A stretch of 37,858 bases of DNA from NCBI GenBank assembly GCA_910575255.1, contig CAJTEM010000041.1, forward strand, positions 1 to 37,858, in the 5' to 3' direction. Below the pieces are notes generated by a model. That model ran no database searches and was not told where the DNA came from. It saw only the letters and a program-made list of their open reading frames with translations. Shown piece by piece: positions 1 through 37,858 of this stretch. This DNA is from Lachnospiraceae bacterium (GTDB taxonomy: Bacteria; Bacillota; Clostridia; Lachnospirales; Lachnospiraceae). The position numbers and the translations under genes are program-made. Positions within the stretch are counted from its first letter, which is position 1. Every line of letters begins with the position of its first letter.

Positions 1-607
1 TACGTCTGGATTGTTTCCGTCTTTTTCCGGCAAGGGAACGCCCATCGAAGTCTGCAGCTTTGCAGAGCAGATTTTTATCATCGGCTGCCGACATAAGACA
101 ATGGTTGATCGGAACAAAGGAGTTTCCATCGGACCATCCGAGCGTCAGCATACGGTAACCGTTCTTGTACTTCATGCAACAGTGGTCAAAGACTTTCGCC
201 AAAAGTTCTGTTTTCTTTGAGCGGGAACGGTCAAACAGACTGTCATCAATAATGAAGACATCTTTGCGGTTCTCATCTGTAAGCGGCTTCATGAAATCAT
301 TGATGATACGGCTTGAAAGTAAGGTTGTGAACCGAAACCAGTTAATCTTTGCATTATTGAGGAAACGATAAACGGTGTTTTTGCAGAATGAACCGTCAAA
401 TGTGCCGGTTTTCCGCTGCATATACATGCTCCGATTCGAGAAAATGAGACAAAACAGGTATCGAAACACTTCGATTACCGGGATTCCTTTAGCTTTTCCG
501 GCATTACATTTGAAAAGAAGCTTTCCGATTTGGAATCTATTCATAAAATTTGTGACTGAATTGAAAATCTCGTTTTCGTTTTCCTCAGAATGTGGTATAC
601 TTGACAT
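1..607 (-). CDS. IS4-like DDE transposase, N-terminal part, cut by window edge
   Basis: An open frame runs on the minus strand from an ATG at 607 to the window edge, giving the first 202 or so residues of a transposase. An AAGGAG ribosome binding site lies 9 bases before the ATG, which fixes the start. The stretch IIDDSLFDRSRSKKTELLAK (near residue 110) is typical of IS4-like DDE transposases common in Lachnospiraceae, and its first Asp pair probably belongs to the catalytic triad. Downstream residues continue as CMKYKNGYRMLTLGWSDG, also typical. The rest of the protein and the distal IS end lie outside the window. The upstream non-coding part (about 610-712) closely resembles the last 86 bases of the window, so a related copy begins there. 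I am sure it is a transposase; the exact IS family name is less certain. Confidence 0.85.
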   Translation of the reverse strand, partial: MSSIPHSEENENEIFNSVTNFMNRFQIGKLLFKCNAGKAKGIPVIEVFRYLFCLIFSNRSMYMQRKTGTFDGSFCKNTVYRFLNNAKINWFRFTTLLSSRIINDFMKPLTDENRKDVFIIDDSLFDRSRSKKTELLAKVFDHCCMKYKNGYRMLTLGWSDGNSFVPINHCLMSAADDKNLLCKAADFDGRSLAGKRRKQSRR

Positions 608-727
608 GGCATAAATCTCCTTGCTGTGTGATTGTTTTTCGCAACTCAATTATACCATAAGCAAGCGATTTATGCCTTTTTTATGGACTAAAGTATTGAT
701 TTTTCAAGGTTCAACACACCAAATGGT

Positions 728-988
728 GTGGGAAGTTTGAGTAATATAAGTATACGGTTACAAATTTTTGGAAAGACGTTCGATCAAGGAATTAGAATAC
801 TTTTTATGATGCTGGCCTTAATATTAGACGATAACTCTGAAAATTTTATGTTATTAGAGAATGGATCAGAGATTATTTTGAAAAGAGATAAGGATATCAT
901 ATATACTTATGTACAAGAAGGGTATGAAACCGATTTTCCATATAAACTATTAGGAAAAAGTGTAATACACTTAGATAGGAATAATTAA
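728..988 (+). pseudogene. AT-rich hypothetical protein, probably 3' remnant of a gene cut by the IS
   Basis: An 86-codon frame begins at a GTG with no good ribosome binding site. The frame stays open a few codons upstream (reading PNGVGSLSNISIR), right up to the insertion sequence boundary near 710. This suggests that the IS displaced the 5' part of a longer gene. The protein ends in KLLGKSVIHLDRNN. The DNA is far richer in A and T than the housekeeping genes from 2668 onwards, so it is probably transferred DNA. I do not recognise the family. Its charged, single-domain look would fit an immunity-type or SMI1-like fragment, but this is only a guess. It may not be expressed. Confidence 0.4.
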
Positions 989-990
989 AA

Positions 991-2383
991 TCATATTTTT
1001 ATGCTTGCATAATGTTTCAGGTCCGGGTCGTCCGCATCCATAAACCGGTACAGATCTCCGGGAAGGAGGTCTACCTTCCATTTATTAAGGGCAGTCTGTA
1101 TCCTCCCGGCATTCAGGCCGCTGCTCCAGTAGGCATCCGGGTCTATGGCAACACTGCCGCTCTCCCGGATTCTTTTTTGTATAATCCGCATCAGGATAAG
1201 GGCAATCATACAGATAAGAAGGTGCGCCGTGACATGTTCCGGTGTACTTACATAAAGGGGCGGGTCTCCAGGTCGCTTTTCATCACGCGGAACTGGTCCT
1301 CGATCTGTGTCAGGCCATGATACTTCTCGATTACTTCCGCGCATTCATGGTCAATTCCGAAGTGACGGTCTGGTAATAGCCCAGGCTCTTTTTATATTCA
1401 GCCACCTTCTCGAAGTCCACAAATGCTCTGATTTTTGAAGAATCGAGGATTTCCCCGGTCTTCTCATTGACACATTCTTTTTTGAAGAGCTTCCGCAGGC
1501 TTTTGGATTGATGGGCGCTAATCCGGAAATTTTCCTGTGTTCTTCCGGTTTTTTTAGAAATCCAGAAATTTTTTGTTTTCCTGTTCTGCCTGTGCCTGGA
1601 ATTTCTGGCTCCAGTAGACCACTACCTTTTTTTCAACGGTACGCTTATTGCTATTTTCGTCTTTGACTGTTTTCTTAACGATCCTGGATTTGTATTTAAA
1701 ATCCTTATTGACAGAAATATAGCTTTCCTCACTATAGGTCCATTCTTGTTCCTTTTTTGTGCTTTTGAGCAGGCTCTTTGAAACAATGTACCTGTTTCCA
1801 GCATCCGAAACATGCAGGAGGTTTGGGTAATTGCAGATTCCGCGGTCGGCAATGAGGATAAAGCGGGAGAAATCCATGCCGTCGATGTTGTTTTCCAGGG
1901 ATTCTAGATGATCTGCGGGGAGCGGTGAGCCTTTTTTACAAGGTTTGTGTTGATGCGGCGGATGATTTTTTCTTTATTGGCAAAAAGGAAGTCCAGGGTA
2001 TCGAAGACATTGTCGGGGTTGTGTGGACCAAGGACAGGCTCATAGTAATCTTCGTTCTGCCGCATAGTGGCGGACCTGGAAGCGGGATTTAAAAGCCTGC
2101 CGAAAATAAGCATCTTTGCGAAGCTGTAGACATCATACTGCAGCTTAGTGAAGCCCTTATAGGAAGAGAAGAAGGTATTGAGTCCCAGTTCCTCAAGGAT
2201 GCGTTCCAGCAGGACATAGGAGAAGAGTTTGGGGTGCCCGAAGCAGTCAGGGTTGCCTTCCTTTATAGAGAAATGATAGTCCTGTGCAGGAATAGGACTC
2301 TGGCGGTCTGTCATCAAAGCGGTCCAAAGGCGCGATATTGAAAACGACCTATAGACTGACTGTATAATTATGTCATAAATCAA
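991..2383 (-). pseudogene. IS1634-type transposase, frameshifted and internally deleted
   Basis: Three minus-strand frames line up as pieces of one transposase. The N-terminal part is 2383-1904 (YDVYSFAKMLIFGRLLNPAS). The middle is 1877-1554 (FILIADRGICNYPNLL, which holds the second catalytic Asp region of IS4-superfamily enzymes). The C-terminal part is 1344-991. Between 1553 and 1345 the protein can only be read by changing frame at least twice: EYKKSLGYYQTVTSELTMNA, then EVIEKYHGLTQIEDQFRVMK, then YVSTPEHVTAHLLICMIALI. The YHGLTQIEDQFRVMKSDLET block is a hallmark of IS1634-family enzymes. The summed length, about 460 codons, is below the roughly 550 usual for the family, and sequence seems to be missing around 1880-1910. 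It is dead. No terminal inverted repeats were located. Confidence 0.85.
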
Positions 2384-2460
2384 TAAAAAAGTAAGGAAAA
2401 GCTTGCAAAATAAGGAAATTTTTTATGATACCGGTTTATTCAAGTGGCAAACTCGGGGGG

Positions 2461-2516
2461 GACGCCTTGGGGGAAGGGAGGAAGCCGGGAGGTATGCTCT
2501 GAAAAAGGGTTCCTCC
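2461..2516 (+). repeat. Degenerate member of the dispersed palindromic repeat family
   Basis: The bases TATGCTCTGAAAAAGGGTTC at 2493-2512 match the core TACGCTCTGGAAAAAGGGTTC of the copies near 9151 and 31337. The preceding ACGCC...GGAAGCC part resembles the arm near 30896-30935. It lies in the 284-base gap between the dead transposase and hisH, which otherwise holds only the hisH promoter. Confidence 0.5.
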
Positions 2517-2574
2517 AGTGCCAGACATTCCAATGGCCTATAGTCAAAAACCGTGCTTTTTCTGAAGCCACCCG

Positions 2575-2603
2575 TTGAGAAATCCCGGAATTTATGGTAA
2601 ACT
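2575..2603 (+). promoter_or_regulatory. Promoter of the hisH-hisF-ung-uppP operon
   Basis: TTGAGA (2575-2580) and TAAACT (2598-2603) are separated by 17 bases, a standard sigma-A layout, about 65 bases before the hisH start codon. This is inferred from consensus match only. Confidence 0.5.
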
Positions 2604-2667
2604 ACAAAGAACGGGCATCCCGGCGCGGCCTGAGCGGTTGCGGTGCGGATAAAGGACGGAGGTTGAC

Positions 2668-3276
2668 ATGACAGCGATAATTGATTACGATGCGGGGAAT
2701 CTGCGCAGTGTGGAGAAGGCGCTGCAGGCATTGGACGAGGAGACGATGATTACCCGGGACAGGGCAGAGATTCTGGCTGCAGACCGTGTGATTCTTCCGG
2801 GCGTCGGTTCCTTCGGTGATGCCATGGAGCGGCTGCACGGGTATGGAATGGCGGAGGTGATTCATCAGGCCGTGAAAGAGGGTATGCCGTTTCTGGGGAT
2901 CTGTCTGGGGCTGCAGCTGCTTTTTGAGCGCAGTGATGAGAGCAAGGGCGTTGAGGGGCTGGGGATCCTGAAAGGGGAGATTCTGCGGCTTCCGGAAGGG
3001 GAAGGAAGAAAGATTCCCCACATGGGATGGAATTCCCTGAAGATTCGGCAGGGGAGCCGGTTGTTTGCCGGGGTCGAATCCGGATCCTATGTCTATTTTG
3101 TACATTCTTATTATCTGAAGGCGGCGGATGAGGCACAGGTGGCGGCTTCGACGGAGTATACGGCTCATATTCATGCGGCAGTGGAGAGCGGCAATGTGTT
3201 TGCCTGTCAGTTTCATCCGGAAAAGAGCGGCAGTACAGGATTGGCGATTCTCAAGAATTTTGTCCAATGCCGATGA
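2668..3276 (+). CDS. hisH: Imidazole glycerol phosphate synthase, glutaminase subunit HisH
   Basis: This 202-residue class I glutamine amidotransferase releases ammonia from glutamine and passes it to HisF for the fifth step of histidine synthesis in the cytoplasm. The oxyanion and entry motif LPGVGSFGDAM, the nucleophile elbow LGICLGLQ with Cys79, and the C-terminal FHPEKSG with His183 and Glu185 form the expected catalytic triad. Length is normal for HisH. The start is supported by GGAGG five bases before the ATG. It is the first gene of a same-strand run with hisF (67-base gap), ung and uppP, behind a promoter at 2575-2603. No other his gene is in the window, so the HisH-HisF pair stands apart from the rest of the pathway here. 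Confidence 0.97.
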   Translation: MTAIIDYDAGNLRSVEKALQALDEETMITRDRAEILAADRVILPGVGSFGDAMERLHGYGMAEVIHQAVKEGMPFLGICLGLQLLFERSDESKGVEGLGILKGEILRLPEGEGRKIPHMGWNSLKIRQGSRLFAGVESGSYVYFVHSYYLKAADEAQVAASTEYTAHIHAAVESGNVFACQFHPEKSGSTGLAILKNFVQCR

Positions 3277-3343
3277 TCTCTGAATGCGAACAGGCGGACG
3301 AAAAAGTGGAACTGCTACGAATACGGCGATAAGGAGCGGCATA

Positions 3344-4105
3344 ATGTTTACGAAACGAATCATTCCCTGTCTGGATGTGCACAACGGACGGGTGGTAAAG
3401 GGTGTCAATTTTGTGAATCTGCGGGATGCCGGGGATCCGGTGGAGATCGGAGCCGCCTATGACAAGGCCGGTGCAGATGAGCTGGTATTTTTGGATATTA
3501 CGGCATCCTCTGATCAGAGGGAGACCGTGGTGGATATGGTGCGGCGGGTGGCTGAGACGGTGTTCATTCCGTTTACCGTCGGCGGAGGGATCCGGACGGT
3601 GGAGGATTTCCGCAGATTGCTGCGGGAGGGGGCGGATAAGATCTCGGTCAATTCCTCCGCGATTAACACACCGCGGCTGATTTCGGATGCGGCGGATAAG
3701 TTCGGGCGTCAGTGCGTGGTGGTGGCGATTGACGCCAGACGGCGTCCGGATGGTTCCGGGTGGAATGTGTTTAAGAACGGCGGCCGGGTGGATACCGGTC
3801 TGGACGCCGTGGAATGGGCGAGAAAGGCCGACCGCCTGGGTGCAGGGGAGATCCTTCTGACCAGCATGGATTGTGACGGGACAAAGGCAGGGTATGACAA
3901 TGAGCTGACGGCTCTGATAGCGGATCAGGTGTCGGTTCCGGTGATTGCCTCTGGCGGCGCGGGCACGATGGAGCATTTTTATGAGGCACTGACAGTGGGA
4001 AAGGCGGATGCGGCACTGGCAGCGTCGCTGTTTCATTATAAGGAACTGGAGATCCGAAAGCTGAAGCATTATCTGCAAAAGAGGGGAGTGCCGGTGCGGA
4101 TCTGA
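3344..4105 (+). CDS. hisF: Imidazole glycerol phosphate synthase, cyclase subunit HisF
   Basis: HisF is the TIM-barrel partner of HisH. It uses the ammonia from HisH and PRFAR to make imidazole glycerol phosphate and AICAR. The protein is 253 residues, the usual length. The start at 3344 has AAGGAG seven bases upstream and gives the standard beginning [20 protein letters not shown], with the catalytic Asp11. VAIDARR carries the second catalytic Asp130. The phosphate-binding half-barrel motifs [13 protein letters not shown] and [13 protein letters not shown] are intact. The frame stays open 60 bases upstream, but that extension has no family support. It probably forms an obligate complex with the neighbouring HisH. 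Confidence 0.97.
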
Positions 4106-4151
4106 GAGTGCAGAAGCAAAGAGAATAAAAAACACGAAGGAGGATAGGCGA

Positions 4152-4826
4152 ATGGGCGCGATTTCCAATGACTGGCTGGGGCCGATAGGAGAAGAATTTA
4201 AGAAACCATATTACAAGAAGCTGTATGAAAAGGTGAAGGAAGAGTATCAGACCCGGCAGATATTCCCGGATGCCGATGATATATTCAATGCCTTTGACTT
4301 CACCCCGCTTTCGGAGGTGAAGGTGGTAATTCTGGGGCAGGATCCGTATCATGATGTCGGGCAGGCACACGGACTTTGCTTTTCGGTGAAGCCGGATGTG
4401 AAGATTCCCCCGTCTCTGGTGAATATCTATAAGGAGCTTCACGATGATCTGGGCTGCACGATCCCCAACAACGGTTATCTGGTAAAATGGGCAAAGCAGG
4501 GAGTGCTGCTTTTAAATACAGTATTGACGGTACGTGCGCATGCAGCGAATTCTCACCGGGGGATCGGATGGGAGGAGTTTACGGACGCAGCGATCCGGAT
4601 TCTGAATGAACAGGATCGGCCGATCGTATTTATTCTCTGGGGACGTCCGGCGCAGCGCAAAGAACTCATGCTGAATAATCCCAGGCATTTGATTTTAAAG
4701 GCGCCTCATCCGAGTCCGCTGTCTGCAAGCAGCGGTTTCTTTGGCAGTAAGCCTTTCAGCAAGACGAATGCATTTCTGGAAAAGAATGGATTGACGCCGA
4801 TCGACTGGCAGATTGAGAACGTTTAG
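4152..4826 (+). CDS. ung: Uracil-DNA glycosylase, family 1
   Basis: Ung removes uracil from DNA (from cytosine deamination or dUTP incorporation) and starts base excision repair. At 224 residues it has the usual length. Motif A, VVILGQDPYHDVGQAHGLCF, contains the water-activating Asp64. The uracil-recognition Asn lies in LLLNTVLTVRAH. The DNA-intercalating loop HPSPLSASSGFFGS carries catalytic His186. Near the end, FSKTNAFLEKNGLTPIDW is also standard. An AGGAGG-like site precedes the ATG. It lies 46 bases after hisF and 15 bases before uppP, probably in one transcript. This is a housekeeping gene and its neighbours do not suggest a special role. Confidence 0.97.
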   Translation: MGAISNDWLGPIGEEFKKPYYKKLYEKVKEEYQTRQIFPDADDIFNAFDFTPLSEVKVVILGQDPYHDVGQAHGLCFSVKPDVKIPPSLVNIYKELHDDLGCTIPNNGYLVKWAKQGVLLLNTVLTVRAHAANSHRGIGWEEFTDAAIRILNEQDRPIVFILWGRPAQRKELMLNNPRHLILKAPHPSPLSASSGFFGSKPFSKTNAFLEKNGLTPIDWQIENV

Positions 4827-4841
4827 GAGAGAGAACACCAT

Positions 4842-5687
4842 ATGAATATCATCGAATTTTTAAAAATCGTGGTCTTTGGTATTGTCGAGGGTTTTACGGA
4901 ATGGCTGCCCATCAGCAGTACCGGACATATGATTCTGCTGGAGGAGCTGATTCCTTTAAGGGTGACGGAGGATTTCTGGAACGTTTTTAAGGTAGTGATC
5001 CAGCTGGGGGCGATTCTGGCAGTAGTGATGCTGTACTTTCGCAAGCTGAATCCCTTTGACAGGGGAAAAAGCGGCCGTCAGAGGCGGGATACGATGCTTT
5101 TGTGGTTTAAGATTGCAGCAGCCTGTGTTCCGGTGGTAGTGGTGGCAATGCCGCTGGACGACTGGATGGATGCACATCTGTACAATGGCTTTGTGGTGGC
5201 CGCCATGCTGATTGTTTACGGTATATTATTCATTATGGTGGAAAACAGGAACCGTTATCTGGAATTTCCGGTTCAGCGGGTGTCACAGATCGATCTTCGG
5301 ACTGCGGTATACATCGGGTGTTTTCAGCTTTTGGCCCTGGTACCGGGGACATCTCGTTCCGGGGTGACGATTATCGGGGCCATGCTGCTGGGGTGCTCCC
5401 GGGCGGCATCCGCGGAATTCACATTTTTTCTGGGGATTCCGGTTATGTTCGGGGCCAGCCTGTTAAAGATTGTCAAATTCTTTCTAAAGGCTGACCGCAT
5501 GTTTTCCGGCGCAGAGATCTTTTATCTGATTGCTGCCATGATCATTGCTTTTGTGGTATCCGTATATTCCATCAAATTCTTGATGGGATATATCAAAAGA
5601 AATGATTTCCGGCTGTTCGGATATTACCGCATTCTGCTTGGGATCGTTGTAGTTGCCTATTTTACCGTAGCTGCTTTGATGGCATAG
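4842..5687 (+). CDS. uppP: Undecaprenyl-diphosphate phosphatase (BacA/UppP)
   Basis: This integral membrane enzyme removes a phosphate from undecaprenyl diphosphate. The carrier lipid can then be reused for peptidoglycan and other wall polymers, and extra enzyme gives bacitracin tolerance. The 281-residue protein shows both signature regions: EGFTEWLPISSTGHMILLEE near the N-terminus, with the catalytic Glu and Ser-Ser-Thr-Gly-His, and LVPGTSRSGVTIIGAMLLG in the second half, with the catalytic Arg. Many hydrophobic segments separate them. An AGGAG site precedes the ATG and the gap to ung is only 15 bases. It is the last gene before the terminator at 5705-5730. Confidence 0.96.
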   Translation: MNIIEFLKIVVFGIVEGFTEWLPISSTGHMILLEELIPLRVTEDFWNVFKVVIQLGAILAVVMLYFRKLNPFDRGKSGRQRRDTMLLWFKIAAACVPVVVVAMPLDDWMDAHLYNGFVVAAMLIVYGILFIMVENRNRYLEFPVQRVSQIDLRTAVYIGCFQLLALVPGTSRSGVTIIGAMLLGCSRAASAEFTFFLGIPVMFGASLLKIVKFFLKADRMFSGAEIFYLIAAMIIAFVVSVYSIKFLMGYIKRNDFRLFGYYRILLGIVVVAYFTVAALMA

Positions 5688-5704
5688 GATTCGGAAAAGG
5701 CATC

Positions 5705-5730
5705 AAAAAGGGGCGAATCCGCCCCTTTTT
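5705..5730. terminator. Bidirectional rho-independent terminator between uppP and aroF
   Basis: GGGGCG and CGCCCC pair around a 4-base loop, with AAAAA before and TTTTT after. It therefore works as a terminator on both strands and serves the convergent uppP and aroF genes. Confidence 0.9.
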
Positions 5731-5731
5731 G

Positions 5732-6760
5732 TTACACTCCCTCTGCGATTTCGTATACCAGACGTTCGGAATCCTCCCAGCCGAGGCAGGGATCGGTAAT
5801 GGATTTGCCATAACAGTGTTCTCCGATCTTCTGGCTTCCCGGTTCAATATAGCTTTCGATCATAACACCCTTTACGAAGCTTTGCAGATCCTTGGAATGC
5901 CTGCGGCTGTGCAGAACTTCCTTGACAATACGGATTTGCTCCAGATACCGTTTGTTGGAATTGGAGTGATTGGCATCCACAATACAGGCCGGGTTTTGCA
6001 GATTCCGTTCGGTATAGAGCTGATGAAGCAGAATCAGGTCTTCGTAATGATAGTTGGGCAAGCATTGTCCATGTTTGTTGACGGCCCCGCGGAGGATCGT
6101 GTGGGTCCATGGGTTGCCGGTAGTTTTGACCTCCCAGTCCCGCATGATGAACTCGTGTCCGCTCTGAGCCGCCTGCACAGAGTTCAGCATAACGGTCAGA
6201 TCGCCGCTGGTGGGATTCTTCATGCCGACCGGAACATGGCAGCCGCTGGATACCAGGCGATGCTGCTGGTTCTCGACAGAACGTGCACCGACGGCAATGT
6301 AGGACATGATATCGTCAAGATAGCTTACATTGTCCGGATAAAGCATCTCGTCCGCTGTGGAAAGCTCGGTCTCCTGCAGAACCCGCATATGGATCCGGCG
6401 AATGGCATAGAGACCTTCTGCCATGCTGGGGCGCTTTTCCGGATCCGGTTGGTGAAGCATTCCCTTGTAGCCCTCTCCGGTGGTCCGGGGCTTGTTGGTA
6501 TAAACCCGCGGAATGATCAGCAGCCTGTCCTTTGTCTCCTCCTGAAGCCGGACCAGACGGCTGGTATAATCCAGCACAGAATCTTCATTGTCAGCGGAGC
6601 AGGGACCGATGATGACCAGAAACCGATTGCTCTCACCAGTCATGACCTGTCTGACCTCCTCGTCACGTCTGGCTTTTATCAGGGCACATTCCATGGGAAG
6701 AGGGAACTGTTCTTTGATTTCTGCCGGGGTGGGCAGCTTATTGATGAATTCGAAGCTCAT
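5732..6760 (-). CDS. aroF: 3-deoxy-7-phosphoheptulonate (DAHP) synthase, AroF/AroG type
   Basis: This enzyme joins phosphoenolpyruvate and erythrose 4-phosphate, the first step of the shikimate pathway to aromatic amino acids. The 342-residue length fits the type I alpha enzymes of the E. coli AroFGH kind. Visible motifs are FLVIIGPCSADNEDSVLDY, KPRTTGEGYKG, VGMKNPTSGDLTVMLNSVQA, CIVDANHSNSNKRYLEQ (metal and substrate ligands), GVMIESYIEPGSQ and SITDPCLGWEDSERLV. The frame is open further upstream, but the family start MSFEFINKLPTP at 6760 has AGGAG at the right distance and follows a promoter at 6797-6825. Which aromatic amino acid feeds back on it cannot be read from the sequence. No T-box or leader peptide was found upstream. 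Confidence 0.95.
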   Translation of the reverse strand: MSFEFINKLPTPAEIKEQFPLPMECALIKARRDEEVRQVMTGESNRFLVIIGPCSADNEDSVLDYTSRLVRLQEETKDRLLIIPRVYTNKPRTTGEGYKGMLHQPDPEKRPSMAEGLYAIRRIHMRVLQETELSTADEMLYPDNVSYLDDIMSYIAVGARSVENQQHRLVSSGCHVPVGMKNPTSGDLTVMLNSVQAAQSGHEFIMRDWEVKTTGNPWTHTILRGAVNKHGQCLPNYHYEDLILLHQLYTERNLQNPACIVDANHSNSNKRYLEQIRIVKEVLHSRRHSKDLQSFVKGVMIESYIEPGSQKIGEHCYGKSITDPCLGWEDSERLVYEIAEGV

Positions 6761-6796
6761 AATTATTCTCCTCATACGTTTGATCCTGTGAATCCA

Positions 6797-6825
6797 ATTA
6801 TAATATGGGAAAACGCAAATTGCAA
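6797..6825 (-). promoter_or_regulatory. aroF promoter
   Basis: On the minus strand, TTGCAA (6825-6820) and TATAAT (6802-6797) are 17 bases apart, 36 bases before the aroF start codon. The short leader leaves no room for a riboswitch. Confidence 0.65.
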
Positions 6826-6869
6826 TGACCGAATGCAAGAGATTGCGTGAATCCTCTGATACTTTGTTG

Positions 6870-7002
6870 CTTCTCTCCCCGTTTCCCGTTCTTTTGAGAC
6901 TGGTAAATACCAGCTCTGGAAAAAGATCTCGACCGGCAAGCTTTCGTCTCACTCCTTTTTCTAAGGCGTACCTTCCGGCAGAACTTACCTGACTAACATT
7001 GG
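6870..7002. repeat. Dispersed palindromic repeat family, mosaic copy between relA-like gene and aroF
   Basis: This copy contains TTCTCTCCCCGTTTCCC (also near 9341 and 30963), then TGAGAC-GGTAAATACCAGCTCTGGAAAAAG (nearly the same as 31118-31146), and then GGCGTACCTTCCGGCAGAACTTACC...ACATTGG, similar to the ends near 9351-9385. It fills most of the 258-base gap between two minus-strand genes and may act as a processing or termination signal. Confidence 0.6.
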
Positions 7003-7018
7003 ATGCGGCCGGTCTTCC

Positions 7019-8317
7019 TCACCTGGCTGTATTCCCTGCCGCATGGGCGGCGGCATTCTCTGATTTTTCGGTCCCGCCCTCAGTAAACTGTGTTTCCAGC
7101 TTTTGAAGCAGCTCCTGTGCTTCTCTGGCCCGCTTGAGAATGACCTCGGTTTCCGGGATCTCAATGTCATGAATCAGCACATTGCGGAGTTTTCGCAAAG
7201 AGATGATGGCTCCGATGCAGTCCTGGCTCAGCAGATTCATGCGCTTTAAAGAATTGATGTGAAAGGCGCCTCGCTGTTTGGGAGAGTTCCGGTAGGTGAT
7301 ATGGTTCAGCAGATCCTCCAGGGGCACCCAGTTCTCAAGAAACTGCTGGATCGCAGCGGCAGCGCTTTCATCACAAGTATGGTTAACTGTGCGCAGATCC
7401 TGATAGGTCTGATAATGCATGGCATTGCCCGTGATGATCTGATCGATAATCTGCTGCGAGATATTCCGCCTGTCCTTCTCGAACTTTACGGATTTCATGA
7501 CAGGTTCAATCGCCTTGACGCTGTTCATCCCCAGGCGGCTGATCAGACGGTACAAAAGCTCGATATCTCCCATACGCAGTTCGACATCTTCCTTGCGGAA
7601 ATTACTGCTCAGATAATTGTACAGGTAGGAGGCCAGGTCATATTGGCTGTCAAAGGAGGCCTTTTTGTTGAGAATACGTTTATCACCGGCACTCTGGAGA
7701 CGTTCCAGAGCGATCTCACCGGTCAGTACCAGGCCGTTCAGCTCATCGATGATGGCGAGCTCCTCCTCGGACAGGCGGCCCTGTAGAGGCTTGTAGACCA
7801 GATCATGCTCGACTTCGGACCAGGCATGCATCAACAGAGATGCGACCTGGATCTCCAAACGGGCGGAAATATATCGCTTCTGAGCGTGAGTCAGGGTATC
7901 TTCTTTCAGCAGAGAACGATAATGAGTAGCCCAATAGCCGGAAAAACGCCGGTTGTATGAGGGCGGCTTGGACAGATCCGGAAAGTGACGGATGCTCTGG
8001 ATCTCAAACTGATCCCGGATCAGGTCTCCGGTCTTATCCCGGTCGCCGGGGAAATATAAGGATACCCGGATGCCACAGAGATCGGCAATATCATCATAGA
8101 TTTCCCGCATGTTCTTGTAGGGAGTTTCCCGCTGACTGTTCCGGCGGGTGACCTTGCTTCTCAGACGGTCGGGATTCTTGGCACGAGAAGTTACCATGGC
8201 ACGAATACCGGCAGATTGCAGGGCAGTCTCCAGCTGAGAGGCGGCCAGTCTGCCGGCAGCTTCATAAAAGGGAATTTTCTTTTTGTAATTTTCGATGAAC
8301 TGACTGATTAAATCCAT
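7019..8317 (-). CDS. RelA/SpoT-domain alarmone synthetase with HEPN-like C-terminal tail
   Basis: The 432-residue protein begins with a RelA/SpoT nucleotidyltransferase domain (about residues 20-180), expected to transfer pyrophosphate from ATP to GTP or GDP and make (p)ppGpp. The signs are IADLCGIRVSLYFPGD (81-92), the substrate loop SGYWATHYRSL (126-136) and EIQVASLLMHAWSEVEHDL (155-173), the usual synthetase end. There is no HD hydrolase domain before it and no TGS or ACT domain after it, so it is not a long RelA/Rel. At 432 residues it is about twice the length of small synthetases such as RelP and RelQ. The extra C-terminal half is helical and ends with SLRKLRNVLIHDIEIPETEV. RNVLIH at 378-383 fits the RX4-6H signature of HEPN domains, and the surrounding pattern also fits. 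GGAGG six bases upstream sets the start. It is divergent from the metallopeptidase gene. No obvious antitoxin gene overlaps it. Confidence 0.85.
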   Translation of the reverse strand: MDLISQFIENYKKKIPFYEAAGRLAASQLETALQSAGIRAMVTSRAKNPDRLRSKVTRRNSQRETPYKNMREIYDDIADLCGIRVSLYFPGDRDKTGDLIRDQFEIQSIRHFPDLSKPPSYNRRFSGYWATHYRSLLKEDTLTHAQKRYISARLEIQVASLLMHAWSEVEHDLVYKPLQGRLSEEELAIIDELNGLVLTGEIALERLQSAGDKRILNKKASFDSQYDLASYLYNYLSSNFRKEDVELRMGDIELLYRLISRLGMNSVKAIEPVMKSVKFEKDRRNISQQIIDQIITGNAMHYQTYQDLRTVNHTCDESAAAAIQQFLENWVPLEDLLNHITYRNSPKQRGAFHINSLKRMNLLSQDCIGAIISLRKLRNVLIHDIEIPETEVILKRAREAQELLQKLETQFTEGGTEKSENAAAHAAGNTAR

Positions 8318-8521
8318 GGCATACCTCCGTTAAATGATACAGACTTTGAAAAGCTTTTATGCATGCCGTATCTGTGCTGATTTTCCGTGTGTAAACACAC
8401 CACGCGGACATTATCATTAAGTATAACAAATTGGACAGGGAAAGCAAGCGGGGAATTGATAAATATACAGAAATGTTATCTGCACTTTATGAAAAAGAAG
8501 GAGAAAAGAGGGAGACAAAAG

Positions 8522-9205
8522 GTGAGAGTTTGGGAAACAGACAAAAGGATGGAATATCAGCTGGTCAAAAGCGACAGGAAGACCATGGCAATTCAGGTCG
8601 GGATTGACGGGACAGTGACAGTGCGTGTCCCGAAACGCTGCAGTAAAAAGCTGATTGAGGATTTTGTGCAGGAACACAGAACGTGGATTTGCAAAAAGCA
8701 GGAGGAGCTTGGCAGGAGAGCCAGGGAGAGGGAAAAAAGAAGGGAAGGTATGCCGGAGTGGAGCCAGGAGGATTATCAGCAGCATAGAACAGCGGCCGGG
8801 CGGGTGCTGCGGGAGCGGGCAGAGTATTTTGCCAGGCAGATGGGGGGAAGCTTTGAGAGGATTTCGATTCGGGATCAAAAGACTCGCTGGGGAAGCTGCA
8901 GCACACGAGGGAATCTGAATTTTAACTGGCGTCTGATTCTCGCACCTTTAGAGATTCTGGACTATGTAGTGGTTCATGAGCTGGCGCATCGGAAGGAGAT
9001 GAACCATTCGGAGCGTTTCTGGAGACTGGTGGCACAGGTGCTTCCGGACTATCAGGAGAGAAAGCAATGGCTGAAGGAGAACGGAGATCTTCTGATGAGC
9101 GGTGTCGTCTTTCGTGGGAGTTACTTTTCACAGGGTGGTGTTCCGAAAGATACGCTCTGGAAAAAGGGTTCCCCGGACCTCGGGTTTCGGATACAGAAAC
9201 TCTAA
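8522..9205 (+). CDS. YgjP/SprT-like zinc metallopeptidase (DUF45), repeat-extended C-terminus
   Basis: A 227-residue protein of the YgjP-type M48-like family, probably a cytoplasmic zinc-dependent peptidase of unknown substrate. The motif VVHELAHRKEMNHSERFW holds HExxH (His152, Glu153, His156) and the third-ligand region. The stretch ISIRDQKTRWGSCSTRGNLNFNW is the other family hallmark. The GTG at 8522 is chosen because GAGGGAGA lies seven bases upstream; an ATG at 8549 giving MEYQLVKSDRKTMAIQV is a good alternative and is where homologues usually begin. Relatives normally end about at ERKQWLKENGDLLM. Here the frame runs on for some 35 residues, and the last 27 are encoded by a dispersed repeat that starts near 9120. 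This looks like a repeat inserted into the 3' end of the gene. Confidence 0.88.
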   Translation: MRVWETDKRMEYQLVKSDRKTMAIQVGIDGTVTVRVPKRCSKKLIEDFVQEHRTWICKKQEELGRRAREREKRREGMPEWSQEDYQQHRTAAGRVLRERAEYFARQMGGSFERISIRDQKTRWGSCSTRGNLNFNWRLILAPLEILDYVVVHELAHRKEMNHSERFWRLVAQVLPDYQERKQWLKENGDLLMSGVVFRGSYFSQGGVPKDTLWKKGSPDLGFRIQKL

Positions 9206-9401
9206 GCTTGCAGAAATCTGTTAAAAGCAGTGTCAAAAATACAGAACTCGTTTCGCTCTTAGCAAAAATCAGGAATTTTAGGAATTCTTGATCTCGAAAC
9301 CGGAAAAATCCGCAGACCATTTCCGATGGCTTCTCTCCCCGTTTCCCTGGCGTACCTTTCAGAAACGCTTAACTTACTGACATTGCCAGTGAAAAGTAAC
9401 C
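9120..9401 (+). repeat. Dispersed palindromic repeat family, full-length-looking copy with inverted ends
   Basis: The element begins GTTACTTTTCACAGG (9120-9134) and ends CCAGTGAAAAGTAAC (9386-9400), an inverted pair matching at 14 of 15 bases. Bases 9151-9258 match the minus strand of 31230-31337 at 104 of 108 positions by my hand alignment. Bases near 9330-9401 match the arms of the 30857-31029 copy. No gene is seen between 9206 and 9439. It overlaps the end of the metallopeptidase gene. It has no room for a transposase, so it could only move with outside help, like a MITE. Confidence 0.8.
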
Positions 9402-9439
9402 GCGGGGCAGAGAGCGCTGTTCCTTCCGGTTTATGGAAT

Positions 9440-9468
9440 TGACAACCTTATTCAGGGAATTTATAATG
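9440..9468 (+). promoter_or_regulatory. Strong promoter for the HicB-like gene
   Basis: TTGACA (9440-9445) and TATAAT (9463-9468) are 17 bases apart, an exact sigma-A consensus, about 50 bases before the ATG at 9519. A short GC-rich hairpin (GCAGCC-TTT-GGCTGC) lies in the leader. Confidence 0.8.
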
Positions 9469-9518
9469 GAGGAAAAAGCAGCCTTTGGCTGCGACAGGAA
9501 GAATGGAGACGTGAGACT

Positions 9519-9794
9519 ATGACCTTTACTTATCCTGCGGTATTTACCCCGCACAAGGAGGATGCCGGCTATCATGTGGTGTTTCCGGATCTGGAATGCT
9601 GCGAGGCGGACGGGCCGGATCTGGAGGATGCCTTGGAGGAGGCCAGAGAGGCTGCCTATAACTGGCTGGCAGTGGAGCTGGAGGAAGGGGGAGAATTTCC
9701 GGCACAGACTCATGCAGAGGATATGGAGTTGCCGGAGGGAAGCTTTGTGAGGCAGATTATGATCCGGATTAAGCTGCTGCCGGATAATGACTGA
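9519..9794 (+). CDS. HicB-like protein, orphan, N-terminal fold only
   Basis: The 91-residue acidic protein reads TYPAVFTPHKEDAGYHVVFP followed by DLECCEADGPDLEDALEEAR. This is the partial RNase H-like fold of HicB antitoxins (beta strands, then an amphipathic helix). Full HicB proteins normally add a DNA-binding helix-turn-helix or ribbon-helix-helix; here only a short tail remains. HicA, the small double-stranded-RNA-binding toxin normally encoded next to HicB, is absent on both sides. The gene has its own near-perfect promoter and a GGAG site about ten bases before the ATG, so it is probably expressed. It may be a solitary regulator or domesticated antitoxin; the target is unknown. Solitary HicB-like proteins are common in Clostridia. 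Confidence 0.8.
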   Translation: MTFTYPAVFTPHKEDAGYHVVFPDLECCEADGPDLEDALEEAREAAYNWLAVELEEGGEFPAQTHAEDMELPEGSFVRQIMIRIKLLPDND

Positions 9795-9831
9795 GAGGAA
9801 AATCTGCAGCGTGGCGAAGGCAGGCTGTACT

Positions 9832-9900
9832 GCGGCGGAAAGGAATCATGTTGCTGAAGCGACCCGCCGCAGGCGGAGAATCCTGCGGAGCAGGATTCTT
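9832..9900 (+). repeat. GC-rich REP-like repeat, copy 1
   Basis: Bases 9864-9900 (starting CCGCCGCAGGCGG, ending GGATTCTT) are identical to 23705-23741. The similarity extends to 9832, the matching distance from copy 2. It contains the short palindromes CCGCCGCAGGCGG and CCTGCGGAGCAGG. It lies in the 138-base gap between the HicB-like gene and the hydrolase and could act as a transcript end or processing signal. Confidence 0.8.
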
Positions 9901-9932
9901 TTTTATAAAATTAAGTTGAGGAGGGTTACAGA

Positions 9933-10739
9933 ATGGGTGAAATGTTTTCTTCGTTTGACGGGACGCAGCTGTTTCTGAATAAGGAGGTTCCGGCACAGGC
10001 CAGGGCAGTGGCAGTGATTGTACATGGATTGTGCGAGCATCAGGGACGGTATGATTACTTTGCAGAGAAGTTCCATCAGGCAGGAATCGGAACCTACCGT
10101 TTCGACCACCGGGGGCACGGACGTTCAGAGGGTGAACGGACGTTTTATACGGATTTTAATGAGCTGCTTGATGACACTCATGTGGTGGTAAACATGGCGA
10201 TTGCAGAGAATCCGGATCTTCCGGTATTTCTGATCGGGCACAGCATGGGCGGATTCACGGTATCCCTGTATGGGGCCAAGTATCCGGATCAGAGGCTTCG
10301 GGGAATCGTGACAAGCGGGGCGCTGACCTATGACCTCGGAGGGCTGATTACCGGGGTGCCGAAGGGGCAGGATGTGCATACCAAGCTGCCTAATGAGCTG
10401 GGAGCAGGTGTGTGCTCTGTGACTGAGGTGGTAGACTGGTATGGGAAAGATCCCTATAACACCAAGACCTTTACCACCGGGCTTTGTTATGCGATCTGTG
10501 ACGGCCTTGCCTGGTTTGAGGAGAAGGTGAGGAATTTTGCCTATCCCGTGTTGATGCTTCATGGAGAGAAGGACGGTCTGGTGAGTGTAAGGGATACGTA
10601 TCGCTTCTTTGGGGAGGCAGCCTCCACGGATAAGCAGATGAAGATCTATGGGAATCTGTTTCATGAGATCTTTAATGAGTATTGCAAGGATGAAGTGATT
10701 GGGGATGTGCTGCGCTGGATCGGGCAGAGAACGGCTTGA
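9933..10739 (+). CDS. Alpha/beta hydrolase, monoacylglycerol lipase / serine aminopeptidase S33 type
   Basis: A 268-residue cytoplasmic alpha/beta hydrolase, likely a carboxylesterase or monoacylglycerol lipase. The oxyanion motif is VIVHGLCEHQGRYDYFAEKF. The nucleophile elbow FLIGHSMGGF carries Ser104. Asp214 lies in LHGEKDGLVSVRDTYRFF, and His244 in NLFHEIFNE completes the triad. FDHRGHGRSEGERTF is the usual second loop. There is no signal peptide. GAGGAGG lies before the ATG. It stands alone: the upstream gap holds a repeat, and the next promoter (for the T-box and proS) overlaps its stop codon. The exact substrate cannot be told from sequence. Confidence 0.9.
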   Translation: MGEMFSSFDGTQLFLNKEVPAQARAVAVIVHGLCEHQGRYDYFAEKFHQAGIGTYRFDHRGHGRSEGERTFYTDFNELLDDTHVVVNMAIAENPDLPVFLIGHSMGGFTVSLYGAKYPDQRLRGIVTSGALTYDLGGLITGVPKGQDVHTKLPNELGAGVCSVTEVVDWYGKDPYNTKTFTTGLCYAICDGLAWFEEKVRNFAYPVLMLHGEKDGLVSVRDTYRFFGEAASTDKQMKIYGNLFHEIFNEYCKDEVIGDVLRWIGQRTA

Positions 10740-10764
10740 CAAACCCTGAAAAATGACGTAGAAT
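10736..10764 (+). promoter_or_regulatory. Promoter of the proS T-box transcript
   Basis: TTGACA (10736-10741) overlaps the stop codon of the preceding hydrolase gene, and TAGAAT (10759-10764) follows after 17 bases. It sits immediately before the T-box leader. Confidence 0.75.
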
Positions 10765-10769
10765 CAAGC

Positions 10770-11024
10770 GTGACGAGGAAGGGGAACAGTAAGCTGCCAT
10801 ACATGTCCAGAGAGGAAGCCGCAGGGTGCGAGGCTTCCATGTCACTGAAGGCTGAACCGGCCCCGGAGTTTCTGCATGAAAGTGCAGCGTGAGGATCCGG
10901 CGTTAACGGAGATTAAGAGGGCTTCCCGTTTTATCGATGAGGGCAGCTAATTGGGGTGGTACCGCCGAACGGATAAGCAGATTCGGTCCCCTGTCGCAGG
11001 TGGCAGGGGATCGGATTTTTTTGT
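10770..11024 (+). promoter_or_regulatory. T-box leader (proline-type) controlling proS
   Basis: The leader contains an AGTA bulge sequence (10788-10791), a stem I apical part GGGTGCGAGGC, and a likely specifier GAA-CCG (CCG at 10857-10859, a proline codon). The T-box antiterminator bulge sequence TTGGGGTGGTACCGCCG is at 10951-10967. A terminator stem (GGTCCCCTG with CAGGGGATC) is followed by seven T residues near 11015-11022. Uncharged tRNA-Pro is expected to bind, stabilise the antiterminator and switch on proS. The specifier reading agrees with the downstream gene. Confidence 0.93.
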
Positions 11025-11108
11025 TTCACAGGAAATAGCGTCCTATGACATGGGACAGTGTTTGCCACAGGCATTGGGGGAGAAAAAAGACAGTCAAGGA
11101 GGAAGATC

Positions 11109-12542
11109 ATGGCCAGTGAGAAGAAATTAGTGGAGGCAATCACATCCATGGGCGAGGATTTTGCCCAGTGGTACACGGATGTGGTAAAGAAAGCAGAGCT
11201 GTGCGACTATGCCAGTGTGAAGGGATGTATGGTGATCAAGCCTGCAGGGTATGCCCTTTGGGAGAATATCCAGAAAGAACTGGATAAGCGTTTTAAGGAG
11301 ACGGGCGTGGAGAACGTATACATGCCAATGTTTATTCCGGAGGGGCTGCTCCAGAAGGAGAAGGACCATGTGGAGGGATTTGCTCCGGAAGTGGCATGGG
11401 TGACACATGGAGGCATGGAAAAGCTGCAGGAGAGAATGTGCGTGCGTCCGACTTCCGAGACGCTGTTCTGTGATTTTTACGCCCGGGACATCCATTCCTA
11501 CCGGGATCTGCCGAGGGTGTATAATCAGTGGTGCTCTGTGGTGAGATGGGAGAAGACCACTCGTCCTTTCCTGCGTTCGAGAGAATTTTTGTGGCAGGAG
11601 GGGCACACAGCGCATGCCACGGCTGAAGAAGCTCAGGAGCGTACCGAACAGATGCTGAATGTATATGCGGATTTCTGTGAGGAGGTGCTGGCGATCCCGG
11701 TCATCCGCGGACAGAAGACAGACAAGGAGAAATTCGCCGGCGCGGAGGCTACCTATACGATTGAGGCGCTGATGCATGACGGAAAGGCGCTGCAGTCCGG
11801 TACCAGCCATAATTTCGGTGACGGGTTTGCCAAAGCTTTTGAGATTCAGTATGCGGCAAAGGATAATTCTCTGCGGTATGTGCATCAGACTTCCTGGGGA
11901 ATGTCCACCCGGATTATCGGGGCCATCATTATGGTTCACGGGGATGACAGCGGGCTGGTGCTTCCGCCCCGGATTGCCCCGACACAGGTGATGATTGTAC
12001 CGATTCAGCAGAAAAAAGAAGGGGTACTGGAGAAGGCATTTGCTATTCAGGACGCGTTATCTGATTTTCGGGTGAAGGTGGATGATTCGGATAAGAGCCC
12101 GGGCTGGAAGTTCAGTGAATCCGAGATGCGCGGTATTCCGGTACGGGTGGAGATCGGACCCAAGGATATGGCTCAGAACCAGGCAGTCCTGGTGCGGCGG
12201 GATACCCATGAGAAGCTGGTGGTGGCTTTGGATGAGATTGCCGCAAAGACAGGAGAACTGCTGGAACAGATACAGAGAGAAATGCTGGAACGTGCCCGTG
12301 CCCATCGGGATTCCCACACTTATGAGGCGACGGATTTTGAGACCTTTGCCAGGACGGTGGAAGAAAGGCCCGGATTTGTGAAGGCTATGTGGTGCGGAAA
12401 CCGGGAATGCGAGGATAAGATCCGGGAAGTGACCGGCGCAACCTCACGGTGCATGCCTTTTGCGCAGGAGCATTTGTCCGATCATTGCGTCTGCTGTGGG
12501 AAGCCGGCTGCTAAGATGGTATACTGGGGAAGAGCATACTAA
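11109..12542 (+). CDS. proS: Prolyl-tRNA synthetase, archaeal/eukaryotic-type short form
   Basis: ProS charges tRNA-Pro with proline. This 477-residue protein is the shorter archaeal/eukaryotic-like kind found in many Clostridia, without the editing insertion of the E. coli type. Class II motif 2 region [36 protein letters not shown] and the motif 3 region [20 protein letters not shown] are clear. The C-terminal part carries a metal-binding-type cysteine set ([11 protein letters not shown] and [18 protein letters not shown]) ending in the typical Tyr. AAGGAGG upstream supports the ATG at 11109, although the frame is open further back. A T-box reading a proline codon controls it. Confidence 0.97.
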
Positions 12543-12669
12543 AGCGGGGGTCGGGTTTCCCGAGAGGTTCCCTGGAGAGAGGAACGGATAAAAGGAAAAG
12601 CTGAGGCCCTAAAGGCAGAAAGGAAGAACAGGAGCACAGGGAAAAACAGATGGAAAGGGCTGAGAGTGT

Positions 12670-13869
12670 ATGAAAAAACAGCGCATCGCGATGCCGCCGC
12701 AGGTAGAGGGAATTATTGAAAGGCTGAGGCAGGCCGGGTTTGAGGCTTATGCGGTAGGCGGCTGTGTCAGGGATACCCTTTTGGGGCGGGAGCCGGGAGA
12801 CTGGGATATCACGACCTCAGCCCGTCCGGAAGCGGTGAAACGGCTGTTCCGGCGGACTATTGACACCGGAATCCAGCATGGGACAGTCACAATTCTGATG
12901 GATAAGAGCGGATATGAGGTAACGACTTATCGGATTGATGGGGAGTATGAGGATGGGCGCCACCCGAAGGAGGTGGCGTTTACTTCAGAGCTTCTGGAGG
13001 ATCTGAGGCGAAGGGATTTTACCATCAATGCCATGGCCTACAGCCATGAGACCGGGATCGTGGATGCCTTTGACGGCATGGGTGATTTAAACAGGCGGAG
13101 AATCCGCTGTGTGGGAAATGCCATGGAACGGTTCGGGGAGGATGCCCTGCGGATATTGCGGGCGATCCGTTTCTCTGCTCAGCTGGATTTTGCGGTTGAG
13201 GAAAAGACTTATGAGGCGATTTCCCGGATTGCACCCAATCTTGCAAAGGTCAGCAGGGAAAGGATTCAGGTAGAGTTAACGAAGCTTTTGTGCTCAGACC
13301 ATCCGGAGAAGATCCGGGAAGTATATGAGACAGGAATCAGCAAATATATTTCTCCGGCATTTGCCAGGCTGCCCTGGAGGGACTTTCAGGCGCGAAAGGA
13401 ACTTGGGACTGAAAAATATGTGCGCTGGGCGTCATTCCTTTGCCTGGCAGGCCCGGAACGGGCGGCGGAGGTTCTTAAGGATCTGAAGTTGGACAATGAT
13501 ACCATAAGCAAGGTGCGGACTCTGGCGGCCTGGGCCGGCAGAGAGGTCAGGCCGGAGGCGGCTGCGGTTCGCAGGATCATGAGCGGGATGGCTCCGGAGG
13601 TATGGGATGCGCTGATGGAACTGAACGGATATGGCGAGGAGATTAAACGGCTGACAGAGGAGATCCGGGCAAGGGGAGATTGCCTGGGGCTAAAGCAGCT
13701 GGCAATCGATGGCCGGGATCTGATTGCGGCCGGGATGCAGCCGGGAAAGGAGCTGGGACAGCTTCTGCAGAAGCTTCTGGAGACAGTGCTGGAATGTCCC
13801 CAAAAAAATGAGAAGGAGATCTTGCTGGCTGAGGCAAAAAACAGTAACCTTTTACAATCCCGGCAATAA
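12670..13869 (+). CDS. cca: CCA tRNA nucleotidyltransferase
   Basis: This 399-residue class II enzyme adds or repairs the 3' CCA end of tRNAs. The nucleotidyltransferase signature GGCVRDTLLGREPGDWDITT (30-49) carries the two metal-binding Asp (44 and 46). Next come HGTVTILM, the RRDFTINAMAYS motif, the DGMGDL motif and RFGEDALRILRAIRFSAQL, which together form the nucleotide-selecting head and neck. The second half is helical body and tail. The ribosome binding site is weak (GAGAG before the ATG). The 127 bases after proS hold no visible signal, so it may be transcribed through from proS. The combination of proS and cca is simply tRNA housekeeping. Confidence 0.95.
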   Translation: MKKQRIAMPPQVEGIIERLRQAGFEAYAVGGCVRDTLLGREPGDWDITTSARPEAVKRLFRRTIDTGIQHGTVTILMDKSGYEVTTYRIDGEYEDGRHPKEVAFTSELLEDLRRRDFTINAMAYSHETGIVDAFDGMGDLNRRRIRCVGNAMERFGEDALRILRAIRFSAQLDFAVEEKTYEAISRIAPNLAKVSRERIQVELTKLLCSDHPEKIREVYETGISKYISPAFARLPWRDFQARKELGTEKYVRWASFLCLAGPERAAEVLKDLKLDNDTISKVRTLAAWAGREVRPEAAAVRRIMSGMAPEVWDALMELNGYGEEIKRLTEEIRARGDCLGLKQLAIDGRDLIAAGMQPGKELGQLLQKLLETVLECPQKNEKEILLAEAKNSNLLQSRQ

Positions 13870-13874
13870 AAAAC

Positions 13875-13903
13875 TTGCGGGAAAGAAAGACATATGATAT
13901 AAT
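13875..13903 (+). promoter_or_regulatory. Promoter for the SCIFF peptide gene
   Basis: TTGCGG (13875-13880) and TATAAT (13898-13903) are 17 bases apart, 36 bases before the SCIFF start codon. Confidence 0.75.
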
Positions 13904-13939
13904 CGCGGCAGATAAAAATGACAGGAGGACGAAAGCGGT

Positions 13940-14086
13940 ATGAAACACATAAAAACCTTGAACAATAAGACCTTGAAGGAGTCCATGAAGAAAGGCGGCT
14001 GCGGCGAGTGCCAGACATCCTGCCAGTCTGCATGCAAGACATCCTGCACGGTAGGCAATCAAAGCTGTGAGAATGCAAACCGGTAA
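13940..14086 (+). CDS. scfA: SCIFF (six cysteines in forty-five) ribosomal peptide precursor
   Basis: A 48-residue peptide: leader MKHIKTLNNKTLKESMKKGG, then a core with Cys at positions 21, 24, 28, 32, 36 and 43. This is the SCIFF precursor, a near-universal peptide of Clostridia in which a radical-SAM enzyme builds thioether (sactionine-type) links. AGGAGG lies about ten bases before the ATG and a good promoter precedes it. The maturase gene follows at 14214, beyond a terminator-like hairpin. The role of the mature peptide is unknown in the family. Its small size hides it from routine gene callers. Confidence 0.96.
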   Translation: MKHIKTLNNKTLKESMKKGGCGECQTSCQSACKTSCTVGNQSCENANR

Positions 14087-14133
14087 TCCAGCCACTTCAG
14101 ATGAATATTTGAATAGTCAGAGAACAGGCAAAG

Positions 14134-14166
14134 ACCCCTATGGTCCACGATTGTAGGGGTTTTTCG
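14134..14166 (+). terminator. Terminator or attenuator between SCIFF peptide and maturase
   Basis: ACCCCTA (14134-14140) pairs with TAGGGGT (14154-14160) and is followed by TTTTC. A partial stop here would give more peptide mRNA than maturase mRNA, a common arrangement for ribosomal peptide clusters. Confidence 0.75.
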
Positions 14167-14213
14167 TTATGAGCAGGATTTTTGCTGCATTTGGAGGATA
14201 AAGGAGAATATTT

Positions 14214-15614
14214 GTGATTCATCAATATAGAAATAACGGCTACAACATCGTGATGGATGTGGCAAGCGGTTCCGTACATGTGGTGGATGATGTGGCATAT
14301 GATGCGATTGCCTTGCTGGAGCCGAAGCTTGGGGAGCTGGAGAAACCAGAGAAGCTTTCCGAAGAGCTGCGTGCCCGGGTGAGGGAGCAGCTGGCAGCTT
14401 CCTTCAGCAATCAGAAGATCAACGAAGCGCTGGGGGAGATCCAGGAGCTGGTCGATGCCGGGGAGCTGTTTACCAAGGATATTTATCAGGAATATGTTAC
14501 GGAGTTCAAAAAGCGCAAGACAGTAGTCAAGGCATTGTGCCTTCACGTTGCCCATGACTGTAACCTGGGATGCCGCTATTGCTTTGCCGAGGAGGGAGAG
14601 TACCATGGGCGGCGGGCTCTTATGAGCTTTGAGGTGGGGAAAAAAGCTCTGGATTTCCTGATTGCCAATTCCGGCAACCGAAGGAATCTGGAAGTGGATT
14701 TTTTTGGCGGAGAGCCGCTGATGAACTGGGATGTGGTGAAGCAGCTGGTAGAGTACGGCAGATCGAAAGAAGAAGCCTGTGGAAAACATTTCCGGTTTAC
14801 CCTGACTACCAATGGGGTATTGCTGAATGATGAGATCATGGAATTCTGCAACCGGGAGATGAGCAATGTGGTGCTGAGCCTCGACGGACGCCGTGAGGTG
14901 AATGATTTTATGCGCCCTACCCGCAATGGAAAAGGCAGCAGCTATGATATCATTGTTCCGAAATTTCAGAAGTTTGCGAAGTCCCGTGCAGGGAAAGACT
15001 ATTATGTGAGAGGGACCTTTACCCGCTGTAATCTGGATTTCTCCGAGGATGTGAAGCATTTTGCAGATCTGGGGTTTGACCAGATGTCTGTTGAGCCGGT
15101 GGTGGCGCCGCCAGAAGAGCCATACGCCATCCGTGAGGAGGATCTGCCCCGGATTCTGGAAGAGTATGATAAGCTGGCATTGGAGTACATTAAAAGGAAG
15201 AAGGAAGGAAGAGGCTTTCAATTTTTCCATTTTATGATAGATCTGAGTCAGGGACCCTGTGTGGCCAAGCGGCTTTCCGGCTGCGGGTCGGGTACGGAAT
15301 ATCTGGCAGTGACTCCCTGGGGTGATTTCTATCCCTGCCATCAGTTTGTGGGGCAGGAGGATTTCCGGATGGGGAGTGTGGATGAGGGTATTATCCGGAC
15401 AGATATCCGGGATGAGTTTAAACTCTGCAATGTGTATGCCAAGGAGAGGTGCCGGGACTGTTTTGCAAGGTTCTATTGCAGCGGAGGCTGTGCAGCGAAT
15501 TCTTATCATTTTCACGGCAGCATTACGGACGCCTATGAGATCGGCTGTGAGATGCAGAAAAAGCGGATCGAATGCGCGATTATGATTCAGGCAGCGTTGG
15601 CAGAGGAGACATGA
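14214..15614 (+). CDS. scfB: SCIFF radical-SAM maturase (thioether-forming)
   Basis: A 466-residue radical SAM/SPASM enzyme that installs Cys-to-residue thioether bonds in the SCIFF peptide encoded just upstream. The N-terminal 100 residues look like the peptide-recognition (RRE-like) domain, including VVDDVAYDAIALLEPKL. The radical SAM cluster is HDCNLGCRYCFAEEGEYHG (Cys116, 120 and 123). SPASM auxiliary cluster cysteines appear as KRLSGCGSGTEYLAVTPWGD, FYPCHQFVG and CRDCFARFYCSGGCAANSYH. A GTG start at 14214 has AAGGAG eight bases upstream. The stop overlaps the first copy of a 52-base tandem repeat. SecDF and YajC follow in the same direction, a neighbourhood often conserved with SCIFF in Clostridia. 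Confidence 0.96.
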   Translation: MIHQYRNNGYNIVMDVASGSVHVVDDVAYDAIALLEPKLGELEKPEKLSEELRARVREQLAASFSNQKINEALGEIQELVDAGELFTKDIYQEYVTEFKKRKTVVKALCLHVAHDCNLGCRYCFAEEGEYHGRRALMSFEVGKKALDFLIANSGNRRNLEVDFFGGEPLMNWDVVKQLVEYGRSKEEACGKHFRFTLTTNGVLLNDEIMEFCNREMSNVVLSLDGRREVNDFMRPTRNGKGSSYDIIVPKFQKFAKSRAGKDYYVRGTFTRCNLDFSEDVKHFADLGFDQMSVEPVVAPPEEPYAIREEDLPRILEEYDKLALEYIKRKKEGRGFQFFHFMIDLSQGPCVAKRLSGCGSGTEYLAVTPWGDFYPCHQFVGQEDFRMGSVDEGIIRTDIRDEFKLCNVYAKERCRDCFARFYCSGGCAANSYHFHGSITDAYEIGCEMQKKRIECAIMIQAALAEET

Positions 15615-15716
15615 GAAACCCCCTTCGGGGATACCAGGATGTCCAAAAATCATGGACAAAAAAGGAGAAACCCCCTTCGGGGATACCAAGATGTCCAAAA
15701 ATCATGGACAAAAAAG
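15613..15716 (+). repeat. 52-bp tandem duplication spanning the scfB-secDF junction
   Basis: Two units (15613-15664 and 15665-15716) differ at one base, and a partial third unit begins at 15717. Each holds a small CCC-TTCG-GGG hairpin, an inverted pair TGTCCA...TGGACA and an AAAAAAGGAGA ribosome binding site. The first unit begins with the scfB stop codon, and the second supplies the secDF ribosome binding site. Confidence 0.95.
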
Positions 15717-15727
15717 GAGAAAAGAAA

Positions 15728-17863
15728 ATGAATAACAGTAAGGGAAAGGGACTTTTAGGCCTGCTGGTCTTGTTGTTTGCGGTGGGGCTGTTTGGGTTCT
15801 TCGGCTATGATACCATGGACCAGATCAAGCTGGGGCTGGATCTGGCCGGCGGCGTCAGCATCACTTATCAGGCAGTAGAGGAGAATCCGTCGGATGAAGA
15901 TATGGCGGACACGGTCTACAAGCTGCAGCAGAGGGTACAGAATTACAGTACAGAGGCAGAGGTATACCGGGAGGGATCCAATCGGATTAATATCGATATT
16001 CCCGGTGTTTCGGATGCCAATGCTATCTTGCAGGATCTGGGAAAGCCGGGGTCTCTGATCTTTATCGATGAGACCGGACAGGTGATCCTGACCGGGGATC
16101 AGGTGGCGACGGCTAAGGTGGGACAGATGGAACAGAACGGAATCCGTTCCTATGTGGTCAGCCTGACTTTCACTCCGGAGGGAACTACCAGCTTTGCGGA
16201 AGCGACGACGAACAATGTGGGTAAACGCATTTCCATTATTTATGACGGAGCCGTTATTTCCAGTCCGGTGGTGCGGGAGGCGATTACCGGCGGACAATGT
16301 CAGATCGACGGTATGGACGGATACGATGAGGCGAATAATCTGGCCTCGACCATCCGGATCGGTTCTCTGTCCCTGGAATTGGAAGAGCTGCGTTCCAATG
16401 TGGTGGGCGCCAAGCTGGGACAGGAGGCGATCGCGACCAGCCTGAAGGCCGGTGCAATCGGTTTTGCCCTGGTGGCGGTATTCATGATTGCAGTCTATCT
16501 GGTACCGGGCGTGGCTGCCGTGCTGGCTCTGGCAATGTATGTAGGACTGATTCTGATTCTGCTGGCAGCCTTTGAGGTGACGCTGACCTTGCCGGGTATT
16601 GCTGGCATTATCCTTTCTGTAGGTATGGCCGTGGATGCCAATGTTATCATCTTTACCCGTATCAAGGAGGAACTCGGGCATGGCAAAGTCGTGAGATCAG
16701 CGATCAAAACCGGTTTCAGCAAGGCTCTTTCAGCGATTGTGGACGGCAATATAACCACATTGATTGCGGCGGCCGTGCTTTATTTCCGCGGTTCCGGTAC
16801 AGTCAAAGGTTTTGCCACCACCCTGGCAATCGGTATTATCCTGTCGATGTTCACGGCTCTTTTCGTGACCCGTTTTGCTATTTATGGTTTGCTTAACATC
16901 GGGATCGAGAGCCCGAAGTTCTATGGCGTGAAAAAGGAAGGAAGGGTAATCGGTTTTCTCGGTAAGAGAAAGGTATGCTTTGCCATTTCGATTGTGATGG
17001 TAGCAGCAGGATGGGCGGCAATGCTTCTGAATAATGGCCAGACCGGGAGAGCGCTCAATTATGGAATGGATTTTACCGGCGGCACTTCGACAAATGTGAC
17101 GTTTAATGAGAACCTTTCTCTGGAGGATATCTCCAGCCGGGTCGTACCGGTGGTTTCTGAGATTACCGGCAATGCAGATGTGCAGACCCAGAAGGTGGAG
17201 GGCACCAATGAGGTGATTATTAAGACCCAGACCTTGTCTGTGGATCAGAGGCAGGCGCTGGAGGATGCCATGGTGGAAAATTTCGGCGTGGAGAAGGAAC
17301 TGATCACGGCAGAGAGCATTTCCGCAGCGGTCAGCAAGGAGATGAAGCAGGATGCGGTCGTGGCCGTGGTGCTGGCGACTATTCTGATGCTTTTGTATAT
17401 CTGGTTCCGGTTCAAGGATATCCGTTTTGCAACCAGTGCAATTCTGGCGCTGGTGCATGATGTGCTGGTGGTTCTGACCTTTTATGCGGTGGCGAAATGG
17501 TCGGTGGGTTCGACCTTTATTGCCTGTATGCTGACGATAGTAGGTTATTCCATCAATGCGACGATTGTTATCTTTGACCGTATCCGCGAGAACCTGGCAA
17601 ATAAGGCGCCCAAAGAGGAGATGGAGGAATTGGTGAACCGGAGTATTACCCAGACCTTCACGCGCAGTATCAATACCTCTCTGACGACCTTTATTATGGT
17701 ATTTGTGCTGTTCCTGCTTGGAGTATCCTCCATCCGGGAGTTTGCGCTTCCGCTGATGACCGGTATTGTGTGCGGAACCTATTCTTCGGTTTGTGTGACC
17801 GGTGCACTCTGGTATGTGATGACCATGGCAAAAGGGAGAAATTCTGCGGAGCCAAAGTCATAA
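15728..17863 (+). CDS. secDF: SecDF fused protein-export membrane protein
   Basis: This RND-family membrane protein uses the proton-motive force to help SecYEG/SecA move proteins across the membrane. SecD and SecF are joined in one chain of 711 residues, as in Bacillus and many Clostridia. The SecD half starts with a transmembrane helix and the signature IKLGLDLAGGVSITYQ (33-48), then a periplasmic-side domain and five helices including VGMAVDANVIIFTRIKEEL. The SecF half has its own signature YGMDFTGGTSTNVTF (D448, F449, T450, G451, G452) and a second TIVGYSINATIVIFDRIREN. The ATG at 15728 follows AAGGAGA by seven bases; upstream codons belong to the tandem repeat and scfB. tgt starts 47 bases later, in the same operon. 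Confidence 0.97.
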   Translation: MNNSKGKGLLGLLVLLFAVGLFGFFGYDTMDQIKLGLDLAGGVSITYQAVEENPSDEDMADTVYKLQQRVQNYSTEAEVYREGSNRINIDIPGVSDANAILQDLGKPGSLIFIDETGQVILTGDQVATAKVGQMEQNGIRSYVVSLTFTPEGTTSFAEATTNNVGKRISIIYDGAVISSPVVREAITGGQCQIDGMDGYDEANNLASTIRIGSLSLELEELRSNVVGAKLGQEAIATSLKAGAIGFALVAVFMIAVYLVPGVAAVLALAMYVGLILILLAAFEVTLTLPGIAGIILSVGMAVDANVIIFTRIKEELGHGKVVRSAIKTGFSKALSAIVDGNITTLIAAAVLYFRGSGTVKGFATTLAIGIILSMFTALFVTRFAIYGLLNIGIESPKFYGVKKEGRVIGFLGKRKVCFAISIVMVAAGWAAMLLNNGQTGRALNYGMDFTGGTSTNVTFNENLSLEDISSRVVPVVSEITGNADVQTQKVEGTNEVIIKTQTLSVDQRQALEDAMVENFGVEKELITAESISAAVSKEMKQDAVVAVVLATILMLLYIWFRFKDIRFATSAILALVHDVLVVLTFYAVAKWSVGSTFIACMLTIVGYSINATIVIFDRIRENLANKAPKEEMEELVNRSITQTFTRSINTSLTTFIMVFVLFLLGVSSIREFALPLMTGIVCGTYSSVCVTGALWYVMTMAKGRNSAEPKS

Positions 17864-17910
17864 AATCAGCATAAGCCACATACGAAAATGAATTCGGAAA
17901 AGGATGAAGC

Positions 17911-19053
17911 ATGAGATATCAATTGATTACAACGGAAGGCCGCGCCAAGCGGGCAGAGGTTCAGACGGTGCACGGCACAATCCAGACACCGGTTTTTATG
18001 AATGTGGGGACCGCAGCTGCGATCAAAGGCGCGGTATCCACGGATGACCTGCGCCAGATCGGGACACAGATAGAGCTTTCGAATACCTATCATCTGCATG
18101 TCCGGACCGGAGACAAGAAGATCCGACAGCTCGGGGGACTGCATCGTTTTATGAACTGGGACCGGCCGATCCTCACAGACTCCGGGGGATTCCAGGTATT
18201 TTCCCTGGCCGGCCTGCGCAAAATCAAGGAGGAGGGGGTTTATTTTCGCTCTCATATCGACGGAAGGAAGATATTCATGGGACCAGAGGAGAGCATGCAG
18301 ATCCAGTCCAACTTAGGTTCTACCATTGCCATGGCCTTTGACGAATGCCCGCCCAGCCATGCCGAGGAGGGGTATATCAGGAATTCGGTGGAACGGACGA
18401 CCCGATGGCTCGAGCGATGCAAGCGGGAAATGGAGAGGCTGAATTCTCTGCCGGATACCATTAACCGAAAACAGCTGCTGTTTGGGATCAATCAGGGCGG
18501 TGTGGTGGAAGAGATCCGCATAGAGCATGCGAAAACTATTGCGGGGATGGATCTGGATGGCTATGCAATCGGCGGTCTGGCTGTGGGGGAGAGTCATGAG
18601 GAGATGTACCATATTCTTGATGTGACGGTTCCGCATCTGCCGCAGGACAAACCGACCTATCTGATGGGAGTGGGAACCCCGGCCAATATTCTGGAAGCCG
18701 TGGATCGGGGCGTGGATTTCTTTGATTGTGTGTATCCGTCCAGGAACGGACGCCACAGCCATGTATATACGAATCAGGGAAAGCTGAATCTTCTGAATCA
18801 GAAATATGAACTGGATTCCAGGCCCATCGAGGAGGGCTGTCAGTGTCCGGCATGCCGTTCCTACAGCAGGGCTTATATCCGCCATCTGTTTAAGGCGAAA
18901 GAAATGCTGGGAATGCGATTATGTGTCTTGCACAATTTGTATTTTTATAATACAATGATGGAAGAGATTCGCGACGCAATCGAAGATCACCGTTATGCAG
19001 AATATAAAGCAAAGAAGCTTAGCGGGATGGAGGCAGGACCGCAGGAGGATTAG
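17911..19053 (+). CDS. tgt: tRNA-guanine transglycosylase
   Basis: Tgt swaps the wobble guanine of tRNAs with GUN anticodons for a queuosine-type base. The 380-residue TIM barrel has the general acid/base Asp90 in ILTDSGGFQVFSL, the pocket motif GYAIGGLAVGESHEEMY, the nucleophile Asp272 in FFDCVYPSRNGRH, and a zinc site CQCPAC (Cys310, 312 and 315) with His341. No queuosine-synthesis genes (queC, D, E, F or A) are in the window, so whether it uses preQ1 or salvaged queuine cannot be settled here; some clostridial Tgt enzymes are reported to take queuine. Gene order secDF-tgt-yajC echoes the E. coli queA-tgt-yajC-secD-secF cluster. Confidence 0.97.
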   Translation: MRYQLITTEGRAKRAEVQTVHGTIQTPVFMNVGTAAAIKGAVSTDDLRQIGTQIELSNTYHLHVRTGDKKIRQLGGLHRFMNWDRPILTDSGGFQVFSLAGLRKIKEEGVYFRSHIDGRKIFMGPEESMQIQSNLGSTIAMAFDECPPSHAEEGYIRNSVERTTRWLERCKREMERLNSLPDTINRKQLLFGINQGGVVEEIRIEHAKTIAGMDLDGYAIGGLAVGESHEEMYHILDVTVPHLPQDKPTYLMGVGTPANILEAVDRGVDFFDCVYPSRNGRHSHVYTNQGKLNLLNQKYELDSRPIEEGCQCPACRSYSRAYIRHLFKAKEMLGMRLCVLHNLYFYNTMMEEIRDAIEDHRYAEYKAKKLSGMEAGPQED

Positions 19054-19137
19054 AACGGATTCTGCCGATAACTATCACAAAGAAAGAAGAAGCAGACATC
19101 CGGCGAGGCGACAGGGTGGTCTGTGAGGAGGGTGCTT

Positions 19138-19434
19138 ATGTTGACAGCAACACAAACCGGCGGAATGCCGATGTCCCTGTTATTCGGTTATATTATCTTT
19201 TTCATCGTGCTGATGTATTTTATGGCGATCCGCCCGCAGCAGAAGGAAAAGAAGAAGAGAGAAGAACTGATGGCCAGTGTGGCGATCGGTGATACGGTAC
19301 TGACCAGCAGCGGATTCTATGGTGTGATCATTGATATGACCGATGATACGGTGATCGTGGAATTCGGCAGCGACCGGCATTGCCGGATTCCCATGCAGAA
19401 GGCGGCGATTGTGCAGGTGGAAAAGCCGCAGTAG
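19138..19434 (+). CDS. yajC: Preprotein translocase accessory subunit YajC
   Basis: A 98-residue single-span membrane protein that joins SecDF in the holotranslocon. The transmembrane helix LLFGYIIFFIVLMYFMAI is followed by the family motif RPQQKEKKKREELMASVAIGD and the small beta domain DTVLTSSGFYGVIIDMTDD. The ATG at 19138 is preferred because AGGAGGG lies five bases upstream; an in-frame GTG at 19123 has no such site. It ends the secDF-tgt-yajC run before a strong terminator. Confidence 0.95.
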   Translation: MLTATQTGGMPMSLLFGYIIFFIVLMYFMAIRPQQKEKKKREELMASVAIGDTVLTSSGFYGVIIDMTDDTVIVEFGSDRHCRIPMQKAAIVQVEKPQ

Positions 19435-19475
19435 ACGGCAGCGGGGTTGTGGAGAGTATAGGAGTTTGAGGCAAG

Positions 19476-19511
19476 AGCAGGCGGATTGTTTTGGGAATCT
19501 GTCTGCTTTTT
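19476..19511 (+). terminator. Terminator of the secDF-tgt-yajC operon
   Basis: A 12-base stem (19476-19487 with 19496-19507, two G-T pairs) closes an 8-base loop and is followed by TTTT. It lies 42 bases after yajC. Confidence 0.88.
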
Positions 19512-19545
19512 GCAACAGACGGCAGCTATGAGGAGGAATAAGTTT

Positions 19546-20235
19546 ATGTTATCTGGAATTTTTAATTATGATAATCCGTTCTGGAGATTTATCGGCAAGT
19601 TCTGCGACGTTATGATTCTGAATGTGCTTTGGGTGCTGTGCAGCATTCCGGTTGTGACGATGGGCGCTTCCACTACAGCGGTTTATTATGTGACCCTGAA
19701 GCTGGTGAGGGATGAAGAGGGCCCCACGATCCGCTCCTTTTTCAGATCCTTTAAGGAGAATTTCAGACAGGCGACCATCATCTGGCTGATTATGCTGGCA
19801 GCAGGCAGCCTGCTGGGCTTTGATCTGTACTTTTTCCTGGCAATACAGCGTACAGCATCCGCACTGCGTACGGTGATGCTGGCAGTTTTCGGCGGCTTTC
19901 TGATGGTATATCTTTTGGTGCTGATGCTGGTATTCCCGCTGCAGGCACGTTTCTATAATCCTGTGAAGAGAACCCTGTTCAATGCGTTTTTCATGTCGGT
20001 ACGCCATATCGGGCATACGGTTGGGATGATACTGATGGATATCCTGCTGGTGATGGCGGCGGTCTTTGTGCTGCCGATGCTTCAGGCTCTGCTGTTCTTG
20101 TTCGGATTCCCCCTGTTTGCATTTCTCAATTCCTATGTGATTGTGGGAATCTTTGACAGGTACATGCCGAAGGAGGGGGAGGGCAGAGACCATCCGCTGG
20201 AGCTATTGGAGGCAGGGGGGAAGGAAGGGCGGTAA
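19546..20235 (+). CDS. YesL-like DUF624 membrane protein
   Basis: A 229-residue membrane protein beginning GIFNYDNPFWRFIGKFCDVM, then VLWVLCSIPVVTMGASTTAV. This is the typical opening of the DUF624/YesL family. About five hydrophobic segments are visible. YesL-type genes often sit beside carbohydrate ABC transporters with LacI or AraC regulators; here such a locus begins 1.1 kb downstream, but a truncated gene and a terminator separate them. AGGAGG nine bases before the ATG sets the start; the open frame before it has no family support. The biochemical role is unknown; a part in transporter assembly or sensing has been guessed from context in the family. Confidence 0.88.
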   Translation: MLSGIFNYDNPFWRFIGKFCDVMILNVLWVLCSIPVVTMGASTTAVYYVTLKLVRDEEGPTIRSFFRSFKENFRQATIIWLIMLAAGSLLGFDLYFFLAIQRTASALRTVMLAVFGGFLMVYLLVLMLVFPLQARFYNPVKRTLFNAFFMSVRHIGHTVGMILMDILLVMAAVFVLPMLQALLFLFGFPLFAFLNSYVIVGIFDRYMPKEGEGRDHPLELLEAGGKEGR

Positions 20236-20256
20236 TATTAAGAGTTAAGCAGTTAT

Positions 20257-21264
20257 GTGAGTGAGAATTTTAAGATTCTGAGAGACTTTATGGAACAGGA
20301 GGAAGCAACTACACGAAGGCCGTGGGTAGAAATGTGGATTCAGGCTATCTTGCGTTCTGCAGGGGGTGGATTTCAGGGATTACCGGAGCTGGATGAATTC
20401 CTGGAAAGACGGGGAAAGAAAATGGTATGTATTCTGGATGGCCTGGAAGATCTTTGTATGGATGCACAGCTTGCCAGAACAGATACCTGGAAATATGCGG
20501 TTCGTGCCATATGCCAGGATGTAATTAATGAGCTGGACAATCTTGATTATGGAAATATCGGGATTCTGGTGTTTGCCCGCAGGGATATGCTGAGCGAGGC
20601 AATTGATACGAATTACGAGCAATTCAGGAATATTTATCTCAAATATGAATTGAACTGGAGTCAGACGGAGGCGTTGCGGCTGGTTTTGTGGCTGGCGGCA
20701 AGGGCTTATCCGATGCTGTCAGAAGGGATTGATATTACGAACGCAACGAAAGAGGTATTGGCAGAAAAGCTGACCAGGCTTTGGGGATTAAAGTTAGGCA
20801 GGGAAAACTCCAAAGAGGCATTTTCCGACCGCTGGATTATGGCTGCATTGTCAGACTTTTCCGGTCAGCTTCAGGCAAGGGATATTGTCAGATTCTTAAA
20901 GTATGCAACGAATGATTATGCAGGCATGAATATGGTATATCCTGACAGACTGATCATGCCTTTGGAAATAAGAAATGCAATATTGCCCTGTTCGGAAGAC
21001 AAATTGGAGGAGATTAAGTCAGAAATGAAAAATATCTATGAGATCCTTCAGAAGTTTATGGACATGGATAGTGAAAAAAAGACCCTGCCAATGACTTTGG
21101 ATAAAATAGAGTTAACAGGAGAGCAGATATCCCGTCTGGAGGGACAGGGATTCTTGAAAATATCGGATAAGAAATATTATCTTCCCGAGATTATCCGGTT
21201 GGCTCTTGGCTTCCGGTATGAGAAGGGAGCCAGACCGAAGGTCTTGTCCCTGTTGGTAAAGTAA
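20257..21264 (+). pseudogene. P-loop ATPase fragment lacking the N-terminal Walker A part
   Basis: The 335-codon frame reads KMVCILDGLEDLCMDAQLA, a Walker B-like strand followed by Asp-Gly and Glu-Asp, and then GNIGILVFARRDMLSEAI, a sensor or arginine-type strand. LNWSQTEALRLVLWLAARA follows. These resemble the second half of large MinD/ParA-like or KAP-like P-loop ATPases of Firmicutes. No Walker A (GxxxxGKT/S) is present. The first possible start is a GTG at 20257 without a ribosome binding site, and the frame is already open back to 20242, just after a stop. This suggests the 5' part was lost by deletion when it became joined to the YesL-like gene 21 bases upstream. It could still be expressed, but it is unlikely to bind ATP. 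Confidence 0.6.
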
Positions 21265-21271
21265 GGCAAAG

Positions 21272-21317
21272 AAAACCCCGGAATCCGGCAATGACAAAAG
21301 CCGGGTTCCGGGGTTTT
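21272..21317. terminator. Bidirectional terminator between the ATPase fragment and the LacI-SBP gene
   Basis: An 18-base stem (21272-21289 with 21300-21317, one G-T pair) starts with AAAA and ends with TTTT. It ends the plus-strand transcript and, read from the other side, the minus-strand regulator gene. Confidence 0.93.
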
Positions 21318-21322
21318 CATGC

Positions 21323-23542
21323 TTAGAATTTCCAGCGGAAATGCTTCTCGAACAATTCCTGTGCATTCTTGAGCGCCTCTTCCGGAGAACAGATATTGCT
21401 GTAGGCATTTTTGACGGCCATTCCCAGGATATTGAGGTATTTTCTCTCATCAAAGGGAGTCAGCTCCCGTTCCGGGACACGTCTTCCTCTGGCCAGCGGG
21501 AAGCATCGCTCGGTAAGGTTGATCCAGGGGAAATTATTGACAACCTCATAGTTCTCGTAAGTTTTCTTGCAGGGAGAGGTGCTGCCTAAGAGTGCTGCCG
21601 CGGAGGAGATGGGTTCGCTGCACATCCATTTGATAAAGGAGAGAGCCTCCTTCGGGTGTCTGGAATAGCGGGATACGCCCAGGCTGCCTCCGCCGATGAT
21701 GGGATTGGCTCCCGGCATCATGGTATAGCCGATATTGCCGACCACATGGGAATTCTGTGCCAGAAGATCACTGGCAAAATTGCTGTAAAGAACCGACATG
21801 GCAAAGCTGCCGGAGGCAAAGCTTCGGGCAGTGTCGACCCACCAGCTGCAGTAGGAGGGAGAGGTATACCGGCGGAGTTCCAGAAGCTCCTTTAGGGACT
21901 GGAGGCAGATCTCGGAATCCAGGTGGATCTCTTCCCGGTCATCGTACAGGTTATCCTGATGGCTGAACAGGCGGGTCATAAATTCCGTGCCGGCAACGCC
22001 CGTGGAACCTAAGGTAATGGTGGCCCCGTAATCCACCGGAGAGGAGGGATGAACGGATTTGGTAAAAAATGCAGCAATCCGGTTGAATTCCTCAAAGGTT
22101 TCCGGCGTTTTTAATTCGGCTCTGTGCTGCTCGTAATAGATCCGCCGGTAAATCGGGCTTTCAAACAGATCCTTTCGATAGTACAGAAGCTGGGTGCTGG
22201 GAGTGGAGGGCAGTGCATAGATCTGCCCGTGGATCCGGCTGTACTGCTCCGGAACACCGTTTAAAAAAGCAGAGAGGCCAGAGCCGATATCCGGGTCAAT
22301 TTCCGTCAGCGGCATCAGAAGTTTGTCGGCAAACCAGGAAAGCCAGGTCACATCCAGACGCAGGATATCAAAGCTGGAGCCGGCGTTCAGGGCATTGAAG
22401 GCTTCGTAAATCTCATCATAGGAATAAATGCAGATATTGACCGGAATGTTGCTCTTTTTTGTATAAAGCCGGGTAAAATTCTGCATAATATAAGCTTCCG
22501 GACTGTCCAGTGTAATGACGTTCAGGGCCTGGCAGTTTCCGGGCGCAATGATATTGGCATGCCAGTTGCGGAAGCCGCTTCCCTGCAGATAGGTGGTCTT
22601 GCCGGTATCCCCGGATTGGGACAGAGTCCTGCGGATCAGGCGTTCGGCAGCACGCTTTCCCAGAAGACGGTAATCCATCTCGTATTTGACAAAGTCATTC
22701 TCCGGCATGGTGAATATCGGAGATACGGTGCAGATCTCAAGCGGATATTTGGAATCATAAAAGCTCAGACAGAGATCCTTGACACCCTCGGCAAAGCCAT
22801 AGTTGGAGATGTAAAAAGCCTGTGGGATCGGCTGACTGAAAATCTGCATAATATTCTGATAACGCCGGAAAAAGTCTGTCTGTATGTGGGTGATCTGGCA
22901 GTCGGAACCTTCCATAACTTCCAGAAAGCTCTGGTAAAAGTCCGATTCATTGGAATGGCTTAGGTTCCCGGTCACAAGACAAATATTGTCAAACCCTCTT
23001 GCGCGGGCATTCTTTGCCATCTCATGGCCGGCATTTCGATAATCAAAGCCGATGAAATCGGCGGAAAAGGACGGACGGTGTTCTACAAACAGAATGTCCG
23101 GTTCTTCATCTGCAAGCGAGGAATTCCTGCTCTTATAGACAGCTTCTTCATAGGAAGTTCCGGCCACCACCGAAAGGCAGGCGATTCCTTTGACCAGAAG
23201 GGGACGTGCCTCCATAAGCGCTTCTTCCTCGCTGCCGGGAGCATTTTCATTGGTCAGATGTCTGGTTACGGAGAAACCCTTGTGCCGGGCGTAGCTCTTG
23301 AAGGCAGAATAGAAATCTTCATATTGCCGGGCCCGGGAATCCGGCATAATTACGGCAAGAGAGTTGCTTGGTCCCTTGCGCAGCAGGGCGGCCCGTTCGT
23401 TGGGAGCATATCCCAGCTGATTGGCAGCTTCCATCACTCTTTTAATCTTTTCACTGCTGACATTCCCCTTGCCATTGAGAACATTGGAAACGGTTCCCTG
23501 AGCAACGCCTGCCAGTTTGGCAATATCCTTGATTGTAACCAT
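21323..23542 (-). CDS. LacI-family repressor fused to an ABC solute-binding-protein domain
   Basis: The 739-residue protein starts with a LacI helix-turn-helix and hinge (MVTIKDIAKLAGVAQGTVSN, then NQLGYAPNERAALLRKG). Next comes a LacI-type PBP1 sensor domain to about residue 335 (NSLAVIMPDS, FIGFDYRNAGHEMAKNARAR, ICLVTGNLSHSNESDFYQSF). From about 340 to the end it is a family-1 extracellular solute-binding protein (ALNVITLDSPEAYIMQNFTR, LPSTPSTQLLYYRKDLFESP, SYCSWWVDTARSFASGSFAM, GGGSLGVSRYSRHPKEALSF). There is no signal peptide, so this binding domain must work in the cytoplasm. AGGAGG five bases before the ATG at 23542 sets the start, although an upstream in-frame ATG exists at 23560. It diverges from a solute-binding lipoprotein and two permeases, which it probably controls. 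One chain therefore carries two different ligand-binding folds on one DNA-binding head. Confidence 0.93.
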   Translation of the reverse strand: MVTIKDIAKLAGVAQGTVSNVLNGKGNVSSEKIKRVMEAANQLGYAPNERAALLRKGPSNSLAVIMPDSRARQYEDFYSAFKSYARHKGFSVTRHLTNENAPGSEEEALMEARPLLVKGIACLSVVAGTSYEEAVYKSRNSSLADEEPDILFVEHRPSFSADFIGFDYRNAGHEMAKNARARGFDNICLVTGNLSHSNESDFYQSFLEVMEGSDCQITHIQTDFFRRYQNIMQIFSQPIPQAFYISNYGFAEGVKDLCLSFYDSKYPLEICTVSPIFTMPENDFVKYEMDYRLLGKRAAERLIRRTLSQSGDTGKTTYLQGSGFRNWHANIIAPGNCQALNVITLDSPEAYIMQNFTRLYTKKSNIPVNICIYSYDEIYEAFNALNAGSSFDILRLDVTWLSWFADKLLMPLTEIDPDIGSGLSAFLNGVPEQYSRIHGQIYALPSTPSTQLLYYRKDLFESPIYRRIYYEQHRAELKTPETFEEFNRIAAFFTKSVHPSSPVDYGATITLGSTGVAGTEFMTRLFSHQDNLYDDREEIHLDSEICLQSLKELLELRRYTSPSYCSWWVDTARSFASGSFAMSVLYSNFASDLLAQNSHVVGNIGYTMMPGANPIIGGGSLGVSRYSRHPKEALSFIKWMCSEPISSAAALLGSTSPCKKTYENYEVVNNFPWINLTERCFPLARGRRVPERELTPFDERKYLNILGMAVKNAYSNICSPEEALKNAQELFEKHFRWKF

Positions 23543-23592
23543 AGTTTCCTCCTGTCCCATTTTTATATCATAGGAAAGTGCGTCCTATGATA

Positions 23593-23743
23593 CAAAAACG
23601 TTCCGTGAGGATCGCAACACGGTGTGAGCTTGTTCACTAAGCTCACTGCATTCGCTAAGTGAGCCAATGCCTGCGGCAGAAAGGAATTGTGTCGCTGCCG
23701 CAGTCCGCCGCAGGCGGAGAATCCTGCGGAGCAGGATTCTTAT
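23593..23743. repeat. GC-rich REP-like repeat, copy 2, bracketed by 10-bp direct repeats
   Basis: The right part (23673-23741) matches 9832-9900, and the last 37 bases are identical. The whole 151-base block is flanked by TCCTATGATA at 23583-23592 and again at 23744-23753, as a target-site duplication would look. Inside is a second hairpin, GCTCACT...AGTGAGC. It sits in the 5' leader region of the regulator gene. A further inverted copy, TATCATAGGA, at 23566-23575 means the direct repeat could instead be part of local repeat structure. Confidence 0.7.
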
Positions 23744-23803
23744 TCCTATGATATCATGTACGCCATGAAATGGCAATCATAAAAATCATCAAAAACAAGG
23801 TTG

Positions 23804-23818
23804 TTGAACAGTGTTCAA
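23804..23818. promoter_or_regulatory. Candidate LacI-type operator 1
   Basis: TTGAACAGTGTTCAA is a perfect 7+1+7 palindrome in the intergenic region between the fused regulator and the binding-protein gene. Its TTGAA...TTCAA ends resemble LacI-family half-sites, although the odd-length centre is not the usual CG. It lies upstream of the minus-strand regulator gene and 140 bases before the plus-strand promoter. Confidence 0.45.
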
Positions 23819-23956
23819 ATAAAAAAGCCGACGGATGCAGGGGAAGAGGAGATTATTTTTGACAAAAGTGATAAAAGACGGCAAAATTAAATTAAAAACA
23901 GGAGCAAAATGTTGCAAAAAATAAGGGAGAAACTTGTAAAAAATACGCAATAAGAA

Positions 23957-23985
23957 TTGACACGTTTCAAAAAAGGTGTTATAAT
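23957..23985 (+). promoter_or_regulatory. Promoter of the ABC transporter operon with overlapping LacI-type operator
   Basis: TTGACA (23957-23962) and TATAAT (23980-23985), 17 bases apart, form a perfect consensus promoter 53 bases before the lipoprotein start. The bases TTGACACGTTTCAA (23957-23970) form a 14-base palindrome with a central CG and one mismatched pair, the shape of a LacI-family operator. It covers the -35 box, so a bound repressor would exclude RNA polymerase. Confidence 0.7.
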
Positions 23986-24038
23986 CCCCTTATCAGTTCA
24001 AATAAGAGATTTCCTACAAAAAACAAGGAGGAGTAAAC

Positions 24039-25412
24039 ATGAGAAAGAAAATCGCATTATTAACAGCAGCCAGCCTGCTGGCTTCGGTTGTTGCTCTGAG
24101 CGGCTGTGGCGGCGGTGGGGCAGCGCCGACTCAGGCAGCAGGAGGGGCTGAGAAGACAGAGGCGAAAGCAGAGAGCGCGGATGCCGGAAGCGACAGCAAA
24201 GAGGCTCTTCATCTGACCTTTTACTATCCGGTCAATGTAGGCGGATCCGCAGCGCAGCTGATCGAGAATCTGTGTAATGATTTTAATGCAGAGAATCCGG
24301 ATATCGTAGTAGAGCCGGTCTATACCGGCAACTATGACGATACAGTGACCAAGCTGCAGACAGCTGTACAGGGAGGCACTCCCCCTGAGGTGTTCGTAAG
24401 TCTGGCAACCCAGCGTTTTACCATGGCTTCCACCGGGATGGCCATGCCGTTGGATGACCTGATTGCCGCGGATCCGGACGGCCAGGAATATATCGATGAT
24501 TTCCTTCCCGGATTCATGGAGGATTCCTATGTGGACGGCCAGATTTATTCCATTCCGTTCCAGAGAAGCACCATGGTCATGTTCTATAATAAGGATGCCT
24601 TCAAGGAAGTGGGCCTTGATCCGGAGAAGCCGCCGACAACCTGGGATGAGGTTGTGGAGTACGGACAGAAGCTGACCAATGATAACCGCTATGGCGTAGG
24701 ACTTGCACTGAACTCCGGTTCCGCACAGTGGGCCTTTACCGGTTTCTGCCTGCAGAACAGCGAGAACGGCGAGAACCTGATGACAGAGGACGGCAAGGCG
24801 GTCATGTTTGATACCCCAGGGAATATTGAGGCTCTTCAGTTCTGGCTCGATCTGCAGAACAAGTATGAGATCATGGCTCCCGGCATCGTACAGTGGACCG
24901 ATCTTCCCACCCAGTTTCTGGCAGGGGAAGTGGCTATGATTTATCACACCACCGGCAATATGGCAAACATCAGCCAGAATGCAGAGTTTGAGTTCGGCAC
25001 CTGCTTCCTGCCCGGAGGCAAGCGTCAGGCGGCTCCCACCGGCGGCGGTAATTTCTATATTTCCAACGGCCTCTCTGAGGACCGGGTGCAGGCGGCATGG
25101 AAATTTATCCGCTTTATGACCGAACCGGAGAGAGCGGCTCAGTGGTCCCTGGATACCGGCTATGTAGCCACCAGACAGACCTGTTTTGAGACAGATCTGA
25201 TGAAGAATTATTACGAAGAGCTGCCCCAGGCCAAGGTTGCCTATGAGCAGATCGATATTGCAAAGCCTGAGCTCACCACCTACAATGCGGCTGAGATCTG
25301 GAGAATCTTAAATGATAATATCCAGTCTGCAGTAGTTGGCGACGCAACTCCGGAGGAGGCTTTAAAGGCAGCCCAGGAGCAGGCGACCGAGGTTCTGGCA
25401 GAGTACCAGTAA
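24039..25412 (+). CDS. ABC transporter solute-binding lipoprotein, UgpB-like
   Basis: A 457-residue family-1 solute-binding protein anchored to the outer face of the membrane. A lipoprotein signal is clear: basic MRKK, a hydrophobic stretch, then VVALSGC with the lipidated Cys23 and a Gly/Ala/Glu-rich linker. The mature part reads LHLTFYYPVNVGGSAAQLIE, then GGTPPEVFVSLATQRFTM and GQIYSIPFQRSTMVMFYNKD. WKFIRFMTEPERAAQWSLDTGYVATR near the end resembles glycerophosphodiester binder UgpB more than simple sugar binders. AAGGAGG precedes the ATG. It is the first gene of a transporter operon with its own strong promoter. Glycerol-3-phosphate diesters or oligosaccharides are both possible ligands; sequence alone does not decide. 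Confidence 0.93.
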   Translation: MRKKIALLTAASLLASVVALSGCGGGGAAPTQAAGGAEKTEAKAESADAGSDSKEALHLTFYYPVNVGGSAAQLIENLCNDFNAENPDIVVEPVYTGNYDDTVTKLQTAVQGGTPPEVFVSLATQRFTMASTGMAMPLDDLIAADPDGQEYIDDFLPGFMEDSYVDGQIYSIPFQRSTMVMFYNKDAFKEVGLDPEKPPTTWDEVVEYGQKLTNDNRYGVGLALNSGSAQWAFTGFCLQNSENGENLMTEDGKAVMFDTPGNIEALQFWLDLQNKYEIMAPGIVQWTDLPTQFLAGEVAMIYHTTGNMANISQNAEFEFGTCFLPGGKRQAAPTGGGNFYISNGLSEDRVQAAWKFIRFMTEPERAAQWSLDTGYVATRQTCFETDLMKNYYEELPQAKVAYEQIDIAKPELTTYNAAEIWRILNDNIQSAVVGDATPEEALKAAQEQATEVLAEYQ

Positions 25413-25462
25413 AGTGGGACGGGATAAATCGCAGAACTTTTCAGGCACCAGGCAGAATGAGA

Positions 25463-25482
25463 GAAGGAGCTTCGGCTCCTTC
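25463..25482 (+). promoter_or_regulatory. Intercistronic UUCG hairpin after the binding-protein gene
   Basis: GAAGGAGC and GCTCCTTC form a perfect 8-base stem with a TTCG tetraloop, 50 bases after the lipoprotein stop. No T-tract follows, so it is more likely an mRNA-stabilising or processing hairpin than a full terminator. Such hairpins favour high expression of the binding protein relative to the permeases. Confidence 0.75.
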
Positions 25483-25588
25483 CTCTACTATCAGGAGAAT
25501 CTTTTAGCGTATTTTCCAAAACTTTTATTACTGTAAATGAGCTGTCAGTTCCATCGGGCAGCATCCAAAGTCCTCAGAGGGAATGGTT

Positions 25589-26485
25589 ATGAAAACATAT
25601 ACAAGAAAACAGCGGGAATTAAAGAAAAATCTTGTGGGCTGGCTTTTGGTGGCGCCCTCCCTGGCCTTTATGACATGTTTTACTGTATGGCCGATATTCC
25701 GCAGCATTTATTTAAGCCTGACCAAATACCGGATGGGTATGGCAAAACCGGAGTGGATCGGGTTTGAAAACTATATGAATCTGTTTCAGTCAAGCCTGTT
25801 CTGGAAAGTAATGGGCAATACCTTATTCTTTGCCCTGATCACAATCGTACCCAGTATGGTGGTAGGCCTGTTTCTGGCGACGATTGTCAACCGGAAAAGC
25901 CGGCTGACCGGATTTGTGCGTACTGCTTATTTTTACCCTGTGATTATGCCGATGATCGCGATTGCAAGCATCTGGATGTTCATCTACATGGCCAAGAACG
26001 GTCTCTGGGATCAGTTCCTGGTAAGCCTGGGAAGAAAGCCCATGAACGTTTTGTCCAGCAAAAAGACCGTGCTCCCGGCTATGGCAGTCATGTATGTCTG
26101 GAAGGAGGCAGGATATCTGATGGTATTCTTCCTGTCCGGGATTCAGAGTATCTCCGAGGAGGTCAATGAGGCGGCACGGATTGACGGAGCCGGTTCCTGG
26201 ACCATCTTCCGCCGGATCACGCTTCCTTTGCTGGCTCCGACCTTTTTGTTCGTATCCACCATTGCTCTGACCAACAGCTTTAAGCTGGTGGATCATGTGG
26301 TGATTATGACCGAAGGCGCACCAAACAATGCGTCCACCTTGCTGCTGTATTATATTTACCAGCAGGGCTTTACCAACTTTAACTACGGTGTTTCTTCTGC
26401 TCTGACAACGGTCATGCTGCTTCTTCTGATGGTAGTGGCCCTGCCCCGTTTCTTAAGCCAGGACAAGAAGATCCACTACAATTAA
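25589..26485 (+). CDS. ABC transporter permease, UgpA/MalF-like
   Basis: A 298-residue inner-membrane permease with six predicted helices. It opens LKKNLVGWLLVAPSLAFMTC, the standard UgpA-type start. The cytoplasmic EAA loop EEVNEAARIDGAGSWTIFRRI contacts the ATPase. The ATG at 25589 is preferred because AGAGGG lies seven bases before it; the ATG at 25583 is too close to that site. No ATP-binding subunit is encoded in the operon, so a shared MsmX/UgpC-type ATPase from elsewhere must power it, which is common in Firmicutes. Confidence 0.94.
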   Translation: MKTYTRKQRELKKNLVGWLLVAPSLAFMTCFTVWPIFRSIYLSLTKYRMGMAKPEWIGFENYMNLFQSSLFWKVMGNTLFFALITIVPSMVVGLFLATIVNRKSRLTGFVRTAYFYPVIMPMIAIASIWMFIYMAKNGLWDQFLVSLGRKPMNVLSSKKTVLPAMAVMYVWKEAGYLMVFFLSGIQSISEEVNEAARIDGAGSWTIFRRITLPLLAPTFLFVSTIALTNSFKLVDHVVIMTEGAPNNASTLLLYYIYQQGFTNFNYGVSSALTTVMLLLLMVVALPRFLSQDKKIHYN

Positions 26486-26498
26486 GGAGGGAAAGACC

Positions 26499-27320
26499 GT
26501 GAAAAAGAGAAAAACAATCGGTGCAATGATCACAATATTTGCGGTGCTGCTGGGGATTCTGTGGCTGATTCCTTTGATCTGGCTGATCGGGACGGCATTT
26601 TCGGTGCCATCCTTTCACATGACGCTGTTCCCCACCACATCGTTTACCCTGGACAACATCAAGTATGTCTGGAATGCGATTCCCTTCGGAACCTATTACA
26701 TCAATACGCTGATTCTGGTGGTATGTACCTTTGCGGTGCAGTTTGTCACTTCCACCATGGCAGCTTACGCGCTGGGGGTCCTGGACTTCAAGGGTTCCGC
26801 CCTGGTATTCGCGGTGATCTTTATGCAGATCATCATTCCCAATGATGTATTGATCACCCCGAACTTTATGACACTGTCCGAGATGAAGCTGGTGGATACC
26901 AAGATCGGCATGATGCTGCCCTTCTACGGAAGCGCGCTGGCAATCTTCCTTCTGCGGCAGCATTTCAAATCCATACCCAGGGCCCTGGCGGAGGCAGCCA
27001 GGATCGACGGAGCTACCACCTGGCAGACTATCTGGAGAGTCTATATGCCCTGTGCAAAGCCGGCATATCTTTCCTTTGCCGTAATTTCTGTCAGCTACCA
27101 TTGGAATAACTATCTGTGGCCGCTGATCGTGACGAATTCCCCGGCAAACCGCACCCTGACCGTGGGGCTTGCCATATTTGCAAAATCAAAGGAAGCCAAC
27201 ATGCAGTGGGCCAATGTCTGTGCTGCGGCTTTCATCATTATCATCCCTCTGTTGCTGGCCTTCTTTGTTGCACAGAAGCAGTTTATGAGCAGCTTTGTGA
27301 GCGCCGGGATCAAGGAATAG
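26499..27320 (+). CDS. ABC transporter permease, UgpE/MalG-like
   Basis: A 273-residue second permease, partner of the preceding one. It has a GTG start with AAGGAGGG seven bases upstream; that site overlaps the stop codon of the first permease, so the two are translationally linked. The EAA loop reads RALAEAARIDGATTWQTIWR. The C-terminus FVAQKQFMSSFVSAGIKE matches the end of carbohydrate-type MalG/UgpE permeases. The membrane segments include IFAVLLGILWLIPLIWLIGT near the N-terminus. Confidence 0.94.
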   Translation: MKKRKTIGAMITIFAVLLGILWLIPLIWLIGTAFSVPSFHMTLFPTTSFTLDNIKYVWNAIPFGTYYINTLILVVCTFAVQFVTSTMAAYALGVLDFKGSALVFAVIFMQIIIPNDVLITPNFMTLSEMKLVDTKIGMMLPFYGSALAIFLLRQHFKSIPRALAEAARIDGATTWQTIWRVYMPCAKPAYLSFAVISVSYHWNNYLWPLIVTNSPANRTLTVGLAIFAKSKEANMQWANVCAAAFIIIIPLLLAFFVAQKQFMSSFVSAGIKE

Positions 27321-27335
27321 ACCGGAGGTAGACAT

Positions 27336-28025
27336 ATGAACTTGAGATTTCTGGGAAAAGGCAGCGCGTTCTATCCGGTATATGGAAATACAGGAGCGTA
27401 TATGCTTTATGGCAAAGAGTTGTACCTGTTGGATTGTGGGGAGACAGCCTTTGAGCGTCTGTATGAACTGGTCGGTTTTGATGAGATTGAGCGGGTGTAT
27501 GTAATCCAGACCCATCTCCATGCGGATCATGTGGGGAGCTTAGGGAGCCTGATCTCCTACTTCCATCATATTTTGGGCAGGCAGGTCGTGGTGGTCCATC
27601 CGCAGACGACTGTTGTGCAGCTTCTGACCCTGGAAGGAATTGATCCCCGCGGTTATATTTACAAGGAGACCCTTCCGGAAAATGCCGCCGGCCTGCATGC
27701 AGAGCCGGTGGAGGTCAAGCATGCCAGGGACATGAAGTGCTACGGCTATATCCTCAGTGATAAGGAGGAAAGCGTTTACTACAGCGGCGATTCTTCCGAG
27801 CTTCCGCCTCAGATCCGGGAGCAGTTCCTGGAGGGAAAGATCCAGCGGATCTATCATGACACGGCTTCTGAGGATTTGCCGAATCCCTCTCATTGCTATT
27901 ATGGGAAGATGGAGCAATGGATTCCCAGAGAAAAGCGGGGGCAGGTATACTGCATGCATCTGGACAGTCCTTGTGAGGACATGCTGAAGGAGCGGGGATT
28001 TTCGGTAGTAGAAGTGGAGGGATGA
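27336..28025 (+). CDS. Metallo-beta-lactamase-fold hydrolase
   Basis: A 229-residue cytoplasmic MBL-fold protein. The metal site is THLHADHVGSLG (His60, His62, Asp64, His65), followed by a bridging-type Asp in VYYSGDSSELPP and a C-terminal His in VYCMHLDS. This arrangement is typical of RNase Z- and phosphodiesterase-like members rather than beta-lactamases. GGAGG stands seven bases before the ATG, 15 bases after the permease, so it belongs to the transporter operon. That suggests it acts on the imported compound, for example as a phosphodiesterase on glycerophosphodiesters or cyclic phosphates. This is inference from context; the substrate is unknown. Confidence 0.85.
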   Translation: MNLRFLGKGSAFYPVYGNTGAYMLYGKELYLLDCGETAFERLYELVGFDEIERVYVIQTHLHADHVGSLGSLISYFHHILGRQVVVVHPQTTVVQLLTLEGIDPRGYIYKETLPENAAGLHAEPVEVKHARDMKCYGYILSDKEESVYYSGDSSELPPQIREQFLEGKIQRIYHDTASEDLPNPSHCYYGKMEQWIPREKRGQVYCMHLDSPCEDMLKERGFSVVEVEG

Positions 28026-28034
28026 GCGGAAGAT

Positions 28035-28547
28035 ATGTTTCAAAGACTGGACAGGGAAGAAGTATTTTCCAGCCACTGGCTGAAGTTGTTTCTGGATACT
28101 GTGACGGATGACAGAAATGTCACCCTGAAATATAATGTGGTCCATGTAAGGCGGGAATCGGTTGTGGTTATGGTAAGAAAGGGCGATCAGCTGCTTCTGA
28201 CAGAGAATTACCGATATCCCATTGAAAAGGTTCAGCTGGAGTTCCCCGCGGGAGAGATCGAAAAGGGGGAGACACCTTTTCAGGCGGCAGAACGGGAGGT
28301 ATATGAGGAGACCGGAGTCCAGATTCAATGTCAACCGGCGACCTTTTCCTTTTACCCCTCCAATGGTCTCAGCGACCAGAGGATCCACATCGTATTTGGA
28401 GAATATATGGACGGAGAGTTGAATCCTCAATACGAAATCATGAAATGCTTCTGGATGGACGAGAAGGAATGGAAAGGACGGCTGGCTTTAGGAGAAATCA
28501 CCGATGCCGCTTCCCTGATTGCGTATCTGTATTCCCTGCTTTTTTGA
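28035..28547 (+). CDS. NUDIX hydrolase, ADP-ribose pyrophosphatase-like
   Basis: A 170-residue NUDIX protein that should cleave nucleoside diphosphate-linked compounds such as ADP-ribose, releasing AMP. The NUDIX box at 73-95 (GEIEKGETPFQAAEREVYEE, then TGV) fits GX5EX7REUXEEXGU exactly. The strand before it, VQLEFPAGEIE, and the following PSNGLSDQRIHIVFGEYMDG are typical of the ADP-ribose pyrophosphatase group. It starts nine bases after the MBL gene stop with only a weak site (GCGGAAG), so it is probably translated by coupling. Its role within a transporter operon is unclear, and it may be a hitch-hiking housekeeping gene. Confidence 0.88.
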   Translation: MFQRLDREEVFSSHWLKLFLDTVTDDRNVTLKYNVVHVRRESVVVMVRKGDQLLLTENYRYPIEKVQLEFPAGEIEKGETPFQAAEREVYEETGVQIQCQPATFSFYPSNGLSDQRIHIVFGEYMDGELNPQYEIMKCFWMDEKEWKGRLALGEITDAASLIAYLYSLLF

Positions 28548-28601
28548 TGGCTCCAGAGCTGGTATATATTAGACCCGAAAGAACGGGGGACGGGATGTTC
28601 A

Positions 28602-28650
28602 GCCTTGGAACAAGGGGAGGGCCGCAGCGGCCCTCCCCTTGTTCCAAGGC
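28602..28650. repeat. 49-bp near-perfect palindrome (24-base arms)
   Basis: Two 24-base arms, perfectly complementary, are separated by a single base. The arms begin GCCTTGGAACAAGGGGAGGG. No T-run follows. The bases after it (GGCGTACCTTCTGGAACC...GTGAAAAGG) resemble the ends of the dispersed palindromic repeat family. The rest of the 276-base gap up to 28823 holds nothing else that I recognise. Confidence 0.92.
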
Positions 28651-28823
28651 GTACCTTCTGGAACCTCACCCCACCCCGTGAAAAGGGAACTCTTTCCCGC
28701 CAGATGATCGGCTTTCCGCTGCAAGCCTGCTTGATAAAGGAGACTGTCCGTGGTAAGATGACATTAGATTAAGATACAGGCTGGCAGATGCTCATGGGAA
28801 AGATGTGGAGAGGAGCAGGAGAA

Positions 28824-30542
28824 ATGGTGAGAAAGAAGAGGCTTCCGATTGGGATTGAAGATTTTGAAGAAATCCGTACAGAAGATTTTTATTATGTAGA
28901 TAAGACAGGTCTCATTACAGAGTTGCTCCAGAATTGGGGTAAGGTCAATCTTTTCACCAGGCCAAGGCGTTTTGGAAAATCTCTGAATATGAGTATGCTT
29001 AAGAGGTTTTTTGAATATGGCTGTGACAGGCGGCTTTTTGAAGGACTGGTCATTGCAGAGGAGCAAGAGTTATGTGATCGGTATATGGGCAGCTTTCCGG
29101 TGGTATCGATTACTCTGAAAGGGGCAGAGGCAAGGGATTATGAGGGGGCGCGGGCGATGCTGGCTTCCATTGTCGGGAAAGCGGCGTTAAGGCATTCCTT
29201 TCTTCTGGAAAGTGACAAACTTTCCAATGGGGAAAAAGAACTGTTTAGCAGGCTGATTACGGTAGGAAAGGGGGAAGAGCCAGGATTTGTCATGCCGGAA
29301 GATGTGATAAAGGATAGCTTGCTGACCTTAACCCAGCTTTTAGGGAAGCATTACAACCAGAAGGTAGTCCTTTTAATTGATGAATATGATGTGCCGCTAG
29401 ATAAGGCACAGCAGTTTGGTTATTATGAAGAAATGCTCAGCTTGGTAAGGAACATGCTGGGGCAGGCGTTAAAAAGCAATGAAAGCCTCCAATTTGCCGT
29501 GCTGACCGGATGCTTAAGGATTGCCAAGGAGAGTATATTTACCGGGCTTAATAATTTTAAAGTTATGTCTGTCACGAGTATCAGGTATGATGAATATTTT
29601 GGCTTTACAGAAAAAGAGGTTGCTGGTTTGCTGAATTATTACGATTTGGAGGATAAGTATGGGCAGATTAAGGAGTGGTATGACGGGTACAGATTTGGAA
29701 AGACAGATGTATATTGCCCGTGGGATGTGATTAATTGCATTGATTTATTCTGTTCCGAGCCGGAAGCATCTCCCCGGGCATTCTGGATAAACAGCAGTGG
29801 GAACCATATTATCCGACGATTTTTACAGATGGCAACCCCGAGAACCCGGAGGGAGGTTGAGTGCTTGCTTGCCGGGAAAAGCGTGAAAAAGAGGGTGAAC
29901 CAGGAGCTGACCTATCGGGAACTGTACGAGAATATCGACAATCTTTGGAGCGTACTCTTTACCACCGGTTATTTAACCAGCAAGGAAGCTGTGGGGGAGG
30001 ATGTCTATTCCCTGGTGATTCCCAACCTGGAAATTCGGACGATATTTGTGGAGCAGGTGATGGAATGGTTCCAGGAGGAGGCCAGGAAGGATACACCTAT
30101 GCTGGATGAGTTCTGCCAAGCATTTGCCAAGGGGGATGGAGGGAACGTGGAAAGGCTGTTTACAGCTTATTTAAAGAAAACCATCAGTATCCGGGATACC
30201 AGTGTGAGGAAAGCGAAAAAGGAGAATTTTTATCACAGCATTTTATTAGGTCTGCTCAGCCACCGGGGGGATTGGGATGTGGATTCCAATATAGAAGCTG
30301 GGGACGGGTACAGTGATATCCAGGTGGAGATTGAGGAGGGGAGCATAGGACTCGTGATTGAGGTCAAATATGCGAATGAAGGGAATTTAGAGGCCGGGTG
30401 CAGAAGGGCACTTGAGCAGATCGAGGAAGCGGGCTATGAGAAAAGGCTTAAGGAGGACGGGATGACCATTATCATCAAATATGGGATTGCCTGTTGGAAG
30501 AAGGAGTGCATGGTGCGAGTGGTCAGAGGGGAACCCTGTTGA
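28824..30542 (+). CDS. AAA-ATPase-like protein with C-terminal PD-(D/E)XK nuclease domain
   Basis: A 572-residue protein of the family that joins an AAA-ATPase-like domain (PF09820 type) to a DUF1703 PD-(D/E)XK nuclease (PF08011 type). It opens RLPIGIEDFEEIRTEDFYYV, the family start. The Walker A-like FTRPRRFGKSLNMSML (44-59) lacks the usual second Gly but matches the family; Walker B is VVLLIDEYDVPL. The C-terminal nuclease core is DGYSDIQVEIEEGSIGLVIE followed by VKY, carrying Asp and Glu-Val-Lys. The ATG at 28824 has AGGAG eight bases upstream. These genes are present in many copies in Lachnospiraceae and Bacteroidetes, and their function is not established; defence or mobile-element roles have been suggested. 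It stands alone here between repeats. Confidence 0.9.
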   Translation: MVRKKRLPIGIEDFEEIRTEDFYYVDKTGLITELLQNWGKVNLFTRPRRFGKSLNMSMLKRFFEYGCDRRLFEGLVIAEEQELCDRYMGSFPVVSITLKGAEARDYEGARAMLASIVGKAALRHSFLLESDKLSNGEKELFSRLITVGKGEEPGFVMPEDVIKDSLLTLTQLLGKHYNQKVVLLIDEYDVPLDKAQQFGYYEEMLSLVRNMLGQALKSNESLQFAVLTGCLRIAKESIFTGLNNFKVMSVTSIRYDEYFGFTEKEVAGLLNYYDLEDKYGQIKEWYDGYRFGKTDVYCPWDVINCIDLFCSEPEASPRAFWINSSGNHIIRRFLQMATPRTRREVECLLAGKSVKKRVNQELTYRELYENIDNLWSVLFTTGYLTSKEAVGEDVYSLVIPNLEIRTIFVEQVMEWFQEEARKDTPMLDEFCQAFAKGDGGNVERLFTAYLKKTISIRDTSVRKAKKENFYHSILLGLLSHRGDWDVDSNIEAGDGYSDIQVEIEEGSIGLVIEVKYANEGNLEAGCRRALEQIEEAGYEKRLKEDGMTIIIKYGIACWKKECMVRVVRGEPC

Positions 30543-30573
30543 GAGGAAAATTCGTGAAGGAAAGGAGACTGCC

Positions 30574-30840
30574 ATGATGCCATTGATATTCAGGACGTCT
30601 CACGACGCCATCCATGTGGACAAGGAGACCGGAACCTCTGTGGATTATCACATTTTTGACGAATATGAAATCCACATCAACCAGGTCAGGCCCCATACAG
30701 TGCAGGAATGGCACAGCCATGCCAGAATCATTGAGACCTTGCTTGTCACAAAGGGAAAGCTGCTTTGCCGCTATCAAAAGGAGGACGGAACAGATAAACG
30801 GGAAATGATAAAAGGGGACAAGAAGACATATAGGCCGTGA
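30574..30840 (+). pseudogene. Cupin-domain protein, truncated at the C-terminus
   Basis: The 88-codon frame reads MMPLIFRTSHDAIHVDKETG, then HTVQEWHSHARIIETLLVTKGKL, which includes the first cupin metal motif (HSH...E). A complete small cupin would continue with a GD-x-x-x-IPPGVxH second motif; here the frame stops at KGDKKTYRP, just 16 bases before a dispersed repeat begins. The gene therefore seems to have lost its 3' half, probably by the repeat or by a deletion linked with it. AAAGGAG lies six bases before the ATG and it follows the AAA gene by 31 bases. Confidence 0.7.
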
Positions 30841-30856
30841 GGCCTCAACAAAAAAT

Positions 30857-31029
30857 GGTTACTTTTCACAGGCAATGTCGGTTAGTTAAGCTGTTCCAAA
30901 AGGTACGCCAGGGAAACGAGGAGAGAAGCCACCGGAAAGGGTCTGCTGCTTTTTCCGGTGGCTTCTCTCCCCGTTTCCCTGGCTATGTTTCGCGATCTCT
31001 TAACTTAATGACATTGTTTCACAGGATGG
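30857..31029. repeat. Dispersed palindromic repeat family, large inverted-repeat copy
   Basis: The left arm begins GGTTACTTTTCACAGG and runs GCAATGTC...TTAAGCTGTTCC...AGGGAAACGAGGAGAGAAGCC. The right arm, 30955-31016, is its inverse (GGCTTCTCTCCCCGTTTCCC...ATCTCTTAACTTAATGACATTG), with a 20- to 30-base spacer. The same sequences recur at 9330-9401. No gene is seen between 30841 and 31389. Confidence 0.85.
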
Positions 31030-31111
31030 GAGCTGAGATGTACGCCATGGGAGAAGGGAATGATATTGGTTGGTGAACGGTAATGCTTATCATTGCTTTT
31101 CAAGGGCTACG

Positions 31112-31345
31112 TTTTCTGAGACAGGCAAATATCAGCTCTGGAAAAAGGGTTCTCCGGATTGCGTTTGCAGGATGCCTAGAAACTCTTAGCTTGCAGGAAT
31201 CTGCGTTAGTGTCAAAAATACAGCTGTCTGAGCGAAGCGAGTTCTGTATTTTTGACACTGCTTTTAGCAGATTTCTGCAAGCTTAGAGTTTCTGCATCCG
31301 AAACCCGAGGTCCGGAGAACCCTTTTTCCAGAGCGTACCTTTTGG
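31112..31345. repeat. Dispersed palindromic repeat family, long hairpin copy downstream of gntR
   Basis: Two arms of about 100 bases face each other around a centre near 31232: GCTCTGGAAAAAGGGTTCTC...AACTCTTAGCTTGCAGGAATC against its inverse, ending CCTTTTTCCAGAGCGTACC. Bases 31230-31337 on the minus strand match 9151-9258 at 104 of 108 positions. It ends 44 bases after the gntR stop and could serve as its transcript end. Confidence 0.88.
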
Positions 31346-31389
31346 AATTTTTTTCCGGAGCGTACCTTCCGGAACGAAAGCCGGTCTTG

Positions 31390-32064
31390 TTACTGCTGTT
31401 CCTTAATGTTGCGCGAAACCGTAATCTCCTGATTATCGATATGTTCCCGAATCGCTGCCTTCGCTTCCGTCACCCTGCGGTCCTTTAAGGCCCGCAGGAT
31501 ATGGTCGTGCTCCACCACCAGAATCTGATGCTTGGCAGTATCCTTGATATATTCCAGCCGGTAACGATACATCTGCTCCTGCAGATTATTCAGGATCTGT
31601 ACCAGCCGTGAGTTGGCGGTTCCTCGGTAAATGATATCATGATAATGCTCGTCTGCCTCGGCAATCGCCATCAGATCTCCTTCCTGGATAGCATTTCGAA
31701 ATGCCTCCTGAGCCTCCTCGAGATTTTTCAAGGCTTCCCCGTTCATCCTTTGACAAGCAAGCTCGGTAGCCAGCTCTTCTAATGACCGGCGGACCTCTAA
31801 CACCTCCCGCAGGCTTTTTTCAGAAATGCGGGCAACCTCAGCTCCCTTTCTGGGAATCATCAGCACCAGCCCGTCCAGCTCCAGCTTGCGGATCGCTTCC
31901 CGGATCGGGGTACGGCTGACACCCAGACGGTCTGCCAGCTGAATCTCCATCAGCCGCTCCCCAGGCTCCAGCTCCCCCTTCAAAATAGCCTGGCGCAGAG
32001 TATTAAAAACCACATCCCGCAATGGCAGATATTCGTTCATATTTACCTTCAGTTCATGTGCCAT
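31390..32064 (-). CDS. GntR-family transcription regulator (FadR/FCD subgroup)
   Basis: A 224-residue DNA-binding regulator. The N-terminal winged helix-turn-helix shows the usual signature LPLRDVVFNTLRQAILKGEL then ERLMEIQLADRLGVSRTPIR and EAIRKLELDGLV. The helical FCD effector domain follows (LREVLEVRRSLEELATELAC, DEHYHDIIYRGTANSRL, HDHILRALKDRR), including the His and Asp positions that often bind metal or organic acids. It starts 25 bases after ispE on the same strand and is likely co-transcribed. This ispE-gntR linkage recurs in Lachnospiraceae as far as I recall. The ligand is unknown. An inverted repeat upstream of ispE is a possible binding site. Confidence 0.93.
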   Translation of the reverse strand: MAHELKVNMNEYLPLRDVVFNTLRQAILKGELEPGERLMEIQLADRLGVSRTPIREAIRKLELDGLVLMIPRKGAEVARISEKSLREVLEVRRSLEELATELACQRMNGEALKNLEEAQEAFRNAIQEGDLMAIAEADEHYHDIIYRGTANSRLVQILNNLQEQMYRYRLEYIKDTAKHQILVVEHDHILRALKDRRVTEAKAAIREHIDNQEITVSRNIKEQQ

Positions 32065-32089
32065 GAGTATTCTCCTTCTCCTTTTTGCT

Positions 32090-33010
32090 TTATATTTCAG
32101 GTACGGTATTGTCCGGAGTGTTTCTGACAGTATTGAAAAAGCCGGTCAGATAAACCTGTCTGGCAAGATGCGAGTCAGAACCGGAACGGAATTTTTCAAA
32201 AGCCTGTCCGGCAGCAACCGGATCCGTAAAAAGCCCGAATACCGTAGGGCCGCTTCCGCTCATCAGAGAGCCGATCGCGCCGTACTCCAGCATTTTATCC
32301 TTGATGGTCTGAATGACGGGATGTTCCCGTATGGTAACGGTCTCCAGAACATTGCCCAGCTTACCGGCAATCTGGTAAATATCCTGATTGCGGATGCCGT
32401 CTAAGATTCCGTCAATGTCCGGATGCTGCTCCGGTTTGAGTTCATTGGCATGTAAGTTGTTATAGACGGAACGGGTAGAGATATTGATGCCAGGCTTGGC
32501 GATTAACACCTGACAGGGGGGAACCGGCGGAAGCGGTGTCAGAATCTCACCAATGCCTTCTGATAATGCCGTGCCGCGCAGAATACAATAAGGGACGTCC
32601 GCGCCGATCTGTACTCCGCGATCCATCAGCTCGCGGGTGGTGAGATCGAGATGAAACATCTTGTTGATGCCAAACAGTACGGCAGCAGCATCGCTGCTTC
32701 CCCCTGCCATACCGGCGGATACCGGGATATATTTTCTGAGCTGAATGGAAACACCTTCGGAAACAGAAAACTCATCCATCAGCAGCCTGGCAGCTTTATG
32801 CACCAGATTGTTTTCATTGGTGGGGAGGTAGAAGAGATTCGTCTCAATCCGGATGCCGGGTTGTTCCTCGCGGCTCAGCTCTATGCGGTCAAAGATACCA
32901 ACAGTCTGCATAATCATACGGACTTCATGATAGCCATCCTCACGTCTGCGAAGAACATCCAGGCCCAGATTAATCTTCCCATAGGCTTTCAGGCTGAGGT
33001 GTTTGATCAT
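32090..33010 (-). CDS. ispE: 4-(cytidine 5'-diphospho)-2-C-methyl-D-erythritol kinase
   Basis: IspE phosphorylates CDP-methylerythritol in the MEP pathway to isoprenoids. This 306-residue GHMP kinase starts MIKHLSLKAYGKINLGLDVL with the catalytic Lys12. The glycine-rich ATP loop is IPVSAGMAGGSSDAAAVLFG and the catalytic Asp138 lies in GADVPYCILRG. GSLMSGSGPTVFGLF is the third GHMP motif. The frame is open 96 bases further upstream, but AAAGGAG and the family start favour 33010. Together with uppP it contributes to the polyprenyl carrier lipid supply, though the two are far apart. gntR follows it closely. Confidence 0.95.
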   Translation of the reverse strand: MIKHLSLKAYGKINLGLDVLRRREDGYHEVRMIMQTVGIFDRIELSREEQPGIRIETNLFYLPTNENNLVHKAARLLMDEFSVSEGVSIQLRKYIPVSAGMAGGSSDAAAVLFGINKMFHLDLTTRELMDRGVQIGADVPYCILRGTALSEGIGEILTPLPPVPPCQVLIAKPGINISTRSVYNNLHANELKPEQHPDIDGILDGIRNQDIYQIAGKLGNVLETVTIREHPVIQTIKDKMLEYGAIGSLMSGSGPTVFGLFTDPVAAGQAFEKFRSGSDSHLARQVYLTGFFNTVRNTPDNTVPEI

Positions 33011-33056
33011 AGCAGGAGTCACTCCTTTCCTGAAAATACTTTGCATGTTTATTGTA

Positions 33057-33084
33057 TATTGTATAATAAAAACAGTATACAATA
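33057..33084. promoter_or_regulatory. Inverted repeat upstream of ispE-gntR, possible operator
   Basis: TATTGTATA (33057-33065) and TATACAATA (33076-33084) form a perfect 9-base inverted repeat with a 10-base spacer, in an AT-rich tract 47 bases upstream of ispE. It may bind the GntR protein encoded in the same operon, or include the promoter; I cannot separate these. Confidence 0.4.
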
Positions 33085-33197
33085 TATTATATACATGAAG
33101 ACTCAAATAGGCAAGTGCTTTTCTTCATTTTGTGGATATTCGTATTAATTTGTTGAATTTTGATAAAAATCATAAAAAAGTCAGGGAAAAAATGTAT

Positions 33198-33225
33198 TTG
33201 ACTTTTGAAAAAAGGGCGCTATAAT
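33198..33225 (+). promoter_or_regulatory. Promoter of glnK-amtB
   Basis: TTGACT (33198-33203) and TATAAT (33220-33225) are 16 bases apart, with transcription expected to start near 33232, a few bases before a strong hairpin. Confidence 0.7.
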
Positions 33226-33235
33226 GAAGCGTATA

Positions 33236-33280
33236 AAAGAACGAGGGCGTTTTCAAAAGGGAAGCGCCCTCGTTCTTTTT
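33236..33280 (+). terminator. Leader terminator (probable attenuator) upstream of glnK
   Basis: A 14-base perfect stem (33236-33249 with 33265-33278) encloses a 15-base loop and ends in CTTTTT. It begins within about 5-10 bases of the expected transcript start, so basal transcripts should end here. The gene glnK starts 38 bases further on. Regulated read-through would couple ammonium genes to nitrogen state. Confidence 0.75.
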
Positions 33281-33318
33281 GTGCATAGGAACTCTATTAT
33301 AAAAGGAGGAACCGTTAT

Positions 33319-33657
33319 ATGAGAAAGCTGGAGATCATTATTAAGCCGGAAAAGCTGGAGGATCTGAAGGGGATACTGGAGGACTGCAAGGCGAGTGGTA
33401 TCATGATCAGTAACATTATGGGCTACGGCAATCAGAAGGGCTATAAGCAAAGGTATCGGGGAACCGAGTATACCGTGAACCTGCTGCCGAAGGTCAAGGT
33501 GGAGACCGTGGTTTCCGGGGAACAGGAGGAGGCTATTGTGGATCGTGTGGTTCATGAGATTAATACCGGGAATTATGGGGACGGTAAGATCTTTATCTAC
33601 GACGTACAGGATGCGGTGAGAATCCGCACCGGCGAACGTGGGGAGGATGCTTTGTAG
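33319..33657 (+). CDS. glnK: Nitrogen regulatory protein P-II (GlnK)
   Basis: A 112-residue trimeric signal protein that binds ATP, ADP and 2-oxoglutarate and gates the ammonium channel encoded next. It opens MRKLEIIIKPEKLEDLKGIL. The T-loop region holds Tyr51 in QRYRGTEYTVNLLPKVKVET, the residue that is uridylylated in other bacteria. The C-terminal GDGKIFIYDVQDAVRIRTGE is the other P-II signature. AGGAGG eight bases before the ATG sets the start. It is followed by amtB after about 210 bases. In Clostridia GlnK-type proteins usually pair with AmtB and plug it when nitrogen is plentiful. Confidence 0.96.
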   Translation: MRKLEIIIKPEKLEDLKGILEDCKASGIMISNIMGYGNQKGYKQRYRGTEYTVNLLPKVKVETVVSGEQEEAIVDRVVHEINTGNYGDGKIFIYDVQDAVRIRTGERGEDAL

Positions 33658-33869
33658 AAGGGGAAGTGCCCGGCAAAATCATATAAGGGTCTGGATTATC
33701 GAAGGAGATGATTGTCTGTGCGGCAATTGTCTCTTTTTTGGTTATTATTAGCCTTCTGACAGAAACGAGGAGTCTGGAAGAACAGGGACAGAAGACAGGC
33801 CCACCAAAACAGGTTTGCCGGAAAATGAAAAAAAGATGTGCAGGAGACTGGCACGGAATGGAGGAAATT

Positions 33870-35105
33870 ATGGAAGAAATTTTAAGAGAAGTATTTCAAA
33901 TCTGGTATTTAATCGGCGCGGCGCTGGTGTTTTTTATGCAGGCCGGCTTTGCCATGGTGGAGACCGGATTTACGCGGGCGAAAAATGCCGGAAATATTAT
34001 TATGAAAAATCTGATGGATTTCTGTATCGGTACAATCGTATTCATGTTCCTGGGTTTTGGGCTTCTTCTTGGAGAAGATACCCTCGGCGGATTCGTGGGG
34101 CTGCCGACCCTGGGAATTATTACGGATTATGCAAATTTTGACTGGTCTAATTTTGTGTTCAACCTGGTATTTTGTGCCACGGCCGCCACGATTGTGTCCG
34201 GAGCTATGGCAGAGCGTACAAAATTCCTTTCCTATTGTGTGTATTCGGCAGTGATATCGGCTGTAGTCTATCCGATCGAGGCACACTGGATCTGGGGCGG
34301 CGGATGGCTGTCTGCGTTAGGCTTCCATGATTTTGCCGGTTCCTGTGCGATTCATATGGTAGGTGGTTTTTCAGCTTTGATCGGCGCCTGGATAGAGGGA
34401 CCACGCCTTGGAAAATACAATAAAGACAAGACGCCAAACGCAATTCCCGGTCATAATGTGGTGATCGGCTCTCTGGGATGCTTTATTTTATGGTTCGGAT
34501 GGTACGGCTTCAACGGAGCGGCAGCAACAAGCGGTCCTCAGTTGGCATCCATTTTTGCCACAACGACGATTGCTCCGGCAGTGGCAACCGTTGTCTGCAT
34601 GGTATTTACCTGGATAAAATACGGAAAGCCGGATGTGTCCATGTGCCTGAATGCTTCCCTTGCCGGATTAGTGGGAATCACTGCTGGCTGTGATGTAATG
34701 GATGCTATGGGCGCTTTCCTTGTAGGTGCCGTGGCTGGAATACTGGTAGTATTCGGCGTCTGGTTCTGTGATTACGTGATTCATGTGGATGATCCGGTAG
34801 GGGCTGTGGCAGTCCATTTTTGCAACGGAATCTGGGGAACGATAGCGGTTGGACTTTTTGCCACAACCTCAGCGCCGGCCAGTGAATATACGGGATTGTT
34901 CTATGGAGGCGGAACAGCTTTGCTGTTGAAACAGCTTCTGGGAGTGGGAAGTGTGCTGGCATGGACCGGAGTGACGATGTTTCTGGTATTTAAAGGAATT
35001 GATAAGACCCTGGGGCTGAGAGTGACGGATCAGGAGCAGCTGGAAGGATTGGATATTCATGAGCATGGGATGAACGCCTATGCAGGCTTCCGGATTGACC
35101 GATAA
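33870..35105 (+). CDS. amtB: Ammonium transporter (AmtB)
   Basis: A 411-residue, 11-helix membrane channel for ammonium. Family motifs are FFMQAGFAMVETGFTRAKNA, the periplasmic-gate region VYPIEAHWIWGGGWLSALGF, AGSCAIHMVGGFSALIGAWI with the first pore His, and AVAVHFCNGIWGTIAVGLFA with the second. The ATG at 33870 is chosen because GGAGG lies five bases upstream. The open frame extends back to 33708, but that part looks non-coding and has no family support. The pair glnK-amtB is classic: P-II binds the cytoplasmic face of the trimer. The gene ends just before a long inverted repeat shared with the convergent HAD gene. Confidence 0.96.
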   Translation: MEEILREVFQIWYLIGAALVFFMQAGFAMVETGFTRAKNAGNIIMKNLMDFCIGTIVFMFLGFGLLLGEDTLGGFVGLPTLGIITDYANFDWSNFVFNLVFCATAATIVSGAMAERTKFLSYCVYSAVISAVVYPIEAHWIWGGGWLSALGFHDFAGSCAIHMVGGFSALIGAWIEGPRLGKYNKDKTPNAIPGHNVVIGSLGCFILWFGWYGFNGAAATSGPQLASIFATTTIAPAVATVVCMVFTWIKYGKPDVSMCLNASLAGLVGITAGCDVMDAMGAFLVGAVAGILVVFGVWFCDYVIHVDDPVGAVAVHFCNGIWGTIAVGLFATTSAPASEYTGLFYGGGTALLLKQLLGVGSVLAWTGVTMFLVFKGIDKTLGLRVTDQEQLEGLDIHEHGMNAYAGFRIDR

Positions 35106-35190
35106 ACCATGCAAGGATCACCGCGAGAACATATGCCTCGTGGCTCTGCAGGCAACGCAGGCTCGATGTCCCGTTACTTGCAGCGGAGGT

Positions 35191-35242
35191 GTTACCCACA
35201 GTGGACAAGGGGACGTGTGTCTCTTTGTCCACTGTGGGTAAC
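35191..35242. terminator. Long inverted repeat between amtB and the HAD gene
   Basis: An 18-base perfect stem (35191-35208 with 35225-35242) extends by about six more pairs, including G-T pairs, to a 4-base GTGT loop. It starts GTTACCCACAGTGGACAA. It touches the stop codon of the minus-strand HAD gene and lies 86 bases after amtB, so it can end both transcripts, although no T-tract is present. The bases 35106-35190 show nothing else. Confidence 0.75.
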
Positions 35243-35899
35243 CTAACGGCTCATAAGAGTCTGAATAATCGACGGAATTTCTGTGAGGCTTTCCATACGG
35301 AAATCGGCCAGGCTTTGGTCAAACGAAAACCGGCGGTCGATCAGGGCAGCAATTTTCATGCCTGCCCGGTAGGCTGCTGTAATGCCAAAGGTGGAATCTT
35401 CGATGACCAGGCATTGAGATTCCAAAAGTCTCAGCTGCGCGGCAGTATAATGGTAAATCTCCGGCTCCGGTTTGCTCTTCTTAAACTGAGAACCGCTGAC
35501 AACTACAGAAAAGTATGGGCGGATCTGGTTCTCGTTTAATACCCGCTCAATAATCTCCATCTGGGTGGAGGAGGCAAGCGCCAGCTTCAGATCCAGGGCA
35601 CGGATATGCTCGAGAATATCAGGGATCTCCGGCCGAAAGATCTTACGGTAATCCATCTCAGAATAGATATCCCGGTCGGCCCGGAATTCATCTCGCAGCT
35701 CCTGCCAGGTCTGTCCGTTGTTGACGGCACGTGCCATACAGCTCCAGGCATCCTCCCGGGAGGAGCCGACCATGCCGAATAAATCCGGCAGGGTGATGGC
35801 AGGATTTTTCTTCCTGGCAAAGGCGAAATCCTGCTTTAGATATTCGATTTCACTGTCAATGATGACGCCGTCCATATCAAAGATTACTGCTTGAATCAT
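35243..35899 (-). CDS. HAD-superfamily phosphatase, beta-phosphoglucomutase-like subfamily
   Basis: A 218-residue haloacid dehalogenase-type hydrolase. Motif I is VIFDMDGVIIDSE with nucleophile Asp8 and acid/base Asp10. Motif II is LALASSTQ, motif III Lys lies in QFKKSKPEPEIYHYTAAQLR, and motif IV is CLVIEDSTFGITAA. The all-helical cap sits between motifs I and II (residues about 16-85), which places it in subfamily I with beta-phosphoglucomutase and many small sugar phosphatases. Substrate cannot be predicted. It is transcribed toward amtB and ends in the shared inverted repeat. Confidence 0.92.
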   Translation of the reverse strand: MIQAVIFDMDGVIIDSEIEYLKQDFAFARKKNPAITLPDLFGMVGSSREDAWSCMARAVNNGQTWQELRDEFRADRDIYSEMDYRKIFRPEIPDILEHIRALDLKLALASSTQMEIIERVLNENQIRPYFSVVVSGSQFKKSKPEPEIYHYTAAQLRLLESQCLVIEDSTFGITAAYRAGMKIAALIDRRFSFDQSLADFRMESLTEIPSIIQTLMSR

Positions 35900-35973
35900 A
35901 CTGAAAGCATCCTTCCGTTATTCCTCTTCTTTAAAATAAGAGTATTGTATCACATCCAGATCGCAAAGTCTAT

Positions 35974-36345
35974 TCAATTATCCTGCGCCCGTTCAAAAAC
36001 AGCGTCCTCTGCAATCGCTTCATGGGTATTATAGAAAATCGCCTGTTGTTCCTTTGTGGTTGGAATCCTCTTTTTCAGTTTGTGAGATTTGGCAGTCAGT
36101 ACCTTATTTTCCTTGAGTATTTTTGCTATCTGCATGGAACCTTTCCCACCGATACATAAATCAAAAATCCGCTTCACCACAGCAGCGGCTTCTTCGTCCA
36201 CAATCCATTGCTTTTTGTCAGTTGGGCTTACCATGTAGCCGTAAGGGGGCTTTGTCAGATGTTCGCCTGCCTGTCCTTGCGCCCGTTTGATTGCCCGTAC
36301 TTTTTTACTGGTATCTTTGGCGTAAAAATCATTAGAAAGTCCCTC
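35974..36345 (-). pseudogene. Serine recombinase remnant (mobile element)
   Basis: The frame reads LSNDFYAKDTSKKVRAIKRA, then GEHLTKPPYGYMVSPTDKKQ and VKRIFDLCIGGKGSMQIAKI, then LKENKVLTAKSHKLKK. This is the recombinase domain (PF07508 type) of a large serine recombinase. The N-terminal resolvase domain is missing: upstream of 36345 the frame lies antisense to the ribosome binding site and start of the next gene. After KSHKLKKRIPTTKEQQAIFY the text jumps to NTHEAIAEDAVFERAQDN, so an internal block is also deleted. Such recombinases move conjugative elements of the Tn4451/Tn5397 kind. It is not functional. Confidence 0.85.
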
Positions 36346-36392
36346 GTTGGGTAGGGAAGAAAATACCTTACAAAAATAAGGAGGACTTGAAA

Positions 36393-36728
36393 ATGAGAAA
36401 GAAAATTGACCGTAAAGAGGCAATGGGAGAAGCTATTGAGCGTATGCAGATGCTCGGCCTTGCACCGGAAGCAATCAGCGACTTCCAGAAAACCGGGAAA
36501 GTGGGCTCCTACATGGAAAACGGCCAGTGCTTCCCGCTGGATGCCGCTGAACAGGAACGGATTCAGGAACTTGAGGAGGAATGGGGCTTTCTGGTCTATG
36601 CGGCTATTCGGAACAAGACCGCATATGGCAGGATGATGTGCTATATCATCGTCAGCGCCTACAAGCAGGTTGAGGCGATGACAGGCATCAGCAAGAGCAC
36701 GCTGGTACGGGCAAAGAAAACACAATGA
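36393..36728 (+). CDS. Small conjugative-element protein, function unknown
   Basis: A 111-residue protein starting MRKKIDRKEAMGEAIERMQM, then LGLAPEAISDFQKTGKVGSY. It resembles small accessory proteins that I recall from clostridial integrative elements, where a RKEAMxEAxERMxxLGL start is followed by an acidic middle. AAGGAGG eight bases before the ATG gives strong support. Its stop overlaps the next start (ATGA). The end, MTGISKSTLVRAKKTQ, is short and could be altered. No function can be assigned. Confidence 0.7.
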   Translation: MRKKIDRKEAMGEAIERMQMLGLAPEAISDFQKTGKVGSYMENGQCFPLDAAEQERIQELEEEWGFLVYAAIRNKTAYGRMMCYIIVSAYKQVEAMTGISKSTLVRAKKTQ

Positions 36729-37093
36729 ACCTATGGGGACCGGCTGTGAAATGCCGGTCCCTTTTTTGCGCAGAAAACCTGCGCCGGGCAGCGGCCTACC
36801 GGGAGCTTTACCGGATTGAGGAAAAATTCAAAGACAGTGACGCCTGCTACCGCTACTATTCCACCCAGCGCCCGGTTGACATCGGCACGTTCCCGAAGCC
36901 GCAGGGCAACCCGCCGCTGGCAATCGTGAACTACGGCGACGACCTGCGGAGGCCCGTTGCAGGCGGGACACTGCTTGCCTGGGAAGAGCTGCTGTACCGA
37001 CATCCGCTGACCGCTGCGGAGATGGAGGGCTATGAGCTGAAGCCGTGCGCGGACAATCCCGGCACATGGTCAGGGCAGGGTTCAGACGTCTGA
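36725..37093 (+). CDS. LPD28-like domain protein of conjugative elements, possibly partial
   Basis: A 122-residue protein whose core reads ACYRYYSTQRPVDIGTFPKP, then QGNPPLAIVNYGDDLRRPVA and LLYRHPLTAAEMEGYELKPC. This is the small LPD28-type domain found in proteins of large conjugative elements and phages, where it often lies at one end of a very large polypeptide. It overlaps the preceding gene by four bases (ATGA), so the two are translationally coupled. The N-terminal MNLWGPAVKCRSLFCAEN part is not typical, so the present start may be a chance product of rearrangement. GC content is higher than in the AT-rich ends of the window. Confidence 0.65.
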   Translation: MNLWGPAVKCRSLFCAENLRRAAAYRELYRIEEKFKDSDACYRYYSTQRPVDIGTFPKPQGNPPLAIVNYGDDLRRPVAGGTLLAWEELLYRHPLTAAEMEGYELKPCADNPGTWSGQGSDV

Positions 37094-37178
37094 ACGCGGG
37101 AGCAGTGCGGAAGGGTAACAAAGCCCACATAATACAAGACCACAGGGGTTGGTGGCGTTGGGGTGGTGCCCCCATAGC

Positions 37179-37284
37179 CATAGACAGAAAAGACAAAAAA
37201 GATAAAATAATAGATACAGGAGGTGCGGCATACGAAAAGCCATGCCGTTTCCTGTATACAGAATTTTTGTCTTTTTTGTCTATG
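37179..37284. repeat. Long hairpin in conjugative-element remnant
   Basis: The outer arms CATAGACA-GAAAAGACAAAAA (37179 onwards) and its inverse TTTTTGTCTTTTTTGTCTATG (ending 37284) pair almost fully. Inner arms ATACAGGA/TCCTGTAT and CGGCAT/ATGCCG add a further stem. A second TTTTGTCTTTTTTGTCTGTG follows at 37327. The 275 bases from 37094 to 37368 hold no convincing gene. This type of sequence is familiar from clostridial integrative elements. Confidence 0.7.
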
Positions 37285-37368
37285 GTTTCAGGACAGACCC
37301 AAACACACGGATACCATATATAAAAATTTTGTCTTTTTTGTCTGTGTTCCACCCTCCAACACCCCCCT

Positions 37369-37665
37369 GTGGATTTTATGTGGGCTTTATTCCCCCCGGC
37401 ACCTATTGAGAAATATCTTGAAAATCTGTTTATTACACCGGATCAATTTGTGATACTTACAGCACCTGAAGCACAGTATAAAGTTCGCTATGTCCAAGCA
37501 TGTACTCATGATGAAGGCATTGAAGTTGAATTGGGGATTGAGGAGGAAGGAACATGTTTATATTACAAAATGTGTTCCCAGGAGGAATGTCGCCGCATTT
37601 TTCTTGATTTTTTTGATAATATATTTATTCCTGGAATGGATGAATATAAGCTGGTAGAGTTTTAA
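37369..37665 (+). pseudogene. AT-rich hypothetical protein, probably a 5'-truncated fragment
   Basis: A 98-codon frame begins at an ATG without a ribosome binding site. From about codon 12 (PIEKYLENLFITPDQFVILT) it reads like a real protein, continuing EAQYKVRYVQACTHDEGIEV, then CRRIFLDFFDNIFIPGMDEY. The base composition changes from GC-rich to AT-rich at about 37400, so the first codons probably come from the conjugative element and the rest from another gene fused by deletion. Its look is similar to small immunity or effector-partner proteins, but I do not recognise the family. Confidence 0.45.
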
Positions 37666-37772
37666 GGCGTTAAAAAAACAGGATTATGAGAGAAAGTGTT
37701 ATGAAAATATAAAGATACTATTATTGATAATATTATATACTCAAACTTCGCACTTGCATAAGTGCCTATGCA

Positions 37773-37858
37773 CCTTGAAAATTCAATAAAAACAGGCAAT
37801 AAAATAGCATGAAACACTCTGGTTTTGGTATAATTGAATTGCTCAGAAACAACATACC
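37773..37858 (+). mobile_element. Start of a second IS4-like insertion sequence, cut by window edge
   Basis: CCTTGAAAATTCAATA (37773-37788) and GGTATAATTGAATTGC (37827-37842) match the inverse of 690-710 and 639-655, the leader region of the transposase at the left end. The order and spacing are similar but the bases between differ, so it is a related, not identical, IS. Its transposase would start just beyond the window, pointing right. The 107 bases before it (37666-37772) show nothing recognisable. Confidence 0.65.

Follow-up and report, generated by a model that had tools for sequence, protein, structure and literature searches.

The window, a 37,858-nucleotide stretch of Lachnospiraceae DNA, encodes a LacI-type regulator that carries a complete family-1 solute-binding protein (SBP) at its C-terminal end. 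With a probability of about 0.6, we read this protein as a dedicated cytosolic repressor that has undergone a sensor swap: the PBP1 core would act as scaffold and relay, and the SBP domain would read an imported organophosphate, probably a phosphodiester, and so induce its import. Computation revealed the fused architecture, an operator conserved on a promoter, the loss of hallmark residues from the PBP1 core, and an SBP cleft that is both kept and clade-specific.

The textbook example of a sensor taken over from one class of binding proteins is LacI. In the fusion, a second class seems to have joined the first, and the first to have fallen silent; this would provide a natural experiment in the wiring of a closing cleft to a DNA-binding head, a matter useful for biosensor design. 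A cytosolic reader and a predicted operator beside such importers would also allow their cargo to be found by means of reporter inducers.

Architecture of the fusion protein

The minus-strand frame spans positions 21323 to 23560 and, from the ATG at 23542, which is immediately preceded by AGGAGG, encodes 739 residues with no internal stop (Table 1). Pfam profiles for SBPs matched beyond residue 340 (SBP_bac_8, residues 360-661, 1.2e-20; SBP_bac_1, residues 350-643, 3.4e-17), and the PBP1 core was weak by profile (Peripla_BP_4, 9.4e-4, below the cut-off). In a set of 42 fusions (set A1) picked by their match to both halves, Peripla_BP_1 matched 28 proteins and, as this preselection implies, the LacI helix-turn-helix (HTH) was found in all 42. 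Hinge residues A51 and L54, which follow the HTH, were invariant in 68 aligned fused proteins. The AlphaFold2 model (mean pLDDT 90.1, pTM 0.86) retrieved with Foldseek both MalE-type SBPs (best 3.1e-24) and LacI (1jwl, 8.9e-18). Reading frame, profiles and fold thus bear out the initial annotation, which had described a LacI head, a PBP1 sensor and a complete family-1 SBP in one chain. It had also reported the absence of a signal peptide, and this holds: the N terminus is the HTH, and no membrane- or signal-like, strongly hydrophobic segment was seen (peak 19-residue hydropathy 1.44, at residue 109). Since a signal peptide is absent and the SBP domain is fused to a DNA-binding regulator, this domain is placed in the cytosol.

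Table 1. Features of the regulator gene, the divergent region and the importer operon
Feature	Coordinates	Strand	Evidence
Fusion regulator, 739 aa: LacI HTH, PBP1 core and SBP domain	21323..23542	-	ORF, Pfam, AlphaFold2
SBP domain (family 1, MalE-like), residues 336-739; cleft R395, D397, S449, N588, G618	21326..22537	-	Pfam, fold, alignment
PBP1 (LacI core), residues 60-325; hallmark effector Arg/Asp absent (F202, S274)	22568..23365	-	Fold, alignment
LacI-type HTH, residues 3-48	23399..23536	-	Pfam PF00356, 2.1e-16
Promoter-like site of the regulator, TTGCCA-17-TATCAT	23748..23776	-	10/12
Second operator-like inverted repeat, TTGAAC-AGT-GTTCAA	23804..23818	.	Pattern in five close relatives
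Predicted main operator TTGACACGTTTCAA, 14-bp palindrome overlapping the -35 box of the importer promoter	23957..23970	+	Conservation
Promoter-like site 5' of the importer operon, TTGACA-17-TATAAT, TG before -10	23957..23985	+	12/12
Extracellular SBP lipoprotein; most phosphate-contact, not most glycerol-contact residues kept	24039..25412	+	Nearest solved relative UgpB (2.1e-45)
ABC permease	25583..26485	+	Nearest NCBIfam model UgpA (5.8e-40, below cut-off)
ABC permease	26499..27320	+	Nearest NCBIfam model UgpE (4.1e-38, below cut-off)
MBL-fold hydrolase, phosphodiesterase-like	27336..28025	+	HxHxDH motif; Lactamase_B_2; weak to RNase Z, PhnP, Apyc1
NUDIX hydrolase, final gene of likely operon	28035..28547	+

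The fusion shares with LacI/GalR repressors (LacI, Cra, CcpA, RbsR, PurR) the HTH and hinge, the PBP1 fold, a palindromic operator with a central CG, predicted here by conservation, and probably a local regulon beside an importer. It differs from them by the additional C-terminal family-1 SBP of ~400 residues and in lacking Arg and Asp at the hallmark effector positions; its 739 residues form three domains, whereas the LacI/GalR chain has two domains and about 340 residues. A comparative survey of LacI proteins (PMC4052901) names two domains as characteristic and speaks of "a rigid domain structure". Among family-1 (CUT1, MalE-like) SBPs, the nearest solved proteins by profile or fold were 5iai, 1eu8, MalE3 and the sulfoquinovosyl-binding SmoF, with which the fusion shares the fold and the cleft Asp and Gly; an equivalent of their Arg (residue 687) is kept in just 47 of 68 fused proteins. 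In contrast to the extracellular members of this family, the domain is unexported, joined to a DNA-binding regulator, and forms its own group in trees. Among the papers listed by a search of the open-access literature on this architecture and on LacI surveys, no description of it was seen.

Distribution and origin

The initial annotation had named a missed stop or frameshift between two separate genes as the finding that would undo it. We examined this possibility and consider it negligible, since the same continuous frame recurs in separate records. A scan of contigs from named genomes left 80 loci, comprising 67 full fusions with a full HTH, 4 without a complete HTH, and 9 exported SBPs. Each of 40 regions fetched from the genomes of relatives (the seven weakest family-level matches left out) contained at least one fusion with a continuous frame, and a homologue with the same continuous frame is present on a complete E. 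coli plasmid. The two sets of relatives overlap (some contigs are identical), and several members of the named set are near-identical. The incomplete HTHs are accounted for by contig starts (L112 and L160 run off them, L157 lies near one behind a stop) and by unknown letters (L144); these four loci are included among the 72 rows labelled as fused in the tree, and L160 among the 68 neighbourhoods surveyed below.

With the source genome counted in each tally, matches were obtained in 7 of 24 genomes of the genus (E<=1e-60), in at least 27 of 299 of the family (E<=1e-40) and in at least 2 of 398 of the phylum, the last two being lower bounds since scoring covered the two or three top candidates of each genome. 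The initial annotation had mentioned similar fusions in annotations of gut Clostridia; as the E. coli plasmid illustrates, fusions are not limited to gut Clostridia. The trees fit a single origin of the fusion.

The divergent importer operon and its predicted operators

Pfam analysis of the neighbouring genes corroborated the divergent ABC importer with its own extracellular binding lipoprotein. The closest known system is the glycerol-3-phosphate importer UgpB/UgpAE. However, scores fell far below the NCBIfam equivalog cut-offs (UgpB, 165 of 411 bits; UgpA, 138 of 335; UgpE, 131.7 of 297), and an ATPase gene is absent from the operon. When residues were compared using the phosphate- and glycerol-contact roles given for UgpB in PMC12718374, the phosphate contacts Tyr64, Ser143 and Tyr342 were the same and Ser266 was replaced by Thr, based on pairwise alignments and an inferred constant numbering offset. 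Gly303 and Trp191 are also kept, whereas Glu88, Arg393 and Trp188 are replaced by Ala, Trp and Ser, respectively. Since these glycerol contacts are lost, glycerophosphodiester as the cargo is a guess.

Both candidate operators proposed initially showed conservation. The core of the main one, TTG-NN-ACGT-NN-CAA, was found upstream of 21 of 43 clade-1 fusion genes, a sample that contains near-identical relatives, compared with a mean of 0.025 per 43 and a maximum of 1 in dinucleotide shuffles; the other 22 upstream regions were without the exact core. The palindrome recurs in distant relatives, and the divergent region next to the plasmid-borne E. coli homologue also contains TTGGAACGTGTCAA. In the 5.14-Mb genome the core pattern occurs once, at the site in the window, and it was absent from eight of the nine loci of the exported SBPs. 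Because the predicted operator lies on a consensus promoter, is conserved and has a core unique in the genome, the fusion is very probably the dedicated repressor of the divergent operon. The second pattern was detected in 6 of the 43 upstream regions, namely those of the window and its five nearest relatives, where the distance between the two sites corresponds to 10.4, 10.5, 13.4, 13.5, 13.6 and 14.5 turns, a near-constant helical phase. Fusions of the CUT2 clade have a palindrome of their own, near AATTTAAACGTTTAAATT, which reached at least 15 bits in 22 of 24 upstream regions. Its log-likelihood was 162 versus 38-41 in three shuffled sets, which were mononucleotide shuffles run with fewer seeds and rounds; the search covered 24 of 26 members, leaving out L149, with little upstream DNA, and L160.

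PurR-type LacI proteins act with a co-repressor, a precedent for a reading in which the ligand-bound SBP domain tightens operator binding or the protein activates the operon. We consider this improbable: an operator over the -35 box of a promoter already at consensus argues against activation, and nutrient importers are commonly induced by their cargo.

The effector pocket of the PBP1 core

According to PMC10647483, Arg197 and Asp274 hold IPTG in LacI. We equated these positions with F202 and S274 of the fusion protein by way of two motifs seen in ordinary LacI rows, R..GF and GFD, rather than by structure-based alignment. Arg or Lys occupied the first position in 1 of 68 fused proteins versus 19 of 22 distinct ordinary LacI proteins, and Asp or Asn the second in 3 of 68 versus 21 of 22 (23 ordinary rows, L007 and L016 being the same gene). 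The core as a whole is variable, with 3 of 266 columns conserved compared with 29 of 404 in the SBP half. This low conservation was dropped as a sign of decay because ordinary LacI cores, used as a control, are no better conserved (3 columns at >=90% in both groups; mean pairwise identity 22.7 in fused and 21.0 in ordinary proteins), so that the sign of decay is confined to the two hallmark positions.

These data bear on the initial proposal of a two-input repressor. In such a protein, the PBP1 and SBP pockets would both bind ligands, for instance an intracellular metabolite and the imported compound, under AND/OR logic. In its favour, the PBP1 core has an intact fold and is conserved to the same degree as ordinary LacI cores, 67 of 68 fused proteins retain E105, and position 247, equivalent to the IPTG contact Asn246 of LacI, is Asn, Asp or Ser in 66 of 68. 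Since it is still Asn in 22 and Asp in 14, the pocket may bind something other than the usual effector. Around position 274, part of the CUT2 clade has a motif in common (TLGEExWN in 8 and TLGEAHWN in 2 of the 30 fused rows displayed). However, almost all of the 68 fused proteins have lost the Arg and the Asp that hold the effector, so two working pockets are not supported and we regard the two-input reading as unlikely, although less so than the co-repressor or activator mode.

The cleft and the relatives of the SBP domain

The SBP cleft has been kept, with D397 in 67 and G618 in 68 of 68 fused proteins. R395 and N588 are present in all 43 clade-1 proteins and in none of the 25 of the CUT2 clade, and residue 619 is Gly in 40 of 43 and Trp in 25 of 25, respectively. 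The cleft residues thus differ with the neighbouring transporter, with Arg and Asn at organophosphate-type loci and Trp at sugar (CUT2) loci. Such a conserved cleft, specific to clades by transporter class, is as expected of a ligand reader. One deep split in the tree divides both the pocket types and the transporter classes, so that their agreement represents few independent events.

The sensor-swap reading comprises the following steps. The LacI head of the cytosolic fusion would bind TTGACACGTTTCAA across the -35 box, block RNA polymerase and repress the divergent operon (24039-28547). The PBP1 core, its own effector pocket decayed, would provide the dimer scaffold and the relay. Once imported, the compound (most likely an organophosphate, and probably a phosphodiester that the MBL hydrolase would hydrolyse) would close the SBP cleft in the cytosol; this closure would be relayed through the PBP1 core, releasing the operator and switching import on. 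We infer that the protein represses and does not activate, what ligand it reads, and that a relay runs from SBP to PBP1.

The initial annotation had set a binding protein outside the cell against a related fold inside. The folds are indeed related, and the inner domain is not a copy: in the tree, fused SBP domains cluster by themselves and away from the UgpB-like lipoproteins, and a derivation from the SBP of the adjoining importer was therefore rejected. The closest free-standing relatives in the scan were exported SBPs of ~480 residues (nine of L163-L173) from Paenibacillus, Fontibacillus, Cohnella, Hungatella and others, eight of which closely share a YRKDLFE...P.T..E segment with the fused domain. 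Their length had suggested HTH-SBP fusions; unlike the fused proteins, however, they have N-terminal export signals and no HTH. GH2 glycoside hydrolase genes adjoin them in two loci checked, and an ordinary LacI gene is located beside them in five. An origin of the LacI half from these genes was not supported, as all five were among the six most distant ordinary LacI rows (mean tree path to 20 of the 68 fused rows).

Gene neighbourhoods of the fusions

Neighbouring genes were named by profiles that had been grown, on simple open frames, from a handful of seeds checked with Pfam. Within six genes of 29 of 42 clade-1 fusions, and of none of the 26 CUT2-clade fusions, there were phosphodiesterase-like genes (MBL, GDPD, calcineurin-like). 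Of 68 fusions, 15 were without a full ABC importer of three classes (CUT1, aminoethylphosphonate-type, CUT2) within six genes. A nucleoside-symporter-type MFS gene adjoins the fusion in five relatives. Four of these (L120, L132, L133 and L165) belong to the 15, none of the three classes being recognised within six genes, and in the fifth (L126), CUT1 genes lie on the opposite side as well, at a distance of three genes.

These loci bear on a further reading, in which the SBP domain is a protein-interaction or assembly part that docks on the importer or forms tetramers looping both operators. The near-constant phase of the two operator-like sites suggests such higher-order assembly; against it speak the four MFS loci and the cleft residues, whose conservation goes together with differences between the clades that match their transporter classes. 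We judge this reading as improbable as the co-repressor or activator mode, and prefer the SBP domain as a sensor.

There is about an even chance that the fusions make up a class of one-component regulators that is widespread and undescribed, and whose sensing function passed from the LacI core to a transplanted SBP domain of the PBP2 type. This class would have arisen once, spread over Bacillota, Spirochaetota, Calditrichota and Enterobacterales (partly on plasmids), and split into a phosphodiester branch (importer, phosphodiesterase, often an MgtC-type gene) and a sugar branch beside CUT2 importers.

On the E. coli plasmid, the transporter adjoining the fusion is an MFS protein. Among the 20 E. 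coli plasmid records listed, 19 name the homologue "extracellular solute-binding protein" and one "hypothetical protein"; such genes may be misnamed in databases in the same way.

Domain architecture of the fusion regulator

The initial annotation had claimed that a LacI head, a PBP1 sensor and a solute-binding protein (SBP) domain reside in one chain, and this was confirmed by a 739-residue open frame, Pfam, AlphaFold2 and Foldseek. The reverse-strand region 21323-23560 is free of stop codons, and the start ATG at 23542 is preceded by AGGAGG. A profile check set in advance found an SBP-like domain past residue 340 (see the table). The AlphaFold2 model, built with a 68-sequence alignment as input, was confident (mean pLDDT 90.1, pTM 0.86), with a pLDDT below 50 in the hinge (48-56), and its Foldseek matches comprised maltose-, trehalose- and sulfoquinovose-binding proteins as well as the lac repressor. 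Among the matches in its own genome it was the single fusion of this type; the remaining 17, judged from length and the part matched, were ordinary LacI-size proteins or SBPs.

A comparative survey of LacI regulons attributes to this family "a rigid domain structure" (PMC4052901). A search of the open-access literature listed no account of the three-domain LacI-PBP1-SBP form.

Features of the window
Feature	Position	Strand	Remarks
SCIFF peptide maturase	14214-15611		TIGR03974, 1.8e-241; adjoins SecDF
SecDF	15572-17860		
DUF624/MusI-like membrane protein, then 335-aa protein	19486-21264		
Fusion regulator	21323..23542	-	739 residues
LacI HTH	residues 3-48	-	Pfam
PBP1	residues 161-254	-	Pfam, weak match
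SBP_bac_8/SBP_bac_1	residues ~350-661	-	Pfam
Leader insert	23565-23754		~190 bp
Candidate second site	23804-23818		TTGAA-N5-TTCAA
Predicted operator	23957-23970		TTG-NN-ACGT-NN-CAA
Importer operon	24039-28547	+	
AAA-ATPase_like + PDDEXK_9 protein	28788-30542		directly downstream of importer operon

Distribution and origin

The fusion is an old, widespread and patchy family. Counting its own genome, 7 of the 24 genus members and at least 27 of the 299 family genomes had a match. A scan of genome contigs with the SBP half as sole query kept at least 80 loci; among the 80 listed, 67 were full fusions, 9 were exported SBPs and 4 were incomplete on the N-terminal side. The listed full fusions came from Lachnospiraceae, other Clostridia, Paenibacillus, Bacillus, Enterococcus, Erysipelothrix, Spirochaetota, Calditrichota, Gilliamella, Proteus and Providencia. 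Both LacI HTH and SBP_bac_1 scored in all 42 fusions of the first set, whose rows had been picked as carrying both halves.

In the tree of SBP halves, the 72 rows labelled as fused lay on one side of one branch (SH-aLRT 94), a side that included neither the exported sisters nor the SBPs belonging to the importers, and the 68 fused rows of the LacI-half tree were likewise on one side of one branch (support 87), both values being below the program's mark of 95. Both trees fit a single fusion event. The exported SBPs nearest to the fused domain (loci L163, L164, L166, L169 and L171) have an ordinary LacI gene in the same locus, and GH2 glycoside hydrolases adjoin them at L163 and L171, the two loci checked; a sugar may therefore have been the ancestral cargo.

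In 51 plasmid records (48 Escherichia, 2 Proteus, 1 Rhizobium), a match spanned 80% or more of the protein; the 20 listed were all from E. coli, with 29.9% identity over 98%. Of the 5,426 complete genomes of E. coli, 46 carried a module of regulator, metallo-beta-lactamase-fold (MBL) hydrolase and MFS transporter, which lay on a plasmid 44 times and on the chromosome twice. On the E. coli plasmid NZ_CP100527.1 (L174, 3849-9175), the regulator, annotated as an extracellular solute-binding protein, is divergent from genes for the MBL hydrolase, an MFS transporter and MgtC.

Sensing domain and proposed mechanism

In the best-supported mechanism, the regulator would repress the importer operon at the predicted operator, a ligand in the fused SBP domain would relieve this repression, and the PBP1 core would be a scaffold. 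PMC10647483 describes IPTG as held in LacI by Asp274, Asp149, Arg197 and Asn246. We aligned 68 fused proteins with 22 distinct ordinary LacI proteins. At the Arg position (R..GF motif; residue 202 here), R/K was present in 19 of 22 ordinary but 1 of 68 fused proteins, and at the Asp position (GFD motif; residue 274), D/N was present in 21 of 22 but 3 of 68; the Asn position (residue 247) was partly retained in the fused proteins. Otherwise the PBP1 core was equally conserved in the two sets, each of which had 3 columns conserved to at least 90%, so that the case for decay comes down to positions 202 and 274.

In the SBP half, 29 of 404 columns were at least 90% conserved, a figure that stands without a matched baseline. 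In a profile alignment with 1eu8, a trehalose/maltose-binding protein, D397, G618 and R687 match what we take by homology to be the hydroxyl-holding Asp, Gly and Arg that, according to PMC12718374, UgpB and a trehalose binder have in common as conserved residues. They are retained in 67, 68 and 47 of the 68 fused proteins, respectively. On our reading of the alignments, S449 would coincide with Ser143 of UgpB, which contacts the phosphate. Since R395 lies two residues ahead of D397 on the same strand of the AlphaFold2 model (393-397), it should point into the SBP cleft.

Cleft residues and gene neighborhood

The residues of the SBP cleft vary with the genes nearby. Across the 43 rows of clade 1, at organophosphate-type loci, R395 and N588 are invariant, and S449 and G619 are retained in 42 and 40 rows, respectively. 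The 25 rows of the CUT2 clade, beside sugar importer loci, all lack Arg at position 395 (14 have Met); they carry Gly, Ala or Thr at 449 and Ser, Glu, Asp or Ala at 588. Residue 619, which we take to match a sugar-stacking Trp of the trehalose binder, is Trp in all 25.

Neighbors were counted within six genes of 42 clade-1 and 26 CUT2-clade fusions, and representative genes were checked with Pfam or NCBIfam. Clade 1 had Ugp-like CUT1 importers at 16 loci, aminoethylphosphonate-type importers at 18, and a nucleoside-symporter-type MFS gene adjoining an MBL gene at five, including one locus where CUT1 genes were present too; overall, 38 of 42 fusions had one or more of these transporters nearby. 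A phosphodiesterase-like gene (MBL, GDPD or calcineurin-like) was within this distance of 29 of 42 clade-1 but none of the 26 CUT2-clade fusions, 18 of which had CUT2 ATPase or permease genes nearby. Exceptions were one clade-1 locus that had CUT2 genes as well and one CUT2-clade locus with CUT1 genes, and near 15 of 68 fusions no complete ABC importer of the CUT1, aminoethylphosphonate or CUT2 type was seen. Transporters are thus exchanged, with the regulator and, often, a phosphodiesterase remaining together. As a caveat, pocket residues and transporter type both track one deep split in the tree.

An MgtC-like gene was present in 16 of the 80 listed loci, all of clade 1 (L099, L100, L101, L102, L105, L114, L115, L126, L128, L129, L132, L133, L135, L136, L161 and L165); the Pfam-checked gene is that of L105.

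The SBP of the window's importer was nearest to UgpB (2.1e-45), yet under the equivalog cut-off. In pairwise alignments, with UgpB residues in Phaeobacter numbering and an inferred offset to the aligned chains, it keeps Tyr64, Ser143 and Tyr342 of the phosphate set, with Thr for Ser266; of the glycerol set, Gly303 and Trp191 are kept, and Ala, Trp and Ser replace Glu88, Arg393 and Trp188. These roles are from PMC12718374, in which the phosphate set is common to binders of glycerophosphocholine and of a dinucleotide. Given this sharing and the MBL hydrolase and NUDIX protein in the operon, we lean towards a phosphodiester cargo, not necessarily with glycerol, as a lead rather than a result.

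Predicted operators and promoter

Of 43 clade-1 fusion genes, 21 had the predicted operator motif in their upstream region (dinucleotide shuffles: mean 0.025 of 43, largest 1). The window's own genome has the motif once, at 23957-23970, and the pattern read backwards, as a control, three times. The site at 23957-23970 overlaps the -35 box of a promoter with 12/12 consensus ahead of the importer operon. The word TTGACACGTTTCAA is identical in the window and all seven relatives aligned with it, and is also found in two Blautia loci with an operon of another type. The divergent region of the E. coli plasmid homologue contains TTGGAACGTGTCAA, a word shared by loci of Paenibacillus (four), Bacillus (one) and Oscillospiraceae (two). 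For the CUT2 clade, an unsupervised search returned another palindrome with the same centre, near AATTTAAACGTTTAAATT, which scored at least 15 bits in 22 of the 24 upstream regions.

The candidate second site was present in 6 of 43 upstream regions, belonging to the window and to five relatives close to it, against a mean of 0.055 and a maximum of 1 in mononucleotide shuffles. Its spacing to the predicted operator varies from 109.5 to 152.5 bp, corresponding to 10.4-10.5, 13.4-13.6 or 14.5 helical turns, with three independent spacings only; this phase, kept despite differing spacing, hints that the two predicted operators cooperate or loop.

The insert in the regulator's leader has perfect 12-nt inverted ends (ATATCATAGGAA/TTCCTATGATAT) and is absent from the nearest relatives aligned. 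Matches to the region 23561-23758 number 45 across the genome, the region itself counted, and a few of them span most of its length. With these ends and matches, the insert looks like a MITE-type dispersed repeat.

The sole match of the 335-aa protein was sub-threshold, to a Sll1717-type P-loop ATPase. An 878-aa frame in L056, a locus from another genome, matches this protein, and the window's copy may therefore be a remnant.
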